From Hamiltosporidium tvaerminnensis (taxonomy: Eukaryota; Microsporidia; Dubosqiidae): a stretch of 64,000 nt of DNA. Position numbers and translations under genes: made by a program. This document shows, one piece after another, positions 1 to 64,000 of the stretch. The stretch lies in NCBI GenBank assembly GCA_022605425.2, contig CM061249.1, positions 1-64,000 on the forward strand, in the 5' to 3' direction. The first letter of the stretch is position 1. Every line of letters starts with the position of its first letter. The notes below the pieces were generated by a model. The model had not been told where the DNA came from, made no database searches, and saw only the letters and a program-made list of their open reading frames with translations.

Positions 1-497
1 ACCCTAACCCTAACCCTAACCCTAACCCTAACCCTAACCCTAACCCTAACCCTAACCCTAACCCTAACCTCTAACCCTAACCCTAACCCTAACCCTAACC
101 CTAACCCTAACCCTAACCCTAACCCTAACCCTAACCCTAACCCTAACCCTAACCCTAACCCTAACCCTAACCCTAACCCTAACCCTAACCCTAACCCTAA
201 CCCTAACCCTAACCCTAACCCTAACCCTAACCCTAACCCTAACCCTAACCCTAACCCTAACCCTAACCCTAACCCTAACCCTAACCCTAACCCTAACCCT
301 AACCCTAACCCTAACCCTAACCCTAACCCTAACCCTAACCCTAACCCTAACCCTAACCCTAACCCTAACCCTAACCCTAACCCTAACCCTAACCCTAACC
401 CTAACCCTAACCCTAACCCTAACCCTAACCCTAACCCTAACCCTAACCCTAACCCTAACCCTAACCCTAACCCTAACCTAACCCTAACCCTAACCCC
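1..497. repeat. Terminal telomere repeat array, (CCCTAA)n
   Basis: About 80 head-to-tail CCCTAA hexamers run from the first base to a sharp end at ...CCCTAACCCCG. The C-rich strand reads 5' to 3' into the chromosome, so this is a left chromosome end and the TTAGGG strand would form the 3' overhang. Two variant units are visible: CCTCTAA near 66-74 and a 5-mer CCTAA near 475-480. The array is otherwise homogeneous, as expected of telomerase-made DNA. TTAGGG is shared by animals, many fungi and other eukaryotes, so it does not identify the organism. Confidence 0.98.
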
Positions 498-3400
498 GAT
501 AATACTCTTTAGTTATGTTTAACAATAAAATTTTTCTTTATAATCATTTATTACAGCTATCCAAATTTTTTTGTTTAAAGCTCTAAATAATCTTATTGGC
601 TATTCTAAAATAATGAAGGATAAATAAAATAATATAGACGATCCTTGAAACCTATATTGATAAATCAAATATTCCAAAATAAAACTATTATTTCAATAGC
701 TTAAAAAACTGGTGTTGTTTGAGTTTCTTTCTATAAATTTTTATCGATTATTTTTTTATAGAGTTTTCAATATACAATATGAAGAAATTGTTTGAAAATC
801 AAGAAAAGACACATTGTTTTATATAAGTTAGAATCTTTTTTTAAATACATTATGATCATTAGACGATTTTATAATTAGGTTCAATCCGAAATCATGTATA
901 TTTTATGCAAGTTTTTTTACCGACTAAATCGTATTTTTTTTGAAAAATTTTCTATATAGTGTAGCTAGCAGAGTAAAATTCGAAAAATATTCAAAGCGAT
1001 GAAATATATTATTTGAAAATACTTTCCAACTCACGAATAATTTTAAAATATGTTAGTAAAATATTTTGCATGTACCTAAGCTATGTTCCTGTAATTTTAG
1101 CGTGATAATTTTTTTTCATATCTATGATTTTCAATAGTCGTTATATAATGAAAAAATTATGTAAAAATTTAAATTCAAGAAAAATATTCAATATGTAAAG
1201 AACATTGCAAATACCGCAGTTGGCTGTAAATAATGTACTATGCTTATAAGTTTACATTTTGTTTTTTTTCTTCTAAGCTCTACTCTCAAATAGCTCTAAA
1301 ATTTTTACTACAGTTGAATAAATATAAGCAAAATAGAGACCAGACACATAAAAGTGGAAAAGGAATATAAGAAGCAATTTATAAGCAGTATTTAATAAAA
1401 CATAAAAAATTACAAATCCAAATCAGATAATAGGCCTTAAAAGCTCTGAGAATATAAAGTTTTTCTAAATTTATGTAGCGAAAACTTAATTAAACAAGCA
1501 AAATACACCGGAATATTGCCTAAGATAATTACATTTGAAATTTATATGATTTAAAAATAATTAAAAAGAATCTAGCTTAAAGAATAGATTATGATTAATG
1601 AAGATTTGAAATAAAATATCCCAAATATTTAAAACGCTTTGTGGCAATACAACTATTTTTTCTAAAATTCTTTTTTTTCGAAAAAACAGAAGGTGCTTTA
1701 GATATATTTAATGTTCGAATGCGTACTTATATCTTGACCTTTTTTTACTGAAGAAAAACGCTGGTTTGTACTCAGTGGAAATAAAAGAATCCTTTGGGAG
1801 GTCTTTCTGCTTTAAATTTGTTATAAAATTTGAATTAGTAGCTTTTTAGCATAAAATGTCTTATGGATATAAAAGATTTCTAAAGTTGTTATATTCATTC
1901 TGCAAACAAGATAAGGATCGTCAAAAAGCGATTTTAAACAAATTATTTGATATGCTGAAGTTAACCCTGGCAAATCATTTTTGTTATCATATCTGCATTC
2001 AATAAGGCCTGGTGTAAGAAATACATTTAAAAAGCCAAAGAAAACATATAAAAAAATAAATGTTACTATTCAGGTTTCTTTAAGACAAATTACATATTGA
2101 TTACGTTTTTAGAATAGAAAATATCCCCGAGCGTCTAAACGCTTGAATACAATATATTATTATAATTTGAAAGCAAAGTAAAAAGTACATAAAGTTTTTT
2201 ATATCTAAAAGTTCAAATTCAAAAAGTTTTTAGTACTCTGTCGGAAGTATTTTATTTGCAAATAAATATAATTCCGTAATGAAATATTTTTTATGGTACA
2301 AAATTATTCTTTTCTAAGCTTCATATGTATTAAATTTTCAAGTCTATAATTAAAGAAAGTTTTATTCTTCTACTTTTTAACAGAAATTCATAGTATTCTT
2401 ATATTTAAATTCTTCTCAGGATATCTCTATGTTCCAGTTGATTTTAGACTTATGATGCAAATCGTTCAGATGTATCGATCTTAATCTGGGTATGTTATGT
2501 CTAGAAGTTTTTTATTAAAATAGGGCCATATTTAATTTAAAAATTATTTCAAAATTTATTCAAAAAGCAAAAAAGCAAGTTTTGTGAATATTTTAAAGTT
2601 TAAAAGGCTTAATTGAATTACTTGGCCTACCTAAAGAACAGTATTATCATTTTAATCGTGGTAAATGTATTTGTTGTATATGATGTTGTCTATTGTAGCG
2701 TGACATATTCTAATCTTCTTATTCATATTATGATGAATTCGTAAATAATTTTATATATGATCTATATTTTACAAAAAAAATAGATCAACTCAAATATTTT
2801 TTTAAAAATTACAAAAGAAAGATTAAATCTTGCAATTAGAAGTTAGGGGCTCTAGTTTACCAATTTAAAGTATAACATTCAATAAAATATCAAAAACACA
2901 CTTTTATAAGTCATCGTGTAAATATTTTTTTTATATTCGTTTTTATTTTGTTACCTGCAAAACCTGAATTAGCCTATATATTCATGCTGACTCGTTTAAT
3001 TTTTCTTGCAAACCTTGATAGAATGTTGTCTAATAAAAAAAATTCATACTATAAGAGCAAAGAACAGTTAGAATTACAATTTCTGAAAAAATAGAAAAAA
3101 ATTACAATGAACATGAGTATTACAGTTATCGTTTAAATATTTATTCAAATAAAAAATTTTTTCGCAAGAAAAACTTCTACCTTGTTTCAAATAAATTGTC
3201 TCAATTAAATTGCAGTATGGTTTTTCGAATCTAGAACTGGTCTGTATCAGGAAATAAAATTTGCCTTTGAAGGAAAATATAATGTACATGCAAACACAGC
3301 GCTCAAATAGAATTGCGTGCAATATTTTTGAAAATCTTTAAAGGGAATTCAATACCATCTGCACCCTAACTCCTGATCGATCACATCAAATTACCCGCAT

Positions 3401-5150
3401 CCTGTAATATTCGTTACGAAAAATCTTTTTTTATCATGTTCATTTTAAATCTATAATCTTTATATATTTTCTAATATCTGTATTGGCTCTTTCTTTTCCG
3501 TAAGCTTTTCACATGTGTATATATAGTAAGAGCCGATTGCATTTGATATATTTTCTTTTCGATAAAAAAACAACTGCATTTGATAGAAAGAAAGTAAAAA
3601 AAATTTGCAAAAATAATTTGTTTCATTTATTGACTCTTTTTAAATTTATGTTTTCAAATATTTCATTCTTTTATTGTCTAAAACTTGTGTGTAATGAAGT
3701 AAAATAAACATACATCCATTCTGGTCGGAATTATGATCAGCAACAAAGCTTAAATGTTTTTCTTCCGATCTTCCTAACTCCATAAGATAAATAAGAATAT
3801 GGATATATTTTATGGATTAAGAATAGTACAGAATTGTTTTTTTTATTTTAAAATTTGTTAATCCTAAAAGTTGCTAAAATTCTTTTTAATGAAAAGAAAT
3901 GATTGGATTGTGATGAATTTCTTATATTCAGAATGTTTGGCTCTATAAATAAAGTCTCAAATATTTTTATCTATAGGCTTTTCAATTTTTGTTTTTTCTA
4001 TATTTTTCTAGGGGGGATTATTTTTTTAATTTTAAATAGAACAAAAGAATTTGGTTCTACTGATAAAACATATGGCGTGGCAAAAAACGATTTATTTAAG
4101 GTCAGTAAATAAAAGATCCATTCATATCGAAAATATAACAGCGGGGTAAATTTATACTGCTTTCATAATGAAGAGTGAAATTTCATGTTTTTAACTCCTG
4201 ATTCTAATTTATAAAATCAATATCTTTTTATTTGGGATTCTAAAACCAGCATTAAATTCACATTAAACAAACACTATTTAAATTACTCCTGTATTAAATT
4301 TTTTACGTAGGTTCTTTAACATGTAAATTTGTGCAAAATGATTTCCTTACACCTGCTTAAATCAATTAAAAGACGTAATTTATTTTTCCTTTCACAATTT
4401 CTTTATTTTAAATTATATTACAGATTTTCGAGACATCTTATATTTAATAGTGACTCTAAAAAGCATATTTTTTATATATTTTTTTCGAATAAAAATAGTA
4501 CGGAAATTTCTTAAATTAATATTAATCGATCTTGAAAATATAATCCAAGAATTAAAACTAAATAATAATTTTTCTGATTATAATAATAAATAAGATGTAT
4601 ATAAATGTCAAATTACTAATTTTACCATATATGTAATTTTTGGATGACTATAATACATTTTATTTTCATCTATATACATGGTTCTTAAATCAAAGGATCT
4701 TTTATATTAAATTTTTTATTTTTAACAAATACTTTTCAATCTTGAAGTAAATTTCAGAATATGGAAAGTAATAACGCCGAATTATATAAATTCGTAAAAA
4801 AAATAAAAGATTCGGCAAAAAAGGGGAATTATAAAAAGCGAAAAAAAAACTGTTTGCTTTTAATATACATGTTTCAAAACTGCTAAATTGGTCGAAATTC
4901 GATGAATTAGATTTTTTTACAAAGTAAAAGGTAATTTATAGAAAGCGTGAACAGTATAAATATAAAACTTATATATAAATTGAAGTTGACACACAAATTT
5001 TTGATTGAAGTAAAAAACATTTACTTTGGTATACTTAGAATTTCCTTTGAGCCAATTCAAAATAATTTTTAGAAAATTAAGCTAAAAAGCATTTATGCTA
5101 CATATAATTATAGATAATCTAGAAATATTATAAAAAAATAATTTAAGAAT
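498..5150. other. Gene-free A+T-rich subtelomeric spacer
   Basis: Long A and T runs, with no ORF over about 80 codons and none with a recognisable domain. The ORFs at 3074-3322 (minus), 3513-3707, 3903-4112 and 4329-4514 are low-complexity Phe/Lys/Ile/Asn chance frames. A short non-terminal CCCTAAC occurs at about 3,364. Three weak satellite-like units lie at 0.7-1.2 kb. Nothing else is recognised here. Confidence 0.6.
715..1180. repeat. Telomere-proximal remnants of the ~187-bp satellite (about 3 units)
   Basis: Three diverged segments resemble the anchor of the satellite found at 9.8, 41.3 and 51.4 kb: a T-rich stretch, then a TATAG/TATATG-like core, then GAAA-rich sequence. Cores lie near 770 (ATACAATATGAAGAAA), 950 (CTATATAGTGTAGC) and 1,140 (GTCGTTATATAATGAAAA). 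The spacing of about 180-190 bp matches the arrays. Similarity of individual units is weak, so this rests mainly on spacing plus the core. Confidence 0.4.
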
Positions 5151-5159
5151 TAGAATAAT

Positions 5160-5407
5160 ACTCACAACACGAGAACATTGGTGGTGAAAATTTAAAGCTC
5201 AATTTACTGGGATATTAAACGTAATTCCCAGATGTTAAAGTTCTGGAAGATAATTTTCTATCCACTCTTCTCTATCTCTACATTACCGAAGATGAGAAAA
5301 GGGGTATGAATTATATAGTTCTAGAAATTTCTAAAACGCTTAAATTGTAGTTTATAAAATTTCTAGAAATTCGGTAATTATTTAAACGAAAATTTTTCTT
5401 TCCCATC
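5160..5407 (+). promoter_or_regulatory. 5' UTR / probable internal promoter region of the LINE
   Basis: The stretch before ORF1 is less A+T-rich than the DNA upstream and carries two near-identical palindromic segments built on TTCTAGAAATT, at about 5,320 and 5,360. Non-LTR elements usually carry an internal promoter in the 5' UTR, so these are candidate control sites. No TATA-like or initiator element can be assigned with confidence. The tract CTTTCCC lies just before the ORF1 ATG. Confidence 0.4.
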
Positions 5408-6463
5408 ATGGCTATTTCAAACTTTTACAGCTCAAATAGAATTCTTAGAAAACGAGGAAGACCACGGCTAGTGGTTAAGATACGAGAGCCAAATGAAGAA
5501 ACTGTACCAACGAGACCAAAAGTACCCATAAAGATACCTACAATATGCTGTGTTTGTAAGAAGCCGATTTCTGCTCCACTTACTAAATTTGAAAAAGGAG
5601 AAAGAGCCCAATGGTATTGCGAGGAATGCAAAAACGCAATAATAAAAGAGGGTCCTAAACGTATAAATACGTATGGAGAACTGAATAAAAAGCAAAAAAA
5701 TGAGACAGTTGGACTTCAAAAGGCATTAAATCAACTAATAGAAACAAAAACGAAATCTATCTACGATGAATCTTATCGTCAATCTATGCTAAGAATTGAG
5801 AAGGAGATAAACAAGCTGAAAGTATTAAATAATATTGTGCACAAGAAAATCCCAATAGCCATGAACGTAAATGAAACTAAAGTGCATATTAAAGATCATA
5901 AACCGAAAACTGTAGACAAACCAAGACAACATCCTACAAACCATAGGCCGTTCTCTAAACTTTCACATGAACAAATATTACAAGTACTGGATGGGAAATC
6001 CCCATTCACACCGTCAAGATACATTTTTATTTACATTAACAATATTAAAGTCAATAAAATAAAATTCTACAAACTTGCGATAGAGTCTCTATCCGAAGGA
6101 ACAGGTCGATATATTATCAACATGGATTTCATAAACGATGAAACTGCTGAAATTATCTGCCGAGAAGACAAAAAAGAAATAATAAACGAAGCATTTATCA
6201 AACTTTCTAGTAATTCATTAAGTAGATCACCAGAAATTGACGATAATGGAACTTTACACATCTGCATGCTTTTTGAAAGAATGAGAAAGATAATCAACAG
6301 AAGTACAAACACAAATTTAAAACTAAGACAATTAGCAGTAAGTATTCTATATACAAAGAGATCTGAACTGCTCGACGTGTTAAAAAGTGTTAACATTGAG
6401 GCCAACGATGTTAATATGGAACCACGATCGGGATCTCTCAGTGATAACCATATAAATGGTTAG
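5408..6463 (+). CDS. LINE ORF1: AT-hook / Cys-pair finger nucleic-acid-binding protein
   Basis: A 351-residue basic protein in the ORF1 position, expected to bind element RNA and help carry it to the nucleus. An AT-hook-like core (KRGRPR, residues 15-20) would suit minor-groove binding of A+T-rich DNA. Residues 47-74 hold two Cys pairs (C47-x2-C50 and C71-x2-C74), forming a probable zinc ribbon. Residues 120-142 are charged and helical, possibly a short coiled coil. The C-terminal half (about 203-265) alternates strand-like and helix-like segments and could be an RRM-type fold; this is inference. There is no gag-type CCHC knuckle. The ATG at 5,408 is the first in frame and sits just after a CTTTCCC tract. 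The stop TAG at 6,461-6,463 overlaps the ORF2 start. Assignment rests mainly on position and nucleic-acid-binding motifs. Confidence 0.82.
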   Translation: MAISNFYSSNRILRKRGRPRLVVKIREPNEETVPTRPKVPIKIPTICCVCKKPISAPLTKFEKGERAQWYCEECKNAIIKEGPKRINTYGELNKKQKNETVGLQKALNQLIETKTKSIYDESYRQSMLRIEKEINKLKVLNNIVHKKIPIAMNVNETKVHIKDHKPKTVDKPRQHPTNHRPFSKLSHEQILQVLDGKSPFTPSRYIFIYINNIKVNKIKFYKLAIESLSEGTGRYIINMDFINDETAEIICREDKKEIINEAFIKLSSNSLSRSPEIDDNGTLHICMLFERMRKIINRSTNTNLKLRQLAVSILYTKRSELLDVLKSVNIEANDVNMEPRSGSLSDNHING

Positions 6464-9200
6464 AAAAACTGGATTTATAAACGTGGGCGGTTTATCAAAC
6501 TTGAAAATAGAAAAAATAAATGAAATTCTTATAAAACACAAACCCGATATACTATGCATTGCTGAGACATGGAGGAATAATATTTTTCCGCTACACAATG
6601 ATTATAGAATAGTGGCCGTTAAATCAGCCATAGAGGTTACGAACAGATACGCAAAAAAGGAGGGAATGATAATTATATCTAAAAAACATATAGAAGTAAG
6701 AAAACTTGAAAACATTACGACGGCAGGCCTCTGCATTAAACACGATCAGACAATACTGGTCTTTATTTATAGAGAACATTCAAGCTCTGAAGAAAAAATA
6801 TTAAACGAAGAACTTAGTTCATACACAGATGCAAATATTATCTGCATTGGCGATTATAACTTGGAACAAAGAGCAAATCTAGAACAAGACGTGCTGAATA
6901 ACCATGCTAAGTACGGCTTAGCAGAGGTAAACTTGCACACGAAAACTTTTATACATAACGAAAAAAGCTCTACCCCAGATAAAGTTTTCGCCAATTGCCC
7001 AGTCATTACGGATATAAAAACTATAGAAAACATAAATCATAAGCTAATAGTAGCACTTCTTCCAAAGGCACAGAAATGTGAGCCTCCTAAATACAAAATA
7101 AACTTGATTAAAAATTCTGATATAAGAAATATGATAACAAAGAAAATAGAACAATATACGGAAAGGTCTATAAATATCTTAAAATTTCTAAACGTTAACA
7201 ATAAATGCTTACTACTACATTCCATACTTATCAAGAGTATGCGAAGAATTGAACGTCGAGAAAGACTTCATGACCGTTCAAATCCTATTATTCAACATGT
7301 AAGAAAGCTGCGCGATAAAGCAAGGAAAACAAATGCGAAAGAATATGATGAACTTAGACGCGAGGTAAAAAAGCTTGCTAAACGATTTGATAACTCAAGC
7401 CTACCACGAACAAACTTAAGATACACAAGCTTACAAGCTTCTGAATTGGAAAAGGTTATCTTATTCAATGGCAAGACTGAACGAAAGCATACTAAAAATA
7501 TAAGAGAATTACTAGATAGTTTTATCTTAGACGGAAATATAAAAGAAACAGAGAAAACTATAAAAGAAATTAAAAATTTCTACGGAAAAACCAATATGAA
7601 ACACAATTACAACCAACAAGACATGATTACAAGCTTCACACTGGCAGAAGTTTCTGCTATGATTAAAAATCTGAAATCGGGAAAGTCGGGTGGGATTACA
7701 GGAATCAGAAATGAATTTCTTAAAATATGCCCAGAAAACTTTATAAATGAACTTACGAATCTATATAATGCAATATTAGATACACAACAAATCCCCGACT
7801 CTTGGAAAAGGCATAAAATCAAGCCCATTCCGAAGGATAAAGATAATTTCAGACCAATCGCCTTAATTGAACAAACGAGAAAGCTTTTTGAGAAGCTTTT
7901 ATTGACAAAGATAGACATAAAGTTGCATAGACAGCAAACAGGTTTCAGAGCAAAACATTCCACTATTAATCACGCACTTGCATTAGATACAATTCTAAGA
8001 CACGGAAACGGAAAATATATTTGTGTAACACTAGACATAAAGAAAGCGTATGACAGTGTCTTTAGAAAAAACTTGTATAAGAAACTTCTGAGACAACAAA
8101 ACTTTTCGATCAAAGATACCACATTGATTGCAAACTTGATAGAAAACAACAGCTATACTATATGTCAGAAAAATACTGGTAATATAAAATTTAAAACGGC
8201 TGCCTTGGGTCTACCTCAGGGAAGTATTATCTCTCCTATACTATTTAATATCTTTATAAACGACATTATTTCTTATATTCCGAAAAAATATAGATACCAC
8301 ATTTTCTTATACGCGGATGATATAGTCATCTACTCGACATGCATGGTGGCTCTAAATACCATAATTGACGGACTTTGCAAACATGCGGCACACAATAGAT
8401 ATTTATTTAATCCCAAAAAATGTTTCTATAATGCAACGAAAGATTTGAACATATTTATATATGGAAAGAAAATTGAAAAACAGAACCCGCTTAAATATCT
8501 TGGGTTTTATTTCAATAACCGCTGTGCCGATACAAACGAGACTTTAAAGACCATACGGAAAAAATCTATAAAGGCTGCGGTTATTACAAACAGAGCATTT
8601 AAAAGATCAGAATTTAATTCCTTTCATAACTTACCACAACTAAAGCTACGTGCATATAACATGTACGTTCGTCCACATATAGATTACCACGCTGTACTCT
8701 TAGGATGCAATACAACTTTTAACACTGCGGCAGACCGGATACAAAAAGGTGTTATTAAATTTATGTACAATATATACTACCGAACCCCTTCCAAGATTAT
8801 CTATGCGCTATTCCCGATAGAATCAATTCCCCAGAGAGTTGAAAGACTAAGATATAGTCTTGGCGAGAGAATACTACAAATGAAAAAGACGATAATAAGA
8901 TTTGCCTTTCTTAGACTATTCAGTAAGAACATCAGAAATATCAAGAATAATATTAAAACATTTAGAAAAAAATTTCCTAATATGGACGCCAAAGATAGAT
9001 TCAAGAAACTGAACAAAGAAAATCTTAGGGTTAATTTTACTATTTTCCAAGAAATTGAACTTTTAAAAAAGTATAATTTTCAAAATAGCAACAAAGCCAA
9101 TTTTGAAAGAATAACAAGAATCTTGAGTCCATTTAGAAAAGAACAAGAAATTTCAGAAATTTTAAACTTATTTCAAGTGGCAAATATTGCCCGCCCATAG
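6456..9200 (+). CDS. LINE ORF2: APE-type endonuclease plus reverse transcriptase
   Basis: A 914-residue polyprotein that would nick target DNA and reverse-transcribe element RNA from the nick. The endonuclease occupies about 1-203: AETW (E37), GDYN (D133, N135), TPDKVFAN (D175) and a terminal His in NINHKLI (H195), the place of the usual SDH. A basic, helical linker spans about 225-385. The reverse transcriptase spans about 393-690: N-terminal block with SGKSGG (408-413); PIPKDKDNFRPIAL (457-470); motif A TLDIKKAYD with D527; motif B GLPQGS (585-590); motif C YADD (619-622), with D621 and D622 catalytic; and YLGF (681-684). The C-terminal 220 residues form a basic thumb-like tail with no CCHC finger and no RNase H. 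Length suits a compact APE-type LINE pol. The ATG lies 8 bp inside ORF1 in another frame, so translation probably depends on reinitiation. I cannot fix the clade without a tree. Confidence 0.95.
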   Translation: MVRKTGFINVGGLSNLKIEKINEILIKHKPDILCIAETWRNNIFPLHNDYRIVAVKSAIEVTNRYAKKEGMIIISKKHIEVRKLENITTAGLCIKHDQTILVFIYREHSSSEEKILNEELSSYTDANIICIGDYNLEQRANLEQDVLNNHAKYGLAEVNLHTKTFIHNEKSSTPDKVFANCPVITDIKTIENINHKLIVALLPKAQKCEPPKYKINLIKNSDIRNMITKKIEQYTERSINILKFLNVNNKCLLLHSILIKSMRRIERRERLHDRSNPIIQHVRKLRDKARKTNAKEYDELRREVKKLAKRFDNSSLPRTNLRYTSLQASELEKVILFNGKTERKHTKNIRELLDSFILDGNIKETEKTIKEIKNFYGKTNMKHNYNQQDMITSFTLAEVSAMIKNLKSGKSGGITGIRNEFLKICPENFINELTNLYNAILDTQQIPDSWKRHKIKPIPKDKDNFRPIALIEQTRKLFEKLLLTKIDIKLHRQQTGFRAKHSTINHALALDTILRHGNGKYICVTLDIKKAYDSVFRKNLYKKLLRQQNFSIKDTTLIANLIENNSYTICQKNTGNIKFKTAALGLPQGSIISPILFNIFINDIISYIPKKYRYHIFLYADDIVIYSTCMVALNTIIDGLCKHAAHNRYLFNPKKCFYNATKDLNIFIYGKKIEKQNPLKYLGFYFNNRCADTNETLKTIRKKSIKAAVITNRAFKRSEFNSFHNLPQLKLRAYNMYVRPHIDYHAVLLGCNTTFNTAADRIQKGVIKFMYNIYYRTPSKIIYALFPIESIPQRVERLRYSLGERILQMKKTIIRFAFLRLFSKNIRNIKNNIKTFRKKFPNMDAKDRFKKLNKENLRVNFTIFQEIELLKKYNFQNSNKANFERITRILSPFRKEQEISEILNLFQVANIARP

Positions 9201-9208
9201 TACTACCC

Positions 9209-9230
9209 CACAGCTTTTGGCCAAGTTGTG
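9209..9230 (+). other. LINE 3' UTR stem-loop
   Basis: CACAGCTT pairs with AAGTTGTG, giving 8 bp with one G-T wobble around the loop TTGGCC. It begins 8 bp after the ORF2 stop and ends 20 bp before the A tail. Several LINE families use a 3' stem-loop as the recognition site for their own reverse transcriptase; that role is inferred here from position. Confidence 0.55.
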
Positions 9231-9250
9231 AGAAACGTTAAAGCAAACTT

Positions 9251-9264
9251 AAAAAAAAAAAAAA
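9251..9264 (+). other. LINE poly(A) tail
   Basis: Fourteen uninterrupted A residues follow the 3' UTR and mark the retrotransposon 3' end. The sequence then becomes generic A+T-rich flank. Confidence 0.75.
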
Positions 9265-9556
9265 TAATGAAATAAAATAATAGATATACTCATAATGAAA
9301 AATATTTTATAACGTAAAAACAAAAATAATAAAATAGAAAAGAAAAACCAAAGATATTTTAATTACTTAAACCAAAATGAGTATATCTTATACGTAATAA
9401 CCACTATTTTGAAACTGTGAGAAAAATTAAATATTTTTTATAACAAAAAAAAATATAATAATTTACTTTATTTGAAAACCATGTGAAAATTTTTTAAGCA
9501 ATCGACGGATTCGGAATCATTAGCAAAAAATTGATATTTTTTTATTTTGCTAGAAT
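9265..9556. other. A+T-rich LINE 3' flank with a 12-bp inverted repeat
   Basis: No gene is seen. AGATATACTCAT (about 9,282-9,293) is repeated inverted as ATGAGTATATCT at 9,377-9,388, about 80 bp away, next to the LINE tail. Function is unknown. Confidence 0.4.
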
Positions 9557-9780
9557 ATGAACTTGCAAGAAACCTTCAAAAACATTAAGAAACGTTACGG
9601 CAGGGAGCCCGAAAGGGACATTACTGCCATATTTTTATAATTTAAAAATCACCGGAGTTTTATGAAATATGTTGACTACCCCGGTCAACATATAATTGTA
9701 GTGAGGAGGGGGTGTTGCTCCATTGAGTCTTTCTGGAATTTAAATACATTTTTTGTTTTAAAATTTTCAGTTTGTTAAAT
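9557..9780 (+). other. G+C-richer island with strong hairpins and a broken short frame
   Basis: This island stands out from its surroundings. It has two secondary-structure signals: a perfect 10-bp stem ATATGTTGAC/GTCAACATAT (9,667-9,676 and 9,684-9,693) with loop TACCCCG, and GGCAG/CTGCC (9,599-9,603 and 9,624-9,628) enclosing CCC-GAAA-GGG. On the plus strand an ATG at 9,557 opens a frame of 27 codons with the protein-like stretch KKRYGREPERDITAIF, stops at 9,638, then stays open for about 45 more codons in the same frame. It is absent from block B, whose homology to this area begins about 20-30 bp beyond the island. It may be a decayed exon, a piece carried in with the LINE, or a structured RNA. 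I do not recognise it. Confidence 0.45.
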
Positions 9781-9809
9781 TATTTAAATAAAATCCATTT
9801 TCCCTTCTT

Positions 9810-12800
9810 AATGTTCGGTGTTATTTATGTACATAATTTTTTCGAGTTTATTCAAAGCTAGTGTCGGCCTTGAGTCGAATTGACAAAACAAAAATTTTGA
9901 AAAAAATAAATTTAGAAAAATATATGTTTTATTGAATAAAAATTGCATAAAGCACTTCGGATATTAGGTAAATAATTTAATTTTGTAGTTTTAAATAAAA
10001 TTGGGATTATCTTCGATGTCATTTTTTCCTACCTAATTTTTTGAATTTTGTTTAATATATTTTATATATGGTATATGAAACACTTTAGAAATCTTGAAGA
10101 ACTTGGACTCGAAAGATATAAAATCTAATACTTTAAAATTGTTATAAATACATCAGATAGGTTTTTAACAATATTTCATGCCTTTTTTATAATTAAATAT
10201 AGCTATGTTTTATCAAGTTTTTATTACCTAATTTTTTACGATTTCATTCGATATATTTGCTGTATATAGTTATGATGCAATAAAAAAAATTTTAAAAAAT
10301 ACATTTGATTTAATACTTAAGAATTTATTAAAATACTTCGAATCTGTTATTAATAATGAAATAAGATTGTTTATAATGGAATTTGTTCATGTTTATGCGA
10401 TTTTTATTACCTAAGTTTTTTTAAACTGGTTAAAATGTTTTCTACAGTAGTATTAAACACTCGGAAAATTAATAAAAAAATAAATGAAATATATAATATT
10501 AAATGGTTAATAATCACCTAAAATGGCTTAAAAGTTCTTAAAATAACTTAAAAAGATCGTTTAATATGAAATTATTTGTTTTTAATGTAAGTTTTTTAAT
10601 AATTTTTGGTAATTTTTTTCGATATAATTTGTATATAGTCGTATTGACGATTCGAGATGATGAAATTATCAGGAAAAAAAAGAAAATCTTGAATGTTAAA
10701 AATTCTCTAAAAATTATACAGAACTTCTTATAATAATCTAATATAATTATATTTTACAAAAGATTCAGGAATGTTTCTGAGTAATTCCATTTTCCAAATT
10801 TTCATATTTTTTTTCGATAATATTTTCTATATACTGTATGAAACGATTTTAAATTAGAAAAAAAAATTCAGAAAAAAACATTAGTTATAATCTCAAAGAA
10901 CACATATAATAAATGTTCTTAGGATATCATTAATGTTATGTTTATGTTAAATTTTCTGAGATTCTAAGCAATTTTTTTTTACTGAATTTTTTAAAGTCAT
11001 TTGTTATATTTATATATACTATATTCAATTATTCGAAAGTTATCACAAATTCAAAATAAAAAAACAATTATGTTTATTTAAATAAGAATGATTCGAAATA
11101 CTACCAGGTAGATTCTTAACCTAATATATTTATTCTTAAATTTGTATTTGATTTACCTATATTTTTTAATTCTGTTAGATTAGTTTCAATATAGTTGTAT
11201 AAACCATTGCAAGATTCTAAAAATAAACTAAAAAAATATATGATTTATTTTACCTAAAGAATGTAAAAACTTTCCATATGGATTTATAAAGTTAGGAATG
11301 AGATAATAAAAAATTTGGTCAATTTATTAATTTTTTTGATTTACTTAATCAGTTTTCGTACAGTCGTATATACGATTTAAAAAATATAAAAAAGTTGTTC
11401 TTAAAAAATAAACGCTTCAATGCATAGGAATCTATAAAAATACATTAAGTGTGATTTAAATAATTTTATTTTTTTGTTAACTATAAAATATAGCAGTTTT
11501 TCTTATAAATTTTTATTACTTATTTTTGCAATGTTGCTTAGTATATCTTTTATATGAATATTAAGAAAGATAAGAATTATGAAAAATTCAAGTTGCCCAA
11601 ATAAACTTTAAAATAATTATAACGCTCCAAATATTTTAAAAAATACGTCTATATACTTAGATTATGCTTTATGATAATATTAAGTCATTTTGTGTCTTTG
11701 TTTCAATTTTCAATTTTTTTTGAATTTTGTAGGCATATTTAACTATAAATATGTCGCGTTTTAAAATTGAAAAAACATCAACGAAAAAATATATATTCAA
11801 TGCACAGCTTTTTAATTAATCTATAGAGGAGTCTTACAGTCCTCTAAAAGGTTGCTTCTGAATAAGCTCTGATGTTCTGAAGTAAATTTCTAAATTAATT
11901 TTTTCTCATTCAAACTACATAGTATATTGTGAATGAAGCAATTTAAAAAAAGGTGAAAATCTTCTTTAAAAAAATTTAAGAATTATATTACGAAAATATC
12001 GCAACTATCAAATTCTGTATAGTGTAACAGAATATTTTTCTTTAATTTAAATTTATAGTATATCTTTCTATTAAATTCGAATGAATTGATTTTTTCTATT
12101 TGTTTTATATATAGTCGTTTGAATGATATGAAAAATGGAAAAAAATATAATTAAAAAAATAGATGTTTCGTTGAATAAAAATTGGTATAGATACATCAGA
12201 TGTTTAGTAAAAAAAATTTATTTATAGTTAAGAATAAATTTTGTCTTTTTTCTTAACTTTTTTTATTGCTTGATTTTTTCTATTTTGTTTAATAGAGTTA
12301 CATGTATCAGAATTGAAGATTTTAAAATTTTTAAAATACTTTGTAAGAAAGAAATACTATTTAATGCTCTGAAATTGATACAAATTCTACTAATATGCTT
12401 ATAAAATATGACTGTTTATTTTGTATAAAATTTGGTTATGCAATCTTCATTACAATTTTTTTTTGATTTTTTTCGTGATATATTTGTATATAGTATATGA
12501 AACAAATAGAGAATTATCGATGACAAAATAAAATTTTTAAATAGTCAAAAAACAGCAAAAATACAAGAAATTATCTAATAAGGAAACAATATTGAGGTTG
12601 TTAATAAACTTTTCCCGTTTTTAAGAACATTTTTTCACAATATTTTTTTTCATTTCGATCAACCTATCTCGTATATAGTGTGTAGGCTATTCCAAAATTT
12701 TTGAAAATATTTTACAAGATATATGTTTTAATACCAAAAATTACTTTGAATATAATGAATAATTGTTTAATAATTAGATATTGTATGTATAATAAAATTT

Positions 12801-13020
12801 TAGGTTCTTTTTGTAAATTTCTGTACTCCAAAATTATCGAATTTAGTCGATATAGTTACTTATAGTCGTATTGAAGATTCTATAATATGAAAAAAATATA
12901 TAAAAACAAATAAGATTATATACATGAAAAATCCGGAAAAGGGATTAGAAATCTTTATAATTATCAAATGTGGTTTCTTTTAATTAAATCTGCCATTTTT
13001 GCTTTAAATTTTAATACTTG
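9810..13020. repeat. ~187-bp satellite, array 1 (about 17 monomers)
   Basis: Diverged monomers recur every 170-197 bp, averaging near 187. Shared layout: TTATTACCTAATTTTTTCGA, then a core close to TATATAGTATATGAAACGA (alternative form ATATAGTCGTATTGACGATT), then AAAAAATTA-rich sequence, then a TTTATAATAAAATTTG-like end. Core positions are about 9,865, 10,065, 10,262, 10,445, 10,633, 10,830, 11,012, 11,192, 11,360, 11,550, 11,745, 11,922, 12,110, 12,298, 12,488, 12,672 and 12,860. Monomers are old and differ substantially from one another. The period is near a nucleosome repeat length. Confidence 0.85.
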
Positions 13021-16000
13021 TTTGTTTTTTTAATTTTATTTAGATTCGTTTCCTTTTTAAGTTTTTTTAACTAAAATATTTTATGTTTTTGTAATTATTT
13101 TACTTCTTTTTGCTACATTTAAAATTTCTAGTCGTATATACTTGTTTTACTTAAATTCATTTTGCTTAGCCTTAATCTAGTTTTTAAATATAGTTACATT
13201 TTTTTAGATCATTCTTTTGTTATTTATTTGCTAAGTTAAATAGTCACTTATGTAAGCGTTTTTCTACAAATAAACTATTCTAGCTCTTATAATGTTGAAT
13301 TTTTTCAAAAAGTACTATTTTTTCTTTAAAAAAGTATTATGTTATTATATTTTATTGGAATTTTTATTAATTTTATGTCAATTTTATATTCATTTAGCTA
13401 AAAATTCGTTTAATCACATCACTATGTCACATTTGAATATATACTTAAGTATTTTCTCTTCTTATATGATATTAAGTGTTTAAGTCTAATAAGCGTATAA
13501 AATTTACCATAATTGGAAGTTTTTAAGTCTAAGGTATTGAATGTTTTTTTATCCTTATTTGAAATATTTGGACTATTAAAACCTTTACTCAATATCAAAA
13601 GCTAAGATTTTTTTATCTTGGTCATAATACGCTGTGTTTAACTTTAATATTGCCGTATTAAATTTTATGAAATCGTTCGGAAAAGCTCTCAGTATATTGT
13701 TAGAAACATTAATCATATATGGGATTTATAGATAACTTTCGATTTCTATATAACCTCATATTATTTACCTTTTATAAAATTGATTGAAATGCCATGTATC
13801 TATTATAAATGTATTGTTTATGTTACTTAAAAAAATATAAATCTATTTGAAAGAAAGATGTATATGTGAAAGATATTTTAATATCATGTATAAAACTTTT
13901 AATCGAATTAATGAGAAAATTAATACTATTAACTTTTGTGAAATGGATTAAATTTTTTTAGATTTATAAAGAGATTAATTTATTATGTGTAATACAATTT
14001 ATAGGCAGTAGATCTTAATATTTCATTCATCTCAATATATCATATAAATAAATATTTTGTTTTATAATATATAGCCAGAGTGAACCAACTTAAATTGTTA
14101 TATTCTTAAATGTATTAAATGTTTTTATAATTTGTAAACTCTTTTTATTAGAATTATATACTATCTTACTGAAAGTGCTAAAGAATTAACTTTAAATAAA
14201 TAGGATAGTATACTAAAATGTCTTAAACTTATAACTTTATTTTATTTATATTACTTTTATTTTAAAACTACATTTTTCTGAATGATTTTACATTAATTAT
14301 TAGTACATTTGAATGCTTTTGAATTATCTACCTAGTTTAAATACAATTTCTACAACTATGTTTTAAATGGTTCGGATATCTGCTATTTGGGTTTTTTTGA
14401 TCTTTAACTTTCACTGTAGCAATACGGATTCACACAAAAAAACAATTCAACTAAAAACTAATTTAGATAATATTTTAATTTGTATATGATAGAATGAATG
14501 ATCAATATATAGTTCAGTATAAACTTAATTTTATACCACATAATTTAATATATATTTTTTTATAGCTTTACAGCTACGAACAAATCTTTACATAATAAAG
14601 AAATACTTATATTAATGAAATCATAAGATATTGATAACATTTTTATATCTAGATATATTTATAAGAGGATATTAAACGAGAAGATTAAAAAACATATTTT
14701 TTTATCAAATCGGTCGTGTATTATAAGTCAAAAAATAAAATTTCGATGAGTTTGTTTGTCGAATTATAGCTAATTATATCGAAATTATTCTTTTTCTCAA
14801 TTAAAACTTAAAAATAGAGACAATTAGGTATCAAAAATCACTAAAACTATAAGTGAGATTTAATTCTAAATGTTGTGGCATCTTTTACAAGTAAATTAGT
14901 ACTTTTTAATTTTGAAACTTTCGATTCTTCCTTATATGAATAAAAATTAAACTAATTCAGAGGAATAGAACTTATGCCACAACCAACTGATATATTTTTA
15001 CTAGAATATTTGCACCTGTAATATATTATCTCAAACTATCCAAGCTGATTCGAATTATGGAATGGCATATCTAAGGTTATTTACACATTTTACCTTTGTT
15101 CAAAGTGTAGTCACAAAGAACTCATCTGATCTTGTTTGAAGTCAAAATTAACTAAATAATTTAATGAATTCACTCATAATATATTGGTAGATAAATACCC
15201 AATATCATTAACTGGAATTTTCATAACGCGAAGGCAAATAACGCAATTATGAGGCGCATTTGCCTATTTCAAAAAATTCGAGGTAAAGTTGTATATTATA
15301 AAGAAAAAGATAAAATAATATAATATAATATAATTGAATTTATAAGTTATAAGTTTAAAATTTAATAGATTTTATTTACTTTACATCAAAAAACATTACC
15401 TTTGTATATTTGCTCGACTATTTCTTTTAAACTTTAAGAAAATTTATTTGTTCCTCATGATATATGAGTGAATTGTTCTCTATCATTGAATTTTTTTCTT
15501 CTTGATAAAATGTGTTCTTCTTATTATAGAAATCTTCGTAAATGGTTTGAGCTATTAACGCGTAAATTAACCGTTTGGACTCAATACAAAGTTTGTATTA
15601 TATATTATCTTATATCATTTTTTGGTTTGTGTTAGAAGATTAAACATATTTTATATTTTCTAAAAATTTAAAGGTAATGCTGTTTTGAAGAAATATTTTT
15701 AAATGTATATTTTTTTAGTAATTTTTGCTTATAAAAAATTCCAAACTCATAGGTCTAAATGCTTCTTTTTGTTTGAATACTATTTTATTTATATTGATTT
15801 TAAAGAAAACAGAGAATAAATAATGTGCCTTTTCTCATAATCACAATGTCACAATGCTACATAAAGAATAAAAAATTAGAATTTTATTGAATGTATATTC
15901 GCTTATACAAAGCTTTCCATTTTAAAATACTTTTGATAAGGATAAAACTTTATGCAAATGATATGCATTCTAACGAATTTAGATTTTAATATTTTTTTTT

Positions 16001-17980
16001 AAATTATTAATAATAATTTAGAAGATTCCATATAACAATTATTTTAACTATATCTCTATACGTATTAAACAATAAATTTTTTTTAGATTGTAAATGGTTT
16101 GAAATTAATTCATTTTACAGCTATTTTTATAATTTATTTTTTTTATTTAAATTTATGCAAGTTATAAATTCAGATATGAAATAGAATATGAAGAAAATTA
16201 TATATGTAGGGATATACTAATAAAAATATCTTAGTATGATTTAAAAGAAGCCAAGAACATTATTTAAATAAGTATTGTTATACATTAAAATGGTTTAGAA
16301 GGGTAAACATTGGATGGTATAATTAACAATTGTGACTTTAGCTCACTCATATTGTAACTGGATAGATTGCTTTGGAAGAATATCTTCAAGATTCTGAACG
16401 AATTAAATGAATTTTGATTCTAAGTGACATTGATTGTAAAAAAATTTAAAAGTATAAATAGGCAAGGGTTTTCATTTTGTAGCATCTTCTACAGATTAGC
16501 TTCAAGAATATATATGTTTGAAATATCGGATGCTCTATAGGAAAAGCTCTTCATCCTTTAAACTACAAGAGCCATGACTGTACTGAAGTGGAAGCCAAAT
16601 ATACCAAATGTCCCCGTTTACAGATATCCATTCTCTGTAATATTTGCAGCCAAATTTGCTGCATCTGTATATCCTAATTGCTGGATTATAGAAAGACTTA
16701 TGCAAATTTATTTACGTAATTCTATACTTGCTTCAATATAGATGTCCTGAACAACAATCGATTTTGTTAAAAAATCAAAGAATTCGAAATGCATGGTTTT
16801 AATCACTTTATAATGCTAAGATACACTTACGAACAACATCAATTGTATTTAAAAGAACTTTAAGGCAATGAGCCAAATACTAGGACAACACTACCTATTT
16901 AGTTAGAAAAGTCGTTTGGAAATATTTACTCACTACAATAAAATTATATCAAAATACTATTCAGAAAAATCTTAAATCATTTTACGAACAACCGTAATTT
17001 ATTGTTTACAATATCTACAATTTTGATTGTATGATTTTAATTGCTTAATTCAATCACAATCTAAAACGATAGGTCTTTTATAATATTTTGCATATGTGTG
17101 ATTCTTATATATTTACATTTCTATATAAATAAATGTGTTTGTTTCATCTTTCTAAAGGTATTACATACTTTGTTGCTAGCTATGTTACAGAACTTATATA
17201 AAGACATTGAAAAGTTAATCGAAACGTATATTTCTTTAATGTTTTTCTAAACTAACTTTCTCAAGTATTTCACTGCTACAGATTAGGTAAATATTATTTT
17301 CTTTACTATATTTCTCAAGTATTTCGCTCACCCAGGTCAGTAGAAGCAAAAATTTTAAATTGGAATGGTATTAAGTGCTTTATGCACTTTCTAATAAATT
17401 AACTTTTTTTATTTGCTTTTCTAAGCTAGTTAATGTGATTTGCATTTATCTTTCAATTCTTTTCAAATTAAATTAAAATGGCTTTTTTTTGGCTCGACCA
17501 TAGAAAGTTTTAGTTTCCCTTTTATAACGAATTCACAATAAATAGAAATAAAACGAAGATATCCTTAAATGCATTTTGAAATCGCTTTTTTACAGTTTTT
17601 TATGATTTTCGTACTTTTATCCAAGTAAGTAAAATATCCAGACATTTTTTTACATTAAAAACACTTATGAATAAAATAGCGACATTTCTTTTGAATATAA
17701 AAATAAAAGAGCTTCGAAATGCAAAGCTGTTAGCATTTTTAATTAAAATGTATTTTCAACTATAAAAAATAAGTATTGAATTTAATCACCTAAAATTTTA
17801 AAACGGTAAACTCCTAATATTAAATGATTTTTTACGTGTAATATTTTGAATTTAGCAGATGTCATAACTTTTGCCAATGAAAACTATCTTGAAACCTTGG
17901 AACGAAAAATATAATGTTTTAAAAAAATCCCCAAACGAAAATTAAAAAGCAGTTGAATATTAAAAAAAGAAAATTTTTAT
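13021..17980. other. A+T-rich middle of block A
   Basis: No intact gene. The ORF at 13292-13483 is an A+T-rich chance frame. The segment 13,490-15,550 is present three times in the window (here, 20.66 kb and 56.17 kb), and the relic at 16.24-16.79 kb lies within this stretch. Confidence 0.6.
16241..16794 (-). pseudogene. Decayed transposase-like relic (possibly ISXO2/Merlin), copy A
   Basis: The minus strand carries an old coding trace. An ATG at 16,794-16,792 starts MHFEFFDFLTKSIVVQDIYI, a Phe-rich start like that of ISXO2-like transposases. After a break, a second frame gives RCSKFGCKYYRE (about 16,632-16,665) then ISVNGDIWYIWLPL, resembling the zinc-ribbon and following strand of that family. 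Further on, a frame around AKVTIVNYTIQC (16,320-16,365) resembles its helix-turn-helix, before a TAA at 16,243-16,241. Several stops and frameshifts intervene. Copy B keeps the middle frame open. No DDE catalytic part is seen. A second overlapping frame (around TDAANLAANITEN) is also fairly open and could be the true one, so family assignment is inference from remembered motifs. Confidence 0.35.
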
Positions 17981-17984
17981 TTGT

Positions 17985-18975
17985 AATTAGACCAAAATAG
18001 TTCCCCTAACCAAAATCTTTAAACTGTTGCTCTGCTCTACAATATTTTAGGAGCATAAGCAGAATCAAATATTTCTAAAAACCAAACACGCTTTAAAAAA
18101 TAGCAAAAACTTTTTTCACTCAACTAATTAATTTCATACACTCCAAAAAAGTTTTCCCTACCCTAATTTTTAGTCCCCCAATCTAAACATTTTTCCCCAA
18201 CATTATTATTATTTCCCTACCTCGATTCTTTTTACCCTTGCGCCTGTTCTACATAACAGAATATTTTTTCCCCTAAATTTCTTTAGCTTTTAAATATATT
18301 CTCGAAAAGCTTCATCATTTCCCCGACCAAATCTTTTTATCTTTAAATATATTTTTTCGTCAACTAATTTATTTCCGCTCTAATTTACTTTTTGCCATAA
18401 ACTTGCTCTTCCTCTCAGACAATTATTTTTTTCTCAAGTTTTTTTAATTATTCTGTTCAAATTATTTCTTTTTTGAAATTTTGTATCTTTAAAACAAATA
18501 TTCTATTAATTATCCGACTCCATTGATCTCAACTAGATATTTTCTTTCTGCCGGTTCTTTTTCTTAAAAACGGATTCTTTTCTACAGATTTTAACTTTCC
18601 TTGGTCTTTTTTACATTTTAAAAACCAATACTTTATTTCTTTAGCAAACCTTTTCACTTTAACTAAACATCATTCCCCAACCTGTTTTTATAACTAATTC
18701 TCCTTTCCCATACGTAATTTTCTTCCTTTATAACCCTTTTTTTCGCTATCTTAAATCTTTTTCCGAATCAGAATCTTTTCCCTAACTACTGTCTTTTTTC
18801 CCAAACTATTTTTTTTTACTTGCTGGCCCCGATCTACTCATCAAAAACAGATTTATTCTCCTGACTTAATTCCTAATCTTTTTTCGTCGAACAGATCTTT
18901 CTTCGCTAACTACAATCTTTTTTTCCTTGGCTAATTTTCTTTCTCTCTAATTTTTTTATTCTTGTTGAATAAAAT
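17985..18975. repeat. C/T-rich degenerate telomere-like array, block A
   Basis: About 1 kb in which the plus strand is nearly all pyrimidine plus A. Loosely repeated words such as TTTCCCTAAC, TTCCCCTAACCAAAATC and TTTTTCCC recur every 25-40 bp, separated by T runs. It stops abruptly at the change to purine-rich sequence near 18,968. The C-rich strand has the same orientation as the terminal CCCTAA array. There is no coding potential. It may be an ancient degenerate telomere, or a strand-asymmetric minisatellite. Confidence 0.6.
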
Positions 18976-20490
18976 TTGGGGTAAAAAAAATAGAAATTAA
19001 TTGAGAAAAATAATTTCTTTTGTAAAAGTTGATTTTATTTTTTCCTACCCTATCGTAAGAAACCATGTTTGTTTTTCCTTATAAAATTGGTTTCGTCAAT
19101 AATTCACGAGTAATAATGTGATTGTAATGTTTGCCACCAATCCTTTTCTACTTAAAATTTTTATAAATAAAAATTATTTTGCTTTTAAATTTATTTTGCT
19201 TGAAAATTTACTTTTTCTTAGATTCTATAACTATGAAAAGACACAAATTTAGATTTAAAAATGATTTGTGGAATACTATTATTTATCTAATAATATATTC
19301 AGATTTCTTTTTGTAATAATATAACTCTGGTGAAGTTAGATAATTCTAAACTCCAAAAATTTGAAAAATAAGGTGAATTCAATTATTTTAGATATAATAA
19401 TCAAAAACAGTTTGGTAAGAATTTCTTCTAAAGTTGTTCAGCAAATAAATTTGTATAAAAATAAGAATAAAATAAAATGTTTTACTAAAAAAAATTTAAT
19501 GTGTAAATTCGAATCGGTTGTCACGGAGAAAATAAAACTTGCCTTTCCATGTAATCCTAAAACCTAAAACAAAAAAATTAATGAAAACTCTAACTTATAT
19601 AGTTATGTAGATGTTTTTAGTATGTTTCGTAATCTTTCTTTTAATGTAAATTATGTATTCAAATTCTGTATTTAAGAGTAATGTTTATAAAACACTTGGT
19701 CTGAAATAATTTATTTGCGTTGAATGGGACAGATTGCAGTAGTGGTATGGTATATAGAGATACATTTTTAAGGTTAAAGTGGAAGAAAGGAACCTAGGGG
19801 GAAGTAAAATGTAGATTAGGGTAAAAAACGTGTAGCAAAAAGGTTGATCGGAGAATAAATCTAGATCAAAACAGCTATTAATTTTGTTTCGCTTTCAGTT
19901 TTCAGTTTTTTTTTAATTTGATTTCATTCGTATTATCTCTTAGAGTGATCACCCTAACCCTGAAGGGTTTTGGATGAATTACACATTTGAGTTTAAAAAT
20001 ATCTTTATTCTATCTGTGGATGTTTAAATATTTAAATCAAAGTTACTTAGAAATTGTCTTTTTTTGAAAATTTGATCCTATAAAAGTTACGAATGTTTAC
20101 ATTTTTTTATTTTTTGTATATTTTACAGTTTAAAGAAATGTTTTTTCTTTGTTATACATTTAAAAAAAATGTTTTTAAAAACATTATATGGTTTTTTTTG
20201 GAATCTCTGAAATTTTTATGCTATAGTATTTTACAACTTTTATTATTAGTTACTATTTTTTCAAGCCAGTTCTAGATTTTTTTTATATTTTGTATAGATT
20301 TAAGCGTATTATTTATATTTTCAAACCTATGTATAAATTATTATGTTTTCTACATTTTTTCTTTAATTTTGGAATTGTGTACTATTTTTATGGATTCATT
20401 TTATATTTATTTAGGTATCAAGTTTTTTAAAAATCTATAATTTAGCAATTTTTTCACATCCCATATAATTTTCTAAAAGTTTAGCTTTTT
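18976..20490. other. Right-hand tail of block A with an interstitial CCCTAACCC
   Basis: No gene; the ORFs at 19361-19567 and 20093-20275 are A+T-rich chance frames. At 19,951-19,969 lies ACCCTAACCCTGAAGGGTT, about 1.5 telomere units joined to an inverted AACCCT/AGGGTT. The block B counterpart near 62,598 has lost both the extra unit and the palindrome. Similarity to block B fades across 20.1-20.5 kb. Confidence 0.55.
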
Positions 20491-20654
20491 TTTCTTCAAA
20501 AAATAATTTTTTTTTAAAATTTTACAACTTTTTTGAATAATTATGAAATGCTATTTATTTTTAGTAATTTTTCAAAAAATTCTTTATTTATTTTTAAATC
20601 GTTAAAAATACGCATATGCTTTAATGGTATTTCTTCTTATAGCATTTTAAATGA

Positions 20655-22740
20655 CCAACCTTAATAAACTTATAAAATTTACCATAATTGGAAGTTTTTG
20701 CTGGTAAGGTATTAGGTCTTTTTTTTGTTTATTTATTACATTGGAACTATTAAAAACTATAATCACCATCCTATAAATATAATTTCTTATCTTGGTCATA
20801 ATACGTCGTATTCGATCTAAATATAGCCTTATTAAAATTTCCGAAATTGTTATTAAAAGCCTTCAATATATTGATTGAGACATTTATCATATAGGGTATT
20901 CAGAAGTAACTTTTGATTTCTCAATAACCTCATATTAGTACTTTCCGAAAATTGAGCAAAATGCCACCTATTATATATGGATTGCTTCTTTGGCTTTAAA
21001 AGAATATAAAGCTAAGGAAGAGAAAGTACTTGATCTGAAAAAGTATTTAAAATATCTTGTATGCTATTTTGAAGCGAAAAGAAGAGAAATGTAAAAATAT
21101 TGCTTTTAATCTAATATATTAAATATTGCCTATATTTATATAGACATGCATTTATTATTCATATACATATATCTATATTAGCTGTGTTAATATTTAAATC
21201 ACCTTAATATATCCATATAAAAAAATGGTTTTTATTTTAATATTTGCCCTATTTGACTGACTTAAATTGTTTTTATTATAAGTATATTGATTCTTATCAA
21301 TAATGCTAAGTTTTTTTTAAAAAATTATATATTATATGGTAGTGATTTACAGAATTGAAGTTTAATAAAATTGATACTAAATAAAATATCTTGAGTCATA
21401 AATGTGTTTATATAGTAATAGAATAATAAAACCAAATTTAAATAGATGTTTTTACGCTAAGTATATCAATTTTAATTTTCTTAACCCATTTCTGTTTTTT
21501 AAAAAAAATTATACAACTTATTCCTAAAATAGTTTAATTTTGTATGCTTTTAAATGTTACAATGGTTATGAAGTCGTACATAAAATATAATATTTGAATT
21601 ATAGAATATTTACGAGATATTTTATCTTATTTTAGCGACAAGTAAACCTTAAATAAATTTGGTTTATTTTAAACTAAATTAAATACTCGTTTTTTACATA
21701 TGACTAATATATATTTCTCTTATTTGTATGTAAAGCTAGAAATTCATTTCAAACTTTTCAGAAATTCATTTAAATGAATGAAATAATAAAATCAAGGATA
21801 CATTGATAACAAAATGTATTTATAGATGAGTCTTATATTATAATTAATTAAGTTTGTTTGTGAAAATAGGCGTCTATTCTATTTCACTAAATAAAATTTC
21901 TATTTATTAAGTTCGTGGATTTATATTATACCATTAGTTATGGGTTATATACTTTAAATATAAAAAAAAGAAGATGGTTTAAAATGTAAAAAAATAATAT
22001 GATTATGCTTGGATTTTTTATATTCGGTATTCTCTACACGTAACTTAGCACTATCTTGTTCTTAAACCTCTATTAGCCGATCCACTCTATAAAGATTTAA
22101 CTTAATGTAGAACGAAAGACACTAGTTCCACAATCAACTACTGTATATTTTCCGAAAAATTCGCAGCAAATTAATACATTTTAAACTACCCAGGCTTGTT
22201 TTTATCATGGAAATAGTATGTAAGGCTATTTGCCTGTGTAAATTATTTAGGATTCAAATGGGGTGTCTAAGAACTCATTCGATCTTGTTCAAAATCGGAT
22301 TTACGAACAAAGTAAATTCGTTTACTTAAAATTTATTTAAAAATAACTCTACCAATATCAGAAACGCCTTTTATATACTAAATGGTTAAGAATTACATTC
22401 AAGGACGGATTTGCATAATCGCAAAGTTTCAGAGTGAATAACTATACCATAAACAATTTGTAAAATATTATTTTGTGTTATAATTAAAACCTTTTAAAAA
22501 ACCAGCAACCACACTTAAGCTGTATCATAATACTTGTTTCATTTAAATCATCTATTCGTCTTTTTATCTACAACTACAATCGTGATCTTTATGATATATA
22601 ATGTGATTTAGGCTCTTTAAAGTGTTGTATTCTTGTTGGAAGATGTTTATGCTTAAGCTATATATATTCTAATATGAATATGTATTAGCTATCTTTAGAT
22701 ATACCTTAGCGGAAAGTCATTAAATATATTAATGAATTAC
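20655..22740. repeat. Third, older partial copy of the block middle
   Basis: It begins with TATAAAATTTACCATAATTGG at about 20,668 and follows 13,490-15,550 of block A in order: TCTTATCTTGGTCATAATACG, an AACCTCATATTA segment, a TTTAAACTACCCAGGCTTG segment (counterpart TCAAACTATCCAAGCTGATT), AGAACTCATTCGATCTTGTT, and a TGATATATAATGTGA segment. It is much more diverged than A is from B and has no satellite at its left, so it is an older, truncated duplication adjoining block A in the same orientation. Confidence 0.75.
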
Positions 22741-24485
22741 TTTGTCCCCACTTGTTTTATAAGGATCGATTTTATTCTTACAAAATAGAAGACTATTGTT
22801 GTAAATAAATAAAATATCTCAAATGTAATTTAAAACACCATGAGATATATTAACTCTCTTAAATTGTATGATATTTAGAAAGTAAATTTTATAAAATAAA
22901 ACCTGGTTATTAAACCAAGAAATATAGATTAACTAATTGCAAAAGATTTAAATGTTTATAATTTGATTTGAAGGAATATAAAAGAAATGTATTTAATAAA
23001 CCGGGAGGTATAGAAATTGATTTAAATAAATTATAATGTTTTTTTTACATAAATATAGACATATAATAGATAATATAAACCAATTTTACAACATTTTATT
23101 TTTTTATACCTCAAAATCATTAAATTCCTACAAATTCGTATTTCTTAGAAAACAAACGAACATTTCTATTTGTTCTGAAAGTTATTACAAGGAATTTATC
23201 CAAAGTAATTTTATAGTATAAACATTCTGATATTCTAAATATATCAAATAGCTATTTTTAATTTCACTTTAAGATAAATATTTGAATTTAATATTTAGAT
23301 TTCAACACTTAAAAACATATCTGATTCAATCAAAACCACTTAGGTCTTTTTCCTCCTCATAGGCCCATAAAGAAATGCCTTTTCGGAATTAGATTAGTTA
23401 ACACATAAAATTTCCAGAATTTGCATCTTAACAACGTTCCACGCTTTCTAGTTCTACCAAGAAAAGAATTTCTAAATTGTGCTCAGTTGTAACTAAGATT
23501 GCAAATGTAGAAGTCTACTGTTGTATACAATCAAAAATTGTTCAATGTCTTCCAAACACTTTTCATAAAACCCCAGCATCGAATATAACCTACTTAACAA
23601 TGCTTTAGGTATTAAACCTCCCCTATGCTTCTTTCTTCTTCTCCAAGTGTAACAGGAAAAACTTTGTTCAGATTAAATAAAAAGAACTCTTTGGATAAAA
23701 TTTTCTTATAATAAAAATGCTTTGGGTAAAAATATAATGCGGAAATAAACTGAATAATCGAATCATTTGCTTCAGAAAACTTTCACGGTGTTGTGGCCTG
23801 ATATCCAACAGCATCACAATATAATCTAACTATCATATATCTGAACTGTAACTGAAAACTATTTTTAAGATAATTCAATTTGCTGGGGAATACATTGAGA
23901 TGCAAATAAAAATATTAAACATCATACATCCTCAACTTTATAGCCATTACACACTTTTTCATCTTTCCTGTCTACATTTCTTGAGTTACTTCTTCATTCC
24001 AACTTCATCAATGAAAAATAATCTTTTTATATCAGAAACATAAGGATAGAAATTTTTAAAATAGGTATAGAAATTAAATTGTTTTGAACACAATCTTTTA
24101 TTTGATTTAACACCAAAAGAAAAAATTTAAATTAAAACATATAAAACATGGGAACATCTCTAATATTTGTTTTTCCTGTTTCTAAAATTGGTAAAAGTAT
24201 CAGTTAAAATTTCATTTCAGTAGATTTTTTTTCAATATATGATTATTAAAACATTTCTTCAACTTTTTATTTTAAATTTTAAAAACTGTTTTTTCAATCG
24301 TGATTTTACCGTTAAAACGATTTATTCATCATTATTATATGGTTACATTATTCAAATACCTCAATTTATTGCTAATTCATGCGCAAAACGTCTAACTATA
24401 TTTATAAAAATATTTAACCCTACTTTTACTATGCTAAAATCATAAATATTTAATTTTTTCTATTTTGAGCCTAAATAAAAAATTT
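22741..24485. other. A+T-rich DNA with weak coding relics
   Basis: No intact gene. The ORFs at 23036-23221 and 24239-24445 look like chance frames. The minus-strand relic at 23.33-24.06 kb is listed separately. Continued homology with block A beyond 22.74 kb is not evident by eye. Confidence 0.5.
23330..24060 (-). pseudogene. Heavily decayed protein-coding relic, possibly a DDE transposase
   Basis: Less A+T-rich than its flanks. The minus strand in three shifting frames shows protein-like pieces in one direction: DIKRLFFIDEVGMKK (about 24,035-23,990), where FIDE could be the first Asp of a DDE enzyme; LLDIRPQHRESFLKQMIRLF (about 23,812-23,750); and GGLIPKALLSRLYSMLGFYE followed by CLEDIEQFLIVYN (about 23,620-23,520). 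Stops and frameshifts separate them. Spacing does not match Tc1/mariner well, and an ISXO2-type reading is equally possible. There is no terminal inverted repeat that I can pair. Family not established. Confidence 0.25.
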
Positions 24486-24489
24486 AAAT

Positions 24490-25195
24490 TGTATTTCTAA
24501 TTTGGTGAAGGGAGGAAAGCCACAAAAAAAATTTCTGGTTGGCATTGAGTATTTGAAACTTGTATGAAGATCATTGTTTGGATTTAGGATGGGAATAAAA
24601 GCACACTATATTTTCTGTTTTCTCGTAAAGGTTTGTATTACGAAGTCTACGAAATAGTAAAACTTTTTCTAGAAATTTATTTGTAGTTTTTTTGTAGCAG
24701 AATGGAATCTCAGCCGAACTTGTAAGCCATTGTCATAAAGAAGAAGCATTGAGCCTTAGCCTTGCTTACTCGTGTTATAAGATTGGCGCCTGTGATATTA
24801 AAATAAAAATTATTTAAAGCCATAAAAGCTAACTAGCAGGTTATATCTGTTGGTATGACACCGCACTGTCTAGATAGATTAAATGTAAGTCTCTGGGATA
24901 TATCTTAGCCAGAAGTGAATTAGATTCGGTAGGCGCTGCGTTAGTGGAAACGCCGCATAGTCTTGGGAGAACTAAAGATAAGGCTTCGCTCCTGATTACA
25001 CATAATGCAACCGAAGAAAACGCACAAAAAAAAACCGCCTCTCCTATTAATTAGGTCTGCTTACTTTTAGATAAAGGCCTTGGGAACGTGGGTATCGTAG
25101 AAAAAAATGAAGGTGGTCGGGTAGCATTTATTTATGTTAAACCTAGAACTACGTTGAAGTCATGAATACAAATAGAAAACTTACCATTCTTAGTA
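24490..25195. mobile_element. ~0.7-kb G+C-richer interspersed element, copy 1
   Basis: A sharply bounded island, clearly richer in G and C than its flanks, colinear with 36,503-37,215. Shared words in order: TTTGGTGRAGGG at the left edge, CATTGAGTATT/CATGAGTATTC, TTTAAAGC, TAGCAGGTTATA, TTGGTATG, GTAAGTCTCTG, GCATAGTCT, ATGCAACCGA, GGTATCGTAGA and ACCTAGAAC. This copy holds a small hairpin in GCGTTAGTGGAAACGC (24,938-24,953). There is no long ORF on either strand, so it is noncoding or a decayed part of a larger element, perhaps the 5' region of a LINE or a non-autonomous element. The high G+C suggests later arrival than the surrounding DNA. I cannot name the family. Confidence 0.6.
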
Positions 25196-28100
25196 AAAAA
25201 AAAATGTGATGTTTTGAATAAGATTATTGCTTTAGTCATCTCCCTCTAAAAGTAAACATGCCTTGGCATTAAAACTATATCATATTCAGAATAATTAAGA
25301 AAACAATGTAAAATGGTATTATTTTGAATATATTCTAATTGCTCTAACTTTATTTTATGATTCGACAGGGTATAATATTTTGCGCTTCCATATATCTAAA
25401 TGACATATATTTGTTAAAACCTTACTTTAGCAATTAAATTATTTCCTCTAGTTTCAAAATTTCTTGATCTACGAACTGTGGATGTATGGTTCTTAAGAAA
25501 ATAAAGAATAAATCATGGCGAAAACAAGATCAATACCAACGATGCTTTTATAAAAAATATTATGGAATTATAACTTACATTTTTTTGCATCGCTAAATAC
25601 CAAGGCTAATATTTTGTCATTAACGCTTATACAAAGTAAATTTGTTATCTGACTTTTATCCTTTTTTCTTTTTCCTTATTTTTATTCGCTTTTATTCTTC
25701 GACCTATCAATAACAATTTAAAATAAAAATCAAATAATAGATTCTTCAACTAAACCCAAATATATGATTACTTCGGCCTGTTCCTGTTTGGCCAGATACC
25801 TTTGCCTCGGTTAATTCCGAAATTGTTTAAAAAGTGCTTATGAGTTCTTCATTAATGTGATAATATTTTAAATTTTGTAGGTATTTTTACTCGCCGCAGA
25901 ATTAAAATTAATCCTTTTCTAAGAATTTTTATTTTCTAAATTTTACAAAAAAATCCTCACTCAAATTGCGAAGACACTATGGAAAAGATAATTGTTTGAG
26001 TTGTTCAAAAATGAAAGAAATAAAAATATTCAATATATATTCATAGTAACATCAAATGCTTTGTTCATTTTCTTAGCATTATTTATTTTGTATTAAACCA
26101 TCTCATACTTATTTTCTAATGTGTTTTCTTTAATTCTTTTTTTTTCAATTTTAAATATTTTTTTTAGTTTTTACGTTTTGTTCATGATATTGACTTAAAT
26201 ATTCAAATAAATATTCCAATAATATATTTAAACATATTTTTAATTTCTCATTTTAGGCATGATACACTATTTCTTGATTCTATTATTTTTTTACTGTTTA
26301 CTAATATTTTTTTATATTGAAAGAGAAAAAATAAACCTTTAAAAATGAATGATAGAATGGACTTATCTTAAAAACAAATGATTATTTTAAAAGCCATTTA
26401 TTTCTTAATACTGGTTATCTTTTTAAATATAGAAATAGAAAATGATAAAATTTATTATTACACAGCAATATATTTATAGATTTTGAAAGTATAGATAAGA
26501 TATGTTCGGATATAATTTATTTCTTATATGTTAATATTCCTTCGTACATTCTATCTAAATTGATTGTATAAATTCAGAAAAATTGCAATAATTTGTATTT
26601 TATATTTCTTACGCAGCATAAAAGGTATATGTAATATATTAAACAATAGAAACTATTTTTAATTCACAATTTTGATACGAACATCATACTTTTTGTCAAA
26701 AAATCATAAATTTCACTCTTATGTTTATTAAAAATATGAAACAGCTTTCCCTAATATTATTTTAGTTTTCAGAGTTATAGGTTGCGCATTTAAATATTGG
26801 TCTATTGAATTCCACTAAAAGTCTTCTATTTAATGCGCAAATAAACCATGGAATAATAAAAGCAACTTTACATATTTGAAGTCTTTTTTCGTATTAAAAT
26901 TTCAAAAGGAATGTTCTCATAAAAATAAGATTTAAACTAGAATTTATAATTTTCCGACTTTCATACACTACTACCTGCTTTATGCAATATATATATTTTA
27001 AAGGCTCTAAATAATTCAAGAAGAAAAGTACAAACATATAAAATAGAACTTACCATAATTGAAGTAGTTTAACAAAATTATTTACTTATTTTTCATAGTT
27101 TATTTCTATTTTTTTTTTACGTTTTATAGTCGTCATTTCTTTCTTTCTATTTTTCAAATATTATCTAATTTTATTTAGATATGATGTTTGAAAAAAAAAT
27201 AGCTATAAAAATAAAACAAGTTTATAGTACATCTCAATGGTTATAGTCATTATTAATAAGTTATTTTGTATTTTTTTGAAAAAATATTCTACTTCTTTTC
27301 TGTACATATTAGATCTTTGAAATTTCAAAATAAATTCATTTCTTAATCATCTTTTATAATTGTTAACTTAAATTTAATTATTATTACTATGCTAAATTCC
27401 TTGGTAAGCCACTCGCCGCATATAGCATCTTATATAATAATTACGGCTTTAGAATTCGTATTACAGTTCTACAAAGATTGAACGATTCAAAGTTGCAAAC
27501 TCTTCAATAGATTTTTTTTGTATTTTGTTGCAACATTTTTTTATTGTTGGGAAATAATAAAGAGTTAATGGAATTACATAAGATGTATCCTATAAAAGTC
27601 TGGTTTCAAGAATAAAAGAATAACAACACATCCAATTGATCTCTATATTATACCTACATTTAGACGATTTAAGTTTAAGCTATATTCAAACGAAAGAATA
27701 TATATTGAAAAAGTAGAATCAAAAAATATAATGTACAAATCGATTTCCAAGAACAACCATGCTTATATTAAATATATTTTCTTATCATAAACTAGATTCG
27801 GAAAATAAGTCCATGATATCGATTCAAGAAAGTAAATTACGAAAAATCAAAAATCTATGACTTTAAGCTGTAAAATAGCGGTAAATGTTTGAAAGAAAGA
27901 CACAGTAAACTAGGAAGTGTAAACTAAAACCCTATCATATAATACTGAAAAGATCTAATTTTATAAGTGGGATTAACGAAATGAAAATTTAAAATGTTGT
28001 TTTCATTCTAATGATTTTATAAAACTTCCTTATGAGGTCTTGGACTATCTTAATTTTTTTTTTGAGTAATCAACTAGTATTTCTAAATTCTATGCAATTC

Positions 28101-29280
28101 TTTCAATAGGAATATTAATTACCATTTTTAAATAAAACTTTCCCGGTATTCTTGATAGATTAAATAGAAATTTTGTAATGTTTTAATAAAATATTTATCG
28201 TTTCTATTTAGAAAATAATATAAAAACGTATCATATAGAATTTTTAATTCACGGTTTTTTTTGTAAAAATATTATTTAAAAACATTTTTTTTCTTTAATT
28301 AATATTTTAGAACATTATTTTTTTCGTATTTTAGATTGAAGGTTGACTGGTTTCCGATTAGGGCATGTATCATAAATTTCTAAAATGTGGGTTTTTTGAC
28401 CGAAGTTCGTAAATATATAAGTTCCCAGTGTTTAAAACACCGAAATATTCATCCACAACTAAATATTGTTTAAAGTCTTACCATTTCAAAATATTTCTAC
28501 TTTTGATAAAAGCACAACTAGCCTGTTTCATACATACACTCTTACATTCTTTACATCCCTTGGTCGCAATACCAGAACGCTTTATAAATCTCTTACTTAT
28601 AGAAACTCTTAGAAACGTGCCTTCTCTTTTTATAACACGGATTTTCTATAAAAGAGCTATTTCTGAATTCCACCACTCTGCAATCATATGTTTTATATGA
28701 TTTTCATGTTGCTAGGTTGGATTTGGCTAACAATAACAATTTTTTTTTCAATAACATACATCTGATGTATATCTGTGGACAATGTTTTACATAACATCCA
28801 AATAAATAGAATCTCTTGGTTAGAGAATTTCTATTGCTACATAAGATGTTTTCTCTTGTTCGTGCTATTCACTTAATTTGGTGGTTTCATATTTTGTAGG
28901 CATATCTTAATTCAGTGTTTCATTTCAAACTCTCTGCAGTACACACTATTTCGATATTGGAAATATTTGGGTAAAAAATTTGAAAATATAAATAAAGAAA
29001 AAATGAGAAAATAGATTACAATATAAAATTAATTTTGATATAAAAAAATAAATTATATTTTAGGATTGATTTTTGATTTACATCTTTCGAATAATTATTA
29101 AAATCTACAAGAGTACCATCAAATCATACGTACATTTAAACATTTTAAGACAAATGGGTTTAACGTTTTTTTAATTTTATGATTTGGCAATTCATTTTCC
29201 CTTAGAACAATTTCCATACCTTAGTAATCGAAAATTTGAAAATCTTATAGGAATTCTTATATGAATATAAGCTTTAGCAT
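25196..29280. other. A+T-rich DNA without intact genes
   Basis: Nothing recognisable apart from the weak relic at 28.37-28.65 kb listed separately. Long T and A runs, with no tandem array noticed. Confidence 0.5.
28370..28650 (-). pseudogene. Cys-rich coding relic of unknown family
   Basis: A minus-strand frame of about 92 codons with a single internal stop at about 28,478, unusually open for this A+T content. It includes KRSGIATKGCKECKSVCMKQ with C-x2-C-x3-C-x5-C spacing, then YLVVDEYFGVLNTGNLYIYE. No start codon begins the frame and a stop lies upstream, so it is a fragment. A Cys-rich finger of a mobile-element protein is possible. The plus strand is also open (28,428-28,700, 90 codons, hydrophobic), so which strand once coded is not certain. 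Confidence 0.22.
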
Positions 29281-29560
29281 TCTTCACCTTTCTTGGTGCA
29301 GATTGGTTTTGAGATTTTCTTTTTTGTTGTAAGGGCAACTAAATGGGACTCGTCCTCCGGGTTGGGGTTGGGCCTAGAGCTAACAACCTATTTTTAAAAC
29401 CAGCTTGTTACAAACCCAAAAAAATAAACGTACCCTTAAGGGAAATTAGAAAACTATTAGGCGTGGGTAAAGAATGAAACCGGTGAAAGCTATTACTGGG
29501 GGAGGCCAAGGCTTGTATAGGGCTTTAATGCCGAGGATGAAGGAAATCTGGTATCTTTTA
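29280..29560 (+). mobile_element. G+C-richer fragment, possibly the 3' end of an old LINE
   Basis: A short island containing GGGACTCGTCCTCCGGGTTG and, near its right end, CTGGGGGAGGCCAAGGCTTG followed by ATGCCGAGGATGAAGG. A GGGGAGGCC box followed by a GATGA-type tail resembles the 3' end of some animal non-LTR retrotransposons; this is from memory and unverified. There is no ORF and no poly(A). It is not the 3' end of the intact LINE at 5.2-9.3 kb, which has a different 3' UTR. It may belong with the elements at 24.5 and 36.5 kb. Confidence 0.4.
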
Positions 29561-32500
29561 TTGTATTCAGGAAATTTTAATTCGAATCAGTAGGGTTCAG
29601 TTTTGATTTTTTTCTATTTTTTAGAAATGCAACAAATGATCCGTATATTTAAATCAATTTAAATTTGAAGACATTTTAAATAAATCGAAGTAGTGTTCTG
29701 AAGAAAGCAATTAAAACAAGAGAAAATTACCCGGTTATAAAAAAATTCATTCATGGTTTTAACTATTCTTTTGGATTTTATATGATTTGTTAAATCTTTT
29801 ATGTTTTTATAACTTTTACTGATTTCATTGCAATGCATATAATTGTCTAAATCATTTTTTTGATTCGGGAAAAGTTTAAGATTAAGGATAAATACAGAAA
29901 AAAACGAGGCCGTATGGAAAAAAGTGAAATAAATACCAATAAACTTGATCGAAATGAGTTGCCGTGTAGTGGCTTTTTTTCCAAATATTTTTTATTTTGC
30001 TAATGAACTTCCAGTAGAAAGAGTCTGAATTTTTTTGTATTTTATGTCGTTCGAATTACTTTATTACAAAAATATTTTTTTTATTTCCCATTGATTAGGC
30101 TTACTCATGGTTTATTTTTAAATTGTTTTCGGTTCTATGTTAAAGTTCTTTGTGTATTCTTTATATATACTTTTTTATTTTCTACATTATATCTTATTTT
30201 TAAATTTATTTTTATATTGTAGGTTATTTAAATTCTCTTGGTTATGATTTTAAAATTTAATTTTTTCACACCAATATTTTCAGGTGGATTTTCAAGTATA
30301 ACTTGTTCTTTAATTTATTTTTTGTAGATACTCTTGTGTGTAAAATTCGGATAAAATAGATTAAGAACCATTTGTTTAAATTAATTAAATAAATAACGTT
30401 TAAAAGTTTTGACATTATATATCTATGTGTATAATTTCAAAAATCTATACAAAAATAAATTATGATCTATATCTATTTTTTTCCTATTATAATGAGTGGC
30501 ATGTTTGTTTCAATCGAAAATATTAAATACTCTCAAAAATAAAAAAGAATGTTTTAAACGATTCATTTTATCTTAGATTTCTATATTAAAAACATAATAA
30601 ACTTTTTATACTAAAGCAATATTTATGAAATACAAAATAAAACCTATATTTCGTTTGAATAATTGAATTAGGAATCAATATTGATTTTGAAGCTCAGTCT
30701 TAAATAATTTATTCTTTTTGAAGTATAAATAAGTATTTATTGAGAAACACGCATGATTGTATCTTTTTAGTTAATTAGTTTCCCTGTGAAAAATTTTAAA
30801 AACTATTTTTATAAAAAAGTTTTTTAATTATATTTACTAAATGCTTTTTTCTTGTTTAATTGAATATATAGAATATGTAAAACATTTATTTAAATGATTT
30901 AAAATTATTCTGTTTTTGCATAGGAAAAATTAAGTATTGCATAGATTAAGAAAATTTTCTTGTTTTTATTTTCAAATAAATACGAATTTATTTACAGTTA
31001 AAAAAAATGAAATTTCTTATGAGTATGTTTTTATTATATGCGTAGTATTTCTTAGTAGAAGCCACGAAAAATCATATCTTCGTGTTTAAATTATTAGCAA
31101 TAAATATATTTCAAAATAATTTGAAGAATTTTTATTTTGCGCAAATGTATTTTTTGTTTAAACCCTATTAATCTAATCTCCCTAGATGAATTTATTTTAA
31201 GGTTTAATGCCTAGATAGAAATAAATATAAGTGTTATAATTATGAAAATATTTATTTTAGCTTCTATTAGCCTATTCTATGGCCTTTTTCCTGTATTAGA
31301 GCTTTAAAGATTAGTTTATTTATCTATAAAAACGTCTAATGATTTATTTGAGAACACTGTTTTATAAATCCTTAATATATATTTTTTTAAAAATGAAGTA
31401 GTAAAGATATTAAAAATAAAAATTAATTTCAAGTCGGATTTTTAATCTGATACATTTACTTTATAAAAAAAAGGAGTGATATCTTGAAAATATCAGATAT
31501 ATAATAAAACTCTAATTATACGGCTTATATTGGCTTATAAGAAATATTTGTGCATCTACATTGTAAGTGCAGTATAGGAGAATTAATCGATTAAAGTTGA
31601 ACAAGTTTTTTAAAAAACTAGATAAAAAAACAAATGAAAATGATATGTTATTGATACAGGATGTTTTGATAAATGTATCGTTTTTAATTAAATTATAGAA
31701 ATATGGCATGTAATTTTTTGATTCGCAAATAAAGATATTGAAAATTTGATTGATTTTTTAAATCTAAGATGATCGGTATTACAAATTAATGATATTTTTT
31801 GAAAGTTTATTTTAATTTGACAGCGACTTGTAGACTTAAAACCTAGATCTATTTTAACGTACAAAAATTCTAAAATCAAATGCAACTTTTTAGACATTTT
31901 ATACAGACGCCGCCGGGAAACTAAGAAGAAAAAAAACCTAAAATTTATAGTTGAATTCACATAGTCTTTGCTAGCTTATTGCGTTGTAGCTACGAATTAG
32001 CCTGCAAGATAAGTTGTACAGTCATTAAAAAAATTTTCAGGGGCTAGTATAGTGAATAAATTCGTTTATATTTTATATTGGACTGATTACTATACATAAG
32101 ACAGACAGAAGTTTATATTTGAATTTCTAAATAAAAAATTATTTGTTTTGCAAATAACATAAGCAAATATACATAGTCTTAGATATGTTATGTTATGTTA
32201 GTAAATTTACATGCGAAAGCATAAAAATACTTCACAATCTTGAAAGCAAAGATTCCGTCATATGAGAGGTACATTTGCTCATTAGATAAACTTGTTCCAT
32301 AATTGTAAGAGTACGTTTAATGTAAATATATGACAGAACAACTTACGAAAAAAATTATGTTTGTACAAAATTTCATTTTAGGGTATCGGTTCATTGCAAC
32401 CATAATTCAAATAAATTCTTCATCATATATATATATTCCTGTGAATAGATAAAATTAGAGGCTAGAATATATCCCTATCCTGGAATTTAAAAAGGCATAC

Positions 32501-35500
32501 CTTGAACAACAATAAAAAAAAATTTTATATGCTTACTTTTCCAATTAAAACAGAAGATATGGCTATGCAAGCGGTCTTAACAAGAAAATGGACATTATCT
32601 GCCTTTTATAAATCTAAAAGGTTTTAATTATAAGTGAATATAAATTACCAGCATAAAAGGGATATATATGAATTTTAGAATTTAGACATTAGTTCACGAT
32701 AACCCTACTTTTGTCATCATTGACTCCATCTAAGAATCAGGCGAAACAAAACAAATTTTATTTTTTTACCTTTTAAGTGTTTTTAAATGCTCGAACAGCA
32801 GCAATGACTTTAGGAAATAATAATAATTAAAACCTTTGAAATTTTAGATAATACAAAAAATAATAAGTTATTGCAACCAAGAAAAAGAGAGAGTATATAG
32901 ATACGAGTTATTATCTATATTCTTTTCTTAATATTATGTTTTTATCTTTTTGGTCATAAATTTTCAAAATCGTGTAAAAATTATAAATTTATTTTTAAAT
33001 GTTAGTATCAACTCGTGAGAACGTATATTTCTAAAAAAGGCAGACTATACAATAAAATTAATACTTGATGTATCCATTAAATAAATCTAAATATTAAACC
33101 ATATAATTCCAAAACCTTTGTAATGTTTAAGTATAATCTAGTAAAGACTTTGAAAACCTATTTAAAAGACTTCCTAGAAAGCTACCATAATATAATAATA
33201 TTAAGAGTCACGCTATTTAAACAATACTTATTTTTAAAACAATGATTTTAACAAATTAACTAAATAAGACAAACACTAAAAGATTGCTAAGCATAGAAAT
33301 TATAAAAATTAAGGAGAAAGAAATAACAAAGATGCTAAAAAGACTATCCATTGTTTTATTTAAGAGTTTATAAATTTTTTATGTTGTACTTAATTGAACA
33401 GACTAAGAAAGAATGTTTTTACCAACATTTTACATTATATCACTTTGATTTCTTATCTGTTATTCTTGTGTTCATTTGGATCAGTTATAAAAAAATAGAT
33501 TTTAAAAATTACAAACATGAACTCAAAAGAAATTTATAGGAAATCCAAATACAATTTAAAAGAAAAATATCAAAGTACGCTTCAAACTTTTTTTATACAA
33601 ACAAAGAAATTTTATGAAGTATAACTATCCACATTGTTGTTCCCTATACTATTCATTTTTCTGGTGATAAAATTCAAACCTAGTATTATTTTTCAATGTT
33701 TCTTTTTCCTATTTCATTTCCAAAATATTCTTGTTAGATGTTGTTTCTAACAGCAAACAACTAAATTTGATCTAAATATCTACTTGTCATCCAAAAGAAA
33801 CACCCGAATAATTACTAACAATCAAAATCGTGCAGATTCATATTTATTCTTATAAAAAGGGTAATTTTTAAATTTCATTGTAAATAATCCTATATTTTTC
33901 TAAATTTATCAATAAAATATTTCTTAGTTCCAGAACTTTTTATTTTTGCTCCACTTTATAAGTTTTCCTGTAACATTGTATATTAACCGTTTGAAATGTA
34001 ATAAACTAATGGGAATTTCTCGGAAGAAAGTACAAAGGGTATGGATTTCTTTGTTTAATTTCGAATAATAAATCTGATATAAAAAATAAAAACAACCGAT
34101 TTTTTTCTTTGTGTATATGAATCTAACTTGAAAATAAATAATATATCATTTTCTCTGTCCACCAATCAATTTTTCTTTTTATTTCACGATCCTTTAAAAA
34201 GTTTTTAAAATGTCTTTTCTTTTTTTATAGGCATTTTTAATTTAAGAAAAGAATTTGTTAGAAAATGCATTTAACTATCAAATTAAAGAATCATACGTAT
34301 AACAACTTTTTAGATAACTTTTTTCACAAATATCCTTAAAAATTCGAAAATTTTCTTCTTCAGAACAATCAATTAAAAATTTCGTATTGTACATATTTTC
34401 CACCTTAAAAATGAGATCTAAAATATTTTTATTTTCTAATTTAAAATCACACCTTTGAATATTAAACCCATACTCGTGATATATTTTTACACCCAAAAAG
34501 TTTTATAAGTAAATTTTAAAATCAAAACAAGCTTCCTTTTTATAAATGATTGTACAGAATAATATTGTTGCTTGTTAATCATATATATGTTTCGCGTTCT
34601 TTAAAAACAAAGAAAAAACATTTTTCGGATAATTCTGCCATAAACCTTTATTAAGCTACAAAAAAAGTTTCTTCCAATTTGTGTAGATATATATTTGTAA
34701 ATCGCTTAGTGATTTTTCTTTTTTATATCAACACATAAAAATTTAAATTTTCTACTTTTTTAATAAACACATTATGTACATCATTTTTTTTCTTGCTATA
34801 AATTTTTATTTTTTAAGAAAATTAAATAAGAATATGATTTTCTTTGGAAAGACACAAAATAAAAAATGAATTATATTTTATTTAATATAAATCAGAAAAA
34901 AATACTAAAATGACATATTATCAGAAATAAGAAATATCTTTTGGTTTATAAAAAGCAATGCTTAATATTTAAAAAATCTTTACATATTGATCTAATCCCC
35001 ACACATATAGTTAAGCAAAAACTAGCATTTAATTTAGATCCTGAATATTTCCTGTCGATTTGTAACAATAGAAATTTCAAATTTTAATAATAATTGCAGC
35101 GACACAATTTCAGAATAGAAAGCAAGAATTTTAAAATTCCAATCGAAATTTCTTGTTTAGTATTAAAAAAAAATCATGTAATTGTTTATAGAGAAAGTCG
35201 AAAACTATTTTTAGTGAGGTGTTTTTTGATTTCCGTCGTTATTGTTTTTTTTTAAAACCCTTTCAGGAAGCATCTTCATATCCAATACTTTTGAATATTT
35301 CGTTATTATAACTGACTTTAAAATTTTATTGTAAGGGATCACGATATATTTTAATATTGAGTTTTATTAAAAGTTAATCGATTCTCATAGAAGTACTGTG
35401 CAAGATAATGATATTCAAATTCGAACCCTTAAAAGCTTATTGTTATTTTTTAACCAAATGTTTCTCGGTTGAATAAAGAATAAACTGTTGACTTTTCTTA

Positions 35501-36500
35501 AAATATATATTAAAGTACGAATATAAAATCAATAGTTGAAGAAATGAATCTTTTTAATGTCTTAAAAGTTGAACTAATGTATTAGGCATCTTAAAATACA
35601 AATGATTGTAGAAAATAGTTTAATAATTTGCTATTTTAATACCAAAGTCATTATTATAATAAAATAGAGCTTCATGTCTGACTTTCCTATATATTCTAAG
35701 ATTATAAGTAAATATGCTTTATCTTTAAAAACTGTACTTAAAATATTAAAATAAGATCTTTTAAAAAAATAGTTCCTAATACATTATTAAGTTTCCTATT
35801 TTTTTAATATAAAAAAACATTTATTTAATAATGTATAAACGCAATAAAATATTATTAAGACTATTACTAATATGTCTTGTAAGATATTTTAGACTTATGC
35901 TTAAACGTTAAGCATTTGATTTAAATGAATGAAGATAGAATATGATAGGTTTGGTTCGTAAATCAAAAAAATTGGTTGGAATCAATTTAATAAAGTATAT
36001 ATTTTTTTAAAAAGGTTTTTAAAATACTATATTCGTGGGCAAATATTTTGAACCGATTTTTATTTCATAGATATAGGAATTTTGAAAATAGTTTTTTAAA
36101 TTTTAGGCTTCTATTCACAAATTTTAATTAAATTAATCACGATAAACTCTAACTTTTTATTTAACCCAGCAGATGTATAATTTATTTAACATATTAAATC
36201 TTGAATAGTTAAATTGAGTTTTTTTCATAAAAAAAAAATATTTCCTTGAAATCGAACGTTATGTTTATAATTTATTCTGTATTATTTATGTATTTAGGAG
36301 TAATTTTAATTTTTTTTAATTTTAAGAAAAATTCGCCAATATAGATTTCTTTTAGATTATGTTTAATTTATCTGAGAGAAAAATCGAGAAGATACCCAGT
36401 TTTGACCTCTCGAAAAAATATTCATATTTTTCTGAGAAAATTATAATGAAAAAAAAGCTTACGTTTGCGAAAAACCAACTTAATTTATTAATTTGAAATT
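29561..36500. other. A+T-rich DNA without intact genes
   Basis: No RNA gene, array or recognisable coding region. The ORFs at 31512-31709, 31688-31960 (both minus) and 33351-33539 are chance-type frames. The 72-codon frame at 34,278-34,496 is listed separately because its composition is more protein-like. Confidence 0.5.
34278..34496 (-). pseudogene. Protein-like open fragment, no ATG start
   Basis: A 72-codon minus-strand frame ending in TGA. It has a mixed, charged composition (FKVENMYNTKFLIDCSEEEN, five Cys), unlike the Phe/Ile/Lys/Asn chance ORFs around it. Its first codon is TTG, and the frame is closed three codons upstream by TAA at 34,505-34,503; the first Met is about 35 residues in. 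It therefore looks like a fragment of a larger decayed gene rather than a complete small gene. I do not recognise the family. Confidence 0.25.
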
Positions 36501-36502
36501 AT

Positions 36503-37215
36503 ATTTATTTCTAATCTTTGGTGGAGGGTGGATAATCTCCTAGAAAATTTTCTGTTTAACATGAGTATTCTAAAATGGTATTGAGATGATTTTGAATTTT
36601 TAGAGGGAATAATACCCTACTACCGTTCTGGCTGTTCATGGGAGTTGTTATGAGGGGAAGAAGGTCATGGAAATGTCACAAAAATTTATTCAAATCTATT
36701 TTGGTGTTTTTTATGAAAGTATATCTTAAACTGCAATTATACTTGTGGGTAATTGCTATGTAAAAGTATAAAAAAAAGCTCTTCTCACTCAAGTTAGAAG
36801 ACTAAGCCCCTGATAAAATCAAAATAAAAACCATTTAAAGCTGAGAGAGCTAAGTAGCAGGTTATACTTTTGGTATGGCATTGTAATGTATAGGTTGACC
36901 CCTTTGTAAGTCTCTGAAAAATCTCTTTAATAGAAGTTTTTTTGGTATCGTAAGTGTAGAGTAAGTCGGAATGCTGCATAGTCTGGTACGAGCTAGGAGT
37001 ATAATACGGCTTTCAATAATACTCTATGCAACCGACATTAATAAACTCCGCGCAACTTCCTCGCTTATTACTTAGGTTCTGACACCTGTTAGATGAAAGA
37101 CTTTGGATTCTAGGTATCGTAGATTATATTGATGGAGTGTTATAAAATATGTTATTTATGGTACACCTAGAACCGTCTTTTTCTCATGATAACAAATATA
37201 ATTCTTGCCACTGTT
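36503..37215. mobile_element. ~0.7-kb G+C-richer interspersed element, copy 2
   Basis: Colinear with 24,490-25,195 across its whole length and in the same orientation, 12 kb away. The left edge reads TTTGGTGGAGGGTGG. Shared inner words include TTTAAAGC, TAGCAGGTTATA, TTGGTATGGC, GTAAGTCTCTG, GCATAGTCTGG, CTATGCAACCGA, TAGGTATCGTAGA and ACACCTAGAACC. The two copies differ at many sites, so both are old. The 61-codon minus-strand ORF inside (36,794-36,979) is interrupted in copy 1 by a stop, so coding is unlikely. Flanks show no convincing target-site duplication. Confidence 0.6.
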
Positions 37216-40200
37216 TTGAAAAGAAGTTTATTTTTGACTTAAATTTTTTTTAGACATAAACTTAAAATTATATTTGTTATCAAATGCACTTCTAAACATT
37301 TCATAAGATGTTTATAAATGTATTCATATAAAGTATAACAAGCCCTATATATGCGAATGTTAATAGGATTGAAAAAAATATAGATGTTTCTTCGGTGTTA
37401 GAATTATCTATCTATCGTTTTCTTAAAGAGAAATTTCAATGTGCTTTCTTTATTTAGGTTTCATAAGGCTAAAACTATATGTCTTAAATAGTAATATAAT
37501 CAACAAAAATTATTTTTCAATTTAAAAATTGTAATTTAATAGAAGGATAGTATTGTGCATCTTTTCGTTTTAAATATTTCTGTATGTTTTTAGCACATAG
37601 TTAAAATTTGAAGAGAGTAAATTTAAGAAATTAATCGCGAATTGCCTTTTATTCTTCGTATATTTCTAGGTATGATATACATTGATCGTGTTTTCATATC
37701 ATTTATACTCTATTTCACGAAAAATTAATAAAATACCTTAAAAATAGATTGATGATGTAAAAACAATATTTTGCTAATTAAAAAATATATTTTGTGCTGT
37801 AGCTTACGGTGTGCCATAAAAATTTTTTAACTCTATGTGAATTGTTTTTAGCAAGTCAGAAATTCATATTATCAGGAAACTAAGCAATTCTTCTCTTTAT
37901 TTTGCAACAAACAAATTTAATTTAAACTTTTACACAAAAGAGAGTCGGAAGGTAAAGTTTTTTGATAAATTATATCCATTTAAGCATTTAAAATAACTAA
38001 TCGTCAATCATTTTTACACATTTAACTATTTAAACCATATGTTTTTAAATGAATAAGCAGTTCAAAGATCAGGTTTCCCATGCGATCTCATATTACACAC
38101 ATGTATATAAATCTTAAGTTGTTATCTTGGAATTTTATATTCTAATAATATATGCAATTTAGAACAGAGATGTTTATCCAATTGGTTGGAATGTCGAAAA
38201 TACATCTAGTAAGACGTATGTTTTTGTGTTTTTCGTAAAAGATAATAAAGAGTATCTATATTTGATGTCTATTCGGTAAGTAAACGCTTCTATAAGATCA
38301 TAAATATATGATTTTTTTTCTCTAAATCTAAAAACCAGGTATGACACAAATACGGACAATAATGCATCTAAACATATAATTGAAACGAAAAAATATAATA
38401 AAGAATAAAAATATAAATTTCTAATAGAATATTTTCACAAGTAAAGATAAAGTACTACGAAAATCAATATATATTTTATACTATACTTGATTAACATTAT
38501 TTCAGTATGATGTAGAAATCCATTGTTTTTGTAGTGTGATCTCAAAGTTTTGATTCTACATTTTATACGAATCTATTAAAACATTTCTAAAGATTGCCAA
38601 TCTATTTCCGATTCACTCTAATTTAATACCTCTTTTTTTAGGCTTATTCAGATTTAATAATTTAGAAAAAACATAGATATATTTTCTTTATTCATCTATC
38701 TTTAGAAAAATTATGTTTCAGATTAAATCTAAAAATTGAATTGATAAAGTCACAGAAAGTAAAAGAAGTAATACCCGCTAACTTAGTCAAAAATTTTATA
38801 CAAAAATAAAAAATTTAAAACCCTATTTGCATCATGAACTAGTTCTATGTTAATTTCCTTAAGAGAATTAATTGTAAAAAAATATTAACGATAATAGTAA
38901 GTTAAATAAAAAATTGCTATTTATGCTGAGCACAAACGCTACTTGATAAAGATTCTTTTTCTGTTTTATTTACTTATACTTTTTTCGCTAGTTTTCAAAT
39001 AGTACTACTTTTTTCTTAGTATATAATGATAATCTAGAAACAACGCATATAATAAAAATTCAGTTTAAAAATCTAATTTAGTTCTAAAATAAAATATTCA
39101 TAAACAGATATAAAGGATTCCTATTAGAGGACTTCGAATATATAAAAATTAGTTAAATCAAATAAAAATACTGGTCAATAACCCTCTATTATAAGATATA
39201 TTATTTCGGGTTTTCACTTAATTTTATACTCAATTCTTATAAAAAACGCTAAATATATTCCTTGTAAATCTGTCTTTTTTTAGTAACTTCATCGTTATAC
39301 ATCATACTATTATATAGTCGATTAAAGTATTGAGTAGAATTTTTATTGCTTTTATCTTTTTTTAAAAAATCCCATCTGAACTATAATAGATTGTTATAAA
39401 AAGATAGGTATATATTACTTGTAAGATTTTATTAAGCCATAATAACTATTCAGAATATTTAGTTAAGATACGAACGTTCTACCTATCTTATTCCACCATA
39501 TTGCGCAGTGCTTTATCGAGTAAAGTTCGGAATATAATATGTCTTCCTTTATTATGAACCTCTCATTGTTCTTTTTTTATTAGAAAACTCAATTGTAAAC
39601 CTTTAAAAATATCCCGAATAAGAACAACTTGGCGCCTATGCTAACAATTTATTTTGAGAACAAGTTACAGCGAATATAATAACCAAATATATTTTAATGA
39701 TCAATATTTGGTTGCTATAACATTTTTCTCTAGTATTATTACAAATAATCTTATCTCTATTATCTTTCTTATCAGAACCTTTATAATTTCCATATATATA
39801 ATAAAATCCCTCTCTTAATCATTTATCAACCATGCACTAGTTTCTATTATACATATAATTCAATATACCTACCTATAATCTATATAAAAATAATACCTCT
39901 CTTTATTTCTTAACCTTTATCCTCTATTCATTTTATATTTAACGTTTTTTGATTGTCTAAACCTGAAATAGTCTCTGAGCAATACATTATCTTTATTTCT
40001 TTATCAATATAAAAAGAGTTACTATTTAGAATTCATAAATATTAAAATAAAAAGTGTTTTATCTTCTATAATATTAATTTGTCCTATAATTTATTTCTGA
40101 TTGGTATTTTTATTTCTTTTGTTCATTGATTATCCTTCTTGTTACGTTAAAAATTTATTTTAAACGGTTGCTAAGCTAACAAGCACGAAGTTTACCAAGC

Positions 40201-41265
40201 CCTATATATGGTGAAAAGACTCAAAATATAAATGAGATGTTAAAGTATGGAAAAGAAAATATTAAAACTATAAAGCCAACAAAATCAGTGCAAATATATC
40301 CGATAATAATAACATATATTAAATTATATTTTTGATACATTAAATAAACTTTCATATATTCATTATTTCTTATTACTTTGTTAGATGGTAATAACATTTT
40401 TAGAATTCGGTTATTTCATTTTACTTATTAAATATATTTTAATTCTACGTTATATCTGTACACTATTTTCGACTTTCTATTTCATGCTTTTGTGTAAGTC
40501 GTACTTTTTATCTCTTTTTCATTTTATGACTATATTTCAAAAATTATTTTTAAATTTCTTAATTTTTTGCAATTAAATTTCATATCACCATAATAATCAA
40601 TTTCCGCATATTGTACACATTCTTGTTTAATTAATGTTAAATTATAGAATTTATTTTCATGCTATATCTATTTAATAAGACTTAAATAAGATTTGTATAA
40701 AATTTCATACTTTACTAGAAAATCTACAAATAAGGTAGGTTATCTTATAAATATTTAATTAAGTTCAGAGAATTTACACTAGAAAGTAAGTTGTTTCTAG
40801 TGTGAAGTATGTATGTCTTTTCTATATTCTTATTTTTTGATTGATTATATCTTTGAAAATTACCATTTAAAAAATAAAATAAGTTTTTTTAAGAATATTA
40901 CATTTTAATATAAGCAGAAAGGTAGCGAGAATGTCTCTTTATAGGAAAAATATTATGTCTATGAAGATTTACTAAGTTTTATAATCTTTTATGACCTTAA
41001 TTGAAAAAAAAAAAACGAGTTAAAAGAACATATTTTTATGCTAAGAATACTGTATATTCATAAGTATTTTATATAGTTAAAAAATCTTTGTTTACAACAA
41101 AAATTATTCTATTTTAATGTGATATTTATTTTTTATTTTTTATGTCTGTTTGACAATATTGCTTAGATGTATGGGAACGCTTCTAAAATTACTAAATATT
41201 GAGTTAAAAAACATACATACTAATTAGAGTTTTAAAATTAAAACTTGCAGTATTTATTGTAAATT
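37216..41265. other. A+T-rich DNA without intact genes
   Basis: No gene or array recognised. The ORFs at 38174-38359 (minus) and 40385-40576 lack convincing domains. A single TATATAGTCGATTAAAG at about 39,313 resembles the satellite core but is isolated. Confidence 0.5.
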
Positions 41266-41269
41266 TTTG

Positions 41270-44200
41270 TGTGTATTTTTTTTGATTTTTTTAAGTATAT
41301 TCTCTGACTAGTCTTCGTATTAACATTTCAAAAATTGTAAAAAAAATAAATTCTAAAATAAATAAGATCTAATGTCTTAAAATGTCTGCAACTACAAAGC
41401 CGAATTTATAATAACCTATTAAGTTACTTAGGCCTAAACTATAATATTTATTCTTACTAAGATTTATTAATAATCTTTTTTCATTAGTTTCAAGTTTTTC
41501 TGTCTATAATGCATGAAGCAACTTAAAAAATTGAAGCAATCAAGTTTTATAAATAAAAGATTAGATATATAAAGTTACTAAATTGCAACAAATTCTCGGA
41601 TAAAAACATAATGAGTCTATATATTTTTAAATTAAGTCATGTTTTCTATTAAATTTTTTTTATCAAATTTTTTTTAAAATTTATTTAAATTATTTCACTA
41701 TAGTGGCATTTACAATTCCAAAACTATGAAAAATATTGCAACCTAAATATATTTTATTTTTTTAAAAAATTTCTGCAAACACTACTTATAGGTGTGCAAT
41801 AATATTTTTTGTGTTCTTTAGTTTTATATTTGGAATTTTTTTCAATATTTTTTATTACCTAAATTTTTCAATATTTTCATTATATTTTTCTATAGTAAAT
41901 TAACGATTTAAAAATGTTGAAAAAAACGATTTTAAAAAATATTTGTTTAATTCGAAGGAAATTTTCTTAAAATATATCAAATGCTTGGTTTTTAATATTA
42001 TTTTATATTTTGTAATAAAATTTGATCCTTTTTTCTATTAATTTTTGTTACCTAATTTAGTCTGATTTTGTTCGATATATTTTCTATATAATATATGAAA
42101 CAATCTAAAAACTTGTAAAAATGTGCTTAAAAAAAATATTGGCTCAGTACTTTAAAAATAATTTTAATATTACGAATGATATTTTATTGAGTCGATAGTT
42201 CTATTTGTATAAAATTTGATTATGTTTTATGGAATTTTCAAATACCTAATTTTTTTAAATTTGTTCAATTCATTTTACTATAGTAGTATTGACAATTCCA
42301 AATCTATGAAAACTAAGACAAGAAAATATAATGTTCTAATACTTAAAACCCACTAAATATATAAAAATTTATCTTATAATAGCTATCTAAATGTATTCGC
42401 TATAAAATTTGATAATGTTTTCTTTCGAATATTGTAACTTTATTTTTTTCGATTGAGCTCGATATATTTTCTATATAGTATATGAAACGATCGAAAATTA
42501 GAACAAAAAAAAATTAAAAGAAATCAAAAGAAATATTGGTTTTAATCCTTAAAGATACTTTTAGCACTAGCAATCATATTTTAATGAGTTAATGGATTTG
42601 TTTCATATAAAATTTGTAAATGTTTTAGTTTATTTTTAAATACCTACTTTTTTAGATTTTAGTTGATCTAGTTTCCATATAATCGTATGTAAGATTCTAA
42701 AGTATTACAAAAAAATTATACTGAAAAAATATATTATTAAAATACTAAAAAAAGCAGGAAAAGTTTCAAATATTTATTATATAATTTTATGTTATGGTTT
42801 ATAATAAAATTGGCTTATTTTTTGTGTGAATTTATACTACCAATTTTTTTTGTTTTTTTTAAAATAGTTTCCGTATATAGTATAGACAATTTAAAAATAA
42901 ACGGAAATTTAATTTTTACAAAAAATTTGTTTCTTTGCTTGAAAAACATTAAAATATATTAAATAGTTCATAAATACTATAATTTTATGATGTTTAATGT
43001 GAACTTTATTACTTTTATTTTCCTATCTTGCTCGAAATCTTTTCTTGTATACTTTATAAAATAATTCCAAAATACGTAAAAAAATAAATTCAAAAAAATA
43101 GTTTTTAATTTTAAACTACTTACAAATACTAAATATGACTTTAAAATAAAACATTAACATTGTTCAATATAAAATTCGTTTATTGTTTCTTAAAAATTTT
43201 TAATACATATTTTTTCAAATTTATTCAATATAGTTTACTATAGTGGTATGAAAGATCCTGAAATCTGTAAAAAAAAAGTCAAAAAGAAATATGATTAAAT
43301 GTTTAAAATTTATTTTATAGTACAAATGAGTTTATAAATTTAAATGGATTATCTAATATAAAATTTAGGTTAGTAAAAGTAAATTTTTCTAAATCTATTT
43401 TTTTAAATTTTATTCAATACAGTTTACCATAGTAGTTTGAACGAAGTGAAAATTGTACGAAAATGGATTAAATATATATATGTTTTTAAAAGATTAAAAG
43501 CAATGAAAATATATCAAACCTTCATAATAGAATCTATTAAAATGTTTACAACAATCTTTCTTGATTCGCTTGTGGTTTTTCTAAATCTATTTTTTTTTAC
43601 TTTTATTTGATTTGGTCTATATAGTCGTATAGACGTTTATAAAATTTTGAGAAAATAGATTTAGAAAAATATATGTTTTATTAAATAAGAAATGCTAAAA
43701 GCATATTGGATTTGAGGCAACTAATTTTATTTTATGCTTGACAATAAAATCTGTTCATATTTTGTATTAATTTTATTTTATTTTTACTTTGTTCAATATA
43801 TTTTGCATATAATACATGAAACACTTTGAAAATGATTAAAAAATTCAACTCAAAAGATATATAATCTAATGTTTCAAAATTTCTGTAGTGCTTCAGATTA
43901 GTTTATGATAATATAACATATTCTGTTTATAATTGTATCTGTTTATATTTTGGCAAAGTATCATTACCACTTTATTCTATTTTCTTCAATATATTTTCTA
44001 TATATTGTATTAAGCAATCAAAAAACTTTAGCAAGATGATCTAAAAAAATATTCGAATTGTACTTAAAAAATTCTTAAGATACTAACAGAATGTTTCATA
44101 ATAAAACCAATACGTTTCTTTATTTTACAATTAGGTGATGTTTTCGTCAATCTTATTACCTAATTTTTTCGATTTTGTTAGATATATTTTCTATTATATC

Positions 44201-44790
44201 AGTATAAGAGATTCAAAAAAAAAATGAAATTCATAAGAAATAAAATTAACTTATTAAAAATATTATAATATACTACGAATAGTTTATAATGAATCTATAA
44301 GATTGTTTAATATTTAATTAAGTCATTTTTAGCGTAAAATTCAGTTTCTTTATTTTTTTAGATTTGTTCAATCTGGATTCCTATAGTGCAATGAAAGATC
44401 CAAAAAAAATGAAAAAATTAAATCCGAAAAAATACATTGAGTTTGATATTAAGGAATGATATACATGTAAAATATCGGGTTGATATTTTTTTTAATTGAT
44501 TTGCCTTTGAATTTAATTATTTTTATTGTAATTTAACACCAATTTTTTCTTTAAATTATTTTAATATATTTTGTATATACTGTATGAAACGATAAGACAA
44601 GTATGAAAAAATTCTCTTAAAATATATAAGATTTTATATAAAAAAAACTTCTTGAATACTAAGAGTAATTTAACAATAATTAATAATGTTTCAGAAATAA
44701 AAATTACTTATATTTCTTTTTAAATTTTTCCTAGATTTTGTTTGGTATAGCTTCATTATATATATCAGTAACAATCCAATCTTTTTAAGT
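41270..44790. repeat. ~187-bp satellite, array 2 (about 19 monomers)
   Basis: Same monomer layout as array 1. Cores such as CTATATAGTATATGAAACGA (about 42,471), CTATAGTAGTATTGACAATT (42,278) and CTATATAGTCGTATAGACG (43,616) recur at about 41,305, 41,500, 41,697, 41,890, 42,083, 42,277, 42,470, 42,676, 42,873, 43,045, 43,232, 43,426, 43,617, 43,806, 43,997, 44,189, 44,380, 44,571 and 44,755. It is not a recent copy of arrays 1 or 3: monomer-by-monomer matches are poor. It abuts the TAACACCC array. Confidence 0.82.
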
Positions 44791-44800
44791 ATCCATATAA

Positions 44801-46525
44801 TTAACACCCATTCTTTTAGTAAAATATATCCGTATAATTAACACCCTTATTTTGTTTATTATTGTCTTATTACTAACACACTTTTAAATTTTAAATATTT
44901 ATTCTTATCAATAACACCCTGTTATTTATTGGTATACTTATCTATAATACTTAGACCCTTTTGTATAGAGTTAAACGTATTTATATGGTAAGGCCTTTCA
45001 AAATATCCTTTGAAATATTATTTTCAATAACACCCTGCTATTTCAAAAACCAAACACTTTATTACTAACTCCCTGTTATTTATATTGAAGTATTTCTTGT
45101 TTACTAACATTTTGTTATTTATTTCTATAAATTCTAAGATCCAGTAAAACACCCTTCTAGCGCAAAGTATAAGTCTCCTTATTAACACCCTGTTATTTAT
45201 TTTATAAATGCCTAGATTTGTAACACCCTTTTATATACTGTTTAATATATTTATTATTAACACCCTGTTATTTATTGTATAAACGCCTTGATTATTAACA
45301 CCCTTTTATATACTGTTTTAAATATGTATTATTAACACCCTGTTATTCTTCATTATGAGCATCTCTATAAATAACACCTAATTTATTTATTTTTTACTAA
45401 CACCCTTTTATTTTTCATTTCGTTTTTTATTTTCTTAAATCCCTATTATCCTTTCCTATAAATTTTATTATTATTAACACCCTCTTATATATCTGAAGAT
45501 ATGTAATAAATTAACACCCCGTTATCTATTTTCTGAAGCTTATTTACTAACACCCTGTTATATTTAAATAGGAATATTATATAAATTAACACCCCTTTAT
45601 TTATGTATATAAATAGCTTTATATTAACACCCTAATTATATATCTATCTTTATAATAACACCCCTTTGTTTATCTATATAAAATGCTTTATTATTAACAC
45701 CCTAATTTTATATCTATCTTTATAATAACACCCCTTTGTTTATGTATATAAATAGCTATACTACTAAGACTCTTTAAAGTATAACCTTAATATAAATAAC
45801 ACCCTTATAATTTCATCTTAATCACTAACACCGTAATAACACTTTATAACATTAACACCCCGTTATTGATACAGCCTATATTAACACTCTTTATCCACTA
45901 CAATTTGTCTAACACCCTTTATCTACTACCATGTATATTAAAACCCTTTTATACATCTGTCATAGAAATACTACCCTTTATCTAATATAAATAGTATTAA
46001 AACCCTGTTATTGTTATGTTTTTCAATAAAAAACTTTATTAGTTACTTCGTGATTAACACCCTTTTATACATATGTCTTGAAAATAACACCCTTTATTTA
46101 ATACAAATGTTGATTATCACCCTTTCTTTATCACAATTGTGATTAACACCCTTTTATACATATGTCTTGAAAATAACACCCTTTATTAAATACAATTGTG
46201 ATTATCACCCTTTATTTATTACAATTGTGATTATCACCCTTTTATACATATGTCTTGAAAATAACACCCTTTATTAGTTACAATTGTGATTATCACCCTT
46301 TATTTATTACAATTGTGATTAAAACCATTTTATACATATGTCTATAAAATAACACCCTTTTTAGTTTCAATTGTGATTATCACCCTTTCTTTATTACAAT
46401 TGTGATTAAAACCATTTTATACACCCATATTAAATTAAAACCCTTATAATTTCTTGCTTTATCACTAACACCTTGTTGTTTACACCCCCAATCCATACTA
46501 CCCTTATAACTTACACCCTTTAATT
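44801..46525. repeat. TAACACCC-based degenerate minisatellite
   Basis: About 30 exact ACACCC words, nearly all within TTAACACCC, CTAACACCC or ATAACACCC, plus some 20 near-variants (ATCACCC, AAAACCC, CTACCC, AACACTC), all on the plus strand in 1.7 kb. A common extended form is TTAACACCCTGTTATTTATT. Sites are typically 25-60 bp apart with A+T spacers. From about 46,050 to 46,420 a higher-order unit of about 88-90 bp repeats four times, marked by CATATGTCT and CAATTGTGATTA. There is no coding potential. It resembles a telomere-related or protein-binding array. Confidence 0.9.
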
Positions 46526-46529
46526 GTTT

Positions 46530-49500
46530 TCCTAAATTTATTTCCTTTAAATCCCTTCTTGTCTTATTATCTCTAAAATCAATGATAAGCAGATACTTTT
46601 TTATTAAAATAGATTAGAAAGTATGATTGCTTAAAAACATTAAGTCTTCATTTGAAATACTTTGTTACACTTAATTTTAAATACAATTCATTTTTGATAT
46701 TTAAAATATATATGATAGCATTCTTCATATATATGCTTTATTGAATAGTAATTACTTATATCTTAATTTTAAAATAATAAATTCTAGTATATTATTTACA
46801 GATTTGCTAATATTTATTGAATTAGAAAAAGTATTTTTCTAAAAATAATAAATAGTTTGTAAGAGAAGTGGAATTCCCAGTACTTTTGTTTTGCACATTG
46901 TAATTATTAAAATAAATTCAATTGCGTTAATTATATCTATTTCTTTATTTTATTTTTTCTATTATATTTTCATTTTATTATAAATCACTTATATGTAATT
47001 TTAATTTTATTCGGTTTTTAAAGCTGAGAATTTATTATAAAAAATCATTTAAAGAGTTGTTAATCTCAGTCAACAATATATAAAAAGAAAAGTGGATATT
47101 TTATATTTCAAGTTCTTAAATTTGATTTTTTTTTTGTAAAACAGAAAAAAATAAATTAAAAGCTTTTTTATTGTAATATGACGTTATTCTTTATTTAATA
47201 AGTTGTAATAATTGTTTAAGTTCATTATAGTAAGTATTGTCTAAATATTAAGCATTTTAACAAATTAAGAGATTATTCAGGATAGTGTATATCAAAAAAT
47301 TATATAAATCAGATCTCTAAATCAAATAAAGAGATTAAGTCCAATCTAACGATCAATAATAATTTTTAAAATGAAATTTGTTAAAGGCTGAATGACATAC
47401 AAAAAATTATTTCTTCAATTTTCTTTAGTATATATTAGTGATAAGGCTTTCATTAACAATCAAATATTTAAATTCATTAAAAAGCAACTCATTGTTAATC
47501 TAAAAAAATAAAATGTCAGTTGAATAATTTAAAAAAGAATAACGAATTTAAAAATATATAAGAAATATCAAGGTTGAGGCATAAATAAAACCAAATTGAT
47601 TAATAAATTAATATATTTTAAAAAAACTTTTAAGTATTTTCACTCAATAATTTTTTTCTTTTAGTATGAAAATGCTGCTTAATTATCCTAAAATTATTTG
47701 AATTATTTGAATATTTTATGAGCAATTTTTATTCTTAAATATAATTTCTAAATATTTTTTTTGACATTTCACAAGAAAGAAAGGTAGTTTTATATATTTC
47801 AAAATACTTTTTTATACTTTTAGATGTTTTACATTCTATTTATATTTATATATCCATTACTAGGTTGAAATTCCTGTAAAAAGTTATAATAATACATTCT
47901 TCTTCATATAGATCGTTATATATTACCTTGTTTGGTTTAAAAATAGAATTAATTGTGATATTTATTCTTGAATTCAAATCATAAATAAAAAACTAATTTA
48001 AATATAAAATTTTATGAAATAAAAGAAGTTTATTAGAATTTATCTTTTTCTCGGGTGATTTAATAATTTAAAATTTTTCTATAAGATTCGTGATAACTAC
48101 TTCTATATTTGCGAGCTTTTTTAATATTGAATAGTAAATTCTTTAGTTAAGAAACTGATTTAATTTTTTAAAGCTTTATTATTCGTTAAATCTCTTTCCA
48201 ATAATTTATCTAATATATATCTTCCCTTTTTCTTTAAATGGATAAACTTATATTTGTTAACTATCAAATAAATATTTTACGATACTAAAATTTGTATAAC
48301 ATAGTTTAAAGCATTATTTTTAATTTATTTGAAATGAACTATATGTTTTTCATAATTTTGTTATAAGTGCAAAATTCCATAATATAAAAAATAAACTGAA
48401 ACTATTTTTTTTAGTTGTAGACTAAAAAGCTATGCTTTTTAATGTTATGAAAATTAGTAAACCCATCATAAAAATGAATAGTAACCGTAAAAAATATTTT
48501 AATTAACAATATTTCTTGTATCTAATCTAGTTCGATATACAGAAATTTGTATTTCAAATCATTTTAGTTAAATTTTTTAAACTAGAATTGCATACAATTT
48601 ATAATGTAAAAACTGCTTTTTATTATAAATTTATGTATCTCAGAACGATATACCGATCTAATATAGAAATAAATGTAAGATTTTCTGTTTTATGTAAATT
48701 AATTCATATAATAATATATTATTGGATAACTGAATGATTTATTGTATCACTGAAATCTTTTTGATAATTCTTGAATTTAAAGATATAATTTATCCGTTTA
48801 TTTAAAATTTAGAATTATGAGGCAATAAATCTTTTTATTTTGCACAAAAAAATATTCTAATTGTATATGTTGAAAAATTATGTTCAACTTAATTTTTTTA
48901 GTAAAGAATAGATTGTTTCATAATATTTAATTAGTTGCTCAAATTTATTTACAGTAAATTAATTATCATTAAGGAAATGTTATTATCTTGATATATCAAA
49001 TTTTTAATTTAGAATTTGTTTTTACCAAAGAAAATGTGCATTCAGTTCTTATATTCTATGAAAAAAGCTTTTTTAAATGAATTCTTAGTATAATGAAATT
49101 CTTAAACCTGTTTTCAAGTATAATAAAGTTATTTCAAATTTATTTTCTTTACTATGATAAAATCTTGATTCTTACATAAATCTAGATCAATAAGTTAATC
49201 TACTATTTTTGTTTAGTAATTTCTTTTTTGGGTTATTTTTACTGATGTTACAAGGAATATTTTTTTTCAGAACCTTGATGCAATTTTTTGATATTTATAT
49301 GTAAACGTTTGTTCTAATAAGCTTTAAACGTAAATTTATTCATTTAAACTATAATTTATGTTTTAGATGCGTATAACTCTGAATTCTACTAAAAAAAGTA
49401 ATTTTTTTTTATGGCTAAATCCCCTGATAAAAATTTAAGGATAATTAATTTCTAATTTTGCTGACTAATAGTTATCTCAGAAAAATATAAAACTATGCTA

Positions 49501-51385
49501 ATCGAGATAAAATTATTTTTATACGAAATTTAAATTTATGGAAATTATTTTTTAATAACTCGGATTTTATTTGTCTGAAAATACTATTTGTAAACTATAA
49601 TAAAGTAAATATTTTTTTTTTTTTAGAATTAAAAACAATTCTGAATTAAGCTTATATATTAAAGACTGTGTTAAATATTCGTTTTCAATACTGTTATATT
49701 GAAAAAAAGGTGAATCGCATTAGGGTCTTGAAATAGTAAGTCAGAATCTAAAATTTTAAGTTTTATGCTTAGATTTTCATTTAAAGTGGAATTCGAAAAC
49801 TTACAATACGAAAAAAAATAAAATATTTCTTTTTGAATGGCAAAATAGGATTCCTGTATTTAAAATAAACATCATTGTTCTGGTACTGTATCAGAAGACT
49901 AAAATATGTTTAAAATCTTTTTAAAAATAATTTGGTTTTAGAAATTCAAATTTAAAAATAAGATCTATTATAGTTACATATTTTGGTTGCTTTTAATTTA
50001 ATCTTATTATATTATTCGAAATAATTTTGATTTTATTGTCTCTAATAAAGTAAAATATTTGAATTAATTTATATAATTTTATTTACAGTCTAAACCTTTT
50101 ACGCCGTCATTTTTATAAGATCTCAAGTATAATAGTTTAAAAAAATTAAATTTAGCATTCGAAAATTATTAAACGCAATAGATCGAATTTGTTTTTCACA
50201 TTTTAACCGGCTATTATTTGATCTGGTCGAAATTAAAAATATGGCTGAGAACCATATTATAAATTTTCTTGATATGTTTTTAGCATATTTTTTTTTAGAT
50301 GAACATAGTAATTTATTATCGTGTTAGAAATAATATATAAAATTGGCTTTTTATCATTTTTTTACTTTAGAAAGTGTGTGCTACATTCTATGTTCTGGTT
50401 ATATGGATTTTTGTATAATACATTGATATAAGTGTTAATTCACTCCTGGCATTAATAAAATCAATATTGAATATAGGTATTCAATTCACGAGTGAATTGG
50501 AGCTTCGTTATGTATATATAGGCATTTTGGGCATTTTTTATTTTAAGGGTCTGCGAGGTAAATGCAACACTAAACCGTTGTCTTGGAAAGAATATTGAGT
50601 TTAACCATTGGGCTTATTTCTTTTACTTTTATTATTTATACTTTTTTTACTTTAAATGACCTATAAATGTTTTTAATAGAAAGATAATACAAAATAAATG
50701 AATATCTAAGTACATATATACTTAATGATCCGGAAAAATTAAACTAATCAATGGTAATAATATTTAACCTCCATAATTTGGAATACACAAACATGAAAGT
50801 ATACTCCGATGTAAAAGAAGCGGGGAAATAGAATTTAAAATACGGATTTAAGGAAACAGATAATAATATGAAGAAAACACTAAAAGTTACATTAATTGGC
50901 ATGGATTTTAGTTGAAATAAATAAATTAAGTCATTTCACGTTGTTTTATTTTTATATATTTATTTTTACTTTCGTCTACATTTTATACATTATTGTTCTT
51001 TGTTTCAAATATTGACTTTTCCTATGTGTTTTTTTCTATTTGCGTTGTTTTATTTTGTTATATTTTAAATAGCTCTTTAATTCAGTACAAAGAGAATTTT
51101 ATCCTTAAATATATAGTTTTCTATTCATATATTTTATTGTTACATATTATTTCTAATTAACTAGAATCGTTATAATTTAGATATTTTTGCAGTATATTTT
51201 CTTTTCATTTATTCTTTTCCTTATTCTTTAAGAAATATTTTAAAGTTTATTAAGAAAAGTCAATAAAATAATCAAGTAACATTAAAAGTACAATAAAGCA
51301 TTCTAAATGTTCTTTATACTATCTATTTCCAAAGTTTAGAATTAAAATCATTCATATTTTATGTAAATTTTTTAGCTAATTTTTT
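46530..51385. other. A+T-rich DNA without genes
   Basis: Among the most A+T-rich stretches of the window, with no ORF worth listing. One inverted repeat, AATTCACTC/GAGTGAATT, lies around 50,437-50,499, just before a slightly G+C-richer spot at 50,520-50,610. Nothing else is seen. Confidence 0.5.
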
Positions 51386-51389
51386 TTTC

Positions 51390-54300
51390 TTTCATACAAT
51401 AATATTTTTATATAGTGTATTAAAAAAGTTAATATTTCGAAAATCAAATTTAAAAAACTATATGAATTATTATTTGAAATATATGGAAAGGATATAAGAT
51501 CTTGTATTAGTTTGTGGATTTTGTAAATATGAAAAAATATCTTTGTTTTGTTGATTTTTGTTACCTTTTTTTTTCGATTTGTTTATGTATATTTGTATTG
51601 AAGGCTTTAAAACTAAGATAAAGTTAAGCTTATAAGAAATAGAATTTAATATTTATAAAATCACGAGAATAGTACATAAATGTTTATAATAATATAATTG
51701 GTTATGTTTAATATTCCATTTAGCCATGTTTCCGGCATATTTTTTTAATTTTACTTCTTCGATTTTTTATATAGTTTAGTATATAGGTATAGACAATCCA
51801 AAATTATTTTATAACGATTTTAAAAAATATAAGTTTTAGTAGATAAAAATCAATATAAATCTCTTGGACGGATAATATAATTTCTTTTTATAGTCTAGAT
51901 TAAAATTTTAATATGTTTTGGATTTTTTTTTAACCTATTTGTTTTAAATTTTGTTTTATATATTATATATATAGTGTATGAAACGATTTGGAAAAATGTA
52001 AAAAATAATTCAAACATAGTTAGATCTTAAGGTTGTAAATATATTATAATAGAATAGATATGTGTAAATAAATATAATATTTTTTTATATAGTATATCTT
52101 TATATTTTATGCAATTTTTATTCTATTTAATTTTTTTAGATTTTGGTCGATCATTTATGTATAGTCGAATGGAAGTTATAAAATTATTAAAAAATCGAGC
52201 TATAAAAGTATAAGATTACATATTTAGAAATTACTGTAACTAGAGTGAATGGTCTTATAATAATTAAAAATAATTTTTACTATCTAATTTGGTCATTTTT
52301 ATTATAAATTTTGTCATTAATTTTTTCACTGTATTTTTTTGAAATCTTTTGTTCATAGTGTATGAAACGACTAAAAATCGGAAACAAATTGGTTTAATAT
52401 ATACAATTTAATAATTGAAAATCCAATATCTAAACGCTTTAAATTATCTAAATTGTGAAAATTAATTTCTTTAAAATAAATTTCTTAACGTTTGGTGTTA
52501 TTAATGTACATTTTTTTTCGATTTTATTCAAAGCTAGTGTCCGCTTGAGTCGAATTGACAATACAAAAATTTTGAAAAAAATAAATTTAGAAAAATATAT
52601 GTTTTATTGAATAAAAATTGCATAAAGCACTTCGGATATTAGGTAAATAATTTAATTTTCTAGTTTTAAATAAAATTATGATTATCTTCGATGTCATTTT
52701 TTCCTACCTAATTTTTTGAATTTTGTTTAATATATTTTTATATAGTATATGAAACACTTTAGAAATCTTGAAGAACTTGGACTCGAAAAATATAAGATCT
52801 AATACTTTAAAATTGTTGTAAATACATCAGATGGGTTTTTAACAATATTTCATGCCTTTTTTATAGTTAAATATAGCTATGTTTTATCAGTTTTTATTGC
52901 ATAATTTTCTACGTTTTCATTCGATATATTTGCAGTATAAAGTTATGAAGAAATAAAAAAAATTTTAAAAAATATATTCGATTAAATACTTAAGAATTTA
53001 TTAAAATAATTCGAATCTGTAATTAATAATGAAATAAGATTGTTTATAATCAATTTAATTATGATTACAAGGATTTTTATTACCTAATTTTTTTTAAAAT
53101 TTTTCGTTTTTTTTCTATAGCAGTATTAAACACTCGGAAAATTAATAAAAAAATAAATGAAATATATAATATTAAATGGTTAATAATCACCCAAAATGGC
53201 TTAAAAGTTCTTAAAATAATTTAAAAAGATCGTTTAATATGAAATTATTTGTTTTTAATGTAAGTTTTTTTAACTAATTTTTAGTAATTTTTTTCAATAT
53301 AATTTGTATATAGTCGTATTGACGATTCGAGATGATGAAAATATCAGGAAAAAAAGAAAATCTTGAATGATAAAAAATCTCTCAAAATTATACAGAACTT
53401 CTTTCAATAATCTTATAATTATATTTTACAAAGATTTAGGAATGTTTCTGAGTAATTCCATTTTCCAAATTTTCATATTTTTTTTCTATAATATTTTCTA
53501 TATACTGTAGGAAACGATTTTAAATTAGAAAAAAAAATTCAGAAAAAAACATTAGTTATAATCTCAAAGAACACATATAATAAATGTTCTTAGGATATCA
53601 TTAATGTTATGTTTATGTTAAATTTTCTGAGATTCTAAGCAATTTTTTTTTACTGAATTTTTTAAAGTCATTTGTTATATTTATATATACTATATTCAAT
53701 TATTCGAAAGTTATCACAAATTAAAAATATAAAAAAAATTATGTTTATTTAAATAAGAATTATTCGAAATACTACCGGGTAGATTCTTAACCTAATATAT
53801 TTATTCTTAAATTTGTATTTGATTTACCTATATTTTTTAATTCTGTTAGATTAGTTTCAATATAGTTGTATAAACCATTGCAAGATTCTAAAAATAAACT
53901 AAAAAAATATATGATTTATTACCTTAAGAATGTAAAAACATTCCATATGGATTTATAAAGTTCCGAATGAGATAATAAAAAATTTGGTCAATTTATTAAT
54001 TTTTTTGATTTACTTAATCAGTTTTCGTACAGTCGTATATACGATTTAAAAAATATAAAAAAGCTGTTCTTAAAAAATAAACGCTTCAATGCATAGGAAT
54101 CTATAAAAATACATCAAGTGTGATTTTAATAATTTTATTTTTATGTTTACTATAAAATATAGCAGTTTTTCTTATAAATTTTTATTACTTATTTTTGCAA
54201 TGTTGCTTAGTATATCTTTTATATGTGTATGAAGAAATTTAAGAATTATGAAAAATTCAAGTTGCCCAAATAAACCTTAAAATGATTATAACGCTCTAAA

Positions 54301-55690
54301 TATTTTAAAAAATACGTCTATATACTTAGATTATGGTTTATGATAATATTAAGTCATTTTGTGTGTTTGTTTCAATTTTCAATTTTTTTGAATTTTTTTG
54401 GCATATATACCTATAATATATGTCGCGTTTTAAAATTAAAAAACATCAACGAAAAAATACATATTCAATGCACAGCTTTTTAATTAATCTATAGCGGAGT
54501 CTTAAAGTACTCTAAAAGCTTGCTTCTGAGTAAACTCCAAAATTCTGAAAGTAAATTTCTAAATTAATTTTTTCGAATTTGTCAAACTACATAGTATATT
54601 GTGAATGAAGAAATTTAAAAAAAGGTGAAAATCTTCTTAAAAAAAATTTAAGAATTATATTACGAAAATATCGCAACTATCAAATTCTGTATAGTGTAAC
54701 AGAATATTTTTCTTTAATTATAATTTATAGTATATCTTTCTATTAAATTCGAATGAATTGATTTATTCGATTTGTTTTATGTATAGTCGTTAGAATGATA
54801 TGAAAAATGGAAAAAAATATAATTAAAAAAATAGATGTTTCGTTGAATAAAAATTGGTATAGATACATCAGATGTTTAGTAAAAAAAATTTATTTATAGT
54901 TAAGAATAAATTTAGTCTTTTTTCTTAGCTTTTTTTATTGCTTGATTTTTTCTATTTTGTTTAATAGAGTTACATGTATCAGAATTGAAGATTTTCAAAT
55001 TTTTAAAATACTGTGTAAGAAAGAAATACTATTTAATGCTCAGAAATTGATACAAATTCTACTAATATGCTTATAAAATATGACTGTTTATTTTATATAA
55101 AATTTGGGTATGCAATCTTCATTACAATTTTTTTTTTGATTTTTTTCGTGATATATTTGTACATGTAATGAAACAAATCGAGAATTATCCATGACAAAAT
55201 AAAATTTTTAAATAGTCAAAAAACAGCAAAAATACAAGAAATTAGCTAATAAGGAAACAATATTGAGGTTGTTAATAAAATTTTCCCGTTTTTAAGAACA
55301 TTATTTCATAAATATTTTTTTTTTCATTTCGATCAACCTATCTCGTATATAGTGTGTAGGTTATTCCAAAATTTTTGAAAATATTTTACAAGATATATGT
55401 TTTAATACCGAAAATTACTTTTAATATAATGAATAATTGTTTAATAATTAGATATTGTATGTATAATAAAATTTCTAGGTGCTTTTTGTAAATTTCTGTA
55501 CTCCAAAATTATCGAATTTAGTCGATATAGGTACTTATAGTCGTATTGAAGATTCTAAAATATGAAAAGCAAATATAAAAACAAATAAGATTATATACAT
55601 GAAAAATAACCAGAAAAAGGACCAGAAATCTTTTAATTATCAAATATGGTTTCTAAAAATTAAATCAGCTATTTTTTCTTTAAATTTTAA
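51390..55690. repeat. ~187-bp satellite, array 3 (about 23 monomers)
   Basis: About six monomers with cores at roughly 51,410, 51,585, 51,780, 51,965, 52,155 and 52,350 precede block B. The array then continues as the copy of array 1, from about 52,530 to 55,535. Unlike array 1, it is not interrupted at its left by the LINE and hairpin island. This shows that array 1 once probably extended further left. Confidence 0.83.
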
Positions 55691-58600
55691 TACTTGTTTA
55701 TTTTTTAAATTTTATTTAGCTTCGTTTCCTTTTTAAGTTTTTTTAACTGAAATATTTTATGTTTTTGTAATTATTTTTCTTCTTTTTACTACATTAAAAA
55801 TTTCTTGTTGTATATACTTGTTTTACTTAAATTCATTTTGCTTAACCTTAATCGACTTTTTAAATGTGGTTACATTTTTTTAGATCATTCTTTTGTTATT
55901 CATTTTCTAAGTTAAATGCTCCCTTATGTAAGCGTTTTTCTACAAATAAACTATTCTAGCTCTTATAATGTTGAATTTTTTCAAAAAGTACTATTTTTTC
56001 TTTAATAATGTATTATGTTATTATATTTTTATGGAATTTTTATAAATTTAATGTCAATTTTATCTTCATTTAGCTAAAAATTGAGTTTAATAACATCAAT
56101 ATGTTACATTTGAATATATACTTAAGTTTTTTCTCTTTTTATATGATTTATAAGTCTTAACCCTAGTAAGCTTATAAAATTTACCATAATTGGAAGTTTT
56201 TAAGTGTAAGGTATTGGATGTTTTTTTATCCTTATTGGATATAGTTGGACTATTAAAACCTTTACTCAATATCTCAAAATAAGACTATTTTATCTTGGTC
56301 ATAATACGCTGTGTTTAACTTTATTATGGCCTTATTAAATTTTATGAAATCGTTTGGAAAAGCTCTCAGTATATTGTTAGAAACATATATCATATATGGG
56401 ATTTATAGATAACTTTCGTTTTCATATAACCTCATATCATTTACCTTTTATAAAATTGATTGAAATGCCAGGTATCTATTACAAATGTATTGTTTATGTT
56501 TCTTAAAAAAAATATAAATCTATTTGAAAGAAAGATGTATATGTGAAAGATATTTTAATATCATGTATAAAACTTTTAATCGAATTAATGAGAAAATTAA
56601 TATTATTACCTTTTGTGAAATGGATTGAATTTTATAGATTTATAAAGAGATTAATTTATTATGTGTAATACAATCTATGGGCAGTAGATCTTAATATTTC
56701 ATTCATCTCAATATATCATATAAATAAATATTTCGTTTTATAATATATAGCCAGAGTAAACCAACTTAAATTGTTATATTCATAAATGTATTAAATTTTT
56801 TTATAATTTGTAAACTCTTTTTATTAGACTTATATACTATCTTACTGCAAAGTACTAAAGAATTAACTTTAACTAAATAGGATAGAATACTAAAATGTCT
56901 TGAACTATTAACTTTATTTTATTTATATTACTTTTATACTAAAACCACATTATAATGAATGATTTTACATTAACTATTCGTACATTTGAATGCTTTTGAA
57001 TTATCTACCTAGTTTAAAGGCGATTTCTATAACTATGTTTTAAATGCTTAGGATATCTGCTATTTGGGTTTTTTTGATCTTTAACTTTCACTGTAGCAAT
57101 ACGGATTCACTCAAAAAAACAATTCAACTAAAAAATAATTTTGATAATATTTTATTTTGTAAAAGATAGATTGAATGATCAATATATAGTTTAGTATAAA
57201 CTTAATTTTACACCACATTTTTTTAATATATATTTTTTTATATCTTTACAGCCACGAACAACTCTTTACATAATAAAGAAATACTTATATTAATGAAATC
57301 ATAAGATATTGATAACATTTTTATATCTAGATATATTTATAAGAGGACATTAAATGAAAAGATTGAAAAAACATATTTTTTTTACTCAATAAGTCGTGTA
57401 TTATAATTTAACAAATAAAATTTCGATGATCTTGTTTGTCGATTTATAGCTAATTATATCGAAAGTATTATTTTTCCAATTAAAACGTAAAAATAAAGAT
57501 ACTTGGGTATCAAAAATCACTAAAACTATAAGTGAGCTTCAATTCTAAATGTTGTGGCATCTTTTACAAGTAAATTAGTACTTTTTAATTTTGAAACTTT
57601 CGATTCTTCCTTATATGAATAAAAATTAAATTAATTTAGAGGAATAGAACTTATGCCAACCAACTAAAATATTTTTACTAGAATATTAGCACCTTTAATA
57701 TAATATTTCAAACTATCCAAGCTGATTCGGATTATGGAATGGCATATCTAAGGTTTTCAGATATGTTAGCATTGTTTAAAGGGTAGTCTCAAAGAACTCA
57801 TCTGATCTTGTTTAAGGTCAAAATTAACTAAATAATTTAATGAATTCACTCATAATATATTGGTACATAAATACACAATATCATTAACTAGAATTACAAT
57901 AACGCGAAGGAAAAGAGCTCAATTATGAGACGCCTTGGTCTGTTTGAAAATACTCGAGGTGGAGATGTATGTGGTAAAGAAAAAGATAAAATAATATGAT
58001 GAGATTTATAAATTAACCATTTAAAATTCAAAGATTTTATTTACTCTACATCACAAAACACTACTCTTGTATATTTGCTCTAAATATTTCTTTTAATAGT
58101 TAAAAAAATTCATTGTTCCTTTATGATATATGAGTGGAGCGTAGTCTCTATGATTGAATTGTTTTCTTCTTGATTAAATGTGTACTTCCTATTATAAAAA
58201 TCTTCATAAATATTTGAGCTATTAACGCTTAAGTAAGCCGTTTGAACTCAATACAAATTTTGTATTATATATTATCTTATACTATTTTTTGGTTTGTGTT
58301 AGAAGATTAAACATATTTTACATTTTTCAAAAATTAAAAGGTAATGCTGTTTCGAAGAAATATTTTTTAATGTATATTTGTTTAGTACTTTTTGCGTTTA
58401 AAAAAATTCCAAACTCCTAAATCTATATGCTTCTTTTGTTTGAAATACTATGCATTTCATATTTAATTGAAAGGTATCAAATAATAATTTGGAAATTTTC
58501 TCATGTACACAATTTACAATAAAGAATAAAAAATTTACGTGGATACATATTCGCTTATACAAAGCTTTTCTGGTTTAAGTGAATTTGTTAAAAATAAAAC

Positions 58601-60645
58601 TTTGGTCAAATGATATGCAGCTTAACAAATAAAGATTTTTATGTTTTTTTATATTATTAATAATAATTTAGCAGAACTCATGTAGCAATTATTTTAAATA
58701 TATCTCTATACGTATTAAACAATAGATTTTTTAGGTAATACATGGTTTGAAATTAATTTATTTTACAGCTATTTTTATAATTTTTTTTTATTTAAATTTA
58801 TGCAAGTAATAAATTCAGATATGAAATAGAATATGAAGAAAATTATATATGTAGGGATATACTTATAGAATATTTTAGTATGATTTAAAAGAAGCCAAGA
58901 ACATAATTTAAATGTGTATTGTTATACTTTAAAATGGAATAGAAGGGTAAACAGTGGATTTTATAATTAACAATTGTGGCTTGAGCTAATTCATATTGTA
59001 ACTGGATTGATTGCTTTGGAAAAATATCTATCAAGATACTGAACGAATTAAATGAAATTTGATTCAAGTGACATTGATTGTAAAAAAATTCACAAGTATA
59101 AAAGGCAAGGGTTTTTCATTTTGTAGCATCTTCTACGATTAGGTTCAAGAATATGTTTGAAACATCTGATGCTCTATAGGAAAAGCTCTTCATCTTTAAA
59201 ACTACAAGAGCTATGACTGCAATGAAGTGGAAGCCAAATATAACAAATGCCACCGTTCACGGATATGAATTCTCTGTAATATTTGCAGCTATATTTGCTG
59301 CATCTGTATATATCCTAATTGGTGGATTATAGAAAGATTTATTAATGTTTATCCCCATGGGTCTAAACATGATTAATTGTATAGCTATCTCAAATCACAT
59401 TCGTTCTTGTTGAAAAATCGAAAAATTTGAAATTAGTGATTTTAACAATCTTGTAATGCGTTTAGATAATCTTAACTGCAACATCAATTGTATTTACAGG
59501 AACTTTAAGGTAATGAGCCAAATACTAGGATAACACTGCCTATTTAGATAGAAAAGTTGTTTGAAGAAATATACCCTATATAATAAAATTATATCAAAAT
59601 ACTGTTCAAAAAAATTTTAAATCATCTTACGAACAACCTTAATTTATTATTTACAATATCTTACAATTTTGATTGTATGCTTTTAAGTGCTTTATCTCGG
59701 TCACAATCAAAAACAATATGTCTTTTATAATATTTTGGATAGGTGTAGATTCTTGTGTATTTACATTTCTATTTTAATAAATTTGTTCGTTTTATTTTTC
59801 TAAAGGTTTTACACACTTTGTTGCTAGCTATGTTACAGAACTTAAGTAAAGACATTATAATGTTAATCTAACCGTATATTTCTTTAATGTTTTTCTAAAC
59901 TAACTTTCTAGTATTTAAATTCTACAGGTTAGGTAAATAATATTTTCTCTACTATATTTCCCAAGTATTTCCCTGACTTAGGTTAGTGAAAGCAAAATAT
60001 TTTAATTGGAATGGTATTAAGTGCTATTACATTTTCCAAATATATTAACTTTTTTATTTTGCTTTTCTAAGCTAGTTTGTGTGATTTGCATGAAATCTTT
60101 CAATTCATATCAAATTATATTAAAATGGCTTTTTTTGGCTTAACCATAGAAAGTTTTAGTTTCCCTTTTATAACGAATTTTAAAAAATAGAAATAAAACG
60201 AAGATATCCTTAAATGCCTTTTGAAATCGCACTTTTTAAAAGTTTTTTATGAGTTTCTTGCTTTTACTGTAGTAAGTAAACATTCATACATTGATTTAAC
60301 ATTGAAAACCCTTATGCATGAAATAGCGACATTTCTTTTGAATATAAAAATAAAACGCTTGTAAATGTATTGCTTTTAATATTTTTAATTAAAATAAATT
60401 TTCAACTATAAACAAACAAGTATTGAGTTTATTCATCTGAAATTTAAAAAAAACTTTGTCCTAATAGTAAATGATTTTTTACATGTAATAATTTGAATTT
60501 AGCAGATTTCATAATTTTTTCCAAATAAAACTACTCTTGGAACTTTGGAACAAAAAATATTTATGTTTTAAAAAAGAATTCCTCAAACGAAAATTAAAAA
60601 AAATTTAAAAGCAGCTGAATATTAATGAAAGAAGGAATTTATTTG
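55691..60645. other. A+T-rich middle of block B
   Basis: Counterpart of 13.02-17.98 kb. No intact gene; it contains the second relic at 58.89-59.43 kb. Confidence 0.6.
58885..59435 (-). pseudogene. Decayed transposase-like relic (possibly ISXO2/Merlin), copy B
   Basis: Counterpart of the relic at 16.24-16.79 kb. The initial Met is lost but NFKFFDFSTR aligns with the copy A start. RCSKYSCKYYRE then ISVNGGICYIWLPL lies at about 59,230-59,306, and a 60-codon open stretch with LQYELAQATIVNY lies at 58,885-59,067, where copy A has stops. Where the copies differ, B is intact in places A is broken, so the common ancestor was less damaged than either. No catalytic domain follows downstream. The same caution about reading frame and family applies as for copy A. 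Confidence 0.35.
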
Positions 60646-60649
60646 TAAT

Positions 60650-61620
60650 TAGACATACCCTTTTCAATTAACCGCAATCAGAATTTATAAACTGTTGCTC
60701 AACAATATTTTATTGAGCATATGCAGAATCAAATACTTAGTAAAACCAAACTCTTTTTAAAAAATAGCAAAAACTTTTTTCACTCAACTAATTAATTTCA
60801 TACCACTCCAAACAAGCTTTCCCTACCCTTTTTTTTAATCCCCGAAACCAAGCGTTTTTCTTCAACCCTATTAATATTTCCCTATCCCGATTGTTTTTAC
60901 CCAAATTTCTTTTCTACATAACAGAATCTCACCCGCCTTAATTTCTTTATATTTAAATATATTTTAAATAACTTACTTCATCATTTTCCTGGCCAAATCA
61001 TTTTATCTTTAAATTTATTTTTTCCGCAATTAATTTCTTTTGCCCTAACATTCTTTTTTCCATAAACTTGTTTCCCTTCAGGACAATTCTTCTTTACAAA
61101 AGTAATTTTTATTTATTCTGTTCAAATTATTTTCTTTTTTTAAAACTTGTAGCTTTAAAACAAATTTTAATAACATACCCAACTCTATTAATTTCAACTA
61201 AATATTATCATTCTGACAATTTTTTTCTAATTAACAGATTCTTCTTCTACCAATTTTAACTTTCCTTAGTATTTTTTAAATTTTAAAAAACAATACTTTT
61301 TCCTTAGAAATCCTTTCCCCCGGCCTGATTTCACTTTCCCTAAACCCTATTACCAACTAATTCTCTTTTCCCATATCTAATTTTCTTCCTTCGTATACCT
61401 GTTCCCTAGCTAAAATCCTTTTTCCGTAACTACAATTTTTCTTTCCCTAACCAAAAACTTTTTTAATAGATGTAAAACCCAATGCTTATCTCTACTCTAA
61501 TTTTACTCTCACGATTTATTCCTAAATTTTTTCCTCCAATAATTTTTTTTTTCTAACTACAATCTTTTTTTTCTTGCATTATTTTCTTCTCCCAAACTTT
61601 TTTATTCTTATTGAAAAAAA
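60650..61620. repeat. C/T-rich degenerate telomere-like array, block B
   Basis: Counterpart of 17,985-18,975, with the same pyrimidine-strand bias and words such as TTTCCCTAACC, TTCCCTATCCCG and CTTTCCCTAAACCC. It is noticeably diverged from its partner, more than the satellite part of the block. The ORF at 61068-61259 inside it is a chance frame. Confidence 0.6.
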
Positions 61621-63180
61621 ATTGGGGTAAAAAAATAGAAATTATTTAAAAAAGATAATTCTCTTATCTAAAAGTTGGGTTTCAATTTTTCCCTATCCTA
61701 CGGTATGAAACCATGTTTGTTTTTTTATAAAAAGTAGTTTCCTGTAATTTTTATCCAAGTAATAACGGTATTTTAATCTTTGCTAACCAATATTTTTCCA
61801 CTTAAAGTTTTTATAAATCAAAATTTATATTGATTGTAAATTTACTTCTTCAAAAATATATTTTTTCTTAGATTCTATACTATGAAAATACACAAATTTA
61901 GATTTGAAAAGGCTTCTTAGAATCATATTAATCTAATAAATATTTAAATTTCTTTTTGTAATAATTTACCTTTTGTGAAGTTAGGGAATGTAAACCTCAA
62001 AAGCGTTCTAAAAAAAAGGTGAATTTACTTATAGTAGATAAAATAAACAAAAAAATGTTTTGTAAGAATCTCTTCTAAATTGGGAAGAAAAGTAATATAT
62101 AAAATAAGAAAAAAATAAAGAAAAAATAAAAAAAACTGTTTTACTAAGAAAAATTTAATATGTAAATTTGAATTGGATTGTCACGGAGGAAATTAAACTT
62201 GCTATTCCATGCTAGCCAAAACCAAAAAAAAAATTTAAACACTAACTTAATTGGTTTAGTTAATTATTTTTAGTATGTTTCGTAATCTTTCTTTAAAGAT
62301 GAATCATGATAAAGAGATTCTGAAGTCTAGGTAATGTTTATAAAATAGTTGGTCTGAAATAATACAGGGAGAAGAATGTGATGAATTGGGATAGTATTAT
62401 GGTATGTAGAGATACATTTTCAAGGTGCATTTTTCAAAAAGGGAGATAGAGGGAAGTAAGTAGGTTGGGTAAAAAAACGTGTAATAAAAAGTTAGTGTGT
62501 TAGTCAGAATAAAAACGGGCATCACTTGTCTTTTTCTTTAAGCTTTTAGTTCAGTTCTTGAAATTTGATTTAATTCGGATTATCTCTTAGAGTGATCACC
62601 CAACCCTGAAGGAGTTTGGATCAATTACATATTTGAGTTCAAAAATACCTTTATTCTATCTGTAAATATTTAAATATTAAAAACAATTTAAATTTGATAG
62701 TGACTTTTTTGAAAATTTGTTACTATAAAAGCTCCGATTGTTTATATTGTTTTATTTTTGTCTACATTTTACTAAAAAGTGAATTTTTCTACATACTTTT
62801 TTTGAAAAATTGCGTTTTCAAAAACCGTATAAAGTTATTTTTAGATTCCCTTGAATTCTTTGTACAAATTCAAAATATTTTGTTCCGTTTTAGTATTCTA
62901 TAACTTTTTACAATTCATTGCAAATTTTTTAGTCAGTTATATATTTTTTACCTTCCTGCTAGTTTGGTTTAGTTAGTACTGTATAAATTTAAATGTAATT
63001 GTATATTTATATTTATTAAAATTTTAACCTTTATAATTTTTTTACATATTTAAAATTGTCTACTATTTTCATGTATCCATTTATGATAAATATATATACC
63101 AGGGCTTAATAATATCTATAAATTGTCTTATTCCTTCTACTTCTACCTACTATGTGCAAAATTCTAGCTTTTTTTGTGAG
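61621..63180. other. Right-hand tail of block B
   Basis: Counterpart of 18.98-20.49 kb, with no gene. The ORF at 62694-62903 is a low-complexity chance frame. Homology is still clear around 62,580-62,680 and becomes patchy further right. Confidence 0.55.
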
Positions 63181-64000
63181 AAAATTAAGATTTTTGATAA
63201 ATATACGACTTTCTTTGAATAATAATTACTTTCTAAATTAAAAAAAATATTGCCAAGCCGAAAATATTAAGTTCAAATTTGTTTGAAAGAATCTATTAAA
63301 CGTACAAATTTAACTTTTCAAACAAATTACTAAAGTGATATAGCACCTTAGCATATTTCATTCTGAATTTATGTGTTACCTTCGCAAATTATATTCAAAT
63401 TAAGAAATTGAAAATTTTCAGAAGAGTTTTTAGTCGTAAAAAAGTACATTTAAAATGAAGACAAATTGTTTTTTTTCGTTATGAAAATACCGAATTTTGA
63501 GCAACACTCATGTTAATAGTTTTTTAGGAAATATGCATCAAGTTATTTTTTTTTTATTTTTTAGTAATTTACAAAAATAAAAAATTTGAAAGTACGTTTA
63601 TGATTAGGGGGTTTATCTTAAAATTATGGTTGATTAATTCTAAACTTCGGAGGTGCATGTTTTTAGCTATTTAATCACAATTAGGAAGTAAATTTTTCGT
63701 TTTATATAATATTACTTTTTATGTCTATTATTCAGTTAGAGAATATATCAAAACAGTCAGTTCTATGATTTCTTAAAAGATTTAAGTGTTTTGTAGAATT
63801 CGTTTTATCATAGGCTAAAAATTTTTTTTTGAAATATATTAAAAGTTGATTATTTTATATGCTCCTATAGTTTACTTGAAAAAAGAAAATCTTAAGAAAA
63901 CCTGGTAAATTATAAGTTTAACCGGTCTTGGATCTAGGTTTGAAACTTTTATTTAAGAATAGCTTGTTAAAAACATTAGATTGAGTAAGTAAAATTTCTT
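63181..64000. other. A+T-rich DNA without recognised features
   Basis: Nothing recognised: no ORF, tandem array or structured element noticed before the window ends. Confidence 0.5.

Follow-up and report, generated by a model that had tools for sequence, protein, structure and literature searches.

Hamiltosporidium tvaerminnensis is a microsporidian parasite of Daphnia, and the accessible text of its 2023 assembly paper puts interspersed repeats at 39.56% (of which 25.45% other) and does not describe the core-repeat family treated here (PMC10542269). In the same species, then named O. bayeri, in-frame inserts of 15–57 aa were described in 14 conserved proteins, with replication factor C (subunit unnamed) and EF2 on the list; in the parts of that paper available, RT-PCR is said to confirm that the inserts are not removed from the mRNA, short tandem repeats are mentioned, and neither a shared DNA motif nor a tie to non-coding or subtelomeric arrays is given (Corradi et al. 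2009; PMC2784321). The repeats reported here resemble those inserts, as far as the available text describes them, in lying in frame within conserved proteins of the same species, including an RFC2-like gene with core sites in its insert, whereas EF2 is on the earlier list and the EF2-type gene found here is without the motif in 731 codons. In the texts reached by a literature search that included the letters GGGTGTTA, the motif was not found described in microsporidia, with an earlier mention possible; the motif family may be new, but tandem repeats and in-frame inserts are known kinds of element.

Several systems outside the microsporidia offer partial parallels. Minisatellites share units of ~30 bp, local amplification, and gain or loss in approximately whole units, whereas the spacers here have diverged almost to background around a small retained core, and thousands of words occur genome-wide, genes included, in both directions. 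Bacterial genome-wide short words, such as DNA uptake sequences, Chi, and HIP1, are likewise single over-represented words that occur in genes in whichever frame permits; in contrast, the present word belongs to a eukaryote, forms phased arrays, and has no process known to use it. Rickettsia palindromic elements are also short repeated DNA borne in frame within conserved genes, but they are single longer palindromes, unlike the tandem arrays of 13-bp dyads found here, of which 2 of 7 stretches fold better than shuffles. The arms of Drosophila Foldback elements consist of ~31-bp repeats, and the likeness to Foldback and En/Spm-type arms lies in short-unit arrays with opposite orientation on two sides; in contrast, the present arrays have no ends or transposase linked to them, and 40 of 65 clusters are of a single orientation.

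Against this background, one DNA-level repeat family ties a puzzling non-coding array to the species-specific protein insertions of 2009. The family is tolerated in most frames and in either direction and adds length to certain conserved proteins of this microsporidium, whose genome is large, raising a testable general question, namely whether protein insertions can be driven by a DNA motif instead of by selection on the protein.

Results

A one-strand array in the subtelomere of contig C4

The window, the whole stretch of 64,000 nucleotides that was analysed, corresponds to positions 1–64000 of contig C4, and the genome searched comprised 21,638,905 bases in 17 contigs. A first-pass annotation had described a one-strand array of ACACCC-type words, C-rich in the same sense as the telomere, and this description holds, with the array on the + strand having the same sense as the CCCTAA strand of the terminal repeat (Table 1). 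The figure of about 50 ACACCC-type sites was an over-count (exact ACACCC, 31; relaxed set, 43). Word counts for the region 44700–46600 gave 27 TAACACCC, 31 ACACCC, and 36 CACCC on the + strand and none of the three on the − strand, and TAACACCC is absent from either strand of the window outside this region. When the array's own bases were shuffled (2000 shuffles), TAACACCC occurred 0.03 times on average and at most once. The array lacks a strict period: of the 42 spacings between the 43 relaxed sites, 31 fall at 28–31 or 36–39 bp, and higher-order units of 70, 75, and 88 bp were identified (TRF), with units in this 70–88 bp range being 91–94% alike. The window has a G+C content of 24% and no Rfam matches at gathering scores. 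None of its open frames of ≥120 aa overlaps the array; all lie within the telomere or the LINE-like element at 5.4–9.2 kb.

Table 1. Positions of the telomere, the array with its sub-arrays, and other repeated features of the window
Feature	Position	Strand	Description	Basis
Telomere	1..496	+	(ACCCTA)n on + strand, (TTAGGG)n type	TRF, 82.7 copies, 99% match
LINE-like element	5378..9200	+	5 kb from telomere, two overlapping open frames	
Direct duplication	9869..17016 and 52544..59661		Offset ~42.67 kb	85–99% identical among pieces listed
C-rich one-strand stretches	17990..18960 and 60640..61620		TTTCCC words; 222 C:61 G and 215:48	
Array	44802..46520	+	27 TAACACCC, 43 core-like sites (relaxed pattern set), C-rich, non-coding	
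Sub-array, 75-bp units	45179..45347	+	Two cores per unit, 37–38 bp apart	TRF, 2.3 copies, 91%; core positions
Sub-array, 70-bp units	45587..45757	+		TRF; alignment of 8 copies
Sub-array, 88-bp units	46050..46423	+		TRF, 4.2 copies, 94%; alignment of 8 copies

Elsewhere in the window, the LINE-like element has a 914-aa frame with a match to a reverse transcriptase family and an endonuclease family match below the curated cut-off, and a 361-aa frame without a Pfam match. The two TTTCCC stretches look related by eye, at an offset nearly that of the direct duplication; they are without TAACACCC, and their periodicity is weak, near 19–20 bp.

A dispersed repeat family with a 13-bp core

Genome-wide, TAACACCC occurs 6178 times (3003 on the + strand, 3175 on the − strand), compared to 275 occurrences (143 and 132, respectively) of the reversed word. 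Pairs of words that run in the same direction 10–40 bp apart number 3115 versus 0, and perfect 13-mers (TAAnACCCTnTTA) number 941 versus 27. The first 100 TAACACCC places listed, all on the + strand of C1, are clustered between 59.6 and 864 kb of 1973 kb, and the first 100 paired-word places listed are clustered on the same strand between 176 and 1895 kb. The array is one copy of a dispersed repeat family with thousands of words genome-wide, between and inside genes. Most of the loci described below were found via the array or the word and are not a random sample.

The core of the family is a 13-bp quasi-palindrome, TAAnA-CCC-TnTTA, that occurs on either strand. At CACC seeds whose neighbour lies 25–42 bp away, the TAA and the C beside the seed are conserved alike in 297 coding and 414 non-coding sites, and the spacer is not. 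For core centres counted up to 62 bp apart, distances of 27–33 bp account for 174 of 284 GG, 157 of 276 CC, 21 of 35 GC, and 4 of 14 CG neighbours (the CG numbers being small), with a second peak at 38–39 bp. The phase apparently follows the palindrome, whereas the direction is set by whether its centre is CCC or GGG.

Switches of orientation are rare and unequal. Close G-to-C switches number 52 genome-wide and C-to-G switches 15, for patterns that cover different centre distances; with the distances matched (≤38 bp), the counts are 38 and 15 (50 of the 52 G-to-C places counted). Among 65 non-redundant clusters of at least three sites, 40 run in one direction only, while the 25 mixed clusters divide into 15 that start with G and end with C, 2 that start with C and end with G, and 8 that are alike at both ends. 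Across 23 G-to-C switches, spacer agreement was 0.43 and 0.38 in the same sense and 0.32 when inverted (background, 0.34 and 0.33). An RNA hairpin element was considered for the family and rejected. Compared to 40 shuffles each, folding of four in-gene inserts gave z = −0.06, −2.95, −1.09, and 0.29, and folding of window positions 44801–45500 gave z = 0.57 (+) and 0.67 (−); the second insert of the histone deacetylase (HDAC) gene (z = −2.95) and window positions 46035–46420 (z = −6.4) fold better than their shuffles, such that hairpins are present in 2 of 7 stretches and are not general.

Retention of the core and turnover of the spacers

Neighbouring units were anchored on CACC alone and core agreement was scored on the TAA and the following C. 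In the window array (28 neighbour pairs), agreement is 87.5% for these positions and 42% for the spacer, and at other loci (569 pairs) the values are 85.5% and 49%, with random spacer pairs agreeing at 34%. Control arrays carrying the same word in 15 viral and 77 prokaryote stretches (421 pairs), whose base composition differs from that of the genome, agree at 84% in the core positions and 71.5% in the spacer. For the most part these control arrays are ordinary repeats: neighbouring units are equal in length in 65 of 92, and in 59 of those 65 they are at least 90% identical. The A+T-rich spacer of the family is weakly related between loci. For 597 units, the mean best spacer match is 0.81 within a locus, 0.63 at other loci, and 0.54 after shuffling, and 79 of 606 units have a spacer match of ≥0.82 elsewhere (shuffled, 0). 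Together with the core agreement, this gradient points to common descent and local amplification, with the core outlasting the spacers. Like minisatellites, the arrays consist of tandem units of 10–100 bp that change in number (TRF; indels among eight copies), but neighbouring units are not alike over their whole length (spacers, 42–49%; core, 86–88%).

Near-complete copies at chromosome ends

Searching the genome with the array DNA gave at least 63 matches, a lower bound because 40 of 104 candidates were scored. Eight of these, including that of the window, are near-complete (≥1637 of 1901 query bases covered), and the other seven are 88–96% identical to the window array. Four of the near-complete copies are left-end copies on the + strand (C4, C13, C14, and C16) and four are right-end copies on the − strand (C2, C7, C14, and C15); they lie 8–76 kb from the contig ends, all in telomere orientation. 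The remaining 55 matches listed are shorter and 65–85% identical, except for an overlapping piece of a C14 copy (96%). Other chromosome ends, to which the first-pass annotation had pointed as the place to look, do carry the array in the orientation of the telomere, but the word itself is not confined to ends, with 6178 occurrences on both strands, at interior loci and in open reading frames as well.

In an alignment of the eight end copies, indels of ≥5 bp measure 69, 70, 88, 89, and 262 bp, approximately whole units or their multiples, and units have been gained and lost. Four of the seven other end copies lack a 69- or 70-bp stretch of the sub-array with 70-bp units, and 88, 89, or 262 bp have been gained or lost by other end copies at the sub-array with 88-bp units. 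Variable columns make up 34 of 280 in the core (12.1%) and 143 of 1276 in the spacer (11.2%, p = 0.71); therefore, the end copies show no sign that their core is constrained at present, and core retention is seen across older, diverged units only. Selection on the core in these copies, which a cell count had suggested (2.1% vs 3.2%), was rejected because the column count did not bear it out. The array as a whole varies less than its flanks (11% vs 22%), which may reflect alignment or gene conversion.

Arrays inside genes

Long open frames contain core arrays, and exact TAACACCC was found in five of six reading frames and in both directions. Where the frame would read TAA as a stop, the variants CAACACCC (13 of 27) and TATCACCC (7 of 27) occur, an avoidance of stops that is partly true by construction as the frames were chosen open. 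Of eight array-bearing frames compared to Pfam, five were matched (histone deacetylase, topoisomerase II, myosin head, DEAD-box helicase, and a LRR protein) and three were without a match.

Alignments to solved homologues place in-frame inserts between conserved blocks in HDAC, RFC2, topoisomerase II (topo II), and an Slh1-type helicase, while the window array is non-coding. The HDAC inserts are 92 and 55 residues long, compared to 13 and 5 in HDAC3, and the RFC2 insert is 101 residues long, compared to 7 in its homologue. Core sites in inserts and in conserved blocks, respectively, number 13 in 441 bp and 1 in 852 bp for HDAC, 4 in 339 bp and 3 in 873 bp for RFC2, 9 in 834 bp and 4 in 1518 bp for topo II, and 15 in 1584 bp and 6 in 1050 bp for the helicase (pooled, 41 in 3198 bp and 14 in 4293 bp). 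Core sites are clearly in excess in the HDAC inserts, and the excess is modest in the other three genes. Insert limits were set by hand on the alignments, with the last topo II block started at residue 780 although the match started at 756. Three helicase blocks are supported by weak alignment pieces (6.3, −1.7, and 1.4 bits), and an RFC2 insert of 12 aa was read from a region that aligns poorly. The count covers 4 of 6 answered structure queries and leaves out L026 (myosin) and L082, for which there was no PDB match at strict cut-offs. Of the 10 inserts of ≥15 aa, one topo II insert and two helicase inserts have no core sites, nor does the EF2-type gene (L175 on C1, found via its EFG_IV domain) in the 731 codons examined; therefore, the family is not the sole source of inserts.

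Spacings inside coding frames tend to preserve the reading frame. Same-direction spacings of ≤60 bp are divisible by three in 191 of 220 cases within frames of ≥300 codons and in 174 of 345 cases outside (p = 8e-20, a guide only as neighbours are not independent), and in 11 of 28 cases in the window array. When AAA-domain genes were sampled blind to the motif (20 matches, 19 genes), clusters were present in two (L079 and L082).

Discussion

The first-pass annotation had read the array as a platform for a telomere- or silencing-related protein or as an old telomere variant, with reference to the core of the Rap1 site. The Rap1 consensus has two parts (ACACCC-RY-ACAYM), and the array contains no such two-part site, strict or relaxed, on either strand, such that an array of Rap1 sites is rejected. 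A plain telomere variant fares no better: head-to-tail TAACACCCTAACACCC occurs only once in the genome, and the units are mostly ~30 bp with spacers. With spacer-bearing units, no confinement to ends, and genes invaded, a telomere variant or interstitial telomere is likewise rejected. The shared telomere orientation of the eight end copies speaks for a telomeric role, but exchange of one subtelomeric block would also produce it and the telomere reading is not needed to explain it; with 6178 copies distributed alike over the two strands, genes included, such a role is extremely improbable. Strand-biased subtelomeric arrays should be searched for across the whole genome before they are called telomere devices.

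On balance, the array is probably a non-coding, subtelomeric member of a family spread through the genome, whose arrays are copied into new places and resized by units, with the core guiding the copying. An array would arise where one unit, or a few in tandem, had been copied into a new position, and would then expand and contract as units are duplicated and lost (by slippage, unequal exchange, or gap repair); in the one genome analysed, no birth of an array was observed. The core would outlive its drifting spacers if re-amplification or retention mostly concerns units whose core is intact. Because it is retained while the spacers turn over, the core probably guides amplification, most likely as the site where a strand break, a fork stall, or a bound protein sets off copying. 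In coding DNA, selection would retain mainly growth in multiples of three, and the end copies, which would have travelled with a subtelomeric block, now look like relics. A more specific version, in which a dedicated system (a recombinase, a transposase-derived nuclease, or a break-prone DNA structure) acts at the 13-bp dyad to seed and enlarge arrays genome-wide, conserved genes included, is rather unlikely; if true, the dyad would be a eukaryotic counterpart of the bacterial genome-wide words and a DNA-level source of in-frame protein insertions.

The arrays could instead be plain minisatellites, old tandem repeats of one ancestral unit spread by chance, in which the core would have no role and would appear conserved only through search bias. 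Core and spacer columns that are equally variable in the eight end copies, units that are related within loci and weakly between them, and indels of approximately whole units would all fit, but the CACC-anchored agreement (85–88% core vs 42–49% spacer) differs from that of the prokaryote/viral control (84% vs 71.5%), a ~30 bp phase across opposite orientations is unexpected for such repeats, and a G+C-rich core in a window of 24% G+C should decay fastest, yet is the best kept; this origin is unlikely. The equal variation in the end copies that suits a minisatellite argues against a row of sites that are bound by a dimeric protein with a cellular role (chromatin, boundaries, or recombination) and maintained by DNA-level selection. 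Here the suggestion in the first-pass annotation of a platform for a binding protein is partly borne out, in that a short conserved dyad with variable spacers and a similar centre spacing in any orientation does look like a row of binding sites, and the genome has 15 Myb-type domain matches, whose link to TAACACCC is unproven. However, a selected role at each of the sites in conserved genes, across five of six frames and both directions, is improbable, which leaves a binding-site row quite unlikely.

Orientation is the evidence that bears on remnants of DNA transposons with tandem-repeat arms (Foldback-like or En/Spm-type), with GGGTGTTA as the left arm and TAACACCC as the right. The preference of mixed clusters for G-then-C (15 vs 2, among 25 mixed of 65), the excess of G-to-C switches (52 vs 15, and 38 vs 15 at equal centre distances), and the unit length of the Foldback arms are consistent with such an origin; against it, 40 of the 65 clusters, and the window array too, have a single orientation, and spacers across the 23 G-to-C switches tend to keep their sense (0.43 and 0.38) over inversion (0.32). 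Transposon arms are a very unlikely source of the family.

Other repeats in coding frames

The long array of L014 (C12:243552–247131) is open in both senses, with 793 codons on the + strand and 416 codons on the − strand. The frame of the EF2-type gene L175 holds another short repeat, of VDANNN type by eye, without the TAACACCC core. A second in-gene repeat occurs in L028 (C1:166913–170107) at about 930–1180 and 2400–2665, where the telomere-like CCTAACCCTAA (CCTAA) lies beside AAATGCATAAAC; it translates as NPNPNKCIN and similar and is rare, with 16 matches genome-wide to one exact pattern.
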